From: Synechococcus sp. PROS-U-1
GTDB taxonomy: Bacteria; Cyanobacteriota; Cyanobacteriia; PCC-6307; Cyanobiaceae
Direction: 5' to 3'
Assembly (NCBI RefSeq): GCF_014279755.1
Contig: NZ_CP047951.1
Span: forward strand, 2,356,001 to 2,420,000
Length of the DNA stretch: 64,000 bases
The position numbers were made by a program, and so were the translations under genes. Shown piece after piece: positions 1 to 64,000 of this stretch (positions within the stretch are counted from its first letter, which is position 1; each line of letters begins with the position of its first letter). The notes below the pieces were generated by a model. That model did no database searches. It was given only the letters and a program-made list of their open reading frames with translations, and was not told where the DNA came from.

Positions 1-1
1 C

Positions 2-922
<921 letters not shown>

Positions 923-943
923 TCTCAGGCCCCCAAGAGAGAT

Positions 944-980
944 TCAACGGTTGGAACCGGGCAACTGCTCCAACCGTTGA
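944..980. terminator. Perfect 12-bp inverted repeat between convergent eno and aarF
   Basis: The arms TCAACGGTTGGA (944-955) and TCCAACCGTTGA (969-980) are perfect reverse complements around a 13-nt loop. The repeat forms the last codons and stop of aarF and lies 21 bp after the eno stop. No long T-run follows on either strand, so a bidirectional transcription-stop hairpin is an inference from position and symmetry. Confidence 0.5.
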
Positions 981-2596
981 TCGCGACGGATCTTGACCTG
1001 CATTCGGAACCAGCCCAACCCCACCGGTAAGGAGGCAACAGCCGGAAGAATTGACCAAAGCGGACGGGCACTCGCACCAACAATGGCTGTGGCCAAAGCC
1101 AGGCATCCGAGCAACACCGATTGGCCGATCGACTGCTGGGCCAGGGCCATCCGACGGAACTGACGATCCGATTCCCCCAAACGCACCTGGAGCTGCAGAT
1201 CCCCCTGCTCAAGGCGTTCAAGACTTTCATCAAGACGTCTTGGGAAAGCAGCAGCACGGCTGCTGAGAGCACCGACCTGACGGCCAAGTTCATTGAACAG
1301 ATCGTTGCTGCCGGAGCCGCTTGAGGTCATGAGTGGAAGGAGGTAAGGCTTGGCAATCGCAACCAAGCTAAAAGCGGGATCCAGGCTGCGGCCAACACCC
1401 TCGAAGGTGGACAGCGCTCGCATCACAAAAATGAGTTCGACCGGCAGACGGAAGGGCTGCCCATAGACCAAGTCGTAGAGATCGCCAGAGAGTTTGTCGA
1501 TCGCATTGGCTGTGAACGGTGGGGTCAGGGCCTCCTGCAGCATCAGCCGCACAAGACGACGGACCGGACCCACATCGATGCCTCCGGAGATCACTCCGGC
1601 AGCCTGCATTTCCTCCACCAGAGCTGCTGAATCCCTTGCGGCAGCAGCGCGAACCATGGCCCCGAGGCGTCGACGCAAGCCGTCCGACAACAGGCCCATC
1701 ATTCCGAAGTCGTAGTAAATGAGAGCGCCATCGCTGGCAACGGCAAGGTTGCCGGGATGGGGGTCGGCGTGAAAGAAACCAAAGCGCACCAACTGCTTGA
1801 GATAGCTGGCCGCGCCCACCTCAGCCACTTTGACTGGATCAATACCGGCCTCAATCAACTCCGCACGATCATTGACCTTGATACCTGGCAAATAGTCGAG
1901 ACAAAGAACACGGCGGGTGCTCAACTCCCAGATCACAGCGGGGATCCTGATCCGCTCATCATCCAGAAATTGTTGACGAAAACGCGCTGCATACTGGGCC
2001 TCGACGCGAAAATCGAGCTCACGCAACAGGACACGTCGACATTCCCGTGCCATTGCCGGCCAATCGCGACCACGCCCCCAACTGGGATGGCGTTGCAGCA
2101 CAGCCGCCACCTGCTGCATGACCTCAAGGTCAAGACGAAAAAGTCGATCCAACCCAGGCCGCTGCACCTTGAGCACCACCTGCCGGCCACTGCGCAGACT
2201 GGCGCGGTGCACCTGAGCCAAAGAGGCAGCACCAAGGGGCTCTGGGTCGAGGTCAATGACCTCTGCACAGCGCTGACCAAGCTCTTCTTCGAGCACGGTC
2301 TGCACCTGATCAAAACTGAAGGCCGGAACGCTGTCCTGCAGAGCCGCCAGTTCGGCCACCCAGCCCGCCGGGAGAATATCTGGCCTGGCGGACAGCAGCT
2401 GCCCAAGCTTGATGAAGGCTGAACCCAGAGACAGCAGCTCGGTCGTCAACCAGCGAGCTCGACCTTGCTGGCGGCGAGCGCGACGCTCCGCAGTAACGCC
2501 ACCGCGATAGGTCCAGGATTGAGCATCCCACCAAAGCAGCAGCAGCAAGGTCAGGACAGAGCGCCAGATCCGAAGCGCTCGCAGCAGTCCGAGCAT
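944..2596 (-). CDS. ABC1/AarF (UbiB-type) atypical kinase family protein
   Basis: This is a 550-residue member of the ABC1/ADCK/UbiB family, membrane-associated atypical kinases or ATPases linked to quinone and isoprenoid lipid metabolism; cyanobacteria carry several paralogues, so the exact role is open. Motifs in order: the family-specific KxGQ stretch IKLGQLLSARPDILP, the ATP-contacting lysine in VVLKVQRPGL, the catalytic loop FFHADPHPGNL and the metal-binding YYDFGMMG. An N-terminal hydrophobic stretch and a C-terminal pair (VLLGCLALATAIVGA, WSILPAVASLPVGLGW) suggest membrane attachment. Its start overlaps the stop of the upstream small gene as TGATG, so the two are probably co-transcribed and translationally coupled. 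Confidence 0.9.
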   Translation of the reverse strand: MLGLLRALRIWRSVLTLLLLLWWDAQSWTYRGGVTAERRARRQQGRARWLTTELLSLGSAFIKLGQLLSARPDILPAGWVAELAALQDSVPAFSFDQVQTVLEEELGQRCAEVIDLDPEPLGAASLAQVHRASLRSGRQVVLKVQRPGLDRLFRLDLEVMQQVAAVLQRHPSWGRGRDWPAMARECRRVLLRELDFRVEAQYAARFRQQFLDDERIRIPAVIWELSTRRVLCLDYLPGIKVNDRAELIEAGIDPVKVAEVGAASYLKQLVRFGFFHADPHPGNLAVASDGALIYYDFGMMGLLSDGLRRRLGAMVRAAAARDSAALVEEMQAAGVISGGIDVGPVRRLVRLMLQEALTPPFTANAIDKLSGDLYDLVYGQPFRLPVELIFVMRALSTFEGVGRSLDPAFSLVAIAKPYLLPLMTSSGSGSNDLFNELGRQVGALSSRAAAFPRRLDESLERLEQGDLQLQVRLGESDRQFRRMALAQQSIGQSVLLGCLALATAIVGASARPLWSILPAVASLPVGLGWFRMQVKIRRDQRLEQLPGSNR

Positions 2597-2907
2597 CAGG
2601 GGCGTGCCTCGATCACTTGGCTCAGATCAGACACCGTGGCCCGGAGACGGTCGATCACCGCTTGAGGCGTCTCCGACGGTTCCGCGGACGACGTCCCATC
2701 AGTGCTCCCCATGGCCTGATCACCCCGTTCAATCCGTTCCGCCTCTGCAAGCACCTCGTCCTGAAATAAATCCCATTCCTGACGCAGCCGTTGTGGGGCA
2801 TCTTGCGCCAACACCGCCAGCTCAGCCGCCGCATCCGCAAAGCCGTGGCCCAGGCGCGCGCTGATGCGATTCACGGTGGCGCGAATCAAGGCCTCCGAGG
2901 AACCCAT
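2596..2907 (-). CDS. Hypothetical 103-residue protein upstream of aarF
   Basis: No family was recognised. The product is soluble, acidic and mostly predicted helical, with an Ala/Glu-rich middle (FADAAAELAVLAQDAPQRL) and a second helix near the C-terminus (VIDRLRATVSDLSQVIEA). It looks genuine because its stop overlaps the aarF start in a TGATG arrangement and its base composition matches the neighbours. A helper of the kinase is possible from the coupling alone; nothing in the sequence shows a function. Confidence 0.65.
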   Translation of the reverse strand: MGSSEALIRATVNRISARLGHGFADAAAELAVLAQDAPQRLRQEWDLFQDEVLAEAERIERGDQAMGSTDGTSSAEPSETPQAVIDRLRATVSDLSQVIEARP

Positions 2908-2952
2908 GAACCGAGTGCAGACAGTCTCAACTGTGGCAGATCCGACAGGAGA

Positions 2953-3609
2953 TCAGGGCTGGGGAGGAATCACAGGGTCGATGGATTCAAAAAAGGCTTC
3001 GGCGCCAGGGGGAACCACAACAGGTTCCGGATCAGCCACCAACACCGGTGAATCCTCGGCAGGGAAAACAGCTGCAGGGACAACAACCGCAGGAACAACG
3101 TCGGTGGCTTCAGGACCAACAACTGGCTCAGCATTCCTGTCGTCCGGCCCCTGCTCTTGAGCTGTGGATGGCTCCGCCTCGTCTGCTTCGGGCACCTCCG
3201 GCTGAAGATCTGGCGCGATGGATTGAGGGTCAGACCAGGCCGGAGCCGTCCACACGGGTGGTTGAGGCGTCTGCAGAGCGACATCAGGTTTGATCGCTGT
3301 CTTCACCTCTGGTTGGGGCGGTCGGCTCGCAGCCTTGGCAGCTTCGAGGGCAGTGACATCCACTTCCAAAGAAGCGTCGTCACCACCAAACCGGGTGCGG
3401 AGCTGCTGCAGGGAATCCCCCGGAAAAGCGAGCTCGGCGAAAGCCTCGGGGCTCGAATCTTCAGCATTGGTCTGAAGCGTCAGCACCCGATGGGTGATGC
3501 CATACCCGAGGGCAAAGCAACAACCCGCCACAAGAGGACCCAACCAGGCTGGGGCCTTGGTCGCGACGGGAGCGTCGGGGGAGCTGCTCTGGTCCACACG
3601 TGGTTCCAA
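2953..3609 (-). CDS. Single-pass membrane protein with Pro/Glu-rich tail, unknown function
   Basis: This 218-residue protein has a short N-terminal segment, one transmembrane helix at about residues 22-45 (WLGPLVAGCCFALGYGITHR), a short folded-looking stretch (LAFPGDSLQQLRTRFGG) and then a long low-complexity tail rich in Pro, Glu, Val and Ala. This resembles cyanobacterial membrane-anchored proteins with an extended periplasmic tail, but no named family was recognised. It lies 45 bp upstream of the 103-residue gene on the same strand and may head the aarF transcript. Confidence 0.65.
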   Translation of the reverse strand: MEPRVDQSSSPDAPVATKAPAWLGPLVAGCCFALGYGITHRVLTLQTNAEDSSPEAFAELAFPGDSLQQLRTRFGGDDASLEVDVTALEAAKAASRPPQPEVKTAIKPDVALQTPQPPVWTAPAWSDPQSIAPDLQPEVPEADEAEPSTAQEQGPDDRNAEPVVGPEATDVVPAVVVPAAVFPAEDSPVLVADPEPVVVPPGAEAFFESIDPVIPPQP

Positions 3610-3749
3610 CTCGCAGCCGAATTGTGACAGGGATACAGAACGAACGCTCGACGACCTGGGGGCCTGGACTTATGCAGCAAAACTCCAATGCCTAAGGCAA
3701 AACCTTGACCCTGGTAATGTCAAGTAAATAATGAGACCCTGAAAAAGAA

Positions 3750-4466
3750 TTGATTATTTCTAACAGCCATAAGTTTGTTTTCGTCAAAACAAATAAAACA
3801 GCTGGCTCCTCTTTCGAAGGATTACTTTCTCACTATTTAAATACTGGCGATTGGGTCACTAGAGCTCAAAAACAAGAAGAGCAGCATCGAGCCGCAGCCA
3901 TCATCGCAAACAAAATCAATTATTTAAATGGAAAGAACGCCAGACCAGGCATCAAAGTCAAACAACACGCACGCCTCATCGCCGCCCACAAAAAATTTCC
4001 CGAATCAAAAGAATATTTTAGCTTTGGCATCTTGCGAAATCCCTTCAATCGACTGATATCATCGTTCCGATGGAGAAAGGGTAAACAAATTCAACAAATC
4101 CTGGGGAAAAAGTCTAATCCTTTACGCCAACAAGACCTGTTAAAAGAAAAGTTTCTCGCTCATATCACCAACGACCAGGGAGACCTCAACACTAGAGGGG
4201 TCAATCTGCTTTTCGGAATCAACAAGGACGGAACCACATGGGGTGTTGACCATGTCTTCAAATTGGAAGACCTTCAAAGCGCCAAGAAAATCCTCCATGA
4301 TCAATTAGGAATTGCAATCGATTTAAATAAAATGCCAAGATTCAAGGAAAATACCGTAAAAATACCTTCAGAAATAAATCTTTGGGACCAAGAAACAATC
4401 AAAGCCGCAACGAAGATGTTTTCGTGGGAATTTGCAAATTTAGACTATCCAACCACTCCTTCATAA
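3750..4466 (+). CDS. Sulfotransferase-family protein
   Basis: This 238-residue protein has the two nucleotide-binding motifs of PAPS-dependent sulfotransferases: a 5'-phosphosulfate loop at about residues 13-21 (KTNKTAGSS) right after the first strand, and a 3'-phosphate motif at about residues 93-105 (GILRNPFNRLISS). Such enzymes transfer sulfate from PAPS to sugars or other acceptors; the acceptor here is unknown, and surface polysaccharide is a reasonable guess. No signal peptide is seen. The gene is far more AT-rich than aarF and argJ on either side and stands alone between them, which suggests lateral acquisition. Confidence 0.75.
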   Translation: MIISNSHKFVFVKTNKTAGSSFEGLLSHYLNTGDWVTRAQKQEEQHRAAAIIANKINYLNGKNARPGIKVKQHARLIAAHKKFPESKEYFSFGILRNPFNRLISSFRWRKGKQIQQILGKKSNPLRQQDLLKEKFLAHITNDQGDLNTRGVNLLFGINKDGTTWGVDHVFKLEDLQSAKKILHDQLGIAIDLNKMPRFKENTVKIPSEINLWDQETIKAATKMFSWEFANLDYPTTPS

Positions 4467-4783
4467 ACCCAAAAGCAACTTCGCCTTGAAAGGCTACAGA
4501 CGAAGAATTTCTTTACGTTCAGACACGGAATACACAGAACTCACTCTCCTTTGTCGAATGAACATTCATTCCGACAAGGCCATTAAATAGCTCAATCATG
4601 ATCTCATTGCAAAATACCGGGTGACAATAACGCAATAACTTCATCCCCTACAGCATCGGAAATTGACGTTAGATGAATTGAACAGCAAACAAAACAGTCA
4701 TTGCTTGTTTTGATCAACAGGAGGCGTAACCACCCCTTTTTTAATTCATAGCAACGACTGTAGATGAGACAAACAGGCTTGAA
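4467..4783. other. AT-rich non-coding gap between convergent genes
   Basis: About 320 bp without a convincing ORF. It holds an imperfect hairpin at about 4548-4579 (arms near CCTTTGTCGAATGAA and TTCATTCCGACAAGG) and a second short one around 4689-4712 (CAAAAC ... GTTTTG), either of which could end transcription of the sulfotransferase gene or argJ. Confidence 0.4.
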
Positions 4784-5980
4784 CTAAGTCGTGTAGTCGG
4801 CGTTGATGCGCACATATTGATCTGACAGATCACAGCCCCAAGCCTGACTGGATCCGGAACCATCACCCAGTGAAAGGCGTATCAGAACATCCTTCTGCCT
4901 CAACACGTCACTGGCGGCTTGCCGATCAAACTCCAAAGGCTGCCCCCCCGCCATGAGCTGATGGGAGCCAATCCACAAGGCAACCGCTTCAGGATCGAAG
5001 GTCACGCCGGAGCGACCTGCTGCCGCCACAATCCGCCCCCAATTCGGATCCCGCCCATGAATCGCGGTCTTCACAAGGGACGATCCACAGACTGTGCGCG
5101 CCACTTGCAACGCCGCGGCCTCATCCACAGCTCCCTCGACCTGCACTTCAATCAAACAGGTCGCCCCTTCACCATCCCGAGCAATCGCCTGGGCCAACTG
5201 CTGCATCGCATGCGTGAGACCCTGCTCCAAGGCGGGATGGTGTTGCTCCGCCAGCGGGTCTCCAGCCGCAAAGGCCAGCACCGTGTCGTTGGTGCTGGTA
5301 TCACCATCCACCGTGATGGCATTGAAGGATCGCTGCACCGCACGCCGCACCATCCCCTGCCAGATGCAGGCGTCGACTCCGGCATCGCAGCTGAAGAAAC
5401 CAAGCATGGTGGCCATATCGGGATGAATCATTCCCGAACCTTTCGCCATGCCGCCAATGCGGACCCGCTGTCCACCAAGGTCGGCCTCCAAGGCCACCTG
5501 CTTGTCGACCAAATCAGTGGTGAGAATGGCCTGGGCTGCCGCACCACCTCCGTCTTCGCCCAAGGCATCGATCAGCGGACCAAGTCCGGCCAGCAAAGTT
5601 GGCATCAGGATCGGCACACCGATCACTCCCGTGGAGCAGATCAACACTGACTCCGGATCCAAGCCCAGGTGATCGGCAAGCACCTGGGTGGCGCGCTGAC
5701 TGTCCACCAGGCCGCGATCACCTGTACAGGCGTTGGCCTGCCCGGAATTGATCAACACCGCACGGGCTCGACCGCCGCTGCTGGAGAGGCGATCACTGCA
5801 AAGATCAACACAGGCCGCTCGAACCACCGACCTGGTGAAGGTGCCAGCACAGACCGCCAATGCCGGAGCGAGAAGCATGGCCAGATCGCGCCTGCCCGAG
5901 GGCTTGAGGCCTGCGACGATGCCCGCCGCCTCGAACCCATCCGGTGCCGTGACACCACCCTGGATCGATTGCCAAGACAT
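4784..5980 (-). CDS. argJ: Bifunctional glutamate N-acetyltransferase / ornithine acetyltransferase
   Basis: ArgJ catalyses the first and fifth steps of arginine synthesis through the acetyl cycle: acetylation of glutamate and deacetylation of N-acetylornithine. The self-cleavage site that makes the alpha and beta chains is in MIHPDMATMLGFF, with the nucleophilic threonine in ATML preceded by KGSGM. Other signatures are GGVTAPDGFEAAG at the N-terminus, the SGQANACTG stretch and the C-terminal DQYVRINADYTT. I start at the ATG of MSWQSIQGG; the frame is open to 6022, but the extra 14 residues are not typical and would leave only 14 bp to the divergent coaE. SpeA further on also belongs to arginine metabolism but is not linked. 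Confidence 0.95.
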   Translation of the reverse strand: MSWQSIQGGVTAPDGFEAAGIVAGLKPSGRRDLAMLLAPALAVCAGTFTRSVVRAACVDLCSDRLSSSGGRARAVLINSGQANACTGDRGLVDSQRATQVLADHLGLDPESVLICSTGVIGVPILMPTLLAGLGPLIDALGEDGGGAAAQAILTTDLVDKQVALEADLGGQRVRIGGMAKGSGMIHPDMATMLGFFSCDAGVDACIWQGMVRRAVQRSFNAITVDGDTSTNDTVLAFAAGDPLAEQHHPALEQGLTHAMQQLAQAIARDGEGATCLIEVQVEGAVDEAAALQVARTVCGSSLVKTAIHGRDPNWGRIVAAAGRSGVTFDPEAVALWIGSHQLMAGGQPLEFDRQAASDVLRQKDVLIRLSLGDGSGSSQAWGCDLSDQYVRINADYTT

Positions 5981-6036
5981 AGCCATCGCCACCGCTAACA
6001 AGCCGCGAGACACTGAGTGCATCCTGCTCCGACACC

Positions 6037-6660
6037 ATGGCGCCTGGCGAGCAGTTCTCGCAACGACGCATCGGGCTCACCGGCGGAATTGCAAGCGGCA
6101 AAAGCTGCGTGGGCCGTTGGCTGGCTGACGAAGGTTTGCCTGTTCTCGACGCCGATCAATACGCCAGGGACGTCCTCAAACCTCAAAGCACAGCCACGAC
6201 GCTCGTTCTCGAGCGCTATGGACAACGCGTCCGTAACGCCGAGGGGAACGGAATCGACAGAGACGCCTTGGGCCAGATCGTCTTCAACGACACGGGGGAA
6301 CGCCGCTGGCTGGAGCAGCTGATTCATCCCGCCGTGCAGCAACGATTTGACGTCGCCTTGGACGATTTGAAAGAGGCGCCAGCCGTGGTGCTGATGATCC
6401 CGTTGTTGTTCGAATCGGGTTTGGAGTCGCTCTGCAGTGAAATCTGGCTTGTGGACTGCACTGCCCCCCAGCAGCTGGAGCGGCTCATGAACCGTGATGG
6501 GATGAATCGGGATGCAGCTTTGGCACGGATTGACGCGCAATGGCCTCTCAGCCGCAAACGCGACTTAGCAGACCACGTGATCACCAATTCGGGCCAACCA
6601 GGGGCCTGGGAACAACAGGCAAGAGCACTGCTTCAGATGAGCCCCGCAGCCGGACTGTGA
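6037..6660 (+). CDS. coaE: Dephospho-CoA kinase
   Basis: This enzyme phosphorylates the 3'-hydroxyl of dephospho-CoA, the last step of coenzyme A synthesis. The 207-residue length is normal. The Walker A P-loop is in RIGLTGGIASGKS at residues 11-23, followed by the family stretch VLDADQYARDVL, then HPAVQQRF, a central VVLMIPLLFESGLE and the lid-region MNRDGMNRDAALARI. It is divergent from argJ. Its stop codon lies inside a perfect CRP-type palindrome. Confidence 0.95.
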   Translation: MAPGEQFSQRRIGLTGGIASGKSCVGRWLADEGLPVLDADQYARDVLKPQSTATTLVLERYGQRVRNAEGNGIDRDALGQIVFNDTGERRWLEQLIHPAVQQRFDVALDDLKEAPAVVLMIPLLFESGLESLCSEIWLVDCTAPQQLERLMNRDGMNRDAALARIDAQWPLSRKRDLADHVITNSGQPGAWEQQARALLQMSPAAGL

Positions 6661-6671
6661 TCAGGGTCACA
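6656..6671. promoter_or_regulatory. Perfect CRP/SYCRP1-type palindrome TGTGA-N6-TCACA
   Basis: The sequence TGTGATCAGGGTCACA matches the canonical cAMP receptor protein half-sites on both sides with the correct 6-bp spacer. It overlaps the coaE stop and lies 94 bp upstream of the signal-peptide ORF at 6766, a plausible place for an activator site of the genes downstream. A Crp/Fnr-type gene and two cyclase genes lie in the same window. That the site is bound is inference. Confidence 0.6.
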
Positions 6672-6765
6672 AACTTGAGAGACCGGGATCAACTCCAACA
6701 GCGACGACTGCGCGGAAGGTGAAGTCAGCTCGTGCAACGGGCCACTTAACAAGCACTTCATCACC

Positions 6766-6849
6766 ATGTCTTTCAACACCGTCGCCGCCGCATGCCTGGC
6801 CCTTGGCGCCTCCGTGATGTCGCTGGCGGCTCCTGCTCACGCCTACTGA
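6766..6849 (+). CDS. 27-residue ORF consisting only of a signal peptide
   Basis: The ORF reads MSFNTVAAACLALG, then SVMSLAAPAHAY after one Ala, and stops: a hydrophobic core followed by a canonical signal peptidase site (APAHA) with one residue left. It is too short for standard ORF calling. It could be a real micropeptide, a decayed secreted-protein gene cut off by the TGA, or the visible start of a gene with a frameshift; just past the stop the short string TGACAGCCG occurs twice, which would fit slippage. No clear Shine-Dalgarno is seen. It is the first ORF after the CRP-type palindrome. Confidence 0.45.
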   Translation: MSFNTVAAACLALGASVMSLAAPAHAY

Positions 6850-6955
6850 CAGCCGCGATCTGACAGCCGCTAACTGACACCTAACGGCAGTCCTGGATAT
6901 GGATCAGGGCTGCTTGATTCCAAACCAAAGAGAACAACATTTACGCCCATTCGAA

Positions 6956-7237
6956 ATGAGGCTTATCCCAAACAATCTTCAACCAATTGCACTCATCCTA
7001 CTGAGTTGCTTTTTGGCATCAAACTCTGCTGCTGCAGACGACAAACGCATTCACATCCAAGCCAGGAGCACATCAACAATGGTGCAATTTTGCAGCACTG
7101 GAGAGACCTGCCAATTCATCCAATTTTCCGCCATCAGCCCCAAGGAGACCAGACAGCAGGAGACCAAACCAACACAAGAGCCAGACCACAACTCCAACCT
7201 CATTGAGCACATCAACATTCAACTTTTTGGCTTCTAA
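6956..7237 (+). CDS. Small secreted protein, unknown function
   Basis: This 93-residue product starts with a signal peptide (MRLIPNNLQPIALILLSCFL, cleavage near SNSAAA-DD), followed by a short mature region with two cysteines (VQFCSTGETCQF) that could form a disulfide in the periplasm and a polar Gln/Thr/Pro-rich tail. An upstream in-frame codon at 6899 extends it, but the extension hides the signal peptide, so the ATG at 6956 is preferred. No family was recognised. It lies between two other secreted ORFs on the same strand downstream of the CRP-type site. Confidence 0.5.
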   Translation: MRLIPNNLQPIALILLSCFLASNSAAADDKRIHIQARSTSTMVQFCSTGETCQFIQFSAISPKETRQQETKPTQEPDHNSNLIEHINIQLFGF

Positions 7238-7273
7238 GCAACCCCCAATTATCTCAACTTCACTCCAAAAACC

Positions 7274-7663
7274 ATGACCTTTCCACGCCTTTTGCTGGCC
7301 ATTCTTCTGCTCAGCCCAGCCCTCAATCTTCCAGCCCCTGCACGGGCACAGACCGACTCGATGGCACCAAAGCGCGCCCTCAATCTGGCGCGCGACGCAG
7401 CGATTCGCATGAATGGCGGCCTCAGCAACTATCGACCAGGTCGCTGCATGTACCAGGGAATTACCAACAATCCGTGCCTTGCTCAGCGGGATGCCACAGG
7501 ATTCATCTTCCACTTCCCAGGCGGACAACCCGGCTGGCAGGAAGCCGGGATGCCACCGAGTCAAGTCACCGTGCTGCGCATTGCCCCTGATGGACGGTCA
7601 ATCACGCAAACCATTCACAACGGATCTCTCACCCATGCCGCAAGCGCGGGGCTGATGCATTGA
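7274..7663 (+). CDS. Small secreted protein, unknown function
   Basis: A 129-residue protein with a signal peptide (about residues 1-25, ending PARAQ) and a roughly 100-residue mature domain with two cysteines (RCMYQ and NNPCLAQ), an aromatic/Gly stretch (FIFHFPGGQPGW) and a regular beta pattern (VTVLRIAPDGRSITQTIHNG). This looks like a small periplasmic beta-domain of a type common in picocyanobacteria, but I cannot name a family. It ends one base before the convergent 2OG-oxygenase gene. Confidence 0.65.
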   Translation: MTFPRLLLAILLLSPALNLPAPARAQTDSMAPKRALNLARDAAIRMNGGLSNYRPGRCMYQGITNNPCLAQRDATGFIFHFPGGQPGWQEAGMPPSQVTVLRIAPDGRSITQTIHNGSLTHAASAGLMH

Positions 7664-7664
7664 A

Positions 7665-8486
7665 TCAACCGTTCCGCCCGAATTCGGAGCGGAACCATTT
7701 TGTGATCACCCATTTGTGCCCCGCCTCCACGGGAAGGGCTTCATGCAGGGTGAAGGGATTGGGGGTTCCATCGGCCTGGAGATTATTCCAGGCCAATGCC
7801 ATGCCAGGAACGGGCGTAAACGAACGACCCAGGCGACGGAACAGCGTCTCTCCACCACGTTCAACAGCGTTGAGGTAAACCATCAACGTCCATGTGCGTT
7901 GCCCACCACTGTCGGTGTGGGTTGCGTATTCCTCCGTCCCCGGAGAAAACCAATCTGTGTGTTCTTTGAAGTACTCACCTGGGTCATAGCGCTGCCCTTG
8001 GATGGGTTCCGACAGGCGCGGATCCACCCCGAACAGCGCCGAAAACCGCCGATCGAGGCTGGCAGCAAGCTCCGGATTGTTCTGACGCAGATGGCAGGTG
8101 CGGCTGGTGCGGTAATCGCTGGTTCCACGGGTCACCGTCGATGGCTGCAGTGACGCATTGATAGCTTCGATCACCGCCTCGCATTCCTCGTGGCTGAGCA
8201 GTGCAGGTAACTCATACACCTGGGCAAGGGACGTATCCAGACGCCAGGCGCGCGGCCGATGGTCAGGACGGGTAAGGGGAGACTCGAACCAGGCGAGCCA
8301 ATCGGCCGTGGGTGCACCCGTCGCCGCCAGACCTTGGGATGACGACTGGAGAACAGCCGCAATCGCATCGCGTGGAAAACCCTGATCGAGGGCCCGCTGC
8401 ATTAACCCTTCGGGATCACAGCCACGATCCCTGTTCTGCAGCAACCACTCCTTCCAGGCGTCGGGAATGGCTGCCGCTCCGCTCAT
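7665..8486 (-). CDS. 2-oxoglutarate/Fe(II) dioxygenase, prolyl 4-hydroxylase type
   Basis: The C-terminal half carries the jelly-roll facial triad of this superfamily: first His and Asp in KEHTDWF, the distal His in TLHEALPVEAGHKW, and the basic 2-oxoglutarate-binding Lys in GHKWVITKWFR. The intervening strand TWTLMVYLNAVERGGETLF is typical of prolyl 4-hydroxylase-like proteins. The roughly 90-residue N-terminal part contains helical material (DPEGLMQRALDQGFPRDAI) seen in some cyanobacterial homologues. The substrate is unknown. The ATG overlaps the gatB stop as TGATG, so it is probably translated from the gatB message. Confidence 0.85.
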   Translation of the reverse strand: MSGAAAIPDAWKEWLLQNRDRGCDPEGLMQRALDQGFPRDAIAAVLQSSSQGLAATGAPTADWLAWFESPLTRPDHRPRAWRLDTSLAQVYELPALLSHEECEAVIEAINASLQPSTVTRGTSDYRTSRTCHLRQNNPELAASLDRRFSALFGVDPRLSEPIQGQRYDPGEYFKEHTDWFSPGTEEYATHTDSGGQRTWTLMVYLNAVERGGETLFRRLGRSFTPVPGMALAWNNLQADGTPNPFTLHEALPVEAGHKWVITKWFRSEFGRNG

Positions 8487-9967
8487 CAACCCTTGAGTTT
8501 CTTGCTGAGAATCTGGTTGGCCAGCTTGGGATCGGCCTTACCACCAGTCTTCTTCATCAATTGTCCGACGAAGAAGCCCTGCAACTTGGTCTTGCCGCCT
8601 CGGAAGGCCTCCACCTCATCAGGATGGGCCGTCAGCAGCTCGTCCACGATGGCCTCAATCGCAGCCGGATCACTGATCATGCCGAGGCCGCGCTCATCGA
8701 CGATCGCCTTGGGAGACCCCCCCTTTTCCAGAAGCTCCGGCAGGATCTCCTTGGCAATCTTGCCGCTGATCTTGCCCCCATCGATTAGTTGCACCATCTC
8801 CGCCAGCTGGTCCGGCCGGAACGGCAATTCGGCATAGCAAAGCCGGTTGCTGTTCACATAGGCGGCGATATCGCCGGTGATCCAGTTCGCTGCAAGCTTG
8901 GCGTCGGCACCGGCGTTCACAACGGCTTCGAAGTAATCCGCCATCGGCCGCTCATCGGTGAGCACCCGTGCGTCGTACTGGGATAGACCGAGATCATCGG
9001 CATAGCGATGCCGCTTGGCCGCCGGCAGCTCTGGCAATTCAGAGCGCCACGACTCCCGCTGATCGGCCTTCACCTCAATCGGGCCGAGGTCAGGATCCGG
9101 GAAGTAGCGGTAATCACTGGCTCCCTCTTTGCTGCGCATGCTCTTGGTGAGCTGCTTGCCTTCATCCCAGAGCCGCGTCTCCTGCACGATCGGCTCGCCA
9201 GTCTCGTAGGCCTTGATCTGGCGTTTGATCTCGTAGTCACACGCCTTTTGGATGGCGGAAAACGAGTTCATGTTCTTGATCTCCACCTTCGTGCCGAAGG
9301 GGGCATCCGGACCCCGACGCACAGAGATGTTCACGTCACAACGCAGGGATCCCTCCTGCATGTTGCCGTCGCTCACACCCAGATAGCGCATGATCCGGCG
9401 AATCTCCGAGGCATACTCAGCAGCCTCACGACCGGTGCGCAAATCCGGCTTGCTGACAATCTCCGCCAGGGCCACTCCGGCGCGGTTGTAATCCACCAAG
9501 GAATGGGTAGATCCTGCCAGGCGGTCGCTGCCGGCATGCACCAACTTGCCAGCGTCTTCCTCCATATGAAGGCGCTCGATCCCGATCGTTTTCAGGTAGG
9601 TGTCTTTTCCCTTTTCGGCCACTTCCACCTCAATCCAGCCCTCCTCGGCGATCGGCTGGTCGTACTGGGAGATCTGATAGTTCTTCGGGAGATCGGGATA
9701 GAAATACTGCTTGCGGTCGAACTTGCTGTGTTCCGCAATATTGAGGTTCAGCGCCATCGCCGCCTTGACCGCGTACTCGAGCACCTTCTGATTCAGCACA
9801 GGGAGCGTGCCTGGAAGGCCGCAGACCACCGGATCAATGTGGGTGTTGGGGTCATCGCCAAATGTGGTCGATGCCGCCGTGAAAATTTTGCTGTCCGTTC
9901 CCAGCTGAACGTGGGTCTCGAGACCGATCACGGCCTCCCAGGCCAGTTGAGTTGCTGCGTCGGCCAT
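8486..9967 (-). CDS. gatB: Asp-tRNA(Asn)/Glu-tRNA(Gln) amidotransferase subunit B
   Basis: GatB is the tRNA-binding and kinase subunit of the GatCAB complex, which makes Gln-tRNA(Gln) from misacylated Glu-tRNA(Gln) in cyanobacteria. The 493-residue length is normal. Motifs: IGLETHVQL at the N-terminus, VCGLPGTLPVLN, KQYFYPDLPKNYQISQYD, SLVDYNRAGVALAEIVS, GSLRCDVNISVRR and KNMNSF, then the C-terminal YqeY-like tail with GFFVGQLMKKTGGKADP. It heads a two-gene unit with the downstream dioxygenase. Confidence 0.97.
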   Translation of the reverse strand: MADAATQLAWEAVIGLETHVQLGTDSKIFTAASTTFGDDPNTHIDPVVCGLPGTLPVLNQKVLEYAVKAAMALNLNIAEHSKFDRKQYFYPDLPKNYQISQYDQPIAEEGWIEVEVAEKGKDTYLKTIGIERLHMEEDAGKLVHAGSDRLAGSTHSLVDYNRAGVALAEIVSKPDLRTGREAAEYASEIRRIMRYLGVSDGNMQEGSLRCDVNISVRRGPDAPFGTKVEIKNMNSFSAIQKACDYEIKRQIKAYETGEPIVQETRLWDEGKQLTKSMRSKEGASDYRYFPDPDLGPIEVKADQRESWRSELPELPAAKRHRYADDLGLSQYDARVLTDERPMADYFEAVVNAGADAKLAANWITGDIAAYVNSNRLCYAELPFRPDQLAEMVQLIDGGKISGKIAKEILPELLEKGGSPKAIVDERGLGMISDPAAIEAIVDELLTAHPDEVEAFRGGKTKLQGFFVGQLMKKTGGKADPKLANQILSKKLKG

Positions 9968-10048
9968 GCGCCCGTGGTGTGAAGCAATCTCGGGATCCTA
10001 TGGAATCAGGCCCGAGCCGATCAGGATGGGTGTTGTTGCCTGGCCGGC

Positions 10049-10639
10049 ATGGATCCCGCAACACAAGAGCCAGAAGCGATCAATCGCAGGCTGCGGAATC
10101 TGCTCCAGACCCATCTGAAGCTGCTGGACCCTGAGCTTCTCCACCCGGATCCTGATGCCGTTCTGATTGAACAGGGCGAGATCGCCGACTCCCTGCTCCT
10201 GGTGCAACAGGGCCGCCTCGCCGTCGAAATCCAGCAGACCGGCCATGCATCCAGAGTCATCGCTGAAGTGGGTGCTGGAGCGGTCCTGGGAGAAATGGCG
10301 CTTTTCGGAATCGGGGAGCCCCGCCACGGTGCGCGGGTCCGTGTGCTGGATACCAGCACGGAAATCCTGCGCTTCTCGCGGGAGGCGCTGCACGGAGCCG
10401 TGCTCTTCGACGCCGAACTCGCGGCCGAAATGCTGCTCATGAGCAGTGAACGCTGCCGCAACAGCAACCGGATGATCAACCTCTTGCTGGATGGCATTGA
10501 TGCCACAACCCGCGGCGATGCCTCGGCACTGACGCACATCTGCAGCAGCCTCCGCAATGGGCCTGACAGCATGGGGGAAGCGGCGGCTCAGCTGGAGCAG
10601 CTGCTGAAGCACACAGATCCACCACGCCAGGAGAGTTGA
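10049..10639 (+). CDS. Stand-alone cyclic nucleotide-binding domain protein
   Basis: This 196-residue protein is mainly one CNB beta-roll (about residues 30-125) with the phosphate-binding cassette in GAVLGEMALFGIGEPRH. The conserved Glu and Arg are present, but the residue after the Arg is His rather than the usual Ser/Thr, so ligand choice is uncertain. The helical C-terminal part (RNSNRMINLLLDGID) has no helix-turn-helix, kinase or channel that I can see, so it may be a binding partner or adaptor. It lies 7 bp upstream of thiO and near a CHASE2 cyclase on the same strand. Confidence 0.8.
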   Translation: MDPATQEPEAINRRLRNLLQTHLKLLDPELLHPDPDAVLIEQGEIADSLLLVQQGRLAVEIQQTGHASRVIAEVGAGAVLGEMALFGIGEPRHGARVRVLDTSTEILRFSREALHGAVLFDAELAAEMLLMSSERCRNSNRMINLLLDGIDATTRGDASALTHICSSLRNGPDSMGEAAAQLEQLLKHTDPPRQES

Positions 10640-10646
10640 GCCAGCC

Positions 10647-11753
10647 ATGACTCCTGCAGACCATCCAGCCACGCTTGTGCTGGGGGGTGGCTTGATGGGC
10701 CTGGCGGTGGCCCATCAGTTGGCCCGTCGCGGACAGCACGTGACCGTGATCAGCCGCCGCCGCAGCGAAGCGGCCGGATTTGTGGCTGCCGGCATGCTGG
10801 CTCCTCATGCCGAAGGCCTCAGCGGCACCCTGCTGCAGCTCGGCCAGGCCAGCCTGGAGCAGATTCCACGCTGGGTGGCGCAGATTGAACGAGACAGCGG
10901 TCTTGGCTGCGGCCTGCGCACCAGCGGCATTGTGGTGCCGTTCCGAACAGCGGCAGAGCGCGACGCTTACCCCACAGCCCACCTAGGGCAAACCTTGGAC
11001 CGCGCCGGCCTGGAACAGGAGATCCCGGACTTAGGTCCGGAGTGGACCACTGGATTGCTGTTCGAACAGGACGGGCAGATCGACAACCGCCGGCAACTGA
11101 TGCGGGCGCTGGAGCGCGCCTGTGTCTCCCTGGGCGTGCAGTTCATGGAAGGCGCCGAGGTGTTGAACCTGCTCCAAGGGGAGCGTGGGCAACTCAGTGG
11201 TGTCGCACTGCGCAGTGCGGAGGGGGAGCAGCAGCAGCTGCACTGCCGACAAGCGGTGCTCTGCAGTGGTGCTTGGAGCCAACAACTGGTGCCACAACTC
11301 CCTGTGTTCCCGGTGAAAGGCCAGATGCTCTCGCTGCAAGGCCCGCGGGACGCCCTGAAGCGGGTGATCTTTGGCCCAGGCACGTACCTCGTCCCCCGAG
11401 AGGACGGATTGATCGTGGTGGGTGCCACAAGTGAACGGGATGCAGCCTTCGCCGAAGGACTGACCCCCGATGGGCAAAAGCAACTCCAACAGGGCATTGC
11501 AGCGTTGCTACCGATCGCAACCGGCTGGCCACCAATGGAACGCTGGTGGGGCTTCCGGCCCTGCACGCCGGATGAAGGGCCTCTGCTTGGCCCTGGCCCG
11601 ATCCCTGGCTTATGGCTGGCCTGCGGACATCACCGCAATGGGGTGCTGCTTGCGGCGATCACTGCAGAGCTCACAGCCTCCAGCCTGCAGGACGCCCCCC
11701 TACCAGCAGACAACGTCGCCCTGCTCAAGAACTTTCACTGGAGCCGATTTTGA
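10647..11753 (+). CDS. thiO: Glycine oxidase ThiO (FAD-dependent)
   Basis: ThiO oxidises glycine to the imine needed for the thiazole part of thiamine. The 368-residue protein opens with the dinucleotide-binding fold LVLGGGLMGLAVAHQLARRG, continues with AAGMLAPHAEG (typical of DadA/ThiO oxidases), VKGQMLSLQGP in the middle and a C-terminal GLWLACGHHRNGVLLA that closes the FAD site. Spacing of 7 bp to the CNB gene upstream and a TTGA overlap with the cyclase downstream suggest one transcript. A different D-amino-acid oxidase of the same family cannot be excluded. Confidence 0.88.
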   Translation: MTPADHPATLVLGGGLMGLAVAHQLARRGQHVTVISRRRSEAAGFVAAGMLAPHAEGLSGTLLQLGQASLEQIPRWVAQIERDSGLGCGLRTSGIVVPFRTAAERDAYPTAHLGQTLDRAGLEQEIPDLGPEWTTGLLFEQDGQIDNRRQLMRALERACVSLGVQFMEGAEVLNLLQGERGQLSGVALRSAEGEQQQLHCRQAVLCSGAWSQQLVPQLPVFPVKGQMLSLQGPRDALKRVIFGPGTYLVPREDGLIVVGATSERDAAFAEGLTPDGQKQLQQGIAALLPIATGWPPMERWWGFRPCTPDEGPLLGPGPIPGLWLACGHHRNGVLLAAITAELTASSLQDAPLPADNVALLKNFHWSRF

Positions 11754-13669
11754 GGTTCAACGAGCGCCTGCGCGATGGCCTGATCCAGGGCGGCATCGTC
11801 GGCGCCGCAGCTCTGCTCCTGGGGGGACTGGCCACAACCGGGATCAGCGAATCGATCGATCTGCTGCTCTACGACGCCGTCATCAGCCTCAGGGCCACTG
11901 ACTCCGCCCAACGGCACCCGGTGACCATCGCTGGAATCGATGAGGGAGACATCAGCCACTACGGATGGCCCATCGACGATGCCGTGCTGTGTCGCGCCAT
12001 CAGCAATGCAGTAGAAGCCAAGGCCAGTGCGATTGGCCTTGATCTCTATCGCGACCAAGGCATCGGGGAGCAACAAACGTGCCTCCGCGCGTTGATCCAA
12101 CGACACCCCAAGGTCGTTGCCATCTTCAATGCAGCAGAGGGCATCCAAGCTCCTCCAGGCACACCGCCTGAGCAGCAGGCGTTCAATGACCTGGTGGTGG
12201 ATGCCGATGGCGTGATCCGGCGCGACCTGGTCCATGTGAGCGGGCAAGACGACGCCACCGTGAGCCTGCCGGTTCGTCTGGTGGAGACATCGAATCTTCA
12301 ACCCGACCTTCTCGATGCCCTGAGGTCTCCGCAGAGGGCCGAACGGCTCGGGCCCTGGCTGCTACCGCATTCCGGGGGCTACCGAGACCTTGATGCCGCG
12401 GGCTATCAGCGGCTGCTTCCGTTTCAACAACCCGGCAGCTTCCGCACCATCAGCCTGCGGGCTCTGGCCAATGGAGAGGCCAAAACAATGGAGCAGCTGA
12501 GGGGTGAGATCGTGCTGATGGGCAGCACAGCCCCCAGCCTCCGTGATCTGTTCGAGATTCCGCAGAGCCGCTTCATCCGAACAGAACGTCAACTCCGCAT
12601 GCCCGGCGTCGAGGTGCATGCGCTGCGGGTCGCAGCACTTCTGAATGGCCTGAGTGAGCCGTGGTCGCTCAAAACGCTGCCGCCTTGGAGCGATCGTGGC
12701 CTGGAACTGCTCGCGATCCTGACCGGGATCTACCTCGGCGAAAGCTTCCGCAAGCTTCGGCAAAGCATCACGGTCACCGCTGTCCTCACCGCAGCAGTGG
12801 CGAGCAGCGGCATCGCCTTGCTCTGGATGCAGGGGCTATGGATCGGCCTCACCCTTCCGGTGATCTCACTACCCGTCATGGCGGGGGTGGGTTGGCTGCG
12901 ACGCGGTGCCCTGCATCAAAGGCAGAAACAACAAATCGAACGGCTCTTGGGGCAAACCACTTCCCCTGCAGTCGCCTCTCAGTTGTGGGATCAACGCGAC
13001 GCGCTGCTGCGCGATGGTCAATTTGAAGGCAAACAGGTGGACGCCACCGTGTTGTTCACAGACACGCAGGATTTCACCAGCATTTCGGAACAGCTCGCCC
13101 CCGCCGATCTCCTGCTGTGGCTCAATCGCGGCATGGCCCTGCTGGTGAAAGAAATCACCGACCACGGCGGCATCATTAACAAGTTCACCGGCGATGGTCT
13201 CCTGGCGGTGTTCGGTGCACCGATCAGCCAGGGCAAGGCCGTGGATGCTCGTCACGCGATTGATGCTGCCCTGGCGATTGCCGCTCGGCTTGAGCAACTC
13301 AACCGTGAACTCAGCAGGGAAGAGGCACCCCCCATGCGCATTCGGATCGGCATCCATTCAGGCCCACTCATCGCCGGCTCGATGGGCAGCAGCACACGGC
13401 TGGAATACACCGTGATGGGAGACACGGTGAACTGCGCATCGCGGCTGGAAAGCCTGGCCCGGGTGCCCAGCGACCATGTCTGCCGCACGCTGTTCAGTCG
13501 GCAAACTCTGCAGCAGTGTGCGAACGATGACCTGATCTGGCACTCGGTAGGTCGGTTTCATGTGAAAGGACGCCAACAGGTCGTGGACGTGCTCGAACTA
13601 AACGGCGTGAAACCCGGTACAGCCTTCAGAACAGGCAACGCACCGGCAGACGATCCGGCCAAGAGCTGA
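11750..13669 (+). CDS. CHASE2-domain class III adenylate cyclase (first copy)
   Basis: Domain order: N-terminal membrane helix (about 10-30), extracytoplasmic CHASE2 sensor (about 40-340, with VTIAGIDEGDISHYGWP and GSTAPSLRDLF), closely spaced hydrophobic helices (about 370-430) and a cytoplasmic class III cyclase domain (about 470-620). Catalytic residues are visible: metal-binding Asp in FTDTQDFT and in GDGLLAVFG, substrate Lys in NKFTGDG, Thr in the purine-selecting position of EYTVMG, and the transition-state Asn and Arg in VNCASR. It should make cAMP in response to a periplasmic signal. A TTG at 11750 overlapping the thiO stop is the best start; the frame is open further upstream but inside thiO. 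Its 3' end overlaps the convergent DUF928-like gene by 44 bp. Confidence 0.88.
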   Translation: MRFNERLRDGLIQGGIVGAAALLLGGLATTGISESIDLLLYDAVISLRATDSAQRHPVTIAGIDEGDISHYGWPIDDAVLCRAISNAVEAKASAIGLDLYRDQGIGEQQTCLRALIQRHPKVVAIFNAAEGIQAPPGTPPEQQAFNDLVVDADGVIRRDLVHVSGQDDATVSLPVRLVETSNLQPDLLDALRSPQRAERLGPWLLPHSGGYRDLDAAGYQRLLPFQQPGSFRTISLRALANGEAKTMEQLRGEIVLMGSTAPSLRDLFEIPQSRFIRTERQLRMPGVEVHALRVAALLNGLSEPWSLKTLPPWSDRGLELLAILTGIYLGESFRKLRQSITVTAVLTAAVASSGIALLWMQGLWIGLTLPVISLPVMAGVGWLRRGALHQRQKQQIERLLGQTTSPAVASQLWDQRDALLRDGQFEGKQVDATVLFTDTQDFTSISEQLAPADLLLWLNRGMALLVKEITDHGGIINKFTGDGLLAVFGAPISQGKAVDARHAIDAALAIAARLEQLNRELSREEAPPMRIRIGIHSGPLIAGSMGSSTRLEYTVMGDTVNCASRLESLARVPSDHVCRTLFSRQTLQQCANDDLIWHSVGRFHVKGRQQVVDVLELNGVKPGTAFRTGNAPADDPAKS

Positions 13670-14264
13670 GATCCAGAGGCGCAAGGTTGAAGTCCTGAAT
13701 CAACCGCGCTTTGGCAACGGAGCCGTCACATCGGTTGGCAAGTGCCTTCAGTCGTTCCTGAAGGCTCAGATCCACCGGCGTGGGCTCAGCCAACAGCAAG
13801 GTGATGGCCGGTGGAGCATCAAAGCCCCCATCCCAGCTCAGGGGATCCACGCCAGAGTTTGGCTCGAGGCACTGGTAGCTGGATTCCCAGACGACTCCAT
13901 CGGCCAACGGCGCACGGAACAGCGTGACCCCGACCGGCGAAGGATCGAGACGAATGCGTTGCACGCGATTCTTGGCACCGGCAACAGTGCCCGCTGAGGC
14001 CAGGCGTCGCAGATCCATGAGCAACGGCTTTGGAGTCTGGGTCGGACCCTGCAAAGTCCCCAGCAAGCGTTCAACATCCGGAGCAAAAACGCTGTTCTGC
14101 GGCACGAGGTGAATCAACAAGCGTGCGGTGCACTCACCACGCGTTCCACCCCCCACTCGGCGCCCCGGAAAACTGGAACGGAGCTGGGGACTGGCCGCTG
14201 CAGGGAGCACCGCTCCCAGCATCAGGACGCTTAACAACCGCTTCAGCAGACCGGAACAGCCCAT
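13626..14264 (-). CDS. Secreted DUF928-like protein
   Basis: This 212-residue protein has a signal peptide (MGCSGLLKRLLSVLMLGAVL, cleavage near AAAS) followed by the glycine-rich signature GRRVGGGTRGEC that I associate with the cyanobacterial DUF928 family, then LLIHLVPQNSVF and a C-terminal helix with a cysteine (LQERLKALANRCDG). DUF928 proteins have no established function but recur beside CHAT and CHASE2 genes in cyanobacteria; here both neighbours are of that kind. I chose the ATG at 14264 over a TTG seven codons upstream because it gives a clean signal peptide. It is convergent with the cyclase and divergent from the CHAT gene. Confidence 0.65.
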   Translation of the reverse strand: MGCSGLLKRLLSVLMLGAVLPAAASPQLRSSFPGRRVGGGTRGECTARLLIHLVPQNSVFAPDVERLLGTLQGPTQTPKPLLMDLRRLASAGTVAGAKNRVQRIRLDPSPVGVTLFRAPLADGVVWESSYQCLEPNSGVDPLSWDGGFDAPPAITLLLAEPTPVDLSLQERLKALANRCDGSVAKARLIQDFNLAPLDLSSWPDRLPVRCLF

Positions 14265-14404
14265 GACGCCCGCACACCAAGACAACCCTTCTTTCAGGAT
14301 CGGTCGTCATCCAAGGGAGGGGCTGTCTCTTGTAACCAAAGCCTTACAAATTCAGCCACACCCGACATTCAGAGCTAATCGAAGAAGACGTGCTGCCTCT
14401 GACC

Positions 14405-15658
14405 ATGCTCAACAGGTTGACAACCCTTTCACTGGCAGTTGCCTTGGGATCTGGCTTGCTGGTGAGTGGCGGCCCGAGCCACGGTCAAACCTCTCCCGAG
14501 TTGACCAAGAAAGTGCTGCAGATGGAACGGGATCGCGAAAAGGAATTTGAGGATTACTTCGGCGAAGACCTTGCCTCGGTCAGCAAAACCGCTGATGAAA
14601 CCGCCGCCGACCTGGAACGCCTCAGTGCCGAGACCGGCACCCGCTCAGCCCTGCTGTACGTGATTCCGCGGAAGACCCATCTGCACCTGGTGCTGATCCC
14701 CCCCAGCGGGACACCAATCGTGAAGGACTTTTACGACGTCACCGACCCGGAGCTCTTCGCCGTCTCTGGACAGTTTCACAAGGGCATCCTGCGGATGGAT
14801 GCGGCCCAGAGCCAAACCAGCGGCCAACAGCTTTATGACTGGATCATCAAGCCCTATGAGCAGGAGCTGGCTGCTGCCGAGATCGATCTGCTGCTGTTCT
14901 GCCTCGGCGACGGGGTCAAGGATCTAGCCCTACCGGCCCTATCGAACGACGGCACCTATCTGATCGAGACCTATGCCATGGCGCGGATCCCCGCGTTCAA
15001 CCTGATTGAGACGAACTACAAGCCGTTCAAGAGCGGCCAACTGCTGGCCATGGGAGCCAGTCAATTTCAGGATCCATCGATTCCAGCCTTACCAGGCACA
15101 AAGAAGGAAATCGCCGGGCTCAGCAAAAGCCTTAGCTCCACAGGCCAAGGCCAATGGGGCGTCACCCGTCTGGAGAACCAGGCCTTCACGCAAACACGGA
15201 TCAACCAAAACCTGTCGAAGCAACCCTTCTCGGCACTGCACGTGAGCACCCACGCGCAATTCCAACCCGGCAAGGTCGAAGCCTCCTACATCCAACTGTG
15301 GGATCAGAAACTGACACTCAAGGCCCTCAATGCGATCGACTGGGACCAATCCAAAGCGGATCTGATCGTTCTCAGTGCCTGTCAAACCGCTCTGGGAGAC
15401 ACCGATGCTGCCAATGGCTTTGCAGGACTCGCCCTCAAGGCTGGCGTTCCATCCGCCATCGGCACGCTTTGGTCGATCAACGATCAATCGACCACAAATT
15501 TGATGAAGGCCTTCTACAGCGAACTGCCCGAAAGCCGGACCAAAGCACAGGCCCTTCAATCAGCCCAAGTGGCGGCAATCCGCGGTTCTGGCAGCTCAAT
15601 CGCCATGAAATCTCCCTACTACTGGGCAGGCTTCAGCCTGATCAGCACACCGTGGTGA
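14405..15658 (+). CDS. Secreted CHAT-domain (caspase-like) protein
   Basis: After a signal peptide (MLNRLTTLSLAVALGSGLLV, cleavage near SHGQ) and a short acidic helical stretch comes a CHAT domain filling the rest of about 417 residues. The caspase-type catalytic dyad is visible: His in ALHVSTHAQF and Cys in LIVLSACQTALGD, followed by GFAGLALKAGVPSAIGTLW. CHAT proteins are clan CD cysteine peptidases or peptidase-like regulators; no TPR repeats, common in other CHAT proteins, are present. An upstream GTG at 14390 is an alternative start. It is divergent from the DUF928-like gene. Confidence 0.87.
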   Translation: MLNRLTTLSLAVALGSGLLVSGGPSHGQTSPELTKKVLQMERDREKEFEDYFGEDLASVSKTADETAADLERLSAETGTRSALLYVIPRKTHLHLVLIPPSGTPIVKDFYDVTDPELFAVSGQFHKGILRMDAAQSQTSGQQLYDWIIKPYEQELAAAEIDLLLFCLGDGVKDLALPALSNDGTYLIETYAMARIPAFNLIETNYKPFKSGQLLAMGASQFQDPSIPALPGTKKEIAGLSKSLSSTGQGQWGVTRLENQAFTQTRINQNLSKQPFSALHVSTHAQFQPGKVEASYIQLWDQKLTLKALNAIDWDQSKADLIVLSACQTALGDTDAANGFAGLALKAGVPSAIGTLWSINDQSTTNLMKAFYSELPESRTKAQALQSAQVAAIRGSGSSIAMKSPYYWAGFSLISTPW

Positions 15659-15671
15659 GCGGATCAGGCTG
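15634..15671. terminator. 10-bp inverted repeat between convergent CHAT gene and ndk
   Basis: The arms CAGCCTGATC (15634-15643) and GATCAGGCTG (15662-15671) are perfect reverse complements around an 18-nt loop holding the CHAT stop codon. Its place between two convergent genes suggests a shared transcription stop; no T-run follows. Confidence 0.4.
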
Positions 15672-15686
15672 AAGCGGTCGGTCCCC

Positions 15687-16142
15687 TCAGGACTCGACGC
15701 GCCAAGTCTGGTCGGAAGGGGTCCAATCGTTCAGCTCAGAGGCATCGAACCAAAGACCAATTTCAAACGCAGCGGTTTCGGCGGCATCGGACCCATGGAT
15801 GACATTGCGGCCGATGTTGATGGCCAGGTCGCCGCGAATGGTGCCGGGCTCGGCCTCGAGGGGCTTGGTGGCACCGATCAGCTTGCGGGCACTGGCGATG
15901 ACGCCATCGCCTTCCCAGACCATGGCCACGACAGGGCCAGATGTGATGAAGTCGACGAGGCCAGCAAAGAAGGGACGCTCCTTGTGGACGCCGTAATGCT
16001 GTTCAGCGAGGGCACGGCTGGGGGTGATCTGCTTCAGACCCACAAGCTTGAATCCCTTGCGCTCAAAGCGGCCGAGGATCTCGCCCACCAGACCACGCTG
16101 GACGCCGTCGGGCTTAATGGCGATGAACGTGCGTTCGGCCAT
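15687..16142 (-). CDS. ndk: Nucleoside diphosphate kinase
   Basis: NDK balances nucleoside triphosphate pools by phosphate transfer through a histidine. The start at [17 protein letters not shown] gives the usual 151 residues; the frame is open 33 codons further upstream, but that part is not conserved-looking. The active-site histidine is in [19 protein letters not shown]. It is convergent with the CHAT gene and divergent from speA. Confidence 0.97.
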
Positions 16143-16264
16143 GGATTGGTGTGAATGAAAAGCGCCGCCATCGTCAGTGCTGGCCACCCCGCTTGGCAAG
16201 CACCAACGATGGGAATCGCATGGGATGTCCCTAGATTCCAAACAATCTCTTCAGGCAAACGCAG

Positions 16265-18193
16265 GTGTCAGACAGCGAACACTGGTCGATTCAGGACAGT
16301 GCTGCGTTGTATGGCCTTGACCGCTGGGGCGATCCGTACTTCTCGATCAACGGCCGCGGGCATGTCAGTGTTCAGCCACAGGGGGAGCGTGGCGGCAGCC
16401 TGGATCTGGTGGATCTTGTGGCCGAACTGCGCGGTCGAAATCTCGGTTTGCCACTTCTGATTCGTTTCGACGACATCCTGGAAGACCGGTTGGAGCGCCT
16501 GCACGCCGCCTTTGAACGCGCGATCGCGCAGTACGACTACCGCGGTCGTTACCAAGGGGTCTTCCCCGTCAAGTGCAACCAGCAGCGGCATGTGGTGGAG
16601 GAGCTGGTGAGCTGTGGCCACCGCTGGAACTTCGGACTCGAAGCAGGAAGCAAGGCCGAGCTTCTGATTGCCCTCTCGTTGCTGGATGACCCGGAGGCAC
16701 TGCTGATCTGCAACGGCTACAAGGATCGGCTTTACATCGAGACAGCGATTCTGGCGCGCCGCTTGGGACGCCAACCAGTGGTCGTGATCGAACAACCCGA
16801 TGAGGTCGACCGCATCATCGAAGCCAGCCGCAGCCTTGAGGCCGCTCCCTACATCGGCGTGCGCGCCAAGTTGTCGAGCCGCAGCACCGGGCGATGGGGC
16901 AGTTCCGTGGGAGACAAGGCCAAATTTGGACTGTCCATCCCCGATCTGCTGGCCACTGTTGAACGCCTGAAGCAACACGATCTGCTGCAGGATCTGCGGT
17001 TGCTCCATTTCCACATCGGCAGCCAGATCAACGACATCGCTGTGCTGAAGGACGCGCTGCAGGAAGCCGGCCAGATCTACGTGGAGCTGACACGGCTCGG
17101 TGCGCCGATGGGATTTCTCGACGTCGGTGGGGGCCTGGGCATCGACTATGACGGCAGCCGCACCGCGTCGGCCGCCTCAACGAACTATTCCCTGCAGAAC
17201 TACGCCAACGATGTGGTGGCCACGGTGCGGGAGTGCTGTGAACCGAATGGGGTTGCGGTACCCACCCTGGTGAGCGAAAGCGGGCGAGCCATTGCCAGCC
17301 ATTTCTCGCTGCTGGTGTTCGACGTGCTGGGAAGCAGTGCACTGCCTGCTTCCGTTCCCAGCCACCGCAACGATGAACCTCTCACCGTTCGCAATCTGCG
17401 GGAGACCCTGGCCACGATCCAGGAGCTCTCAAGCTCAGCGGAGGCCGAATTGGTTCGACTGCAAGAGGCTTGGAACGATGCACTGAAGTTCAAACAGGAC
17501 GCCCTCGCAGCGTTCCGACTCGGCTACATGGGGCTGCGCGACCGCGCGACAGCAGAGCAACTGACCTGGGCCTGCGCCGATGCGATCGCCAGCCGACTTC
17601 CAGCGGATCAGACCGTGCCCGAGGAGCTGTCTGCCCTCCGTGGAGCCTTGGCCGGGACGTATTACGCCAACTTTTCGATCTTCAGGTCAGCGCCTGACAC
17701 CTGGGCCATCGACCAACTCTTCCCCGTCCTGCCGATTCAGAAGCTCGAGCAACGCCCGAGCCGCCTGGCCAGCCTGGCCGACCTCACCTGCGATTCCGAC
17801 GGGCGCCTCGATCGCTTCATCGGTGAAGGTCAGCCCAAAACCCTTCTGGAGCTGCACGCTTTGGAAGGCGACGAGCCCTATTTGATTGCCCTCTTCCTCA
17901 GCGGCGCGTACCAGGAGGTGATGGGCAACCTCCACAACCTGTTCGGCACCACCAACGCTGTTCACATCCGTCTCAGTCCTGGAGGCAGCTACCGCATCGA
18001 TCATGTGGTCCGTGGCGACACCAATGCCGATGTGCTCGAGGCCATGGAGCACGATCCGCGCGCGTTGCTGGAACGGCTGCGGGTGGCTGCAGAGGCAGCC
18101 ATCAACAACGGAAAGCTCCGCATCGACGAATCACGACGTCTTCTCGATCATCTGGAGAGCAGCCTGCGCCAGACCACCTACCTTCAAGACTGA
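16265..18193 (+). CDS. speA: Biosynthetic arginine decarboxylase
   Basis: SpeA is a PLP enzyme that converts arginine to agmatine, the entry to polyamine synthesis. The 642-residue length fits. Visible are the PLP lysine in GVFPVKCNQQRHV, LHFHIGSQIND, the phosphate-binding DVGGGLGIDYDGS, and the C-terminal DHVVRGDTNADVLEAM. A GTG serves as start. The last 10 bp overlap the end of the convergent Crp/Fnr gene. Confidence 0.95.
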   Translation: MSDSEHWSIQDSAALYGLDRWGDPYFSINGRGHVSVQPQGERGGSLDLVDLVAELRGRNLGLPLLIRFDDILEDRLERLHAAFERAIAQYDYRGRYQGVFPVKCNQQRHVVEELVSCGHRWNFGLEAGSKAELLIALSLLDDPEALLICNGYKDRLYIETAILARRLGRQPVVVIEQPDEVDRIIEASRSLEAAPYIGVRAKLSSRSTGRWGSSVGDKAKFGLSIPDLLATVERLKQHDLLQDLRLLHFHIGSQINDIAVLKDALQEAGQIYVELTRLGAPMGFLDVGGGLGIDYDGSRTASAASTNYSLQNYANDVVATVRECCEPNGVAVPTLVSESGRAIASHFSLLVFDVLGSSALPASVPSHRNDEPLTVRNLRETLATIQELSSSAEAELVRLQEAWNDALKFKQDALAAFRLGYMGLRDRATAEQLTWACADAIASRLPADQTVPEELSALRGALAGTYYANFSIFRSAPDTWAIDQLFPVLPIQKLEQRPSRLASLADLTCDSDGRLDRFIGEGQPKTLLELHALEGDEPYLIALFLSGAYQEVMGNLHNLFGTTNAVHIRLSPGGSYRIDHVVRGDTNADVLEAMEHDPRALLERLRVAAEAAINNGKLRIDESRRLLDHLESSLRQTTYLQD

Positions 18194-18906
18194 GGCAACA
18201 GGCCCCGTTTCACGAGGGGCTGAAGGTCGGCGAGCTGCAAAGCCCCCTCGTCTGTAACCGTCACCGTTGCCCGCGTCCGCAGTTTGCTGAGCGTTCTTGA
18301 GGCTGTTTCCCGGGCCAGACCTGCAACAAGTGCAATTTCCTTCTGAGCCAATGGTGGGATGACAGCAGTGGGCTGCGCGTCAGGGCCGGTTTTGCGCGCC
18401 AGATACGCCAAGGTGTCGAGCAATCGTGTTGTGGCGTCAGCGCTCTGCAAGGCGAAGCGCTGATTTAAATCCCTCAATCGCGACGCCTCAAGGCGTGCCA
18501 AGGCCAGAGCAAAACCAGCCTCACGCTGCAGGAGCGATGCAAAGGGTGCTGCACGCAACTTCACCAGATGAAGCGGCGTCAGAGCGACGACGTCGGCGGA
18601 GCGAACTGCTCCATCCAGTGCTGCCATTTCGCCGAAGACATCGCCCGAACCAAGGAGAGACATCACCACTTCATCTCCATCCGCGGTGTAGGTGCGCACC
18701 TTCGCCAAACCGGAGCGGAGCAGAAACAAAGACTCGCCCCAGTCCTGCTCCATCACAATTAACTGCTCTGCCTGATGGGTGGTTTCACGGTGGCGATCCA
18801 GCAGCTGCTCCAGCTGTTCGATCGCCAAATCGCTGAACAGAGGCATCAACTTCAGGTCAGCCGAGGTCAACGCAGACAAAGGACAACTCCACGAGAGCTC
18901 GTCCAA
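18184..18906 (-). CDS. Crp/Fnr-family transcription regulator
   Basis: This protein has an N-terminal cyclic nucleotide-type beta-roll (about residues 22-130) and a C-terminal winged helix-turn-helix with the typical PPLAQKEIALVAGLARETAS-then-RTLSKLR pattern. In the phosphate-binding cassette GDVFGEMAALDGAVRSA, the Glu and the Arg-Ser pair that contact cAMP in E. coli CRP are all present, so it may be a true cAMP receptor rather than an NtcA-type regulator. A TTG gives 240 residues; the ATG of MPLFSDLAIEQ at 18846 is an alternative start. It is the obvious candidate to bind the TGTGA-N6-TCACA site at 6656, which is inference. Confidence 0.88.
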   Translation of the reverse strand: MDELSWSCPLSALTSADLKLMPLFSDLAIEQLEQLLDRHRETTHQAEQLIVMEQDWGESLFLLRSGLAKVRTYTADGDEVVMSLLGSGDVFGEMAALDGAVRSADVVALTPLHLVKLRAAPFASLLQREAGFALALARLEASRLRDLNQRFALQSADATTRLLDTLAYLARKTGPDAQPTAVIPPLAQKEIALVAGLARETASRTLSKLRTRATVTVTDEGALQLADLQPLVKRGLLPQS

Positions 18907-19007
18907 TCAGCTTGCTGTGAATCAAAGCCCCTGGCTAGGGCAACGACACCAATGAAACAGCTGATTGAGACCAAGGCTCTTAAGGTCCGTTTAATTCCTT
19001 ATCGCAG

Positions 19008-19901
19008 ATGGATCGCAACGCCCTGATCGAGGCCCTGCAAGACGAGGGCAACCTGAAGCATTCCTTCAGCACCAAAGAGATTGCGAGCCTGGCGGAACAT
19101 TTGACGATCGAGGAGATCCCCAAAGAAACCATCTTGATGAAAAAGGGCGAGCCCTCAGACAGCATGGTGTTCATTCTTGATGGACTGGTACAGATTCTTG
19201 ACGGCAAACGACAAATTGCAATCGAAAAAAAAGGAGCATTTATTGGCGAAAGCCTTTTCTCAGACGAGGCGACACGCGGAGCAGATGTTGAAACGATAGA
19301 ACCAACAACAGTTGGGCGATTTTCATTCTTCAACTTCAACGCTTTTCTCGATAAAAACCAACCTCTCGCCCTGAAATACCGTGAATACTTCAGGGCGATA
19401 GGACGCGCACGTGATGAACAGCTTTTAGCAGAAAGCTACAACGACAAACGCAAATATCTTGCCCTGATAGCGCACAACAACATGAAGGCAAGTTTGATGG
19501 AATTCTGCAGCATTCACACCAAAAAGCTTGAGAAATTTCCCTTGATTGCAACCGGCACCACCGGCAGCATGCTCTACGCCAAAACAGGCCTCTCTCTAAG
19601 CAAAAAGGTGGCGTCTGGCCCTCTGGGTGGAGATCAGGCGGTTGGCACGCTGATCTCAACAAAGAATATTTGCGGGGTGATCTTTTTCAGGGATCCACTG
19701 TCTGCTCACCCCCACCATGCCGACATCGAAGCCCTGGGACGCCTCTGCGATGTATATCAGATCCCCTTTGCCACCAATCCCCAAAGTGGAGAAGCCATTC
19801 TCGACTACCTCCTCTCAGGCAAATCCGAATATGAATTGATCCCCAATCATGTTCTTGAAGCCTATGTTCAAGGGCAGAGAAAGGTTGTTGAAGCCGGCTG
19901 A
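19008..19901 (+). CDS. Cyclic nucleotide-binding domain fused to methylglyoxal synthase
   Basis: The protein has 297 residues. Residues about 20-120 form a CNB beta-roll with the cassette GAFIGESLFSDEATRGA: Glu and Arg are present, but Gly replaces the usual Ser/Thr after the Arg. Residues about 147-265 match methylglyoxal synthase (MgsA), which turns dihydroxyacetone phosphate into methylglyoxal and phosphate: ATGTTGSM, the catalytic Asp209 in SGPLGGDQAVG, IFFRDPLSAHPHHADI with the conserved Asp and His, and IPFATNPQSGEAIL. One deviation is the first motif, which reads AHNNMK where E. coli has AHDHCK. MgsA is normally a stand-alone enzyme of about 150 residues, so this is a fusion that would put the glycolytic bypass under nucleotide control. 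It is convergent (23-bp gap) with a cyclase gene. Confidence 0.9.
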   Translation: MDRNALIEALQDEGNLKHSFSTKEIASLAEHLTIEEIPKETILMKKGEPSDSMVFILDGLVQILDGKRQIAIEKKGAFIGESLFSDEATRGADVETIEPTTVGRFSFFNFNAFLDKNQPLALKYREYFRAIGRARDEQLLAESYNDKRKYLALIAHNNMKASLMEFCSIHTKKLEKFPLIATGTTGSMLYAKTGLSLSKKVASGPLGGDQAVGTLISTKNICGVIFFRDPLSAHPHHADIEALGRLCDVYQIPFATNPQSGEAILDYLLSGKSEYELIPNHVLEAYVQGQRKVVEAG

Positions 19902-19924
19902 GCCAATTCCACTGTTCAACCCGA

Positions 19925-21688
19925 TCAAAAATCGGAGCGCAGTGAGATCAAGCCAAAAACGGCGATGGGATCCGGCCAGCCTTTCACTACATGGGAGCCC
20001 AAGTCATGCACCACAACATCCTCGGCGATCAGATCTCTGACATCTCCACTCATCAGAACCGGATAGTTCGGGAATTGCCTTGTGAGAGATTCCAGCCGGC
20101 TGGCCAGATTCACTGCTGCACCAATCACGGTGTACTCCAGTCGATGGCTTGATCCGAGATTGCCAGCAATCACTTCACCACAGTGGATGCCAATTCCCTG
20201 ACGAAGCGGCTCCACCCCCTCCTGTTCCAGTTCTCGATTGAGAGTCTCAAGATTGGCCTGCATGGCCAGAGCGGCCCGTACTGCCGCGAGAGCCTCAGCT
20301 CGATCGCCCCGATGCACGGGGACCCCAAATTCCGCCATCAGGGCATCTCCGATGAATTTGTCCAACAACCCCTGCTCCTGCAAAACCGGAGCCGCAATCG
20401 CCTCGAAGTAGCGATTCAACAAACCAAACAGGGCCTCCGCATCCATCACATTGCTGCGGGCCGTGAATCCCACCAAATCGGTGAACAACACCACACAGCG
20501 CTCGCGACGACCTCCAAGACGTGTCCAACTGTCCTGCCCCGAGCGCAGCATGTCGCGCATGAGATTCGGTGACACCCGACGGGACAGCACCGAATGCAGA
20601 AATCTGCGTTGCGCGCTTTCCCTCTGAAACTGATCCCCCGCTCTGAGACTTCCCGCGACCAACGGCATCAGCATCAAGGCTGCCCCAGGCAGCCAGAGGC
20701 CGTTGAACCACGCCACAACAACGAACCCCGTGGCGAGAGCCTCCAGAGCAGCGGTCGTGATCGCTGTCCCGAGGGCAGTCGATGGAGAAGCGATGCGCCA
20801 CTGACACAACAGCAACCAGATCACCATCAACGCCACCAGATGAGAGACATCAGGTGATCGAAAGCCGCGGCCGCTCTGCAAACCGGCAATGGCGGACAAC
20901 AAAACCTCGGAGCCACTTTGCTGTCCAAAAGGCGTCTCCAGCTGATCGCCCAGGGATGGCGCCGTAGAGCCGAAAATCACGGTCTTGTCACGCCAGCTGT
21001 CGTCCGAAAGCGTCCCCACCGCCCAGGCGGGGATCACGGGAACGTGGCCACTGGGACCCAGAAAATCAATGCCATCGTCTCCTGGCGAGGACGCCACCCC
21101 CGCCGCCAAGTGCGCCAGAGGTCGCGGATGAGGCTCGGGGAATGCACTGAGCATCCCTTTGAGGCGAGCCAGCCCTGGAACAGCCTGCACAACCCCGAAG
21201 GCATTCATCGAAAACGCCGACAGGCCGACGGGATAGCTCGCATCCCAGGGACGTCGCAGTTGAACCTGCTCGAAACCATCCAACTGCTGACGCACCAGCG
21301 AGGCACTCAACACAATCCGGTCTTGCCACGGTTGCAGTGCGTCTTGAAACGCGCGGTCGTCGCTTAGTCCAAAACTGCTTGGCCCGACATGGACGATGTT
21401 GAAGACAACACGGCGGGCACCCTTACGGAGGACCGCACGGGCCAGCTCTGCCTGCAGGGCACGCGGCCAAGGCCACGGGCCGAAATCGGACAACTGCGGA
21501 TCCAGAGACGCCTCGTCAATGCCCAGCAGCACCACGTCATCAGGAGGCTGAATCGGGCCACGCCACTGAAAGAGGAGCTGCCGGCCTGTGGCGTCCAACC
21601 GCGTCAGCAACGGCAGCAAGGCCAGGGGCAACAGCAGTGAAGCCCGCCAAAGAGACGCAACAAGATGCCGTCGGATCAAACGTCTCAA
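19925..21688 (-). CDS. CHASE2-domain class III adenylate cyclase (second copy)
   Basis: Same plan as the copy at 11,750: N-terminal membrane helix, CHASE2 sensor (about 35-290, with VVLLGIDEASLDPQLSDFG and FGSTAPSLGDQ), transmembrane helices (about 300-350) and cyclase domain (about 385-580). Catalytic residues are intact: Asp in FTDLVGFT and GDALMAEFG, Lys in DKFIGDA, Thr in EYTVIG, Asn and Arg in VNLASR. The stretch after EYTVIG reads AAVN instead of DTVN, which does not touch the known catalytic positions. Its ATG overlaps the fecR-like stop by 4 bp, so the two are co-translated, a pairing known from other bacteria in which the FecR-like protein is the partner of the sensor. Confidence 0.88.
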   Translation of the reverse strand: MRRLIRRHLVASLWRASLLLPLALLPLLTRLDATGRQLLFQWRGPIQPPDDVVLLGIDEASLDPQLSDFGPWPWPRALQAELARAVLRKGARRVVFNIVHVGPSSFGLSDDRAFQDALQPWQDRIVLSASLVRQQLDGFEQVQLRRPWDASYPVGLSAFSMNAFGVVQAVPGLARLKGMLSAFPEPHPRPLAHLAAGVASSPGDDGIDFLGPSGHVPVIPAWAVGTLSDDSWRDKTVIFGSTAPSLGDQLETPFGQQSGSEVLLSAIAGLQSGRGFRSPDVSHLVALMVIWLLLCQWRIASPSTALGTAITTAALEALATGFVVVAWFNGLWLPGAALMLMPLVAGSLRAGDQFQRESAQRRFLHSVLSRRVSPNLMRDMLRSGQDSWTRLGGRRERCVVLFTDLVGFTARSNVMDAEALFGLLNRYFEAIAAPVLQEQGLLDKFIGDALMAEFGVPVHRGDRAEALAAVRAALAMQANLETLNRELEQEGVEPLRQGIGIHCGEVIAGNLGSSHRLEYTVIGAAVNLASRLESLTRQFPNYPVLMSGDVRDLIAEDVVVHDLGSHVVKGWPDPIAVFGLISLRSDF

Positions 21689-22569
21689 CGGGCTGGAGCC
21701 GTAACCCCCAGTTCCCGCTCAATATCAGGCAACGTCTCCAAGGGGGTCGAGAAACCGTTGATCAGAAGGCTCTTCTGGAGGCGTCGCTCCGCGTCCTGCC
21801 TGGAAATCGGCTGAGGGGGCTCCCAATCGAACGCCTGCGCATCCTGTGCACGCGACCGGGGACTGCGGGATCCGTCTCGACCTGGCGTCGACGGCGTCAC
21901 GACACCACTGCGCTGCCCCAAAGCGGCTTCAAGACCATCCAAGCGCCCACTGACTTCGACCAGTTGGCGCTTCAGATCCAACAGAAGCTGCTGACCGCTC
22001 TTCAACGTGAAACGTCGTCCATTGCTGGTCTTCACCTGCACCGTGCCTTCCCAGCTGAACACTTTGAACTGCTGATCCGTAAACTCCAGGAAAACAGTGG
22101 TCCCCTGAATCGAGGCGGTGGCCAAACGAGTTTTGATCGTGAAGGGATTGAGACGGGGCGTCCCTGGCTTGATCCAGCCAATGATGGACCCCTTCAACAG
22201 TTCGACGTTAGACGAACCCAGGCGCAACTGGGCATCGCCCCCCATCCGGAACTGACGACCGTTGCCCAACATCACCTGCATACGACCAGGCTTGGTGGTG
22301 CGCAACAAGGTGTTCGTCTTCAGCGACTGACCGGAGCGGGCCTTGATCTCTAAAGCGCCTGGCAGCTTGACGAAGGCAGGACCAGACGGAACCTCAACAA
22401 TGCGCGGCTGCGCAGCACGGGACGGCTGCAACCAAAGGGCGCTACTTAGGAGCAGTAAGGCACTGGCTTGAACAAAAACTGCTTGTTTTGACACCTGCAG
22501 CCAACATTTGTTCAAGGTTGGCAGCGTGTCACTAATCGCGCCACCAGACGAGAGGGAAAAGAACGACAC
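21685..22569 (-). CDS. FecR-domain secreted protein partnered with the CHASE2 cyclase
   Basis: This 294-residue protein has a signal-type hydrophobic segment at about residues 30-50 (ASALLLLSSALWLQ, cleavage near SRAAQ), a FecR domain at about 60-190 (LRTTKPGRMQVMLGNGRQFR, FTIKTRLATASIQGTTVF, FSWEGTVQV) and a Ser/Arg-rich disordered linker before a short C-terminal helix. FecR domains lie in the periplasm and relay signals to membrane partners; 4-bp overlap with the cyclase gene points to that partner. The start is only 11 bp from the divergent phosphofructokinase frame; a later start inside the ORF is possible because the first 30 residues precede the signal segment. Confidence 0.82.
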   Translation of the reverse strand: MSFFSLSSGGAISDTLPTLNKCWLQVSKQAVFVQASALLLLSSALWLQPSRAAQPRIVEVPSGPAFVKLPGALEIKARSGQSLKTNTLLRTTKPGRMQVMLGNGRQFRMGGDAQLRLGSSNVELLKGSIIGWIKPGTPRLNPFTIKTRLATASIQGTTVFLEFTDQQFKVFSWEGTVQVKTSNGRRFTLKSGQQLLLDLKRQLVEVSGRLDGLEAALGQRSGVVTPSTPGRDGSRSPRSRAQDAQAFDWEPPQPISRQDAERRLQKSLLINGFSTPLETLPDIERELGVTAPAR

Positions 22570-22580
22570 GCCGCCGTTGG

Positions 22581-23978
22581 TTGCCGAGTGAAAAAGCTGG
22601 AGTCAGATTACAAGCATTCAGTGTCGTCACACGCATGGCCTACGAGAACGTTCTGGCGAATCCAAATGCATTCGACTTTGACGTTCAACAACTCGGGGAT
22701 CCGACGCACATCAATCCAAGCAGCCACGAAGTTTTTATCAACGACGCAGAGAGAATTATTTTTTCCAGCCAAATCGAGAACCTGAATCATCAACTCAAAA
22801 CATGCGAAAAACTACCTGCCTTCGAAAAAGGAGGTGCACGACAAAAAATCTTCCACGATCCGAAATCAACTCGCGCTGCAATCATCACCTGCGGAGGCCT
22901 CTGTCCTGGGTTAAACAATGTGATCAAGGGGCTGGTAAATGAACTCGAAAAGGACTACGGAGTTGAAAACATTCTCGGCATACGTTATGGATACAAGGGG
23001 CTAACCAAGGCATCGAAACATGAACCGATGCAATTAAACTCCTCAGTGGTTGATCAAATTCATAAACAGGGAGGAACCATTCTGGGGTCATCACGGGGCA
23101 ATCAGGATCCAGAGGCCATGGTGGACGAGCTTCAGAGGAGAAACATCAATCTCCTGTTCTGCATTGGCGGAGATGGGACGCTCAAGGGAGCTCAAGCAAT
23201 CGCAGAAGCTGCCAACAAACGCCAAGCCAACATCAGCATTATCGGCGTACCAAAAACTATCGACAATGATCTTGGCTTTGTCGAAAAAACCTTCGGCTTC
23301 GAAACCTCTGTACAGGTGGCCTCTGAAATCATCACGTCGGCCCACCACGAAGCGGAAGGCGCTGAAAATGGTATAGGCATCGTGAAGCTGATGGGGCGTG
23401 ACTCTGGCTTCATAAGCGCCACAGCATCGCTAGCAAATTCGGTTGTAGATTTCTGCCTCATTCCGGAGACTCCTTTTCAGTTCGATGGACCCGACGGCAT
23501 TTGCACAGCCATTCATTGCAGACTCAAACAAAACAACCACGTGGTAATTGTTGTCGCAGAGGGCGCAGGTCAAGAGCTTTTTAAAAATAGCAAAAAAATG
23601 ATCGATGCATCCGGCAACGTCCTCAAGGAGGACATTGGAGAATTGCTTAAGCAGGAAATCACGGCCCACTTCAAACAAAAGAATATTCCTATCAGCATCA
23701 AGTACTTTGATCCGAGCTATCACATCCGGAGTGTTTCAGCAAATGCAGCTGATGCGGTGTATTGCCACCTACTTGCCGAATACGCTGTTCATGCTGGCAT
23801 GAGCGGAAAAACCAATCTTGTGATTGGCTACTGGAACAATTTCTTTACCCATGTTCCTATTCACTTGGCAACAAAAGAGCGGCGAATGGTTGACCTTGAT
23901 AGCGCCTTATGGCGCGGCGTCATCAGCTCAACTCAGCAGGACAAAGCATCTCTCCAGCAAGTAGATTTCTTGCCATAG
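22581..23978 (+). CDS. 6-phosphofructokinase, long (group III-like) type
   Basis: The protein phosphorylates fructose 6-phosphate to the 1,6-bisphosphate, the committed step of EMP glycolysis. Motifs: ITCGGLCPGLNNVIKGL, LGIRYGYKGL, GGDGTLKGAQ (the Gly in GGDGT points to ATP rather than pyrophosphate as donor), the catalytic PKTIDND, GFETSVQVASE and KLMGRDSGFIS. Its 465 residues and N-terminal extension match the longer plant/spirochaete-type clade rather than the short bacterial PfkA. The frame opens with TTG at 22581; the ATG of MAYENVLANP at 22635 is a more likely start and frees space for a divergent promoter. The gene is noticeably more AT-rich than alaS or speA, suggesting acquisition. 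Confidence 0.9.
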   Translation: MPSEKAGVRLQAFSVVTRMAYENVLANPNAFDFDVQQLGDPTHINPSSHEVFINDAERIIFSSQIENLNHQLKTCEKLPAFEKGGARQKIFHDPKSTRAAIITCGGLCPGLNNVIKGLVNELEKDYGVENILGIRYGYKGLTKASKHEPMQLNSSVVDQIHKQGGTILGSSRGNQDPEAMVDELQRRNINLLFCIGGDGTLKGAQAIAEAANKRQANISIIGVPKTIDNDLGFVEKTFGFETSVQVASEIITSAHHEAEGAENGIGIVKLMGRDSGFISATASLANSVVDFCLIPETPFQFDGPDGICTAIHCRLKQNNHVVIVVAEGAGQELFKNSKKMIDASGNVLKEDIGELLKQEITAHFKQKNIPISIKYFDPSYHIRSVSANAADAVYCHLLAEYAVHAGMSGKTNLVIGYWNNFFTHVPIHLATKERRMVDLDSALWRGVISSTQQDKASLQQVDFLP

Positions 23979-24130
23979 GGAAATCATTGATTATTAGAAG
24001 GTAACTCCAGGAAAAAATATATACCCAAAACAAGCTGAGATTAGTTCTCACCCAAAGCCCGCAAGATCGAAAAACGTTCTGCCATGACCATGAGATTCGC
24101 TCAAAATGAGATGAAACGGGTCAGTGGACC

Positions 24131-25609
24131 ATGAACCTGGCACTTCAATGGCTGTGCACGATCGCTGCGCCCTTGGCAGGACTGTTGATCAAGCGAATCT
24201 GCCAACGATTTGGCGTACCGCTTTTTCCGTGGCGCATACCCTGGATCGCACTGCTGGCATCCACGACGGAACAGTCCATCCAAGCCCTCCAGATTCCAAT
24301 CTCAGCAGGCATTGATGCCAGCATCATCAGCGGCATTCTCTCTTCGATTGCCATCAGCCGTTGCCTGGTTTGGCTGATCCTCGAACTGCTGCCCACACTT
24401 CGAATCTTGCCATCCAGCCCAAAGATTCTGCGAGATGTGATTTTCATCATCGGGAGCATGCTCCTGATCGCACTCAACCTGAAGGAACAGGCCCGTATCG
24501 ACCTGGTGGGCCTGGTCACAACGTCGGCAGTCCTCACGGCTGTTCTTGGATTAGCAGCACAGGATCCGCTCAAAGACCTCATCGGAGGATTAAGCCTTCA
24601 ACTGGAGCAGGTGATCCGGGAAGGAGACTGGGTCGAAATCGATGGACAGATTGGACGCGTTGCATCGATCAGCTGGAGAGACACAGAAATCAACAGCCTC
24701 CACGGCTCAAAACTGACGTTCCCTCATACCAGTTCCAACTCCAGCACGATCAAAAATTTCACGAGCAATGGAGCCCACGGCAACCGTTTAATTGTCGGCC
24801 TTGACTACAACATGCCGCCAGACATTGCCAAGAAATTAATGCAAAAAATATCCGACAATCACCCCCTGGTTCTTCGCAAACCAGCCTGCATCATCAGAAT
24901 CAGATCATTCGAAGAGAGCTGCATCAACTACGAATGGATTAATTGGCAAGAAGACTATGGCCAGAGTCGTGCGCTTCGAGGCGACCTGCAAGAACAGCTT
25001 TGGTATGCACTTCAACGCGAAGGCTTTAGCTTCCCCTTCAGCGTTCGGGATGTGCGGCTGAGCAAAAACAGCCAACCACCCAAATCCATGCATACCAATA
25101 AAGCAAAATTACTTAAAGCAGCAGGCAAACTTCTCCAGAAAAATCCACTGTTTTCCATTCTTTCTGATCAACAAATCCAAAAGATGATGGAGATGAGCTC
25201 ACTATGCTCATATGGACCTGGAGAAATTATCGTCACTGAAAATGAAAGCGGCAACTCGCTTTTCATGCTGATCGATGGACATGTATCCATCAGGAAGCCA
25301 GCAATCGCACAAAACAACTCAGAAATAGCTCGGCTTAAAAGCGGCGATATTTTCGGAGAAATGACTGTTTTCGCAGGCACTCCACGCAGCGCAACTATTC
25401 AAAGTATTTGCAAAGTCGATCTGCTTGAAATAGACCGACAAGCCATCGCCGAATTAATTGAAGAAAAACCTGGCTTGATTGAAACCTTTGGTCAGATGAT
25501 CAGTACTCGACAAGCCCAGCTGGACCAATTGAGTATCACACCACAACCTTCAGCGAGTCGTGATGTGGTGAGACGAATGAAAGCCCTCTTTCAAAATCTG
25601 ATCTCTTAA
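24131..25609 (+). CDS. MscS-type mechanosensitive channel with C-terminal cyclic nucleotide-binding domain
   Basis: The 492-residue protein has N-terminal membrane helices (about 1-150), the MscS pore-lining and beta domain (about 150-260, GLAAQDPLKDLIGGLSLQ and IREGDWVEIDGQIGRV), a short alpha/beta segment, and a CNB domain at about 345-470. The CNB cassette GDIFGEMTVFAGTPRSA keeps Glu, Arg and Ser, so it should bind a cyclic nucleotide. Such bacterial cyclic-nucleotide-gated MscS relatives are known (bCNG); ligand gating rather than tension is their reported mode. It follows the phosphofructokinase gene by 150 bp on the same strand and shares its lower GC content. Confidence 0.88.
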   Translation: MNLALQWLCTIAAPLAGLLIKRICQRFGVPLFPWRIPWIALLASTTEQSIQALQIPISAGIDASIISGILSSIAISRCLVWLILELLPTLRILPSSPKILRDVIFIIGSMLLIALNLKEQARIDLVGLVTTSAVLTAVLGLAAQDPLKDLIGGLSLQLEQVIREGDWVEIDGQIGRVASISWRDTEINSLHGSKLTFPHTSSNSSTIKNFTSNGAHGNRLIVGLDYNMPPDIAKKLMQKISDNHPLVLRKPACIIRIRSFEESCINYEWINWQEDYGQSRALRGDLQEQLWYALQREGFSFPFSVRDVRLSKNSQPPKSMHTNKAKLLKAAGKLLQKNPLFSILSDQQIQKMMEMSSLCSYGPGEIIVTENESGNSLFMLIDGHVSIRKPAIAQNNSEIARLKSGDIFGEMTVFAGTPRSATIQSICKVDLLEIDRQAIAELIEEKPGLIETFGQMISTRQAQLDQLSITPQPSASRDVVRRMKALFQNLIS

Positions 25610-25640
25610 TGCAGCACCTCAACGCAGGAGCGGTCGTTGT

Positions 25641-28310
25641 TCAAATGGCCCGAAGCGTTTGCTCCAATTCGGCTTGAGCGGCCTGCAGAGCATCAGCTAG
25701 AGCCGCGCCATCCCGACCACCGGCCTGAGCCAGGTTCGGGCGGCCACCACCACCGCCGCCACAGCGCTTGGCGATTCCGCCAATGAACTTGCCGGCCTGA
25801 AGCTTGGCGGCGATCACCTGCTTGCCGAAGGCCGCCACCAGAATCACTTTGCCCAGGTCGCCGGGATCAGGCAAACCGCCGATCACTACAGCAGCGCCAT
25901 CCCCCAGCTGATCCGCCAGGCTCTGGGCGGCTCCCTGCAAACCTGCGCCATCGACCCCGTCGAGGCGTTCCACCAGCAGCTGGAAGTCACCCACCGCCTC
26001 GGCCTTGGCGGCCAAAGCTCCTGCCTTGGCCACCGCCAGTTCCGCCTGAGCCGCCGCCAGGGCCTTGCCAGTGGCCTTGAGCTCTTCTTGCAAAGCGGCA
26101 ACACGATCAACGATCTCAGCGGGCTGGGCCTTGAAGCGATCCCCCAGCTGCTTCACCACCGCATCGCGCTCGTTCAAATAAGCGAGCACGGCTGGGCCCG
26201 CAACGGCTTCGATCCGGCGAATACCAGCAGCGACGCCACTTTCCGCCACGATCTTGAACAGACCGATCTCTGCGGTGTTGGCGACGTGGGTGCCACCACA
26301 GAGCTCCATGGACACACCGGGAACGTCAACGACGCGAACCACATCGGCGTACTTCTCCCCAAACATCGCCACGGCACCGGCCGCCTTGGCCTGATCAATC
26401 GCCATCTCCTGCACATCAAGCCCATGGGCTTCGGCGATCCAAGCGTTGATCAGTGCTTCGATCTGCAGCAACTGCTCCGCCGTCACCGCCTTGGGGCAGT
26501 GAAAGTCAAAGCGCAGTCGATCGAAATCCACCAGCGAGCCGGCCTGACCGATTCCCGGATCCACCACCTGCTTGAGCGCAGCCTGCAGAAGATGGGTGGC
26601 CGTGTGATTCGCCTGGGCCCGGCGCCGGCAGGCGCGATCCACCTGAGCTGTCACGGTCTCACCCAAGGAGAGCTCACCGCGTTCCACCCGCCCGGCATGC
26701 ACGAACACATCACGGCTGCGGCTCACCGACTCAACCCGCACGATCAGGTCTGTACCGGCCAGCACCCCGCAATCGCCCACCTGGCCACCGCCTTCTCCAT
26801 AGAACGGTGTGGTGTCGAGCACCACCTGAACAGCATCACCCGCCTTTGCGGTGGTGGCGGGTTCGCCATTCACCACCAACGCCTGCACGCAGGAGGAGTG
26901 GTCGAGGGCCTCATACCCCCGGAAACAAGTAGACGCCTGATCCTTCACCACCTGATCGATCGCATCCTGAAGCGTGAGATCAATGCTCACCGCCGCCGCC
27001 TTGGCCCGCTGACGCTGTTCTTCCATCGCCGCCTCGAAGCCATCGAGGTCAACGACCAAGCCCTGCTCCTCAGCAATTTCCTGGGTGAGCTCCAGGGGGA
27101 AGCCATAGGTGTCGTAGAGCTCAAAAGCCTGGGCGCCGCTGATCTGCTTCGGCTTGGAGGCCAGCACCTCCGCCAGCAGCTTCTCGCCACGCTCGAGGGT
27201 CTCAAGGAAGCGAGCTTCCTCTCGCTGGAGTTCGGCCAGAATCACCTCTTGCCTCTCAATCACGCTGGGGTGGGCCCCCTTGAGCAGGGCAATCGCCGCT
27301 TCCCCCATGGTGACCAGGAAGGGTTTGTCGATGCCCAGGAGGCGACCATGGCGCACCACCCGGCGCAGTAGGCGTCGAAGGATGTAGCCGCGGCCGAGGT
27401 TGCTGGCGGTGACGCCATCACAGATCAGCTGCGTCACAGCCCGGCTGTGATCACCGATCACCTTCAACGACGTCTTGCCCTTGTCGTCGAGCTGGTGGTA
27501 GTCGACCTCCGCCAGGTCCGCGGCTGCTTTGATCAGCGGAAAGATCAGGTCGGTTTCGTAGTTGTTGGGAACCTTCTGCAAGATCTGGGCCATCCGCTCC
27601 AGCCCCATGCCGGTGTCGATGTTGCGGTTGGCCAACGGCGTGAGGGTGCCCTCAGCGTCGCGGTTGTACTGCATGAACACCAAGTTGTAGAACTCGATGA
27701 AGCGGTCGTCGTCCTCGAGATCGATCCCCTCATCGCCCAGCTCCGGCTTGAAGTCGTAGTAGATCTCCGAGCAGGGACCACAGGGCCCGGTGGGACCGGA
27801 CGCCCAGAAGTTGTCGGCCTCGTCCATACGGATGATCCGCTTGGGGTTCACCCCCACCACATCGCGCCAGATCTGCTCGGCTTCGTCGTCCTCACGGAAG
27901 ACACTCACCACCAAGTTCTTGGGGTCGATGCCGTAAACACCGGTGCTGAGCTCCCAGGCCCACTCAATCGCCTGCTGCTTGAAGTAATCCCCAAAGGAGA
28001 AGTTGCCGAGCATCTCGAAAAAGGTGTGATGCCGGGCCGTGCGCCCCACGTTCTCGATGTCGTTGGTGCGGATGCACTTCTGTGAACTGGTGGCCCGGGG
28101 CGCCGGTCTCTCCTGCTGGCCGAGGAAGACAGGCTTAAAGGGCAGCATCCCCGCAATGGTGAGCAACACCGTTGGGTCATCCGGAATCAACGAGGCGCTG
28201 GCCATCCGCTTGTGGCCGCGCTCGGCATAAAAGTTCAGGAAAGCCTCACGGATCTCCTCACCGCTGCGCGGTGCAGACGCTGCAGAAGACGACGATGCGG
28301 CGGCGACCAT
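25641..28310 (-). CDS. alaS: Alanyl-tRNA synthetase
   Basis: AlaRS charges tRNA(Ala) and edits mischarged Ser/Gly. From the ATG of MVAAASSSSAASAPRSGEE the protein has 889 residues, normal for the family; the frame is open 44 codons further, but that part overlaps the divergent gene and looks unconserved. Class II motifs include SASLIPDDPTVLLTIAGMLPF and HHTFFEMLGNFSFGDYFK, the editing-site zinc ligands are in HTATHLLQ and CGGTHVANTAEIG, and a C-Ala domain ends in GGGGGGRPNLAQAGG. Confidence 0.96.
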   Translation of the reverse strand: MVAAASSSSAASAPRSGEEIREAFLNFYAERGHKRMASASLIPDDPTVLLTIAGMLPFKPVFLGQQERPAPRATSSQKCIRTNDIENVGRTARHHTFFEMLGNFSFGDYFKQQAIEWAWELSTGVYGIDPKNLVVSVFREDDEAEQIWRDVVGVNPKRIIRMDEADNFWASGPTGPCGPCSEIYYDFKPELGDEGIDLEDDDRFIEFYNLVFMQYNRDAEGTLTPLANRNIDTGMGLERMAQILQKVPNNYETDLIFPLIKAAADLAEVDYHQLDDKGKTSLKVIGDHSRAVTQLICDGVTASNLGRGYILRRLLRRVVRHGRLLGIDKPFLVTMGEAAIALLKGAHPSVIERQEVILAELQREEARFLETLERGEKLLAEVLASKPKQISGAQAFELYDTYGFPLELTQEIAEEQGLVVDLDGFEAAMEEQRQRAKAAAVSIDLTLQDAIDQVVKDQASTCFRGYEALDHSSCVQALVVNGEPATTAKAGDAVQVVLDTTPFYGEGGGQVGDCGVLAGTDLIVRVESVSRSRDVFVHAGRVERGELSLGETVTAQVDRACRRRAQANHTATHLLQAALKQVVDPGIGQAGSLVDFDRLRFDFHCPKAVTAEQLLQIEALINAWIAEAHGLDVQEMAIDQAKAAGAVAMFGEKYADVVRVVDVPGVSMELCGGTHVANTAEIGLFKIVAESGVAAGIRRIEAVAGPAVLAYLNERDAVVKQLGDRFKAQPAEIVDRVAALQEELKATGKALAAAQAELAVAKAGALAAKAEAVGDFQLLVERLDGVDGAGLQGAAQSLADQLGDGAAVVIGGLPDPGDLGKVILVAAFGKQVIAAKLQAGKFIGGIAKRCGGGGGGRPNLAQAGGRDGAALADALQAAQAELEQTLRAI

Positions 28311-28335
28311 GACAGGAAAGGGGGATCCTGCCGTC

Positions 28336-28752
28336 ATGATCGCCTTTGAACCGCCGGCGCCCGTGGCCGTTCCACCCAATGATCCTGAGATTCGCCAGCG
28401 ACTGAGACTGCAGTCGATCGGCTGGGCTCTCGCTGCCGGCATCAGCGCTGGCCTGCTGAGCTTGCCCTGGGGTTTGGAAGCCGCCGTGCGCTCCGGCGGA
28501 TGCGGTCTGTTTTACGGACTGCTGGCCTTCCACCTGCAACGGGTGGACCCCGATGACGGGCATCTGCAAGCGGGTCTGGTGGGGGCGGTCTGCGGGCTGC
28601 GCAGCCTCGGGATGCCGCTACCCCTTGACAACTGGCAGGTCGATGACCTGGCATTATTACTACTGGAGCTTTTTCAGGCCTGGCTGCCGTTGATCGGCAG
28701 TGCTCTCCTGCTCCACGGCACCCTCCGCTTCCTGCCCGCGTCGCGGCCATGA
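28336..28752 (+). CDS. Small membrane protein, unknown function
   Basis: This 138-residue product (from the ATG of MIAFEPPAPVAVPP) has two or three hydrophobic stretches: GWALAAGISAGLLSLPWGL, GCGLFYGLLAFHLQRV and LIGSALLLHGTLRFL. It is divergent from alaS (25 bp between starts) and its stop overlaps the ATG of the SNF2 helicase gene (ATGA), so it is likely the first gene of that unit. No family was recognised. Confidence 0.6.
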   Translation: MIAFEPPAPVAVPPNDPEIRQRLRLQSIGWALAAGISAGLLSLPWGLEAAVRSGGCGLFYGLLAFHLQRVDPDDGHLQAGLVGAVCGLRSLGMPLPLDNWQVDDLALLLLELFQAWLPLIGSALLLHGTLRFLPASRP

Positions 28753-31700
28753 GCCTGCTGCACGCCACCTGGCTTCCCGCCATCCGTACCTCCAGCAGTT
28801 CCGGTCAACCGGCACTGCTCGTTTGGGCTGACACCTGGCGGGTGGCCACCCCGGAAGGCCCAGGCCTCACCCCGGCGCTGCATCCCTTCACCCTCAGCCA
28901 CGACGATCTCAAGGCCTGGCTCAGCGAACGCGACCTGCTGCCGGGAGGCAGCATCGATGCCACGGCTTGTCTCACCCTGCCGAGCCGCACGGTGAAGCCG
29001 CGCAAAAGCCGAAGCAAAACCGCTGAGCCAGCACCGGAACAACCGGGCTGGACCGGGCTGCCGATGCAGGCCGGCGAGCCCATCCCGAAGCAGGTCGAAT
29101 GGTGGCCCTGGCAGGTGCAGGGTCTTGCGGTGGAACCATCCGCGGCCACGGAGTGGCTGTCCCGGTTGCCGCTGTCCGGGACCAACCCTGACCTGGCCGA
29201 TGAACTGCGCTGGTGGAGCCATCTGCAGCGCTGGGCCCTGAGCCTGGTGGCTCGCGGGCGCTGGATCCCTCAGATGGAACTAAGCAAAGGCGAGGGGTAT
29301 CCCCACCGGGCCCGTTGGGTGCCGTTGCTGAACCGAGAAGAGGACAGGCGCCGGCTGGAGGATCTTGCGGCAAGCCTGCCGCTGGTGGCCACCTGTGCCT
29401 TGCCCTGGCGCGAACCACTGGGGCGCCGGAGCAACCGCACCACCCGGCTACGGCCGGAGGCGATGCGGGCCGCCAACCCCGTGGCCAGCTGCCGGCCCCG
29501 CAGCGGACGCCTGCGGGTGGCGACCCTGCTGGAAGATCTGGTGGACGCGCAGCTGCGCAAGGACTTTGAGCCCTCCACTGATGGCCTTGATCCACTGCTG
29601 ACGCTCTGGCAAGAGGCCCTGGGGTCGGAGACCGGAGTGATCGAGATCGGTGATGAAGAGGCCGAACGACTGGCCACCGCCAGCAATCACTGGCGGGAAG
29701 GCATCGCTGGCGGATTCGCCGCCGCTCGCACCTGCCTTGAGCTGCACACCCCTCCGGATGGGGAGGATCTCTGGGAACTGCGCTTCGGGCTGCAGGCGGA
29801 GGCCGACCCAAGCCTGAAGCTTCCTGCCGCCGCGGCCTGGGCCTCGGGTGCCGAGATGCTGCAACTGGGTGAGATCCAGGTGGATCAACCCGGCGAAGTG
29901 TTGCTGGAGGGTCTGGGACGGGCACTCACGGTGTTCCCGCCCATCGAGCGGGGCCTGGAGAGCGCCACACCGGACACGATGCAGCTGACCCCGGCGGAGG
30001 CTTTCGTGCTGGTGCGCACGGCCGCCCGACAGCTGCGGGATGCCGGTGTGGGTGTGGAACTGCCCCCCAGCCTCTCCGGGGGTCTGGCCAGCCGGCTGGG
30101 TCTGGCGATCAAGGCGGAACTGCCGGAACGATCCCGGGGCTTCACCCTCGGTGAGTGTCTGGATTGGGAGTGGGATCTGATGATCGGCGGGGTGACGCTC
30201 ACCCTGCGCGAACTGGAGCGACTGAGCGGCAAGCGCAGCCCCCTGGTTCGGCACAAGGGGGCCTGGATCGAACTTCGGCCCAATGACCTCAAAAATGCCG
30301 AACGGTTCTGTGCCGCAAAACCGGAACTGAGCCTCGACGATGCGCTGCGGCTCACGGGAACGGAAGGGGAGCTGATGATGCGGATGCCGGTGCATCGTTT
30401 TGATGCAGGCCCACGGCTTCAGTCGGTGCTGGAGCAGTACCACCAGCAGAAGGCCCCTGATCCGTTACCGGCCCCGGAGGGGTTCAGCGGCCAGTTGCGG
30501 CCTTATCAGGAGCGGGGCCTGGGCTGGCTGGCCTTCCTGCACCGCTTTGACCAGGGGGCCTGCCTGGCCGACGACATGGGACTGGGCAAAACGATCCAGC
30601 TGCTGGCCTTCCTGCAACACCTCAAAGCGGAGCAGGAACTGAAACGCCCGGTGCTGCTGGTGGCCCCCACATCGGTGCTCACCAACTGGCGACGAGAGGC
30701 GGAATCGTTCACGCCGGAATTAGCCGTAATCGAGCACTACGGTCCGCGCCGACCCTCCACCCCCGTCGAACTCAAGAAGGCGTTGAAGGACGTGGATCTG
30801 GTGCTCACCAGCTACGGCCTGCTGCAACGGGACAGCGAATTGCTGGAGACCCAGGACTGGCAAGGGGTGGTGATTGATGAAGCCCAGGCGATCAAGAACC
30901 CCGGCGCCAAGCAAAGCCAGGCAGCCAGGGATCTGGCCCGCTCCGGCCGCAGCAAGAGCAACCGCTTCCGCATCGCCCTCACCGGCACGCCGGTGGAAAA
31001 CCGTGTCAGCGAACTGTGGGCGTTGATGGACTTCCTCAACCCCAAGGTGCTGGGGGAAGAAGACTTCTTCCGCCAGCGCTACCGCATGCCGATCGAGCGC
31101 TACGGCGACATGTCGTCACTCCGGGACCTCAAAGGCCGTGTAGGCCCGTTCATCCTGCGCCGGCTGAAAACCGACAAGACGATCATTTCCGACCTGCCCG
31201 AAAAGGTGGAACTGAGCGAATGGGTGGGGCTGAGCAAAGAGCAGAAATCCCTGTACAGCAAAACCGTGGAAGACACGCTGGATGCCATCGCGCGAGCACC
31301 GCGCGGCCAACGTCACGGCCAGGTGCTGGCCCTGCTGACCCGACTGAAACAGATCTGCAACCACCCGGCCCTGGCCCTCAGCGAAGGGGCGGTGGACGAT
31401 GACTTCCTGGGCCGTTCCGCCAAGCTGCAGCGACTGGAGGAAATCCTCGACGAGGTGATCGAAGCGGGCGATCGGGCCCTGCTGTTTACCCAGTTCGCCG
31501 AATGGGGGCATCTGCTGCAGGCCTGGATGCAACAGCGCTGGAAGGCGGAGGTGCCCTTCCTGTATGGCGGCACCCGCAAGAGCGAACGCCAGGCGATGGT
31601 GGACCGCTTCCAGGAGGATCCCCGCGGTCCGCAGCTGTTCCTTCTGTCGCTTAAGGCCGGTGGTGTGGGCCTCAACCTCACCCGGGCCAGCCACGTGTTC

Positions 31701-31946
31701 CACATCGATCGCTGGTGGAACCCGGCCGTGGAGAACCAGGCCACCGACCGGGCCTATCGGATTGGCCAGACCAACCGGGTGATGGTGCACAAATTCATCA
31801 CCAGCGGCTCAGTGGAAGAAAAGATCGATCGGATGATCCGAGAGAAATCACGCCTGGCCGAAGATGTGATCGGCTCCGGGGAGGATTGGCTGGGCAGCCT
31901 CGGTGGCGATCAATTGCGCGATCTCGTTTCCTTAGAGGACACCTGA
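28749..31946 (+). CDS. SNF2/Rad54-family DNA translocase (helicase-like)
   Basis: This 1,065-residue bacterial SNF2-family ATPase has an N-terminal half (about 1-560) of the accessory type found in bacterial SNF2 proteins, followed by the two RecA-like lobes. Motifs: Walker A in LADDMGLGKTIQLLAFLQ, LLVAPTSVLTNWRREA, Walker B-type VVIDEAQAIKNP, LTGTPVENRVSELWALMDF, then motif V/VI in SLKAGGVGLNLTRASHVFH and DRAYRIGQTNRVMVHKFI. Such proteins remodel protein-DNA complexes; the cellular role in cyanobacteria is not settled. The SWIM gene begins 2 bp after its stop, a pairing often seen in bacteria. Confidence 0.93.
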   Translation: MSLLHATWLPAIRTSSSSGQPALLVWADTWRVATPEGPGLTPALHPFTLSHDDLKAWLSERDLLPGGSIDATACLTLPSRTVKPRKSRSKTAEPAPEQPGWTGLPMQAGEPIPKQVEWWPWQVQGLAVEPSAATEWLSRLPLSGTNPDLADELRWWSHLQRWALSLVARGRWIPQMELSKGEGYPHRARWVPLLNREEDRRRLEDLAASLPLVATCALPWREPLGRRSNRTTRLRPEAMRAANPVASCRPRSGRLRVATLLEDLVDAQLRKDFEPSTDGLDPLLTLWQEALGSETGVIEIGDEEAERLATASNHWREGIAGGFAAARTCLELHTPPDGEDLWELRFGLQAEADPSLKLPAAAAWASGAEMLQLGEIQVDQPGEVLLEGLGRALTVFPPIERGLESATPDTMQLTPAEAFVLVRTAARQLRDAGVGVELPPSLSGGLASRLGLAIKAELPERSRGFTLGECLDWEWDLMIGGVTLTLRELERLSGKRSPLVRHKGAWIELRPNDLKNAERFCAAKPELSLDDALRLTGTEGELMMRMPVHRFDAGPRLQSVLEQYHQQKAPDPLPAPEGFSGQLRPYQERGLGWLAFLHRFDQGACLADDMGLGKTIQLLAFLQHLKAEQELKRPVLLVAPTSVLTNWRREAESFTPELAVIEHYGPRRPSTPVELKKALKDVDLVLTSYGLLQRDSELLETQDWQGVVIDEAQAIKNPGAKQSQAARDLARSGRSKSNRFRIALTGTPVENRVSELWALMDFLNPKVLGEEDFFRQRYRMPIERYGDMSSLRDLKGRVGPFILRRLKTDKTIISDLPEKVELSEWVGLSKEQKSLYSKTVEDTLDAIARAPRGQRHGQVLALLTRLKQICNHPALALSEGAVDDDFLGRSAKLQRLEEILDEVIEAGDRALLFTQFAEWGHLLQAWMQQRWKAEVPFLYGGTRKSERQAMVDRFQEDPRGPQLFLLSLKAGGVGLNLTRASHVFHIDRWWNPAVENQATDRAYRIGQTNRVMVHKFITSGSVEEKIDRMIREKSRLAEDVIGSGEDWLGSLGGDQLRDLVSLEDT

Positions 31947-31948
31947 CC

Positions 31949-32836
31949 ATGAGCATCAGCAACGGCAGCACCAACGGCAGCACCGCCATCGGCGACGACG
32001 GCCTGGGCCAACAGCCCTGGTGGGTTGAGCAATGGATGGAGCTGATCAACGGCTACCGCTTCAAGAAACGGTTGGAGCGGGCCTGGGGCTATGCCCGAGA
32101 AGGCCATGTGACCTCGATCCGCTTTGAAGGCCGCCGGGTGCATGCCCGCGTGCAGGGCACAGATGAAGCGCCTTACAAGGTGAAGCTCTGGCTCGACGTG
32201 CTGAACGATGAGGACTGGGGCTACGTGCTGGAAGCCCTGACCCAGAAAGCCCGCTGGTCGGCCCAGCTGCTGGCAGGAATCATGCCCTCAGACATCGAAC
32301 GGGCCTTTGCTGCCAGCGGCAAGCGGTTGTTCCCGTTCAAGCTGCAGGAGGTGCGCAGCGAGTGCAGCTGCCCGGACAAAGCCAACCCCTGCAAACACAT
32401 CAGCGCGGTGTATTTCCTGATGGGGGATCGCTTCAGTGAAGATCCCTTTGTGCTGTTCCAGTTGCGGGGCCGCAACCGGGCTCGGCTGCTGGAAGACCTG
32501 GCGGAACACCGGCGCAAGGCCCTGGCAGAACGGGCTGCGGAGGCCAAGGAAGCAGGCATTACCAGCACCCCTGAAGAAGCTGCACCCCTGCCACCCCATG
32601 CAGCCGTGGAGGATCCCGCCCTGTGGTGGCGCTACAACCGCAGCCTGGATGGAGACCTGGTGGTGATCACTCCTGCCATGGATGGCGATACAGGGCTTGA
32701 TGCCGCCGGAGACCTGCCGCTGGCGGAAGACCCGCGCTTCGCCGAGGCCCGCAGCACCTTCCTCAGCAACCTCAAGGCCCATGGCCAAGCCAGTGCCCAA
32801 CGAGCGATGCTGCAGGCCATGGCGGCCGGCAGCTGA
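31949..32836 (+). CDS. SWIM zinc-finger protein paired with SNF2 ATPase
   Basis: The start is the ATG right after the SNF2 stop, giving 295 residues; the longer open frame lies inside the SNF2 gene. The SWIM motif CxCx(n)CxH is seen as CSCPDKANPCKHISAVYF at about residues 139-156. SWIM domains bind DNA or proteins, and bacterial ones usually accompany SNF2 ATPases, probably as a subunit or targeting factor. The C-terminal part is helical and Ala/Glu-rich. A 13-bp gap leads to the MEKHLA gene. Confidence 0.88.
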   Translation: MSISNGSTNGSTAIGDDGLGQQPWWVEQWMELINGYRFKKRLERAWGYAREGHVTSIRFEGRRVHARVQGTDEAPYKVKLWLDVLNDEDWGYVLEALTQKARWSAQLLAGIMPSDIERAFAASGKRLFPFKLQEVRSECSCPDKANPCKHISAVYFLMGDRFSEDPFVLFQLRGRNRARLLEDLAEHRRKALAERAAEAKEAGITSTPEEAAPLPPHAAVEDPALWWRYNRSLDGDLVVITPAMDGDTGLDAAGDLPLAEDPRFAEARSTFLSNLKAHGQASAQRAMLQAMAAGS

Positions 32837-32849
32837 AGCGAGGGGAGCC

Positions 32850-33335
32850 ATGGCCAGCGAAGCCACCTGGCTCACCACCGAAAAACAAGGGCTCGCCGGA
32901 GTGCTGCTGCAATCCCACCAACGGGCCTTCAACCGGCCGCTGATCGCGGCTGCCCAACCGGGTCGCTCCAGGCGTCTGCTCTGCCAGGAGCTGTTCGCCT
33001 GCGGCTTTCCGGTGCTGGCCCATGGCACGGAGAAGGATCCCAGGCTCAGCTATGCCAATGCCGCAGCGCTGCAGCTGTGGGAGACCAACTGGGATGAACT
33101 GATCGGCCTTCCCTCACGGCTCACAGCACCCGACAGCGAACGTGCGGAGCGCAGCAGTGCCCTGGGCCAGGCCCAACGCCTGGATGCGGTGCAGAACTAT
33201 CGCGGCATTCGCATCAGCCGCCAAGGGCGGCAATTCATGATAAACAACGCCAAGATCTGGACCCTCTGGGATGCAGAAGAGCGGGTCTGCGGGCAGGCGG
33301 CTTGCTTCAGCGATTGGTGGTGGGTGAATAGATAG
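32850..33335 (+). CDS. MEKHLA-domain protein
   Basis: This 161-residue protein is almost entirely a MEKHLA domain, a PAS-related fold first seen at the end of plant HD-ZIP III factors and found alone in cyanobacteria. Signatures: LLQSHQRAFNRPLI, VLAHGTEKDPRLSYANAAAL, QLWETNWDELIGLPSRLTA, NYRGIRISRQGRQF and CGQAACFSDWWW. The ATG at 32850 follows the SWIM stop by 13 bp, so a three-gene unit is likely. Its function is unknown; a PAS-like sensory role is the usual proposal. Confidence 0.85.
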   Translation: MASEATWLTTEKQGLAGVLLQSHQRAFNRPLIAAAQPGRSRRLLCQELFACGFPVLAHGTEKDPRLSYANAAALQLWETNWDELIGLPSRLTAPDSERAERSSALGQAQRLDAVQNYRGIRISRQGRQFMINNAKIWTLWDAEERVCGQAACFSDWWWVNR

Positions 33336-33387
33336 CTGTAGCCGCAACAGGCATACTCTCTACATTCCGAACGGCACAGACAGATCG

Positions 33388-34992
33388 ATGGTATTCGAAG
33401 GCGACACAATAGAATTCACACTTATCAATCAAACGCAACAATGGGGGAGCTTTTATTGGGGGATAGAAGCAACCAAAGGATTCATAACAGATAGTGATTT
33501 TGAGAATCCCCCGAACAGCAATTTCACTTATCTATCATTGTCATACGACCTTCTCCCAGGAGAAAGCAAAACGTTTCAATTAAAGACTAAAAATGACAAA
33601 CTAATTGAAGGCCTGGAGCAGTTTAGAATCTTCAGCACCAGAGGAAATTCAAATGAGAGAATAGAAAATAAGACGATCATAGCCGACTTCTCAATTAAAG
33701 ATACAGAGCAACCGTTACTATCGGTTACCTCAACTTCCCTCCACAAGGGAATAAGCCGAGGCCTCGATCTGGCGGCACCCCCCGGAAAAACGAAAAGCCT
33801 TATAAGTGATGACTTCCAATTCGCCATCCAAGAACAACAAACTTCTGACGGAGACACATTTACAACCAATCCCATTAAAAATATTATTAGCCTATCGCCA
33901 TCATCCTTCATCCTCCAATACAACGAAGGATACGGAACATCAGAAAGCAATCGCCTGGTGCTCGCGACAAAGAACAAACAAAAAAATCTCCAAGCAAGCA
34001 TTTCCTACCAAGAATTACCCAAATTCTCAACCCACCGATACTCACAAACCATCAACGCAGCCTTTGATTCCAAAGGAAATCTTTATAGCATTCACAACTA
34101 CTATCCAAACAACAGCACCGAAGAGAGAAAAAGGCTTCTCCTCAAGCACAATCAAAAAGGGAAGGAAGTTTTTCAAACCGAGCTTTCCTCATATAACCCC
34201 GCAACCATCGCAGCAGACAACAAAGGCGGACTGTTAATCAGCTCCACCAATTACAATAATGACAGAATTTCAATTGAGCGACGAAACAGTAGAACTGGAA
34301 ACCAGATATGGTCAAGCGAGCCATTTTTTTGTGGATTTACATACACCTGCGGGAGCTTTAATAAAAGTTCTCGATCCATCCAACCCCTAGACGACGGATC
34401 ATTTCTTACCGCAGCCAGCGGCTATTTGGACCTCTCCGAGCGTCAATCAGCGAGCCACATCGCGAAAGTCTCCCTTAAAGACGGAAGCCTTCAAGCGCTT
34501 CTTGAAGTAGATAACGACCCCACCTATACAGATCACGAATTCTTTATCAATGAGGGCCAAATCATCTTCCGGACCTCAATCAGAGCCTATGAAGTAAGCG
34601 TTGATGCGAAACCAATTCATCCTTTCGAATTCCCCACAATTCAAGCAGACGAAGATTCCAACAGAAAGAGCCTCATCCACCAACTAACTAAACCCAAGCG
34701 ATTCAGAAGACAATTCGTCGACAAAATCACAAACTTCAAACCAAACGAGGACACACTCTCCGTTTTGCGGTCTGATTTCGACGTCGGAAAGCGAATCAAA
34801 TTTGCTACCGGCAAAAACAAGCGAGCAGCAAGAGCACTGAGCAACCAAGAGCTCGACTTCATCTATGACCAAAAGAAAGGAGGTCTTTATTACAACGAAA
34901 ATGGAGCCGATCGAGGCTTTGGCAATGGCGGCCTGATTGCAATTCTCAAAGGTGCACCAGACATCAGTACTGAACACATTCAATCCATCTGA
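33388..34992 (+). CDS. AT-rich repeat-type surface or exoprotein, probably N-terminally truncated
   Basis: The 534-residue protein begins abruptly inside what looks like a Calx-beta-type strand pattern (VFEGDTIEFTLINQ), has no signal peptide, a middle with beta-propeller-like strands (INAAFDSKGNLYSIHNYYP, TIAADNKGGLLISSTNYN), and ends with LDFIYDQKKGGLYYNENG and GNGGLIAILKGAPDIS. That ending resembles the C-terminus of cyanobacterial RTX-like exported proteins, where it follows the calcium-binding repeats and carries the type I secretion signal. The calcium-binding nonapeptides themselves are absent. Base composition is far lower in GC than the SNF2 unit upstream. Confidence 0.6.
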   Translation: MVFEGDTIEFTLINQTQQWGSFYWGIEATKGFITDSDFENPPNSNFTYLSLSYDLLPGESKTFQLKTKNDKLIEGLEQFRIFSTRGNSNERIENKTIIADFSIKDTEQPLLSVTSTSLHKGISRGLDLAAPPGKTKSLISDDFQFAIQEQQTSDGDTFTTNPIKNIISLSPSSFILQYNEGYGTSESNRLVLATKNKQKNLQASISYQELPKFSTHRYSQTINAAFDSKGNLYSIHNYYPNNSTEERKRLLLKHNQKGKEVFQTELSSYNPATIAADNKGGLLISSTNYNNDRISIERRNSRTGNQIWSSEPFFCGFTYTCGSFNKSSRSIQPLDDGSFLTAASGYLDLSERQSASHIAKVSLKDGSLQALLEVDNDPTYTDHEFFINEGQIIFRTSIRAYEVSVDAKPIHPFEFPTIQADEDSNRKSLIHQLTKPKRFRRQFVDKITNFKPNEDTLSVLRSDFDVGKRIKFATGKNKRAARALSNQELDFIYDQKKGGLYYNENGADRGFGNGGLIAILKGAPDISTEHIQSI

Positions 34993-35173
34993 GCCAGACG
35001 TTCTCAAGCTCGGACGGTTCTCCCACCATCCCTGTGGTGCCAACCGAACCCTGGGGTAGAGACCGAATCAAAACGGACGGTTCCCCCGCTTCTGGTTCTC
35101 ATCCAAGCGGCGCAGATTGTGATGGCGGGCAAGCAAGCAAGTCCGCAGATGTTCATTCTTCAGAGCAACCATC

Positions 35174-35566
35174 ATGCTGACCCTCCGCCAATCTCCCTTT
35201 GATCTGTTCGAGCGTCTCGAGCAGCAACTGGCCACCGCAGAGCGCGTCCCCAACGCTGAAATCCATGAGGCCGAATCCAGCTACAGCGTGCGGCTGGAAC
35301 TGCCTGGCGTGGACCGCGACTCCATCGACATCAAGGCCACCGATCGCAATCTGGTGATCACTGCCGAGCGCCCAGCAGCAAGCAGCGACGACAACAACGC
35401 ACCTCTGCTGAACGAATTCCGCAGCGGCACCTGGAGCCGCAGCTTCCGCTTCCCCCACAGCCTCGATCGTGATCAGCTCAAGGCCAGCTACCGCGACGGC
35501 ATTCTTGAAATCAACGCCGGCAAAGCTGTGGAGCACACCAGCGTTTCAGTGAAAATCGACAGCTGA
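35174..35566 (+). CDS. Hsp20 / small heat-shock protein
   Basis: This 130-residue alpha-crystallin-type chaperone holds unfolding proteins in solution for later refolding. The alpha-crystallin domain spans about residues 27-125: YSVRLELPGVDRDSIDIKAT, LVITAERP, GTWSRSFRFPHSLDRDQLKA, and RDGILEINAGK in place of the usual GVL motif. The C-terminal I-x-I tail is not obvious (it ends VSVKIDS). A strong terminator follows. The GC content returns to that of the core genome here. Confidence 0.92.
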   Translation: MLTLRQSPFDLFERLEQQLATAERVPNAEIHEAESSYSVRLELPGVDRDSIDIKATDRNLVITAERPAASSDDNNAPLLNEFRSGTWSRSFRFPHSLDRDQLKASYRDGILEINAGKAVEHTSVSVKIDS

Positions 35567-35637
35567 TCAGGACCCGGGCACTGAACAGCCTTGGGCTGGA
35601 CAAGCTCAACACACCAAGACGAGAAGAACGGAAGCCC

Positions 35638-35664
35638 AACCCCTGCCCATGGCAGGGGTTTTTT
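35638..35664 (+). terminator. Rho-independent terminator after hsp20
   Basis: A perfect 10-bp stem AACCCCTGCC / GGCAGGGGTT with a 3-nt loop is followed directly by a T-run, 71 bp after the hsp20 stop. It also lies 14 bp beyond the convergent gene's stop and could serve both. Confidence 0.85.
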
Positions 35665-35677
35665 GCTGGCAAACGCT

Positions 35678-36196
35678 TCAGCCACCCATCATCTCTTCAA
35701 AAGCAGCAACCGAGAGATCACGGGGCCCCATCAAATCGCTCTGAAGCATCCAGCTCGGTTTGATCCGGGCAGACACCGAACCAAGGCCACGTTCCAGATC
35801 AGCTTCCGAGGGGTCAATGGTGACGTAGTACTTGAAGGTTGCCGAAGACTTCCCATTCTTGGAACGCGTCTTCGCATCAGCTTTGAAGGAGATGTCACCA
35901 AAGGCATTATTCAGTTCATAACCTTTGGGTACACGACCACGGCCAATCACACGATCCTTGCGAGAGAGTTGGGCATTGTCATCGGAATCTTCCCGAACAG
36001 TAATTCTGCGTTTTTTGGAATCAATCGTGAAATAGCCAGAGATCACCTCGTCACGATCACGATTATTCACATTTGGATCTACATTCCAATAATAATTCTT
36101 TTGATTTTTTCTTTTGCTGAATGTCTCAATCCAGAGGGACTGTTGCTCACCAAATGCAAAACCTTTGAAAGACCCTGATGATCCGGACGACTTCAT
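35678..36196 (-). CDS. Hypothetical 172-residue protein
   Basis: No family was recognised. The product is polar, lysine/aspartate-rich and mostly beta-patterned (ISGYFTIDSKKRRITVRED, GDISFKADAKTRSKNGKSSA, FKYYVTIDPSEADLERGLG), without a signal peptide or membrane helix. The C-terminus (DLMGPRDLSVAAFEEMMGG) looks like a short amphipathic helix. It is AT-rich like the ORF at 33,388 and lies in the same accessory stretch on the other strand of hsp20; type I export is possible but not shown. Confidence 0.5.
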   Translation of the reverse strand: MKSSGSSGSFKGFAFGEQQSLWIETFSKRKNQKNYYWNVDPNVNNRDRDEVISGYFTIDSKKRRITVREDSDDNAQLSRKDRVIGRGRVPKGYELNNAFGDISFKADAKTRSKNGKSSATFKYYVTIDPSEADLERGLGSVSARIKPSWMLQSDLMGPRDLSVAAFEEMMGG

Positions 36197-36254
36197 TTTT
36201 TAGTGCTGTTTACAGGCTCTTCATAACACACAAACATGATCTACACACTCCTGC

Positions 36255-37550
36255 TCATGCCCCCAAGCCGAAGAAAAAGCGACCAATGAACAGCAGGCTG
36301 AAGCCGCTGAAAAACACCAGACCAAACCAGCAGAACGCCTGGGTGAGGCGCCCGTAACGGTGCTCAAGCGGAACCAAGGAACTGTTGATCGTGTCCATCG
36401 CCATCCAGGCAAACAACGGTGCAGTTAGGAAGCTGCCGGTCATCGCAGCGAAGACAAAATCCTTCACTCCGATGCCGCCACCTTTGGCCACCAACAGGGC
36501 CAACACGGCCACCAACAGGTGCAAGACAACCCAAAACTGGAAACGGCGCCGCTGAGGGCCAGGGGATGCATCACCACGGTCCTGCCCCCGCAAGAGCCCT
36601 TGGATCGCAGCAATGCTGCGGGGATAGGCATCAAGGCAGGTGAGTGTGGTGCTGAACATGGCGAAAAACGCCGCCGGAATGATCACCCAAGCCGCCCAGC
36701 CGCCCATGGCAGCGGTGTAGAGCTTGATCAGCTTCTGAGCAAAAGACAGACCACTGCCGGCGAGCATTCCGTCACCCGTGCCGTACATCGTGTAGGCGCC
36801 CAGGATCACGAAGAACATGGCCGTCACCACGGTGACGCCATAACCAAGGTTGAAATCGAATTCCGCTTCCTTCGGCGTTGCGGTGTGGTCGGTGTCCCGG
36901 GCACGGGAGAACATCCACAGCGACGGCCACACGCACATTTCCACCGGTCCGGGCATCCAGCCCATCAGTGGAATCAAGAAGGCCAGGTTGGCCAGGGTCC
37001 AGGGGCTGGGATCGGCGCCCACCCAGCTGGCGGCCACATCGCCGACGGGACCACGGATCAACAACGATGCCGCCCCGATCCCGGTCAGCAACGTGAGCAA
37101 CACCACCAACAGCTTGGAGAGACGATCCAAAGCGCGGTAATGCCCCAACAGCAGCACCAGGCCACTCACCACCAGCACGGCGATGGACAGTCCGTAGGGA
37201 TCCAACCCGGCCAGCAGCGGAATGTTGGTGAGCAGCAGCCCCGCCACAAAACTCACCGCAGCGATGGTGAAGGTCCCCGTCACCAGACTCACCACCAAAT
37301 ACAGCGGGAGGTACAGGGGATTGCGTTGCTGAAAACCCTCCAACAACGAGAGCCCAGTGGCTGCCGTGAAGCGGGTGCCCACCCGAAGGAACGGGTACTT
37401 GATCAGATTGGTGAGCAGGATCAGCCCCACCAGCGCAAAGCCGAAACGGGCTCCCGCCGTGGTGGACGACATCAGATGCGATCCACCGATGCAGGCACCG
37501 GCCAAAAGGATCCCAGGCCCAATGCTGCGTTGCAGCGTCGATGACGCCAT
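36255..37550 (-). CDS. Divergent Nramp-family metal transporter
   Basis: A protein of about 431 residues with roughly eleven transmembrane helices (for example FGFALVGLILLTNLIKYPFL, YLVVSLVTGTFTIAAVSFVA, VTVVTAMFFVILGAYTMYG). Overall order fits Nramp, but the metal-binding DPGN of helix 1 reads GPGILLAGACIGGSH and the MPH of helix 6 reads MPGPVEMCVWP, so it is not a canonical Mn/Fe carrier. Nramp-related carriers without DPGN include magnesium transporters (NRMT), a possible but unproven match. I start at MASSTLQRSIGPG because the upstream ATG at 37634 lies inside the CATG of the divergent flv3 start. Confidence 0.75.
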   Translation of the reverse strand: MASSTLQRSIGPGILLAGACIGGSHLMSSTTAGARFGFALVGLILLTNLIKYPFLRVGTRFTAATGLSLLEGFQQRNPLYLPLYLVVSLVTGTFTIAAVSFVAGLLLTNIPLLAGLDPYGLSIAVLVVSGLVLLLGHYRALDRLSKLLVVLLTLLTGIGAASLLIRGPVGDVAASWVGADPSPWTLANLAFLIPLMGWMPGPVEMCVWPSLWMFSRARDTDHTATPKEAEFDFNLGYGVTVVTAMFFVILGAYTMYGTGDGMLAGSGLSFAQKLIKLYTAAMGGWAAWVIIPAAFFAMFSTTLTCLDAYPRSIAAIQGLLRGQDRGDASPGPQRRRFQFWVVLHLLVAVLALLVAKGGGIGVKDFVFAAMTGSFLTAPLFAWMAMDTINSSLVPLEHRYGRLTQAFCWFGLVFFSGFSLLFIGRFFFGLGA

Positions 37551-37632
37551 CACAAGGTTGCGGTTGTCACCAGTCTCCGCCGCCTTCCCCCGCTGAATCT
37601 CCGTAGAGTCGACTTCCGTCACGGTCGGTTTC

Positions 37633-39381
37633 ATGGTCGTTGCTCCCGCTGCTCCGAAGCTGTCGCTGCAGTGCGAGGCCATTGCAGCCGACACCATCAC
37701 GCTTCGCTCCCTCGATTGGGACCGAAGCCGTTTCGACATCGAATTCGGCCTGCGCAACGGCACCACCTACAACGCCTTCCTGGTGCGTGGCGAACGCACG
37801 GCTCTGATCGACACCAGCCACGCCAAGTTCCGCGACACCTGGATCCCACTGCTCAAGGAACAGATCGATCCGAGCGCGATCGATGTATTGATCGTGAGCC
37901 ACACGGAACCCGACCATTCCGGCCTGATCGGAGATCTGATCGACCTCAATCCCGACATCGAAATTGTGGGCTCGAAGGTGGCACTTCAGTTCCTGCAAGA
38001 CCAGGTGCACCGACCCTTCAAGTCCCGTGCGGTGAAATCAGGCGAAGAACTGGACCTGGGCACCAACCCCAACAGCGGCATCCAGCACCGCTTCAAATTC
38101 CTCAGCGCCCCCAACCTGCACTGGCCGGACACGATCTTCTCCTTCGATCACGGCACGGGAATCCTCTACACCTGCGACGCCTTCGGCCTGCACTACTGCT
38201 CGGACGACGTCTTCGACGCCGACCCCGGCGCCATCGCTCCCGATTTCCGCTTCTACTACGACTGCTTGATGGGCCCCAATGCCCGCAGCGTGCTCCAGGC
38301 CCTGAAGCGCATGGATGGCCTGCCGGAGATCAACACGATCGCCGTGGGGCATGGGCCGCTGTTGCGACATCACCTCAGCCACTGGATCAGCGATTACCGC
38401 GAGTGGAGTGGCCAGCGCAGCAAAGGGGAAAGTTATGCCGCCGTCTGTTATCTCAGCCAGTACGGCTTCTCTGATCGGATCAGCCAGGCGATTGCCCATG
38501 GCATCGGCAAGGCAGATGCCCAGGTGCAACTGGTGGACCTGCGGGCCACCGACCCCCAGGAACTCACCGCATTGATCGGCGATGCCAAGGCAGTGGTGGT
38601 GCCCACCTGGCCATCGGAACCGGAAGCTGACCTCCAAGCCTCCATCGGCACCTTGCTTGCAGCCCTCCATCCCAAGCAATTGGTGGGGGTCTACGACGCC
38701 TTCGGCGGAAACGATGAACCGATCGATGCCGTCGCCGATCAACTCCGCAGTCAGGGGCAGAAACCAGCCTTCAGTCCATTGCGGATCAAACAACTCCCCC
38801 AGGGCAGCGACTACCAACGCTGTGAAGAGTCGGGCACGGACCTGGGTCAGCTGCTCACCAAAGAGAAGACAATCGCAGCGATGAAAAGCCTCGATGGCGA
38901 ACTCGACAAAGCCCTCGGTCGCATCAGTGGTGGCCTTTATGTGGTGACGGCAAGCCAGGGAGACGGCGAGTCGCAGCGCCGCAGCGCCATGGTGGCCAGC
39001 TGGGTGAGCCAAGCCAGCTTCACACCACCGGGCCTCACCATTGCTGTGGCCAAAGATCGTGCCATCGAGGCCCTGATGCAGGTCGGCGACCGGTTCGTGC
39101 TGAATGTTCTACGGCAGGACAACCACCAGGAGCTGATGCGCCATTTCCTCAAACGCTTCCCCCCCGGTGCTGATCGTTTCGCCGGGGTGAATGTGCTGGA
39201 AGGAACAGCCGATGGAGGCCCGGTGCTTGCCGATGCCCTGGCGTTTCTCGGCTGCCGGGTGGAGCAGCGGATGGAAGGGCCCGATCACTGGATCATCTAT
39301 GCCGTCGTGGAGCAAGGCAATGTGGCCGATGCCGAAGCCAGCACTGCGGTGCACCACCGCAAGGTGGGCAACCATTACTGA
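37633..39381 (+). CDS. flv3: Flavodiiron protein, Flv3-type
   Basis: The cyanobacterial Flv1/Flv3 pair reduces O2 to water with electrons from photosystem I. The 582-residue protein has the metallo-beta-lactamase-like diiron domain (about 1-260), a flavodoxin domain (about 265-410) and a C-terminal flavin reductase domain (about 430-582; MVASWVSQASFTPPG). The diiron-ligand motif HxExDH is intact as SHTEPDHSG (His90, Glu92, Asp94, His95), and further ligands lie in YTCDAFGLHY and AVGHGPLL, which identifies the metal-competent Flv3-type partner. Its partner flv1 is about 7 kb downstream, with foreign-looking DNA between. Confidence 0.92.
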   Translation: MVVAPAAPKLSLQCEAIAADTITLRSLDWDRSRFDIEFGLRNGTTYNAFLVRGERTALIDTSHAKFRDTWIPLLKEQIDPSAIDVLIVSHTEPDHSGLIGDLIDLNPDIEIVGSKVALQFLQDQVHRPFKSRAVKSGEELDLGTNPNSGIQHRFKFLSAPNLHWPDTIFSFDHGTGILYTCDAFGLHYCSDDVFDADPGAIAPDFRFYYDCLMGPNARSVLQALKRMDGLPEINTIAVGHGPLLRHHLSHWISDYREWSGQRSKGESYAAVCYLSQYGFSDRISQAIAHGIGKADAQVQLVDLRATDPQELTALIGDAKAVVVPTWPSEPEADLQASIGTLLAALHPKQLVGVYDAFGGNDEPIDAVADQLRSQGQKPAFSPLRIKQLPQGSDYQRCEESGTDLGQLLTKEKTIAAMKSLDGELDKALGRISGGLYVVTASQGDGESQRRSAMVASWVSQASFTPPGLTIAVAKDRAIEALMQVGDRFVLNVLRQDNHQELMRHFLKRFPPGADRFAGVNVLEGTADGGPVLADALAFLGCRVEQRMEGPDHWIIYAVVEQGNVADAEASTAVHHRKVGNHY

Positions 39382-39745
39382 AATGGCACCAAAATCTCCT
39401 GACATCATACAAAGTTCACAGCAAAAAATAAAAGAAGAGGACAATTACACGAACAAATTAATTATCAAAATGCATGCCAATATTACATAGAATCACCGAA
39501 TCTATTGAATAGCAAACAGCAATCAATTTACGAGGCACCAGACCGCAAAATCATTGACAAAGCTAAAGATCATCACACGTGTCAACATTGAATAAATTTC
39601 AGTCAAGCCAAAAAAGAAACGCGAAATCGATAGCGCCTAAGCCTGCATCGAAGAACTACGACAAAATCAAAAGACTTGTCCCGACCTTCTCTCAAGCCAG
39701 CCACCTGACCCAATCATGCTAAAATTATAAAAATGAAGTATTTTA
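39382..39745. other. Non-coding AT-rich DNA at the left edge of the inserted block
   Basis: No ORF or recognisable RNA is seen. Composition changes abruptly from GC-rich flv3 to AT-rich within about 20 bp of the flv3 stop. No integrase, tRNA fragment or obvious direct repeat was recognised at this junction. Confidence 0.5.
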
Positions 39746-40948
39746 ATGCTTAGAAGGTATTTGCAAAGATACAACGAAATTCATGCTATGAATGGTTATT
39801 CTTCGAAAGATACTGCATATTGCTACAAAATGCAAATGCTCATAAGCCAGGGTGGATTTCCCAAAAAGCCTTATTTAACTACCAATACATTTGACTTCGA
39901 CGGAAGATATATACATTTTGGCCATATCGGATGCATGCTGAATTATGCTCGATGGAAGTCTGACTACAATCACCGCCTATTTCTCAGCAAAGCAGAATAT
40001 GAGCAATCAAAAAATTACATAAATCAAATTCTCCCGGAAAACATTGAATTAGTAAAAGGTGAAATAAGTGATTATGTCAAGCTTCCCATGTGCCCAGATG
40101 TCCTTAATCACGTCGACAAAGATGTACTTGATCTACATACAAGTAGAAAGAGCAAAATAATGATGCCACCAATTGCATTTTGCCACAACCACATAAATAA
40201 TTTATTCAAACAAGTGACAAGCAGCAATCCTTTTCCAAGTTGCAGAGAGTTGCCAAGCTGGGCAAAAAGACCATACATAGTGCTCCACCTTCGTAATGCC
40301 GAGCAAGATATAGTCAACAGAAACTTTGAAGAAGAACATACATTTCAAGAGGCTCTTGATTTCCTTGGCCATAAAGGTATAAATGTGATTCAAATTGGAA
40401 AATCACGCAACCAGCTTCGGGGGAAGAACTTAATTGCAATTAATAAATTTTCCAGCGAGCATGATGTAGCTATCCTTAAAAACTGCATAGCTTTTATTGG
40501 ATCTGCGTCTGGACCTTCAAGTTGGGTCGAATACTTAAAAAAACCATCACTTTTGATCGATATACCAGTACCACTTTCCCTATTAAATATGCATGTAAGC
40601 TCCAATACATATATTTTACCCAAGAAGTTTCCAACAAGCGATGTTCCATTGGCCTCAATGATGCTTAACATTTCCGATCTTCAGGAAACAGGACTTTTGT
40701 GGTGGCATAAATGCACAAATATTGAGACCAAATCGAATATCTTGAAATTATTTCCTGCTCATATGACAAGATCAAATAATGCATTAGTCGTCAAAAATGC
40801 AGTTGAATATTTTTACAATACAGCCATTTCAAAGACACATCCACAAATCATCGAAAAACATATTGACTGTAGGCAATATATCAGCGACGCTGGCATCCAA
40901 ACAGATGCGGCAATGCTCAACCCATATAGCCTTAGTACTACACACTGA
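39746..40948 (+). CDS. Putative glycosyltransferase (TIGR04372-like)
   Basis: This 400-residue AT-rich gene product has a central pattern resembling the TIGR04372 group of putative glycosyltransferases: RPYIVLHLRNAEQDIVNRNF, FQEALDFLGHKGINVIQIGK, then DVAILKNCIAFIGSASGPSSW, a typical GT-B-type second domain in which the SGPSSW stretch would close the donor site. No signal peptide or membrane helix is seen. It would add a sugar to a surface or small-molecule acceptor. The match is by pattern only, at moderate confidence. Confidence 0.5.
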   Translation: MLRRYLQRYNEIHAMNGYSSKDTAYCYKMQMLISQGGFPKKPYLTTNTFDFDGRYIHFGHIGCMLNYARWKSDYNHRLFLSKAEYEQSKNYINQILPENIELVKGEISDYVKLPMCPDVLNHVDKDVLDLHTSRKSKIMMPPIAFCHNHINNLFKQVTSSNPFPSCRELPSWAKRPYIVLHLRNAEQDIVNRNFEEEHTFQEALDFLGHKGINVIQIGKSRNQLRGKNLIAINKFSSEHDVAILKNCIAFIGSASGPSSWVEYLKKPSLLIDIPVPLSLLNMHVSSNTYILPKKFPTSDVPLASMMLNISDLQETGLLWWHKCTNIETKSNILKLFPAHMTRSNNALVVKNAVEYFYNTAISKTHPQIIEKHIDCRQYISDAGIQTDAAMLNPYSLSTTH

Positions 40949-41009
40949 GCCAATACAAAATCAAACAAGCATCAAGAAACAAAAGATCAGAGTGCATAGA
41001 TAAGACCTT

Positions 41010-41942
41010 CTAAACAACTCTTCCATCAGGCTGCATCATTTCAACATCAACGAGCCTAAAGGGCGAAAGATAAGAATTCCCTAGCTTCATTTCAACTGAT
41101 GTCAAAGGCGAATAGCTATATGTGTCCCAAGAATGTCTTTCTTCAAAATTAACCTGAGACTTGATTCTCCAATTTCTTATTGTAAGTGGCATACTTAATC
41201 GAGAATAGTTTCTTTCAGGCATAGGCGCTGATTTATGAAGAAGTAAGGGGTGAAAAATCAGTACATCCCCAAAAGATAGCTTTAATTTCGTTTCTTCATA
41301 CTTATGAGGTAAGGCAACTGGCTTTCTATTCTCATTAGGAACTAAGCCCCATGTATGAGAACAATCAATTACAACAAGTTGACCATCATGATTTGACTCA
41401 ATCAAAGGAGTCCAAAATTGCAATGAAGAAATTGAGTTGCCGCTCCAAAGCTCTTGATGATATTTCTTGAAAAGATAATTATTATGCTTTACAGATTGAG
41501 CCTTAGACAAAGAAATGGTCAAAGATCCACTTGATTGAAATTGAAGATCAGTGCCAATGATGGGCATAATTTTATTAACTACTGAATTGGTTAATAAAAA
41601 TTTCTTTTGAATATCATTAAATAAAAAATTTTTCCAAATCTTGCTCTGAATATCAAAGGTTGACATCTCTGTCTCGTCAAGCAAAAGACTCAGAGCATGC
41701 TCAAAAAAAAGAGGCGCTTCGCATTTAATAAACATCTCCAAGGAATTATCACCTACACTTCTTATCTTATTAGAAAAAAGCAAAGTGTAAAGCTTGCCAA
41801 CGAGATTATATTCCTTCAACAAGTCATATAAACAACATACAGTAACTTTACGAGCCTCATCTAGAAGAATTTCGCTTATTGCGCCTGGCAAAATCATATA
41901 CCCTTTGTGCACGAAGCACTCTATTGTTTTGCCCCAATTCAT
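41010..41942 (-). CDS. Phytanoyl-CoA dioxygenase (PhyH)-like protein
   Basis: This 310-residue protein shows the PhyH-type layout of 2OG-Fe(II) oxygenases: an N-terminal FVHKGYMILPGAISE, a first metal motif that reads HQELW (His-x-Glu in place of His-x-Asp), SLQFWTPLIESNHDGQLVVI with DCSHTWG after it, and the distal His in VLIFHPLLLHKSAPMPERNYS followed by a 2OG-binding Arg. The Glu substitution leaves activity uncertain. The acceptor is unknown. A second relative lies at 43,133, with an FkbM methyltransferase between them. Confidence 0.65.
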   Translation of the reverse strand: MNWGKTIECFVHKGYMILPGAISEILLDEARKVTVCCLYDLLKEYNLVGKLYTLLFSNKIRSVGDNSLEMFIKCEAPLFFEHALSLLLDETEMSTFDIQSKIWKNFLFNDIQKKFLLTNSVVNKIMPIIGTDLQFQSSGSLTISLSKAQSVKHNNYLFKKYHQELWSGNSISSLQFWTPLIESNHDGQLVVIDCSHTWGLVPNENRKPVALPHKYEETKLKLSFGDVLIFHPLLLHKSAPMPERNYSRLSMPLTIRNWRIKSQVNFEERHSWDTYSYSPLTSVEMKLGNSYLSPFRLVDVEMMQPDGRVV

Positions 41943-42101
41943 GGCAACCTAACGATTTTTTACATTAGCACACAGAGCTGAATAGTTGTCAATGATTCAT
42001 TTGTATCCACTCCGCTCTCCCGCTCTTCCATAGAGAGCAGCGGACAGCAATTGAGAAAAGACAAAATTTTATAGTTTAATGACCAGAGAAAAAGTGAATC
42101 A

Positions 42102-43091
42102 ATGAAGCGTTTCAAGCCAAAGTCAATCTCAATAATATATAGAAGTAAGAGCTTAACTCAATGCATGTATAATGACATGAGCAATTTTCAGAAAATGTAC
42201 GATTCAAGTTTATCTAAAATAAAAAATAACTGGTTGAGTGTTGTAAGAGAATGTGAATTGAACTGGGACCATATTGATGGCTCTGCTATTGAATATGAAC
42301 TAGCGGTAAAAAAATGCAGGACATTATCTATGAAGACATTTGGTCTTGGCACACCTTGCCAGTCTAATTTTCGTGACAATGTTCGAATAGTTTTTCCATA
42401 CAGATCATTCGGAAATATAGATACTGTAAATTTATTTCATTTCGACGAGATAAGATTATTTGCACTTTACTCATTGCTCTCTTCTACATATAAAAAATTT
42501 ACAGATGTGGGTGCCAATGTAGGGTTGCACTCAATCTATGTATCCCAACTGGGCTACGAAGTAAATGCTTTTGAACCAGATCCAATACATATAAATTGGT
42601 TCAAAGAAAACCTAAGACTCAACAATTTAATGCACGATATAAAGATTCACCCAAATGCAATTTCAAACCGCTCTGGTACGTCCAATTTTACTAGAGTCTG
42701 TGGAAACACAACGGGCAGCCATCTGGAGGGAGCAAAGATCAATGCTTATGGTGTGTTAAATACATTTGAAGTCGCCATCGAAACTTTAAAGAAGGACCAT
42801 ATAGAAAATTCTGTCGTAAAAATAGATGCAGAAGGCGAAGAAGTGAAAATTTTGACTTCACTAAGTGCTAATTTGTTTGACAATTCGTGCTTTTTTGTTG
42901 AGGTCTCCTCGAGTCATAACAGTTTATTACTATTTGACTATTTTAAAAAGTCAAATATCTCATGTTATTCACAAAAAAATAAATGGAGAAAAATTAAATC
43001 GTCCAAAGATATGCCTAGAAGCTACAAAGATGGATTGATTTTGATCTCAAATGACGAACGATTGAAAACAATCGGCAAAAATTTTTCATAA
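42102..43091 (+). CDS. FkbM-family methyltransferase
   Basis: In this 329-residue protein the SAM-binding motif I is in FTDVGANVGLHSIYVSQLG at about residues 131-149, with the acidic adenosine-contacting residue in VNAFEPDPIH and the FkbM signature VVKIDAEGEEVKIL further on. FkbM enzymes O-methylate sugars or small molecules and are common in surface glycan clusters. The N-terminal 125 residues are helical and unmatched. The gene is strongly AT-rich and lies between the two PhyH-like genes. Confidence 0.85.
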   Translation: MKRFKPKSISIIYRSKSLTQCMYNDMSNFQKMYDSSLSKIKNNWLSVVRECELNWDHIDGSAIEYELAVKKCRTLSMKTFGLGTPCQSNFRDNVRIVFPYRSFGNIDTVNLFHFDEIRLFALYSLLSSTYKKFTDVGANVGLHSIYVSQLGYEVNAFEPDPIHINWFKENLRLNNLMHDIKIHPNAISNRSGTSNFTRVCGNTTGSHLEGAKINAYGVLNTFEVAIETLKKDHIENSVVKIDAEGEEVKILTSLSANLFDNSCFFVEVSSSHNSLLLFDYFKKSNISCYSQKNKWRKIKSSKDMPRSYKDGLILISNDERLKTIGKNFS

Positions 43092-43132
43092 ATTTGTTTA
43101 TGCAATATAGATGATTGTGTTAAAAATTCACA

Positions 43133-44014
43133 TCATTTGATGTGTAATTTTTTAGAGCAAGGGTAGAGATATTCTAAACGTTTGTCAATTGCAGGTACTC
43201 CACCCAAGACTCTATACGGCGACGCATAGTCGGACCCTACCAATCTCATTACATAACTAAGAGGTCCATTTGATATGGACTTATATCCAAGAGATTTCTC
43301 CTGGCTACTAAAAGGAGTTTGCGTAGAAGTAAATCTCATTACAACTGATGACCGTCTTACTGCAGAAGTACCAGTTGTAAAATGCAGAAGGAAAGGATGC
43401 CATAAAACAACATTTCCCTGCTTAATTGTATCCAAAGCTATACAATCAAGGTTCAAACTACTAACATCTGCATCTAAGTTGCGATTCTTGACCGGTAAAT
43501 TACCTAAAGCATGGCTCCCTGGACAAACACCTAGAGTGTTTTCTTTATTTGCATCTGTAAAGAACAAATTCCAAAAAATAGTATTTACAGATGTTCCCGT
43601 CCATGCATCAGAGTGGAGATTTTTGACGACAAGATTACTGGACTCTGTTGGTCGTATTAAGGAAAGATGATCGCCACCAAGCTTTGCAATATCGGGGCCC
43701 AAATATTCCTTCAAAATATTAATTTGCATTTCAGAATGCTCGATAGAATTAAATAAATCTGTTCGAGCCAGAGACTTCATAATCAGAAAATTAATATTAC
43801 TATTGTCTATATGCGCTGAAGAATGAATTTGACAAGCATTATCGATAAATTCAGAACATTGACCAATCACTTCATTGCTATAGACGTCTTTATAAATTAC
43901 GAATCCATTTTCAGCGAAAAAGCATAATGATTGCTGAATCTCATTGACAGTATATTTAGGAATTGATAAAGATGACGCCAACTTTGGTTGAATTGTCATC
44001 CTTCTAAAGAGCAA
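43133..44014 (-). CDS. Phytanoyl-CoA dioxygenase (PhyH)-like protein
   Basis: This 293-residue protein starts with the family-typical FFAENGFVIYKDVYSNEV, carries the metal motif His-x-Asp in NLHSDAWTGTSVN, LGVCPGSHALG in the core, and the distal His in VVLWHPFLLHFTTGTSAVRR with the 2OG-binding Arg. Both ligand motifs are intact, unlike the copy at 41,010. The substrate is unknown; with the methyltransferase and glycosyltransferase it may tailor a lipid or glycan. Confidence 0.75.
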   Translation of the reverse strand: MLFRRMTIQPKLASSLSIPKYTVNEIQQSLCFFAENGFVIYKDVYSNEVIGQCSEFIDNACQIHSSAHIDNSNINFLIMKSLARTDLFNSIEHSEMQINILKEYLGPDIAKLGGDHLSLIRPTESSNLVVKNLHSDAWTGTSVNTIFWNLFFTDANKENTLGVCPGSHALGNLPVKNRNLDADVSSLNLDCIALDTIKQGNVVLWHPFLLHFTTGTSAVRRSSVVMRFTSTQTPFSSQEKSLGYKSISNGPLSYVMRLVGSDYASPYRVLGGVPAIDKRLEYLYPCSKKLHIK

Positions 44015-45177
44015 AAAATAATTATATCAAATTGAAGAGGAGCATCACGCCCCAACTGAGCATCCTTGGAGAAGGATAGTGGAAAGCAAAAATTTCACAA
44101 TATTTCAAGCGAAGGATATCCTGAAGTAAATATTACAACCAAAAGCAACTATTTTTCCATGTCAAGTAGCATAAGCCAATTCTAAGAATTAATCACTACG
44201 TGAATGCGATAAAGAACCAGTCGATTCGAATAAATACGAGAATCTAATCTCGACATAAGGAGTATTATTCTTAACTTTTGCCAGTGGGGAAAACGACTTC
44301 TCTAAATAAACAGCTATTATTTAACCGTATAGCAATAAAGCAATGCACTCATCTCCTTGACAGGAAGGTCAACAGCAAATGACTTTCAATTGAAATAGTT
44401 ATGTTATCAATCGGACTTGAGTAGTGACAACAATTAATAGATGGAACTAGCCTCCCAAAAGCAACGACATGCAACAATCTCTACATAATATATTGATAAT
44501 AATGAATATGTCATCAATATGTTGCCCAAAAGCAGGAAAACGTGGTCCTGACGAAGGCAGATTCTAGGCAATCTTTTTATTGCAATAGCTGCTAAATATG
44601 TGTTTATTTCAATAGACTAGCTATTATGTAGTCGCTAGGAACAGAGCAAAACAACTGCGAAGGGCAGCTTCGTATAAATTAAAAATCAAGAGAAATAAAG
44701 ATGCGAAGCAAAGTCTCAAATCAGGCATGATGAACTTAAAAATAATTTTCTTTTATTGAAAATTTTAATTTTCAATAAATTTAAAGATGTCCACTTCAGA
44801 GAAGAAATATTAGAAGTTTAATTTTTGCCACTTCATGGGAGCTTGCAGCCGCTTAATGGCCAAGAATCGCGACAACAACCACAATTTGACGCTTCATCAA
44901 CAAGAGTAGATTTTTAAGGTGTTAATTTTTTACAAAGAGCTTCAGCAAGCCAGCGATTAAATTAAGCAATGGATTGATCAAGGTGCATGAAAGCAGATTA
45001 GACGCCATTGCAAATCAAATAAAACAGCATGATTGAGGTCATCATTTATAGGTAAATAAGGAATAAGATCATGTCCTAAAATCGTCGCTTTGCTGACAGG
45101 ATCTTAAAAATGACTTCTCTCCTTGCTTCACAACTCTGCAGTACTTAGAGAAGAGATCACTTATCGATGATGATTTT
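44015..45177. other. 1.16 kb AT-rich DNA without recognisable genes
   Basis: All frames are broken by frequent stops. No tRNA, mobile-element gene or repeat array is recognised. The only clear structure is the perfect AT inverted repeat at 44752-44779. It may be decayed coding DNA or the right part of the block that separates flv3 from flv1. Confidence 0.5.
44752..44779. repeat. Perfect 13-bp AT-rich inverted repeat
   Basis: The arms TTTATTGAAAATT and AATTTTCAATAAA are separated by only TT. No gene ends close by, so this is not an evident terminator; chance in AT-rich DNA is possible. Confidence 0.5.
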
Positions 45178-46311
45178 TTACTCGTCTTTATTGTAAGTAT
45201 TTATATGTGAGAGAGCCTGCTTAAGGTTGTGCAACGCCGCTCGCATATGCCAGCTCCGGAGATGCTCACGCTGATTGAAAAGCTGATCGACACACACACG
45301 CAACCAGCCGTCCGCTGAAGAGCTGCACAACCGAATGCTCTCGTGATGTGGGGCGACAAACATCGCCACGGCCAGCAAATTGGTGCCGAAACCCAGTACG
45401 GCCAAGCCAGAGTCAGCCGAGCTTTGCGACAAACGTGCTTCGAGCGATGCAATCGCCGGCAGCACCTGCACCAATCCACATGGATTTAGCGGCCTCAGCA
45501 ACGCCTCTATCAAGTCATGGTGAGCTTCGTTTTTAGGATGGGCCTGTACCTGCCATGTCGTATTAGTCGGCAATGAGTCACGCACGGCCCGTATCAGGTA
45601 AGAAGGATTTTGAATCGCTGGAGCCTGACGCCATCCAAGCGAACGCCCCATCACACGCCAGCGAAATCGCCAAGTGCGAACCTTGAGATAAGGCAGGCAC
45701 AGCAGCACCCCACACTCAGATCCCTGGGGCACTGGTTGTGCCGCCGCCAAGGCAGAACGCGAAGCCATGCACAGCTTGAGCAGACAACCCAGCCGTGCCA
45801 AATTAACAGGCTGATCCAAGGGAACAAGCGGATCCTGTCGGACCACAGCTCGCCCTTCAGAGCACCGCAATCGCTGCAGCACCCGTCGGCGTTCCCGACG
45901 GCCGGCAGGTGAATACAGGCAGGTCTCGACCCCAATCGATTCCCCCAGCTCCACCACCTCGGCAGCCTGATACTCAAGCAGCATTCGCTGCCCTTCGCGG
46001 TCGTCCAACCGCGGCAGCAGCAGCAGGCTGCACTTGAGCGGCTCGGGCCCAATCAACACGCTGTCCCCAGCGCTGAGCCGGAGCACTCCGAAGTGATCAG
46101 GGGGGATCTGAATGAACTGACATTGGTGCCCATCCTGGGCGGCGAGCTCCTGCAAAAACGGCTGGAAGGCCTTGGTCGAATGACTCAGATCGTCGCGATA
46201 GAGCGAGACAACGTGCAGCCGAGCCCCCCGGATTCCCCGCCAGCGCAGATAGGCCAGAGCCGAAAGGGTGGTGATCAGCTGGGAGGAGAGAACAACAACG
46301 CTCTGCGGCAT
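45178..46311 (-). CDS. Cyanobacterial protein, possibly polysialyltransferase-like (GT-B)
   Basis: From the ATG of MPQSVVVLSSQLITTLSALA the product has 377 residues; the frame continues open to 46782, but that part is antisense to flv1 and is Arg/Pro/Trp-rich shadow sequence. The N-terminal pattern (strand, SSQLITTLSALAYLRWRG, then LHVVSLYRDDLSHSTKAFQ) and the C-terminal GSGLAVLGFGTNLLAVAMF-type ending loosely recall the polysialyltransferase family of GT-B enzymes. This is a weak match; treat the function as unknown. It is divergent from flv1 and has core-like GC content. Confidence 0.5.
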   Translation of the reverse strand: MPQSVVVLSSQLITTLSALAYLRWRGIRGARLHVVSLYRDDLSHSTKAFQPFLQELAAQDGHQCQFIQIPPDHFGVLRLSAGDSVLIGPEPLKCSLLLLPRLDDREGQRMLLEYQAAEVVELGESIGVETCLYSPAGRRERRRVLQRLRCSEGRAVVRQDPLVPLDQPVNLARLGCLLKLCMASRSALAAAQPVPQGSECGVLLCLPYLKVRTWRFRWRVMGRSLGWRQAPAIQNPSYLIRAVRDSLPTNTTWQVQAHPKNEAHHDLIEALLRPLNPCGLVQVLPAIASLEARLSQSSADSGLAVLGFGTNLLAVAMFVAPHHESIRLCSSSADGWLRVCVDQLFNQREHLRSWHMRAALHNLKQALSHINTYNKDE

Positions 46312-46361
46312 AGATCTGCTGCTCTCATCAACAACACGCCTACATTCAACTTGCTTCGAAG

Positions 46362-48164
46362 ATGAGCGTGACCACCACTGCACCCACGCGTCGCACGATC
46401 CAACTGCCGATCGACGATGGGGTCGTTGGTCTCCGCGGTCTGAGCCCTCAACGAAACCGCTTTGAACTGGAGTACGCCCTAGAGCGGGGAAGCACCGCCA
46501 ACAGCGTGTTGTTTGAGGCCGGCGATGGTGCCCCTGCCGTGCTGGTTCACCCTCCGGGTGTGGCCTACAGCGCGGCCTTTCTTCCGGTGCTTGCAGACGC
46601 CCTGCCCAGCAGCGCCGCGCCGCTGCTGGTTGTTGTGGGACACGTGAACCCCAACCGCGTTGCCCTGCTGCGGGATCTAGCGGAGGCCTATTCCGGCTTG
46701 GAGCTGATCGTCTCCAACCCGGGCGCCAAGTTGATCGAGGAGCTGTGGAGCCAACGCAAGCCGGCCCCTCCTGGTGAGACATGCGAGCAACCTCCGCTGC
46801 CAGACCTGCCGCCTCTGCGGATCATTCGCCAAGAGCAAACGCTTCCCCTCAGCCAGCAGCGCAGCCTGATGCTGCTGCCGGCCCCAACCCCCCGCTGGCC
46901 AGGCGGGTTGCTGGCGTTCGAGGAAAGCCTCGGCCTGCTGATGAGCGACAAGTTCTTCAGTGCTCACCTCTGCACAGACAGCTGGGCCGAAAGCAACCGC
47001 AGCAGCACCGAAGAAGAGCGCCGTCATTTCTACGACTGCCTGATGGCCCCCATGGCCCGTCAGGTGGATGCCCTGGTGGAACGGCTCGAAGAGCTCGACA
47101 TCCGCACCATCGCGCCGGGCCATGGCCCCGCGATCGAAGCCAGTTGGCGCAGCTTGCTGAATGATTACCGCCGCTGGGGAGAAGGCCAGCAAAACGCCAC
47201 CCTGACGGTGGCCCTGCTGTTCGCCAGCGCCTACGGCAACACCGCAGCCATTGCCGATGCCCTGGCCCGCGGCGTCAGCCGCACCGGAATCCGGGTGAGC
47301 AGCTTGAACTGCGAATTCACACCGGCCGATGAACTGGTGAGCACCATCAAACAGGCCGACGCCGTGTTGATCGGCTCACCAACCCTGGGGGGCCATGCCC
47401 CCACGCCGATTGTTTCGGCCTTGGGAACCCTGTTGGCGGAGGGAGACCGCAACAAACCCGTGGGGGTGTTCGGCAGCTTCGGCTGGAGCGGCGAAGCAGT
47501 GGATCTGCTGGAAACCAAATTGCGGGACGGTGGCTTCAGCTTCGGCTTCGACCCGATCCGCGTGAAGTTCAGTCCGGATGCAGCTCGGGTGAAGGAGCTG
47601 GAGGAAACCGGCACCCGTTTTGCCCGCCAACTGCTGCAGAGCCAAAAACGAGCACAGCGGCGCAGTGCTGGCGGCTTGAGCGAAAGCCGCAGCGATCCAG
47701 CGGTGCTGGCCCTGGGCCGCGTGATCGGCTCGCTCTGCGTTCTCACCACACGCAAAGCTGATCTGAGCGGCGCCATGGTGGCCAGCTGGGTCAGTCAGGC
47801 GAGCTTCAGCCCTCCTGGCATCACCGTGGCCGTCGCCAAAGACCGCGCCGTGGAAGCCTTGCTGCACAAGGGCGATCGCTTCGCCTTGAACGTTTTGGCA
47901 GAAGGTCGCGAAACAGCAGCGATGAAGCAGTTCCTGCAACCGTTTGAACCCGGTGCCGATCGCTTTGCAGGCCTGGAGCTCGACGCAAGCCCCGCCGACC
48001 AGCCGTTGCTGCCGGATGCGCTCGCCTGGCTGGACGGCAAGGTGAGCCAGCGGATGGAATGCGGCGACCACTGGCTGATCTATGCCGAAGTGGATCACGG
48101 TGGGGTACTGGATGCCGAGGGCAGCACCGCGGTGCACCAGCGGCGCAGCGGCGCCAACTACTGA
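46362..48164 (+). CDS. flv1: Flavodiiron protein, Flv1-type (diiron ligands replaced)
   Basis: This 600-residue protein has the same three-domain plan as flv3: beta-lactamase-like domain, flavodoxin (LLFASAYGNTAAIADALARG) and flavin reductase (MVASWVSQASFSPPG). The HxExDH ligand motif is replaced by GHVNPNR at residues 93-99 (Glu to Asn, Asp to Asn, His to Arg), the hallmark of the Flv1/Flv2 class, which partners a metal-competent Flv3/Flv4. With Flv3 at 37,633 it should form the O2-reducing heteromer. A perfect hairpin and a rubrerythrin gene follow. Confidence 0.92.
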   Translation: MSVTTTAPTRRTIQLPIDDGVVGLRGLSPQRNRFELEYALERGSTANSVLFEAGDGAPAVLVHPPGVAYSAAFLPVLADALPSSAAPLLVVVGHVNPNRVALLRDLAEAYSGLELIVSNPGAKLIEELWSQRKPAPPGETCEQPPLPDLPPLRIIRQEQTLPLSQQRSLMLLPAPTPRWPGGLLAFEESLGLLMSDKFFSAHLCTDSWAESNRSSTEEERRHFYDCLMAPMARQVDALVERLEELDIRTIAPGHGPAIEASWRSLLNDYRRWGEGQQNATLTVALLFASAYGNTAAIADALARGVSRTGIRVSSLNCEFTPADELVSTIKQADAVLIGSPTLGGHAPTPIVSALGTLLAEGDRNKPVGVFGSFGWSGEAVDLLETKLRDGGFSFGFDPIRVKFSPDAARVKELEETGTRFARQLLQSQKRAQRRSAGGLSESRSDPAVLALGRVIGSLCVLTTRKADLSGAMVASWVSQASFSPPGITVAVAKDRAVEALLHKGDRFALNVLAEGRETAAMKQFLQPFEPGADRFAGLELDASPADQPLLPDALAWLDGKVSQRMECGDHWLIYAEVDHGGVLDAEGSTAVHQRRSGANY

Positions 48165-48179
48165 GCCGGCAACCCGTAC

Positions 48180-48216
48180 CTACGCCTAACTCATACTCGG
48201 TATGAGTTAGGCGTAG
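48180..48216. promoter_or_regulatory. Perfect 17-bp inverted repeat between flv1 and rubrerythrin genes
   Basis: The right arm GTATGAGTTAGGCGTAG (48200-48216) is the exact reverse complement of 48180-48196, with the 3-nt loop TCG. It starts 15 bp after the flv1 stop and ends 26 bp before the rubrerythrin ATG. There is no T-run, so it is not a standard terminator; it could be an operator, an mRNA-stabilising or attenuating hairpin, or a small mobile repeat. Confidence 0.6.
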
Positions 48217-48242
48217 TCTGATGTGACGATCGCTTCTCCAAG

Positions 48243-48956
48243 ATGGACCTCTCCAAGCCATCCACCCACGCCAATCTCGAAGCCGCCTTCGGCGGCGAGA
48301 GCATGGCCAACCGCAAATATCTGTTTTTTGCGGATGTGGCCAAACAACTGGGTCACAAAGACCTGGCCAAGTTGTTTCAAGACACCGCAGCCCAAGAGAC
48401 AGAGCACGCCTTTGCACACTTCCGGCTGCTGCACCCTGAGCTGGTGGCCAGCAATCCTGACCAACTCAGCGACGGCGAGAAACAGGCCATGCTGAGCCGC
48501 TGCCTGGAACTGGCCATTGGAGGTGAGACCTACGAATACACAACGATGTATCCAGAGTTCGCCGCCCAGGCCAAGCAAGACCGGGATAGCGGAGCCGAGG
48601 CGGAATTCGCTGATCAAAGCAGCGAATCCAAGGAACATGCCGGCATCTTCCGAACCGCCGCCAAAAACTTCGGCCTGCTGACCCCGATTGAACAGCATCA
48701 CGCCGAAACCTATGGGGTCGCCCTTGAGGCACTGCAAGGCCAAGGGACAGCAGGCCAGGCCGATCAACCCATCCCGGGCAAATGGATCTGCAAGGTGTGC
48801 TCGGTGATCTACGACCCCGCCGAGGGAGATCCGGATTCCGGCATCGCCGCAGGCACCCCCTTCGAAACGATTCCGGACGATTGGCAGTGCCCGATCTGCG
48901 GCGTGCGCAAAGCCAGCTTCGTTCCCTACCGCGAAGCGGAGTTGAAATCAGCCTGA
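48243..48956 (+). CDS. Rubrerythrin (ferritin-like diiron domain plus rubredoxin)
   Basis: This 237-residue protein has a four-helix diiron domain at about residues 1-175 (Glu ligands in [46 protein letters not shown]) and a C-terminal rubredoxin-like domain at about 180-230 with two Cys pairs, [12 protein letters not shown] and [11 protein letters not shown]. Rubrerythrins reduce hydrogen peroxide. Position right after flv1 suits an oxygen/peroxide-handling role. The 3' end overlaps the convergent HxlR gene by 31 bp. Confidence 0.93.
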
Positions 48957-49279
48957 CGCTCTCCCCAAGCGTGAAGGCCATCCAGCACGGGCAACAACGC
49001 AACTCCCAGGTCCGTCAGCGCGTATTCCACGCGCGGCGGAACCTCGGGATGCACGGTGCGATGGACCACACCATCCGTCTCCAGATCGCGCAACTGAGCG
49101 GTCAACACTTTCTGGCTCACCCCCTCCAGAGCCCGCTGAAGATCTGAAAAACGGCGAATGCCGTCCACAAGCTCACGCAAGATCAGCAATTTCCAGCGCC
49201 CCTGAATCACCTTCAAGGCCAGCTCGGCCATGCAAGCGCCCTGATCTTGCCCACCCTGAAAACCCTTCTGATCGTCCAA
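48926..49279 (-). CDS. HxlR-family (winged-helix) regulator
   Basis: This 117-residue DNA-binding regulator has the HxlR core: a cysteine in [18 protein letters not shown] (the position often used as thiol sensor in this family), [20 protein letters not shown], the recognition region [21 protein letters not shown] and the wing [13 protein letters not shown]. HxlR proteins commonly sense quinones, aldehydes or oxidants and control nearby oxidoreductases. A TTG at 49279 is used as start so the cysteine is included; an ATG at 49231 would keep the Cys out. It is divergent from the FMN reductase gene. Confidence 0.9.
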
Positions 49280-49302
49280 AGGTCACCCGAAGGTCACTGA
49301 CC
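49279..49302. promoter_or_regulatory. Candidate HxlR operator: direct repeats plus palindrome
   Basis: AAGGTCAC occurs at 49279-49286 and again at 49290-49297, an 11-bp spacing of about one helical turn, and GGTCACTGACC at 49292-49302 is a palindrome. The site sits at the start of hxlR in the divergent gap to the FMN reductase gene, a usual place for autoregulation. Binding is inference. Confidence 0.4.
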
Positions 49303-49370
49303 CACTTTGACGTGCGGTGTTGTGAAAACAGGCGAGAACTTGCACGATTCAATCAAGAGCCGAATCTTCC

Positions 49371-49886
49371 ATGCCCTCTGATCTCATCGTTCTGACAGCG
49401 AGCAATGGCGAAAACCTGAAGCTGGCTGAACGCTTCATGAAGGCCGCAGCGGCTCAGAACGCCACCGCCGAACTGATCGATCTCACGCAGCTCGACCTGC
49501 CTCTGTTCACTCCAAGAGTGAAGGCAGCGGGAGCGGGCCCTGATCTTGAGACTCTGCACGACAAGCTGCACCAAACACCGCGCTGGGTGATCTGCGCACC
49601 GGAATACAACGGCTCCATTCCGCCATCCCTCACCAATGCCATTGCCTGGCTCTCAGTGACGGGAGACGACTTCCGGGCCCTCTTCAACGGACGACCGATC
49701 GCGATGGCCACCTTCTCCGGCGGTGGCGGCATGGAACTGCTCCTGTCTCTTCGCATCCAACTCACCCACCTCGGGGCCCAAGTCGTTGGACGTCAACTGC
49801 TGAGCAACAACGCCAAACCACCGCAAGACGACACCATCAGCGACCTGGTTCAGCGGCTTCTGCAAATGTCACCGCTCGCGCTCTAA
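49371..49886 (+). CDS. NAD(P)H-dependent FMN reductase
   Basis: This 171-residue flavodoxin-fold protein of the NADPH_FMN_red family has VLTASNGENLKLAERF as the phosphate-binding loop, LPLFTPRV, and the conserved ICAPEYNGSIPPSLTNAIAW, which holds the isoalloxazine ring. Members reduce quinones, azo dyes or chromate, or supply reduced flavin. It is divergent from hxlR, its likely regulator, and followed by a pirin gene 41 bp later. Confidence 0.9.
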   Translation: MPSDLIVLTASNGENLKLAERFMKAAAAQNATAELIDLTQLDLPLFTPRVKAAGAGPDLETLHDKLHQTPRWVICAPEYNGSIPPSLTNAIAWLSVTGDDFRALFNGRPIAMATFSGGGGMELLLSLRIQLTHLGAQVVGRQLLSNNAKPPQDDTISDLVQRLLQMSPLAL

Positions 49887-49909
49887 GTCGACCTCCAACC
49901 ATCGGTTCT

Positions 49910-49919
49910 CCCCCCCCCC
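49910..49919 (+). repeat. Run of ten C residues just upstream of the pirin gene
   Basis: A homopolymer C tract ends 8 bp before the pirin ATG. Such tracts can vary in length by slippage; here it lies in the untranslated leader, so it could alter spacing for ribosome binding but not the frame. Confidence 0.6.
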
Positions 49920-49927
49920 AACAACCC

Positions 49928-50668
49928 ATGTCAGCAGCACCATCCATCAGCACTCCTGCAGCCGTGATGCGCCCGGCTGCCGAGCGCTTTCACAGCCAAC
50001 TCGACTGGCTCGATTCCTGGCACAGCTTTTCATTCGGCAGCCATCAGGATCCGAACTGGATGGGCTTCGGGCCCTTGCGGGTGATCAACGACGACACCAT
50101 CGCTGCTGGCCAGGGTTTCGGCATGCACCCCCACCGCGATATGGAAATCATCACCGTGATGGTGGACGGGGACCTGACCCATGCCGACTCCATGGGCAAC
50201 AGCGAGGTCCTGCGCGCCGGCGAAGTGCAACGGATGAGTGCCGGAACGGGCATCGTGCACAGCGAAATGAACCAAACCAACGCTCCATGCAGGCTGCTGC
50301 AGATCTGGATTGAGCCAGCCCAGCTGGGCATCCAACCCGCTTATGAACAAAAGCCCTTCGCGATCAGCGAAAGCTGGACGCCACTGATTGAGCCCAGCGC
50401 ATCCGGCGAGGCGATGGCCATCGCACGTCCCCTCCGCCTCTGGCGTGCCCAGCCGCAACGACAGCAGCAGTTGCCCTTGCCAACAGCCGAAGAGCGGTTG
50501 CTGTGGATTCAGGTGATTGATGGGGAGCTGCGCTTGCAAAGCGATGGCACAAGACAGCAGGTGCTGCGGCGCGGCGACGGGCTTGGACTGGTCCAAGACA
50601 CGACAACATCACGTGAGCTGATCGGAATCAGCGACACCGCTGACGTCCTGCTCTTCGCCATGGCCTAA
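49928..50668 (+). CDS. Pirin-family protein (YhhW-like)
   Basis: This 246-residue bicupin has the pirin metal-binding histidines: GFGMHPHRDMEIITVMVDG in the N-terminal cupin and GTGIVHSEMNQT further on (His, His, His, Glu). Close relatives such as E. coli YhhW have quercetin dioxygenase activity; the physiological substrate is unclear. Co-orientation and close spacing with the FMN reductase suggest one transcript under the HxlR regulator. Confidence 0.92.
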   Translation: MSAAPSISTPAAVMRPAAERFHSQLDWLDSWHSFSFGSHQDPNWMGFGPLRVINDDTIAAGQGFGMHPHRDMEIITVMVDGDLTHADSMGNSEVLRAGEVQRMSAGTGIVHSEMNQTNAPCRLLQIWIEPAQLGIQPAYEQKPFAISESWTPLIEPSASGEAMAIARPLRLWRAQPQRQQQLPLPTAEERLLWIQVIDGELRLQSDGTRQQVLRRGDGLGLVQDTTTSRELIGISDTADVLLFAMA

Positions 50669-50906
50669 GACACCATCTGTAGTGGGGAGGGCATAGGGCC
50701 CGACCCCGCTGTAGCGATGCACACACCCCATTAAAAGAGCCTCCAGAGAGGTTCCTGCATCAGGGCAGTGAGCAGTTTCAATCTCGCAATCTCATCTCAG
50801 TTTGATCACCTGAACAAAGCAATCCGAAAGAGATTCGGTGCAAGCGCGAGACACCAGATCTTGTGCCCTGAAATAACGGGGTCACTTTCAAACAATCCCT
50901 TGAGCG

Positions 50907-51113
50907 ATGGGATTCATGAACGGTCATGAGACCGCGGTGCGTTACCGCGGGTTCCTTCTGATGCCTCAAACCAATCGAAGCTGGTTGGTGCGACCTGAAC
51001 GCAGTCCGATGCGGCTTCTGCCGTTCCGCACACCGACCTGCTCATTGGCCGACGTCAAAGCCCTTGTGGACTGGCGTCTTTCGCAGGAAGCATCAGAAAT
51101 CGGAGTGGCCTGA
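50907..51113 (+). CDS. Small conserved-looking protein, unknown
   Basis: A 68-residue product with a compact pattern: VRYRGFLLMPQTNRSWLVRPERSPMRLLPF followed by a helix (SLADVKALVDWRLSQEA), read here in pieces as a small beta-sheet then helix. This arrangement is common in short picocyanobacterial proteins of unknown role. The start could be either of the first two Met codons. About 240 bp upstream of it carry no gene I can recognise. Confidence 0.55.
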   Translation: MGFMNGHETAVRYRGFLLMPQTNRSWLVRPERSPMRLLPFRTPTCSLADVKALVDWRLSQEASEIGVA

Positions 51114-51115
51114 AT

Positions 51116-51385
51116 TCAGGCGGCTGCCGGTGGTGGGGTGGGATCGCCCACCGGTTGAAGAGGAATGACCAGGGTGGCCCAGTGATCGGGCCGCTCAGGG
51201 CGAGTACGACGGGAACGGCGGGTGCCGAACGGAACCCGAATTACATTCGTCCCTTCAATCGACAAAGTATGACCACGATTGAAGGCCGACTCGAGACCGT
51301 CCGGAAGATGAGGAAGGGCAGGCCCTTCAACGCTAGTGAGTGCAGATTTCTTGATGTTGTCCCGATCCATGGTGTCCCCCGACAT
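51116..51385 (-). CDS. Hypothetical 89-residue protein
   Basis: The product starts MSGDTMDRDNIKKSALTSVE and has a beta-patterned middle (HTLSIEGTNVIRVPFGTRRS), an Arg-rich stretch and a C-terminal strand WATLVIPLQPVG. No family was recognised. It is convergent with the 68-residue gene, ending 2 bp from it, and has core-like composition, which argues for a real but unknown gene. Confidence 0.45.
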   Translation of the reverse strand: MSGDTMDRDNIKKSALTSVEGPALPHLPDGLESAFNRGHTLSIEGTNVIRVPFGTRRSRRTRPERPDHWATLVIPLQPVGDPTPPPAAA

Positions 51386-51497
51386 ACGAATCAGTTGTCG
51401 ATCAGTTTGGCCGAACCCGCAAGGGCGATGAACGGAATCAAACCAATTTTTCCACTTTCAGTGAAAATTTACACGCTCACCCCCCTGCACCAGGGCT

Positions 51498-54368
<2,871 letters not shown>

Positions 54369-54424
54369 CGTCTGAAGCAGCGGCTCACAGGGGAGATCGT
54401 AAGAGCCGCATCCCGCCCTTGAGG

Positions 54425-54814
54425 TCAGCCGGCGTTGACCTTGGCGCTGTAGGCCTCCGCGGTCATCAGGCTCTCGAGCTCAGAGGGATCCGCCGGTCGC
54501 AGCACCAGCAGCCAGCCCTCGCCATGGGGATCGTTCTGCAGTTCCTCCGGACTGGCCAGCACCGCTTCATTGCGTTGCACCACCTCACCGGCAATGGGCG
54601 CGTACATGTCTTCGACGGCCTTCACCGATTCCACCGATCCGAAGCTGGTGCCCTTCGCCAGGTTGGAGCCCACGTCCGGCAGATCGACAAACACGATGTC
54701 GCCCAGTTGATCAACGGCGAAGGCGCTAATGCCCACCCTCACCAGCTCGCCATCGGCGTTGGCGTATTCGTGGCTGTCGGCGAAGCGGAAAGAGGCGGGG
54801 AACTCAAACGCCAT
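54425..54814 (-). CDS. gcvH: Glycine cleavage system H protein
   Basis: The 129-residue lipoyl carrier shuttles the aminomethyl group between GcvP, GcvT and the lipoamide dehydrogenase. The lipoylated lysine is in [17 protein letters not shown], in the usual hairpin. It lies directly upstream of gcvP in an apparent operon; gcvT is not in this window. Confidence 0.97.
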
Positions 54815-54824
54815 CGACGCAGTT

Positions 54825-56105
54825 TCAGGTTTCCCCAGTTTGCGGGAGATTGATCAGGCCTGCCGCATTCAGGTCACACAATGCACGGGACAAAGCCAGG
54901 CGGATGTGAGCCCGATGGGTGCCGCCCTGCACATAGAGGTTGAAGGGTTCCCGCAGCGGCGCATCCGCCGAAAATTCACTGGTGGAGCCGTCGATGAACG
55001 TCCCTCCTGCCATCACCAGATCAGAGGCATAGCCAGGCATCGAGGCAGGAACCGGATCGAGATAAGCACCAACCGGTGACATGGCCTGGAACGCTCGACA
55101 CACGACTTTGAGGGCTTCCGGACTGCCCAGCCGAACCGCCTGAATCAAATCGCTGCGCACCGCGCCCGGCCTCGGGTTCACAGGGAACCCCAGCCGCTCG
55201 AACACTCCCGCCACAAGGTCCGCACCGATCAAGGCCTCCGACACCATCTGCGGCGCCAGGAACAGCCCCTGCAGCACCAGCCGCTGCAGGTCAAATCCTG
55301 TGCCGCCCTCACTGCCGATCCCCGGAGCCGTGAGCCTGCAGCAGGCCTGCTCAACAAGATCTGCCCGGCCAGCGATGTACCCGCCGGTGGGAGCAATGGT
55401 GCCGCCGAGGTTCTTGATCAAGGAACCAGCGATGAGATCCGCCCCAACAGCCGTTGGCTCCTGCTCCTCCACCAACTCTCCGTAACAGTTGTCGACAAAG
55501 ACCACGCAGTTCGGCTGGCGCGCATGGATGCGGTCACACAGCCCTGCGATCTGATCAACCGTGACCGAGGGACGCCAGCTGTAACCACAACTGCGCTGGA
55601 TCAGCACCATCCGACAGGGCTGCTCCAAGACCTGGCTTAACGCCACCTCGTCCACGACCCCGTCGGGCTGCAGGTCGATTTCGTCGTATGAGACCCCGAA
55701 CTCCGCCAGGGAGCCCTGGCCCTGACCGCGAAGACCGATCACCTCTTCCAAGGTGTCGTAGGGGCGCCCAGTAATCGACAACAGACGATCACCGGGCCTC
55801 AGCACCCCAAACAACGCTGCCGCAATCGCATGGGTGCCGCTCACAAATTGCAGGCGCACTGCCGCAGCTTCGGCCCCCAGGACCCGGGCAAAGACCCGAT
55901 CCACCACCTCACGCCCTTGGTCACCATGGCCATAACCAGTGAGCGAAGCAAAGTGCTGAGGGCCCACACGCTCTGCCGACAGCGCATCGAGGATCCGTTG
56001 CAAACGGAGCTCCACGGACGCGGTCCTCGCTGCGGCAAGTTCAGCCTGATCCCTCGCCACCACTTCGATCAGATGATTTGCAGTTGCACCAATCACCCGT
56101 TGCAT
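54825..56105 (-). CDS. Aluminium-resistance / methionine gamma-lyase-like PLP protein
   Basis: This 426-residue fold-type I PLP protein belongs to the group annotated as aluminium resistance protein or methionine gamma-lyase family. Signatures: SLTGYGHGDQGREVVDRVFA, VRLQFVSGTHAIAAALFGVL, CVVFVDNCYGELVEEQEP (PLP-binding Asp) and the Schiff-base lysine in GSLIKNLGGTIAPTGGYIAG. The reaction in cyanobacteria has not been established. It ends 10 bp before gcvH and is probably in the same transcript. Confidence 0.85.
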   Translation of the reverse strand: MQRVIGATANHLIEVVARDQAELAAARTASVELRLQRILDALSAERVGPQHFASLTGYGHGDQGREVVDRVFARVLGAEAAAVRLQFVSGTHAIAAALFGVLRPGDRLLSITGRPYDTLEEVIGLRGQGQGSLAEFGVSYDEIDLQPDGVVDEVALSQVLEQPCRMVLIQRSCGYSWRPSVTVDQIAGLCDRIHARQPNCVVFVDNCYGELVEEQEPTAVGADLIAGSLIKNLGGTIAPTGGYIAGRADLVEQACCRLTAPGIGSEGGTGFDLQRLVLQGLFLAPQMVSEALIGADLVAGVFERLGFPVNPRPGAVRSDLIQAVRLGSPEALKVVCRAFQAMSPVGAYLDPVPASMPGYASDLVMAGGTFIDGSTSEFSADAPLREPFNLYVQGGTHRAHIRLALSRALCDLNAAGLINLPQTGET

Positions 56106-56262
56106 TGCTGAGTCCTTGCCTTCATAGGTCCTGGCCGACGCCGGTCTTCCGAACGCGCATGTCTCTGCAATGCGTGAACTCCTTTAGATTTCTGTCATTA
56201 ACGGCACCATCCGCTCCAAGGTTTCCCTGTCTGAGCGGCTTGTCAATTTCAGGAGAATCCGA

Positions 56263-57174
56263 TTGGTTTCCTCGCAAACAGCTGACACCCGTGAGCTTCG
56301 CCAGCGGGCAGCGGTGATGGCACGGCGTGAGCCTCTGCCCGCCCGTCAGCGAAAACTGAAGATGGGTACCACCAGTTTCATGCTGGTGATGCACGTGCTC
56401 GCCACCGTGGCGCTGCTCCCGCGCTTCTGGAGCTGGCAGGGCGTTGTGGCCTTCGGCGTTCTCTATTGGATGACCGTTTTGGGCGTCACCCTGGGCCTGC
56501 ACCGTCTGGTGGCGCACCGCAGCATGGTGGTGCCGGTGTGGGTTGAGCGCATCCTGGTGCTGATGGGCACCCTCGCCTGCCAGAGCGGCCCGATCGAATG
56601 GGTGGGTCTGCATCGCCATCACCATCGCTTTTCGGATCAGCCGACTGATCACCATGACGCCGGGCGCGGACTTTGGTGGAGCCACAGCGAGTGGATGCTG
56701 CATGACATCCCTGCACTGAAGGAATTGGACCGCTACGCCGGCGACCTTCAATGCGATCCGTTTTATCGCTGGCTTGATCGCTGGTTCCTACTCCTACAAA
56801 TCCCCCTGGGACTGGGCCTGTACTGGTTTGGTGAAGCTGCACAAGTGCATGGCGGCGGCCTTGGCTTGGTCCTGTGGGCCATCCCACTGCGCCTCGTGGT
56901 CGTCTATCACGTGACTTGGCTGGTGAACTCCGCCACCCACGCCTTCGGATACCGCAACTTCGACTGCCCTGACCTGTCCCGCAACTGCTGGTGGGTTGCT
57001 TTGCTCTCCTTCGGAGAGGGCTGGCACAACAACCACCACGCTCATCCGGCGAGCGCTCGTCACGGTCTGCGCTGGTTTGAATTCGATTTCACCTGGCAAC
57101 ACGTGCGGCTGCTCAAGCGCCTTGGCCTGGCAAGCAGGGTTCGCACTGCTCGATACGTTCCTGGAAATTCATAA
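56263..57174 (+). CDS. Acyl-lipid/acyl-CoA desaturase (Delta9 DesC-type)
   Basis: This 303-residue membrane di-iron enzyme introduces a double bond in fatty acyl chains. The three His boxes are GLHRLVAHRS, HRHHHRFSD and GEGWHNNHHAHP, as in the stearoyl desaturase group; membrane helices include FMLVMHVLATVALLP and VVAFGVLYWMTVLGVTLG. A TTG start at 56263 has a good ribosome-binding site (CAGGAG about 8 bp upstream). A strong terminator follows. Confidence 0.93.
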   Translation: MVSSQTADTRELRQRAAVMARREPLPARQRKLKMGTTSFMLVMHVLATVALLPRFWSWQGVVAFGVLYWMTVLGVTLGLHRLVAHRSMVVPVWVERILVLMGTLACQSGPIEWVGLHRHHHRFSDQPTDHHDAGRGLWWSHSEWMLHDIPALKELDRYAGDLQCDPFYRWLDRWFLLLQIPLGLGLYWFGEAAQVHGGGLGLVLWAIPLRLVVVYHVTWLVNSATHAFGYRNFDCPDLSRNCWWVALLSFGEGWHNNHHAHPASARHGLRWFEFDFTWQHVRLLKRLGLASRVRTARYVPGNS

Positions 57175-57215
57175 CCGCCTGACAAACTCGCGCTCTGCCT
57201 GATAATTCAATTCAT

Positions 57216-57251
57216 AAAAAGCCCTGCTCGCGGTCAGAGCAGGGCTTTTTT
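57216..57251 (+). terminator. Rho-independent terminator after desaturase gene
   Basis: The stem AAAAAGCCCTGCTC / GAGCAGGGCTTTTT (14 bp, perfect) has a 7-nt loop and an extended T-run on the plus strand and an A-run on the other side, so it can act in both directions. Confidence 0.9.
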
Positions 57252-57506
57252 GTGCATGGCAATCATGCCTAAATCAGTCCTTCGCCCACATCCACTCGGC
57301 GGCAGCCAATAACAAGAATCCTCAGAAATCGCTAGCCATTGCTGGTCCATATCGGACATTTTTTGAATCGATCAGACGAAGCAATCAGAGATCACCATCA
57401 AACATGAGCGGTACAGATCGAGCATTTTTTCGTATCCCTCAGCTGGGGGATACGGGACCTCACTGGAAACACTCATAATCCATTCATAAGGGACTAAACA
57501 AAGGCA
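57252..57506. other. Leader region of the giant repeat-protein gene
   Basis: Non-coding. A 7-bp-arm hairpin GTATCCC/GGGATAC lies at 57432-57453, about 55 bp before the ATG, and CTCATAATCCATTCATAAG (two CATAA copies) lies between it and the start; promoter elements cannot be assigned with certainty. No strong ribosome-binding site is seen. Confidence 0.4.
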
Positions 57507-60500
57507 ATGCCTTACGTTGACGGGCTAAATGTTGAGCTATACCAAGGGATTAACTTTGACAGCCTAGTTGCAACAAATATCGAGGAAACGATCAACCTTG
57601 ATGACAGTTATGACACGGGGGATGGAGATGAATGGTCAATACGTGCCCAAGGAGAAATCCAAGCCTGGACGACAGGAACAAATCGCTGGTACACACTTAG
57701 CGACGACAGAGTTCGCATCTGGATCAACGGTGAACTGGCAGTCAACAACCCGACCGACCACCCTCAGACGTACGACTTAGTTACAGCAACAGGCCTCACA
57801 AATGGCCAGTGGTACAGCATAAAAATTGAATTCGCTGAGAACACTGAGGTAGGGAGATTAGCGCTTCGTCAGTATTCGAACTACACCCAACTCGTCCCCA
57901 AAGAACAACTTCGCTTCAATACAAGCGCACCCACCTTCCAATCAGCGGCTACATCCACTGATGGAACCAAAGTTGTCCTCACATACGACAAAGCACTCTC
58001 CTACGAGGAGGCAAGCGACTGGGCAAGCGCCACCTCCTCCACCACTGCAGCCACCTCCGACTTTGCAGTCACAACAGACGGCTCCGCTAACGCCGTCACC
58101 GCTGTTGCCATCTCAGGCTCCACCGTTGAGCTCACCCTCACCAACACCGTCAAAAACGATCAGACGGTCACCGTTGCTTATACCGATCCAACATCCGGTA
58201 ACGACGCCAATGCTGTTCAAGACAACACTGGCAATGACGCTGCCTCTCTAACCAGCACCTCCGTCACCAACAACTCCACCGAGGCGGCACCCCTCTTTTC
58301 CTCCGCTGCCACCTCAACCGACGGAACCAAAGTCATCCTCACCTACGACGAGGCACTCGACTCCACAACAGCCGCAACATCCGACTTCGAGGTCACAACA
58401 GACGGCTCCGCTAACGCCGTCACCGCTGTTGCCGTCTCAGGCTCCACCGTTGAGCTCACACTCACCAACACCGTCAAAAACGATCAGACGGTCACCGTTG
58501 CCTACACCGATCCAACATCCGGTAACGACGCCAATGCTGTTCAAGACAGCTCTGGTAATGACGCCGCATCGCTGAGCAGCACTTCGGTCACCAACAACTC
58601 CACCGTTGCTGGCACCGTCACCAACAACTCCACCGTTGCTGGCACCGCTCCCACCTTGTCCTCCGCTGCCACCAACAGCGACGGCACCAAAGTTGTCCTC
58701 ACCTACAACGAGGCCCTTTCCTCCACAACCGCAGCCACCTCCGCATTCGCCGTCACGACCGATGGCTCCGCTAACGCCGTCACTGCCGTTGCCATCTCAG
58801 GCTCCACCGTTGAGCTCACCCTCACCAACACCGTCAAAAACGATCAGGCGGTCACCGTTGCTTATACCGATCCATCCGGCTCAAACGACGCCAATGCCGT
58901 TCAAGACAGCTCTGGGAATGACGCCGCATCGCTGAGCAGCACTTCGGTCACCAACAACTCCACCGTTGCAGGCACCGCTCCCACCTTCTCCTCCGCTGCC
59001 ACCAACACCGCCGGCACCAAAGTCGTCCTCACCTACAACGAGGCACTCGACTCCACAACTGCAGTCACCTCAGCCTTCGCGGTCACAACCGATGGCAGTG
59101 CTAACGCCGTCACCGCCGTTGCCATCTCAGGCTCGACCGTTGAGCTCACACTCACCAACACCATCAAAAACGATCAGGCGGTCACCGTTGCCTACACCGA
59201 TCCAACCTCCGGCAACGACGCCAATGCCGTTCAAGACAGCTCTGGCAATGACGCCGCTTCTCTAACCAGCACTTCGGTCACCAACAACTCCACAGTTGCA
59301 GGCACCGCTCCCACCTTCTCCTCCTCTGCCACCAACTCCGCCGGCACCAAAGTTGTCCTCACCTACAACGAGGCCCTCGACTCCACAACTGCAGCAACAT
59401 CCGACTTCGCGGTCACAACCGATGGCGCCGCTAACGCCGTCACCGCCGTTGCCGTCTCAGGCTCCACCGTTGAGCTCACCATTACGCGGACTATCGCGAG
59501 TTGGCAGACGGTCACCGTTGCCTACACCGATCCAACATCCGGCAACGACGCCAATGCTGTTCAAGACAGCGCCGGCAATGACGCGGCCTCTCTAACCAGC
59601 ACCTCCGTTACCAATAACTCAACGCAAAAGTTTGCACAAATCGGCAGCAACATCAATGGAGACACATCATCCGATTTCTTCGGACGAGCCGTTTCATTAT
59701 CCAACGATGGAACAATCATCGCCGTTGGAGCAAGCACTGGAGCAGGTGATAACGCAAATGCTGGCCACGCTCAAATCTATGAATGGAATTCAGGAACATC
59801 TGCTTGGGACCAACGCGGAAGCACCATCAATGGAGAGAGCAGTGGAGACAAGTTCGGCGAATCAATTGCACTCTCCGGCGACGGCAGCATTGTAGTCATC
59901 GGTGCCAGCAATCATGACACACCTTCACGCGATATAGGCTACGTTCAAGCCTACGAATGGGACGGTTCGAACTGGAATCAACTTGGGGCTGATATTCAAG
60001 GAGAAGCACAAGATGACTTCAGCGGATTTTGTCTCTCGCTATCAGACGACGGCACCATTGTTGCTATCGGCGCAGGCTCAAACGATGGCGGCGGCGACAT
60101 GTCGGGCCATACACGCATCTACAAATATGACGGCACTGATTGGAACCAACTGGGAGCCGATCTTGATGGAGCCGCTGCTGGCGACAGAACCGGAGAAGCA
60201 GTAGCCATTTCCGGAGATGGCCAAACCATTGCCATCGGTGCTTACAAAAGCGACAGCAATGGAACTGACTCGGGCCATACCAGCATCTACCGCTTGAACG
60301 GCTCGGCTTGGGGAGCCTTGGGCAGCGACATCATTGGCGAAGCAGCAGGAGACGAAAGTGGCGGCAGAGCGATTGCACTATCTGAGGACGGCACAATCGT
60401 TGCGATTGGCGCCATCAAAAACACAGGCGGCGGAACAGGTGCCAATACAGGGCATACCCGCATTTTTCAGTGGAATTCAGGCACCTCATCCTGGGACCAA

Positions 60501-63500
60501 CTTGGAGACGATATCGACGGTGAAACTGCTGGTGATCTCAGTGGTCGATCGGTCGCACTTTCCTCAAATGGAACGGTTCTCGCCATTGGCGCCATCGAAA
60601 ATGATGGAGGCGGATCCAATTCCGGTCACGTCCGTATTTATCGATTAGTTAGCGGGAGTTGGGTCAAAACTGGGGAAGATATAGATGGCTTATCTGCAAA
60701 TGACGAAACAGGTCTATCAATCTCACTTTCAGAAGATGGCAACACTCTCGCCGTTGGATCTGGGAGCAGTGCTGATTACGTCCGCATTTTTGATTTACGG
60801 CTCGACGTCACAGCCCCCACCTTCTCCTCCGCTGCCACCTCAACCGACGGCTCCAAAGTCGTCCTCACCTACAACGAGGCCCTTTCCTCCACAACCGCTA
60901 CCACCTCTGCATTCGCGGTCACAACCGATGGCGCAGCCAATGCCGTCACCGCTGTTGCCGTCTCAGGCTCCACCATTGAGCTCACCCTCACCAACACCGT
61001 CAAAAACGACCAGACGGTCACCGTTGCCTACACCGATCCTTCCGGCTCCAACGACGCCAATGCTGTTCAAGACAGCTCTGGTAATGACGCCGCATCGCTG
61101 AGCAGCACTTCGGTCACCAACAACTCCACCGTTGCTGGCACCCCTCCCACTTTCTCCTCCGCTGCCACCAACAGCGCCGGCACCAAAGTCGTTCTCACCT
61201 ACAACGAGGCCCTTTCCTCCACAACCGCTGCCAACTCCGCATTCGCGGTCACAACCGATGGCGCAGCCAATGCCGTCACCGCTGTTGCCGTCTCAGGCTC
61301 CACCGTTGAGCTCACACTCACCAACACCGTCAAAAACGATCAGGCGGTCACCGTTGCCTACACCGATCCAACATCCGGCAATGACGCCAATGCTGTTCAA
61401 GACAGCTCCGGCAATGACGCTGCCTCTCTAACCAGCACCTCTGTCACCAACAACTCCACCGTTGCTGGCACCGCTCCCACCTTCTCCTCCGCTGCCACCA
61501 ACAGCGACGGCACCAAAGTCGTTCTCACCTACAACGAGGCACTCTCCTCCACAACCGCAACCACCTCCACATTCGCGGTCACAACAGACGGCTCCGCCAA
61601 CGCCGTCACCGCTGTTGCCATCTCAGGCTCCACCGTTGAACTCATCCTCACCAACACCGTCAAAAACGATCAGACGGTCACCGTTGCCTACACCGATCCA
61701 ACATCCGGTAATGACGCCAATGCTGTTCAAGACAGCTCCGGCAATGACGCTGCCTCTTTACGCAGCACATCCGTCAACAACAAATCAAGCGTTGATGGCA
61801 CAGCTCCGATATGCCTTACTGCTGAAACGACTAACGATGGCAGCAAGATTGTTCTTACCTACGACGAGTACCTTTCATCAACAACTGCTGCAATCTCCTG
61901 CTTTACGGTCAAAACCGATGGCGAGATCAACCTCATAACCGCAGTCACCACCTCACGCTCCACTGTCCTTCTATCTCTTAAGAACACGATTAAGAAGGGC
62001 CAAACGGTCACCCTGGATTACAACGATCCATCAGCTGTCAACGACGCCAGAGCTCTCCAGGACGGCGCAGGCAATGACGCAGCGTCCTTCACCAACAGCA
62101 CTGTCACCAACAACTCCACCGTTGATGGCACGGCACCAACCCTTCAATCTGCAGCGACCTCCACCGACGGCACCAGAATCGTTCTCACCTACAACGAAGC
62201 ACTTTCATCAACAACCGCTACCAAGAGTGATTTCACTATCACAGCCGATGGCATAAACAATGACGTGAAGAGCGTCGACATCTCTGGATCCACCATCATT
62301 CTCGGCCTAAGCACCACAATCAAACAAGGCCAAGCGATCAAACTGGATTACGACGATCCCACTACCCTGAACGACGCCAATACCATCCAGGACGAAACAG
62401 GCAATGACGCCCTATCTCTGACTGACGAAAAGGTCACAAACAAATCAACCATACCCGCCAAAAAGCTTGTATGCAATAGCAAAAACGAAACCACCAAAGT
62501 CAAACTTAAAAACGTCAACTCTGGATATCTATATGGAATCGATGACGACAATCAGATTTTTGAAATCAATCCAAAGAACAAAACAACGTCTAAGATATTT
62601 GACACAGAACTACCAAACCCTAAAAAAAGCAATGGGGTAGCATATCACAAAGGATCAGGATCACTTTTGTTCTTTTACGAACAAACTCTTTACAGCTGGA
62701 ACACAACAACAAGAGAACTTAGCCAGCACAAATTCAAAGAAGGCAAGACAGCAAGCGCAGCGATTTATGGTGATTCACTCTGGTGGATCAAATCAAATTC
62801 CAATCAGCTTTATCAGCTCGACATTAGCGACCTAAACAACGGAATGATCATTAGTGGAAGCCCTACCAAATATCTATTAGACAAATACACCAAAGCAGGT
62901 TTTGGAGATATCGCCATCAGCTCAGATGGCATTCTCTATGGGAGTGCAACAGGTGGACAAATCAAACGGGGTGGCTTTTTCTCATTCGATCTCCAATCAA
63001 TCATCGATTCGGGGAAAACTAAAATTAATATAGAACACCACGGCTATAAACGATGCGGAAAGACTGAGTGGGTGCACAGCGAGAAAAAGATTCCGATTGG
63101 CATGCAGCTTGCACTCAGCGCAGACGAAAAAGTTCTATATGGACAAACACATCAAAACCAGTCAGCGAAAGGCCTCGACACCACAGGGCAATACTTCGTC
63201 TTTCGACACAAAGATTCTGATGGTCGCTTTACAAGCGAAATCGACTACGCCGACTACCAACAATCTCATAATCAACTTGATGGCGTTGGTTTCAGGGATA
63301 TCGGTGGTGCAGGGCTAGACGCTATAGAAGAAGCAGAGGCAGCAGATATCCTCTCCTTCGAAGGAGCTAGTGGCGCCGAAACCAATGGCTCGGACATCAA
63401 CAGAAAGCTGAATCCATATTTAAAATATTCAGTGATATTCAAGAAAGTTCTCAAGCGTGAGCAAAAGCTTATTTTTATCAACGAGAGCAAAGAAAGTCGC

Positions 63501-64000
63501 TCCGGCGCAGACATTTCAGACACACGCCTAAACGAAACAATTGAGTTTAAGACTGGAGACAAAAGCTTAGATCAACAATTTGAACGAAATAATAATGCCA
63601 TCACTGTCCCACAAGGTGTCAAACAATTTGACATGCTGATCGATGTCATTGATGACGAGGAGGTCGAGGGAGATGAATCATTGATCCTTGCCATTGAAGG
63701 CTATCCAGATCTGGCACCAGCAAAGGCAACGATCATCGATAATGATTACGAGTGCGGCAAAAATCTCCTTAAAAATGGTGATTTTGAAGATGTTGAACAA
63801 AAGGGATCTCGTAAATGGTGGAACACCAAGACAATCCCAGGATGGGAACTCCTTAATAATGATGGGGAAGTTTGGACATCAGGCTTCAAAGGCATTCAGG
63901 ACAACATAGATGGCAACAATTTCTATTTAGAATTGGATGCAAAACGTAAGTTAAATGCGATCTCTCAAACAGTCACGACTGAAATTGGCAGCGCCTACAC
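57507..64000 (+). CDS. Giant SwmB-like modular surface protein (3' end outside window)
   Basis: One frame is open from the ATG at 57507 to the window edge, at least 2,164 residues. Order: PA14-type carbohydrate-binding domain at residues 1-135 (DDRVRIWINGELAVNN); five SWM-type repeats at 141-710; a seven-fold FG-GAP-like propeller at 711-1102 with units of the form GDxxGxSVALSxDGTIVAIGA ... RIYxWDGSxWNQLG; five more SWM repeats at 1103-1652; a beta-rich region (YGIDDDNQIFEINP); a Calx-beta domain near 1965-2080 (VIDDEEVEGDESLILAIEG); and a DUF642-like carbohydrate-binding start (NLLKNGDFEDVE, GNNFYLELDA). No signal peptide is seen, which suits type I secretion. SwmB is the giant surface protein needed for non-flagellar swimming in Synechococcus WH8102; kinship is through the repeat and does not prove motility. 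The gene turns AT-rich after the last repeat. Confidence 0.85.
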   Translation, partial: MPYVDGLNVELYQGINFDSLVATNIEETINLDDSYDTGDGDEWSIRAQGEIQAWTTGTNRWYTLSDDRVRIWINGELAVNNPTDHPQTYDLVTATGLTNGQWYSIKIEFAENTEVGRLALRQYSNYTQLVPKEQLRFNTSAPTFQSAATSTDGTKVVLTYDKALSYEEASDWASATSSTTAATSDFAVTTDGSANAVTAVAISGSTVELTLTNTVKNDQTVTVAYTDPTSGNDANAVQDNTGNDAASLTSTSVTNNSTEAAPLFSSAATSTDGTKVILTYDEALDSTTAATSDFEVTTDGSANAVTAVAVSGSTVELTLTNTVKNDQTVTVAYTDPTSGNDANAVQDSSGNDAASLSSTSVTNNSTVAGTVTNNSTVAGTAPTLSSAATNSDGTKVVLTYNEALSSTTAATSAFAVTTDGSANAVTAVAISGSTVELTLTNTVKNDQAVTVAYTDPSGSNDANAVQDSSGNDAASLSSTSVTNNSTVAGTAPTFSSAATNTAGTKVVLTYNEALDSTTAVTSAFAVTTDGSANAVTAVAISGSTVELTLTNTIKNDQAVTVAYTDPTSGNDANAVQDSSGNDAASLTSTSVTNNSTVAGTAPTFSSSATNSAGTKVVLTYNEALDSTTAATSDFAVTTDGAANAVTAVAVSGSTVELTITRTIASWQTVTVAYTDPTSGNDANAVQDSAGNDAASLTSTSVTNNSTQKFAQIGSNINGDTSSDFFGRAVSLSNDGTIIAVGASTGAGDNANAGHAQIYEWNSGTSAWDQRGSTINGESSGDKFGESIALSGDGSIVVIGASNHDTPSRDIGYVQAYEWDGSNWNQLGADIQGEAQDDFSGFCLSLSDDGTIVAIGAGSNDGGGDMSGHTRIYKYDGTDWNQLGADLDGAAAGDRTGEAVAISGDGQTIAIGAYKSDSNGTDSGHTSIYRLNGSAWGALGSDIIGEAAGDESGGRAIALSEDGTIVAIGAIKNTGGGTGANTGHTRIFQWNSGTSSWDQLGDDIDGETAGDLSGRSVALSSNGTVLAIGAIENDGGGSNSGHVRIYRLVSGSWVKTGEDIDGLSANDETGLSISLSEDGNTLAVGSGSSADYVRIFDLRLDVTAPTFSSAATSTDGSKVVLTYNEALSSTTATTSAFAVTTDGAANAVTAVAVSGSTIELTLTNTVKNDQTVTVAYTDPSGSNDANAVQDSSGNDAASLSSTSVTNNSTVAGTPPTFSSAATNSAGTKVVLTYNEALSSTTAANSAFAVTTDGAANAVTAVAVSGSTVELTLTNTVKNDQAVTVAYTDPTSGNDANAVQDSSGNDAASLTSTSVTNNSTVAGTAPTFSSAATNSDGTKVVLTYNEALSSTTATTSTFAVTTDGSANAVTAVAISGSTVELILTNTVKNDQTVTVAYTDPTSGNDANAVQDSSGNDAASLRSTSVNNKSSVDGTAPICLTAETTNDGSKIVLTYDEYLSSTTAAISCFTVKTDGEINLITAVTTSRSTVLLSLKNTIKKGQTVTLDYNDPSAVNDARALQDGAGNDAASFTNSTVTNNSTVDGTAPTLQSAATSTDGTRIVLTYNEALSSTTATKSDFTITADGINNDVKSVDISGSTIILGLSTTIKQGQAIKLDYDDPTTLNDANTIQDETGNDALSLTDEKVTNKSTIPAKKLVCNSKNETTKVKLKNVNSGYLYGIDDDNQIFEINPKNKTTSKIFDTELPNPKKSNGVAYHKGSGSLLFFYEQTLYSWNTTTRELSQHKFKEGKTASAAIYGDSLWWIKSNSNQLYQLDISDLNNGMIISGSPTKYLLDKYTKAGFGDIAISSDGILYGSATGGQIKRGGFFSFDLQSIIDSGKTKINIEHHGYKRCGKTEWVHSEKKIPIGMQLALSADEKVLYGQTHQNQSAKGLDTTGQYFVFRHKDSDGRFTSEIDYADYQQSHNQLDGVGFRDIGGAGLDAIEEAEAADILSFEGASGAETNGSDINRKLNPYLKYSVIFKKVLKREQKLIFINESKESRSGADISDTRLNETIEFKTGDKSLDQQFERNNNAITVPQGVKQFDMLIDVIDDEEVEGDESLILAIEGYPDLAPAKATIIDNDYECGKNLLKNGDFEDVEQKGSRKWWNTKTIPGWELLNNDGEVWTSGFKGIQDNIDGNNFYLELDAKRKLNAISQTVTTEIGSAY
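57927..59636 (+). repeat. SWM-type repeat block 1 (R1-R5)
   Basis: Units start at 57927, 58287, 58647, 58977 and 59307. The basic unit is 330 bp (110 codons): APTFSSAAT..DGTKVVLTY at the start, AFAVTTDGSANAVTAVAISG in the middle, TDPTSGNDANAVQDSSGNDA near the end and VTNNSTVAGT as the joint. R1 carries ten extra codons after KALS, and R2 is followed by a 30-bp duplication of the joint, giving 360 bp each. Nucleotide identity between units is high. Confidence 0.92.
58587..58646 (+). repeat. 30-bp tandem duplication of the repeat joint
   Basis: The ten codons for VTNNSTVAGT are present twice in a row (58587-58616 and 58617-58646) and are identical at the nucleotide level; other joints have a single copy. 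Confidence 0.95.
60813..62462 (+). repeat. SWM-type repeat block 2 (R6-R10)
   Basis: Units start at 60813, 61143, 61473, 61803 and 62133, each exactly 330 bp. R6-R8 are nearly identical to block 1; R9 and R10 diverge strongly (for example TVKTDGEINLITAVTTSRST and TITADGINNDVKSVDISGST) while keeping the exact length, so they look like older edge copies not homogenised with the rest. Confidence 0.92.

Follow-up and report, generated by a model that had tools for sequence, protein, structure and literature searches.

Methylglyoxal synthase (MGS) is generally described as an enzyme controlled by its substrate and by phosphate. The MgsA proteins of E. coli, Bacillus and Thermus (1b93, 6f2c and 2xw6) have no N-terminal cyclic-nucleotide-binding (CNB) domain, and the initial annotation of the locus described here held that MgsA normally acts alone. 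That statement does not hold throughout: of 20 further cyanobacterial MGS loci (L014–L033), 19 lie in frames of 420–508 residues, the one locus among them that was scanned with Pfam (L014) carries a DAGK/NAD-kinase-like domain besides MGS, and Synechocystis Sll0036 is reported to have an NADK motif as well as an MGS motif (PMC11897720).

Here we compare with these systems a gene of Synechococcus sp. PROS-U-1 located in the window, by which we mean the whole analysed stretch of 64,000 nucleotides, and whose product, P0001, carries a CNB domain ahead of an MGS domain. P0001 resembles the MgsA enzymes in its fold, its catalytic residues and its GGDQ motif, and its MGS domain is 43–50% identical to the MGS chains listed by Foldseek; it differs from them in the added CNB domain and at the places of Asp20 and Asp99. 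With the MGS-DAGK/NADK-like fusion (Sll0036; L014) it shares the joining of MGS to another domain, but there the partner is C-terminal and kinase-like (in the scan of L014 only), and the loci of that type, which have AHD in 19 of 20 cases, lie on the opposite side of a supported tree branch from the CNB fusions. In a full-text search of openly available papers, 'methylglyoxal synthase' was not found together with 'cyclic nucleotide-binding domain' or 'cNMP', and no literature was found on cAMP and methylglyoxal in 'unbalanced metabolism'. If the reading proposed below is true, a second messenger acting directly on MGS would tie signalling to phosphate release and to a toxic electrophile.

A CNB domain and an MGS domain in one reading frame

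P0001 is encoded on the forward strand by a single intact open reading frame (19008–19901) of 297 codons, with an ATG start and no internal stops. Its CNB domain spans residues 35–117 (19110–19358) and scores 51.2 bits against Pfam cNMP_binding (cut-off 27.5); the cassette residues Glu81 and Arg90 align with Glu72 and Arg82 of CRP. A predicted linking helix, residues 118–143 (19359–19436), occupies the C-helix position of CNB domains, with low model confidence at residues 141–147. Residues 147–276 (19446–19835) are recognized as methylglyoxal synthase by NCBIfam NF003559/PRK05234 (144.8 bits, cut-off 84), and Pfam MGS matches residues 170–256 with 47.4 bits (cut-off 24.1). The score against TIGR00160, 141.5 bits, falls narrowly (by 5 bits) below the cut-off of 146.9, and we therefore call this part an MGS domain that has the catalytic set, and not a certified MgsA.

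By sequence, the closest solved structures are MGS chains (2xw6, E 1.2e-35), with CNB structures ranking far lower, from E 2.4e-6. The AlphaFold2 model, built from 17 aligned sequences, has a mean pLDDT of 79.5 and is of fair to good quality within each domain, whereas its pTM of 0.47 makes the relative placement of the domains unreliable; Foldseek matched it both to MGS (2x8w, E 3.6e-13) and to CNB (5k8s, E 3.3e-10) structures. The proposal of a CNB domain fused to an MgsA-type domain, with a profile match to be expected for each half, is thus borne out by Pfam, where both halves exceed the cut-off, by NCBIfam and by the predicted structure. A chance or artefactual joining of two frames was considered and rejected, since the CNB-MGS architecture recurs in relatives. 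The host genome (2.58 Mb, one contig) has three places with the MGS fold. From their frame lengths (1136 and 530 residues), the two besides P0001 are taken as CarB and PurH and, if this is right, P0001 is the sole MgsA of that genome.

Alignment with E. coli MgsA pairs His156, Lys160, Thr182–Thr185, Asp209, Asp229, His236 and Asp239 of P0001 with His19, Lys23, Thr45–Thr48, Asp71, Asp91, His98 and Asp101, residues that we take to be catalytic or phosphate-gripping. The GGDQ catalytic set and the downstream Asp and His residues are therefore intact, as first claimed. Both deviations named in the initial annotation also exist, Gly91 following the cassette Arg90 and Asn157, in an AHNNMK stretch, where E. 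coli has Asp20; what they signify is taken up below with the family. E. coli Arg150 aligns with Gln290, at an end where the alignment is uncertain.

Distribution of the family and unequal constraint on its two halves

Besides a few further bins, marine Synechococcus, Trichodesmium, Verrucomicrobiota and Myxococcota have related fusions. They occur at 21 loci of the species collection and in 13 of the 251 genomes of the window's family (A1 profile, E <= 1e-15), where two copies are divergent (G268, G387) and two are frameshifted (G255, G573). Both domains are Pfam-confirmed in P0001, L013 and the G289 copy, and the other copies are assigned by alignment. Frameshifts are also found at L037 and L040, both from single-cell assemblies, where the sequence may contain errors; at L043 an in-frame stop lies close to the start. 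In two other phyla the fusion is rare. A draw of Verrucomicrobiota around L044 gave it in one of 240 genomes, the centre genome itself, the other ten matches covering the MGS part only; a draw around L053 gave four of 377, of which three are species-collection loci and one, G1057, is truncated where its contig stops. One genome (G598, locus L126) has an apparent second, divergent copy beside the main type, with AHD and a changed TGTT motif, like L013. At L054, from a Flavobacteriales bin, the CNB part scores 20.8 bits, below the Pfam cut-off of 27.5, and EF-hand-like repeats, likewise below the Pfam cut-offs, seemingly precede it (9698–10837 of that locus), possibly placing calcium, nucleotide and MGS in a single chain. 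Among viral contigs, one A1 scan gave 36 pattern matches, of which none is a relative. The remaining 238 of the 251 family genomes (156 if only the 168 with a completeness of 90% or more are counted) have no match at E <= 1e-15 with a profile that also detects MGS without CNB in another phylum, so that most marine picocyanobacteria seem to have no MgsA at all.

When 61 MGS domains were placed on a tree, the 30 rows with the fusion fell on the same side of a branch with support 97/85, and the closest relatives of P0001 include loci titled marine-type Synechococcus. L075, L054 and L053 form long branches, and L013 and L075 hang together on a long one, which makes the unity of the family less sure at its edges. 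Locus L039, titled Crocinitomicaceae, is treated here as Synechococcus DNA, because six of its neighbours resemble window genes at 45–95% identity (GatB 95%, Ndk 86%); the phylum labels of L041 (Latescibacterota) and L045 (Gemmatimonadetes) are doubtful in view of their tight grouping with Verrucomicrobiota rows. For the residue counts, L012 and L047 were taken as duplicates (identical extent, identity and aligned letters) and counted once, L012 being dropped; the frameshifted L037, L040 and G255 were excluded throughout, as were L075, L106 and L126; G573 was left out of the MGS counts, its N-terminal piece entering the CNB counts; and L039 was counted as picocyanobacterial.

The MGS half is highly constrained. 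Of the 29 fused rows (L075 being outside the count), 28 or all 29 retain each of Asp71, Asp91, His98 and Asp101, and pN/pS of the MGS part is 0.04–0.10 in nine of ten chosen pairs, four of them sharing P0001, as expected under strong purifying selection; the tenth pair, two Trichodesmium copies with few changes, gave 0.60 for the MGS part and 0.79 for the CNB part. Asp20 is nevertheless replaced by Asn in 27 of the 29 rows, P0001 included, and Asp99 by His in 25 of 29 (His237 in P0001), whereas 29 of 30 MGS rows without CNB keep Asp20 and none of the 30 has His at 99. The AHNNMK deviation is thus real, but it is no private defect of one protein: judged from these alignments, Asn at this place is a clade signature rather than decay of the P0001 copy. 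Asp20 is perhaps less important to catalysis than Asp71 and Asp101, and the Asn and His replacements could have changed the activity of P0001. Literature searches on Asp20 mutants and on MGS allostery gave no usable result. Two divergent relatives have lost more, L053 lacking Asp71, His98 and Asp101 and L075 lacking Asp71, the Asp of GGDQ; a few fusion relatives are therefore probably inactive.

The CNB half evolves several times faster, with pN/pS of 0.13–0.45 in the same nine pairs. The cassette Glu and Arg are both kept in 22 of 30 rows, 13 of 14 outside the picocyanobacteria and 9 of 16 within them; seven of the eight rows that have lost one or both residues are picocyanobacterial. From this pattern, cyclic-nucleotide binding was probably within reach of the ancestral CNB-MGS form, and Synechococcus-type genomes seem to have lost an intact cassette on more than one occasion. 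A Ser, Thr or Ala after the cassette Arg serves as a guide to the ligand of CNB domains, and P0001, with Gly91, has none of these. Rows that keep the Arg have G, V, I, T, S or M there, so this variable position gives no choice between cAMP and cGMP, and the Gly pointed out initially does not identify the ligand. Because the family includes members with the cassette Arg intact, with it lost and with the gene broken, it offers a natural series for testing the sensor.

Cyclases and metabolic genes around the fusion

The gene next to the fusion (19925–21688, reverse strand) encodes, by Pfam, a CHASE2-class III cyclase and converges on it, with 24 bp between the gene ends; a FecR-domain protein (21685–22569, reverse strand) overlaps with its end the start of the cyclase gene. 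On the other side, a Crp/Fnr-type regulator (18184–18906, reverse strand; Pfam, NCBIfam) is divergent from the fusion gene. Further out lie an MscS-type channel with a C-terminal CNB domain (24131–25609, forward; Pfam) and, by profile search, a second CHASE2-class III cyclase (11612–13669, forward), whose true start may fall inside the frame, and a CNB-only protein of 196 residues (10049–10639, forward). Genes such as ndk and speA are also found within 10.0–25.6 kb, as is a CHAT-domain protein (14390–15658; Pfam) inside the cluster of signalling genes. These 15.6 kb hold four of the ten CNB domains of the host genome and both of its class III cyclases; the chance that a random gene pair lies as close as these two PF00211 places is 0.012. 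The catalytic domain of the adjoining cyclase finds its best alignments among adenylate cyclases (CyaB, 3r5g) and has the Lys (DKF) and Thr (EYT/DYT) that we take to be the class IIIb adenylate pattern, which favours cAMP as the ligand. The suggestion of control by a cyclic nucleotide is, at the level of gene content, made more plausible by the two cyclases nearby.

The convergent cyclase-fusion pair recurs in G201 (L055), L034 and G547 (L127), and the divergent fusion of G268 (L062) has a looser pairing with ndk in between; the window-type cyclase is absent from 18 kb around the fusions of G189, G289, G322 and G255, and the genome of G189 has no PF00211 cyclase at all. A class III cyclase is present in all 21 genomes of the species-collection fusion loci, and in 11 of 13 fusion carriers compared with 96 of 238 other family genomes (Fisher p 0.002, uncorrected for kinship). 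In G573, which is a single case where a sequencing error is possible, a frameshifted fusion is all that occupies the same chromosomal spot, flanked by speA and alaS, and no PF00211 cyclase is present in the genome. The idea that the cassette Arg is lost strictly together with a nearby cyclase was also considered and dropped, since L006 (G286) and L036 lack the Arg yet have a cyclase-type gene about 3 kb off. The fusion at L051 has as its neighbour (2185–5004 of that locus) a protein in which two CNB stretches accompany a class-V aminotransferase domain. About 2.7 kb from the fusion gene of L057 (G223), five frames of 226 residues recur at an exact spacing of 870 bp (1374–5584), with 300-nt stretches that are 100% identical in all five; they adjoin an RTX-repeat protein, and the one that was scanned gave no Pfam match.

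The consensus of CRP-type sites is TGTGA-N6-TCACA. Between 18907 and 19007, upstream of the fusion gene, there is no such palindrome at up to two mismatches, and the window as a whole has 13 at this level, fewer than in shuffled sequence (25.5). Its sole exact match, at 6656–6671, lies at the end of a frame at 6037–6660.

A 6-phosphofructokinase of the PRK06830 type (22581–23978, forward; NCBIfam) completes the neighbourhood. At E <= 1e-60 this enzyme is found in three of the 251 family genomes, all fusion carriers in which the two genes are 2.6–2.7 kb apart (p 1e-4, uncorrected for kinship), and is absent from the other 10 of the 13 family carriers and from 16 of the 21 species-collection fusion genomes, many of them incomplete bins. 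At L034, L039 and L045 no more than 3 kb separates it from the fusion, with other gene orders at L039 and L045; in the genomes of L038 and L053 it lies on a different contig from the fusion. In G286 (L056) a short piece resembling it follows the fusion. A glyoxalase I of the host genome is encoded about 0.5 kb outside the window.

A candidate nucleotide-gated MGS and its relation to known systems

We consider it fairly probable that P0001 is an MGS under the control of a cyclic nucleotide, likeliest cAMP, which acts on the enzyme's own N-terminal CNB domain. On a cue outside the membrane, one of the two adjacent CHASE2 cyclases would make the signal; the CNB domain would bind it, and the helix joining CNB to MGS would move. 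The MGS part, presumably as an oligomer, would then be activated rather than inhibited and turn DHAP into methylglyoxal and phosphate, the linked phosphofructokinase would raise the supply of triose phosphate, and the methylglyoxal would be cleared by the glyoxalase I. Such cooperation may, we infer, serve as a valve that lets out excess or frees phosphate under the control of the signal. This reading is favoured by the presence of both domains, the catalytic residues, the cassette Glu and Arg, the conserved architecture, the purifying selection and the gene linkage. Counted against it are the cassette losses in eight of 30 rows (in some of them a cyclase-type gene lies about 3 kb off), the fast evolution of the CNB part, the replacements of Asp20 and Asp99, the TIGR00160 miss, the fusions with no window-type cyclase nearby and the absence of the phosphofructokinase from most carriers. 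The chief doubt concerns the sensor, in view of the seven picocyanobacterial rows without cassette residues, some of them near a cyclase-type gene, and the second doubt is how much useful catalysis is left with Asn157 and His237. More tentatively still, sensor cyclase, CNB-gated MGS and phosphofructokinase might form a transferable cassette, a second-messenger methylglyoxal switch that, on an external cue, would release free phosphate and generate a reactive electrophile from triose phosphate, Asp20 and Asp99 having been replaced when the enzyme came under nucleotide control.

The same doubt about the sensor feeds an alternative that we regard as unlikely, in which the MGS is active and the CNB domain has become blind to nucleotides in this lineage, serving assembly only or answering another cue, as in regulators of the Fnr kind with a CNB fold. 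The loss of Glu or Arg in seven of 16 picocyanobacterial rows, the variable residue after the Arg, the several-fold faster evolution of the CNB part and the fusion retained by G189 with no PF00211 cyclase would all suit it; yet P0001 itself keeps Glu81 and Arg90, as do 13 of 14 rows outside the picocyanobacteria, and a cyclase gene adjoins it. Less likely again is that the MGS domain is a weakly catalytic or non-catalytic sensor of DHAP or phosphate, through which P0001 integrates triose phosphate and cyclic nucleotide for some partner. The clade-wide Asn and His and the missing GGDQ Asp of the divergent L053 and L075 would agree with such a sensor, but the near-invariance of Asp71, Asp91, His98 and Asp101 under strong purifying selection speaks against it, and an output partner is not evident.

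We give very little credence to a Pycsar-like defence effector, in which the fusion, on infection sensed by the cyclase, would poison the cell through methylglyoxal. PADLOC likens the CNB part to PycTIR and the cyclases to PycC, PycTIR (8jsk) is among the solved structures matched by sequence (E 3e-4), and the spread of the fusion is patchy (13 of 251 genomes). However, the same PADLOC models match the MscS channel and the Crp-like regulator as well, which makes the likeness one of superfamily only, and no pair of PycC with a PycTIR or PycTM effector emerges; the cyclases bear CHASE2 sensors, glyoxalase I is near, and linkage, where seen, is with cyclase, FecR and phosphofructokinase.

A gated MGS remains our preferred reading, and its parts have parallels in several described systems. 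P0001 resembles the Pycsar effectors (PycTIR) in the fusion of a CNB domain to an effector and in the adjoining class III cyclase, but it has no TIR or membrane effector, and its surroundings are CHASE2 sensor cyclases and metabolic genes. With CRP-family regulators it shares the CNB fold and the Glu and Arg of the phosphate cassette, while its output is an enzyme and not a helix-turn-helix. In the mycobacterial cAMP-gated acetyltransferase Pat (CNB + GNAT; 4ava), the CNB domain gates the enzyme directly. As in P0001, that domain is N-terminal and stands beside an enzyme; the CNB part matches the lysine acetyltransferase 4ava only weakly (E 0.12), and the enzyme domain of Pat is unrelated to MGS.
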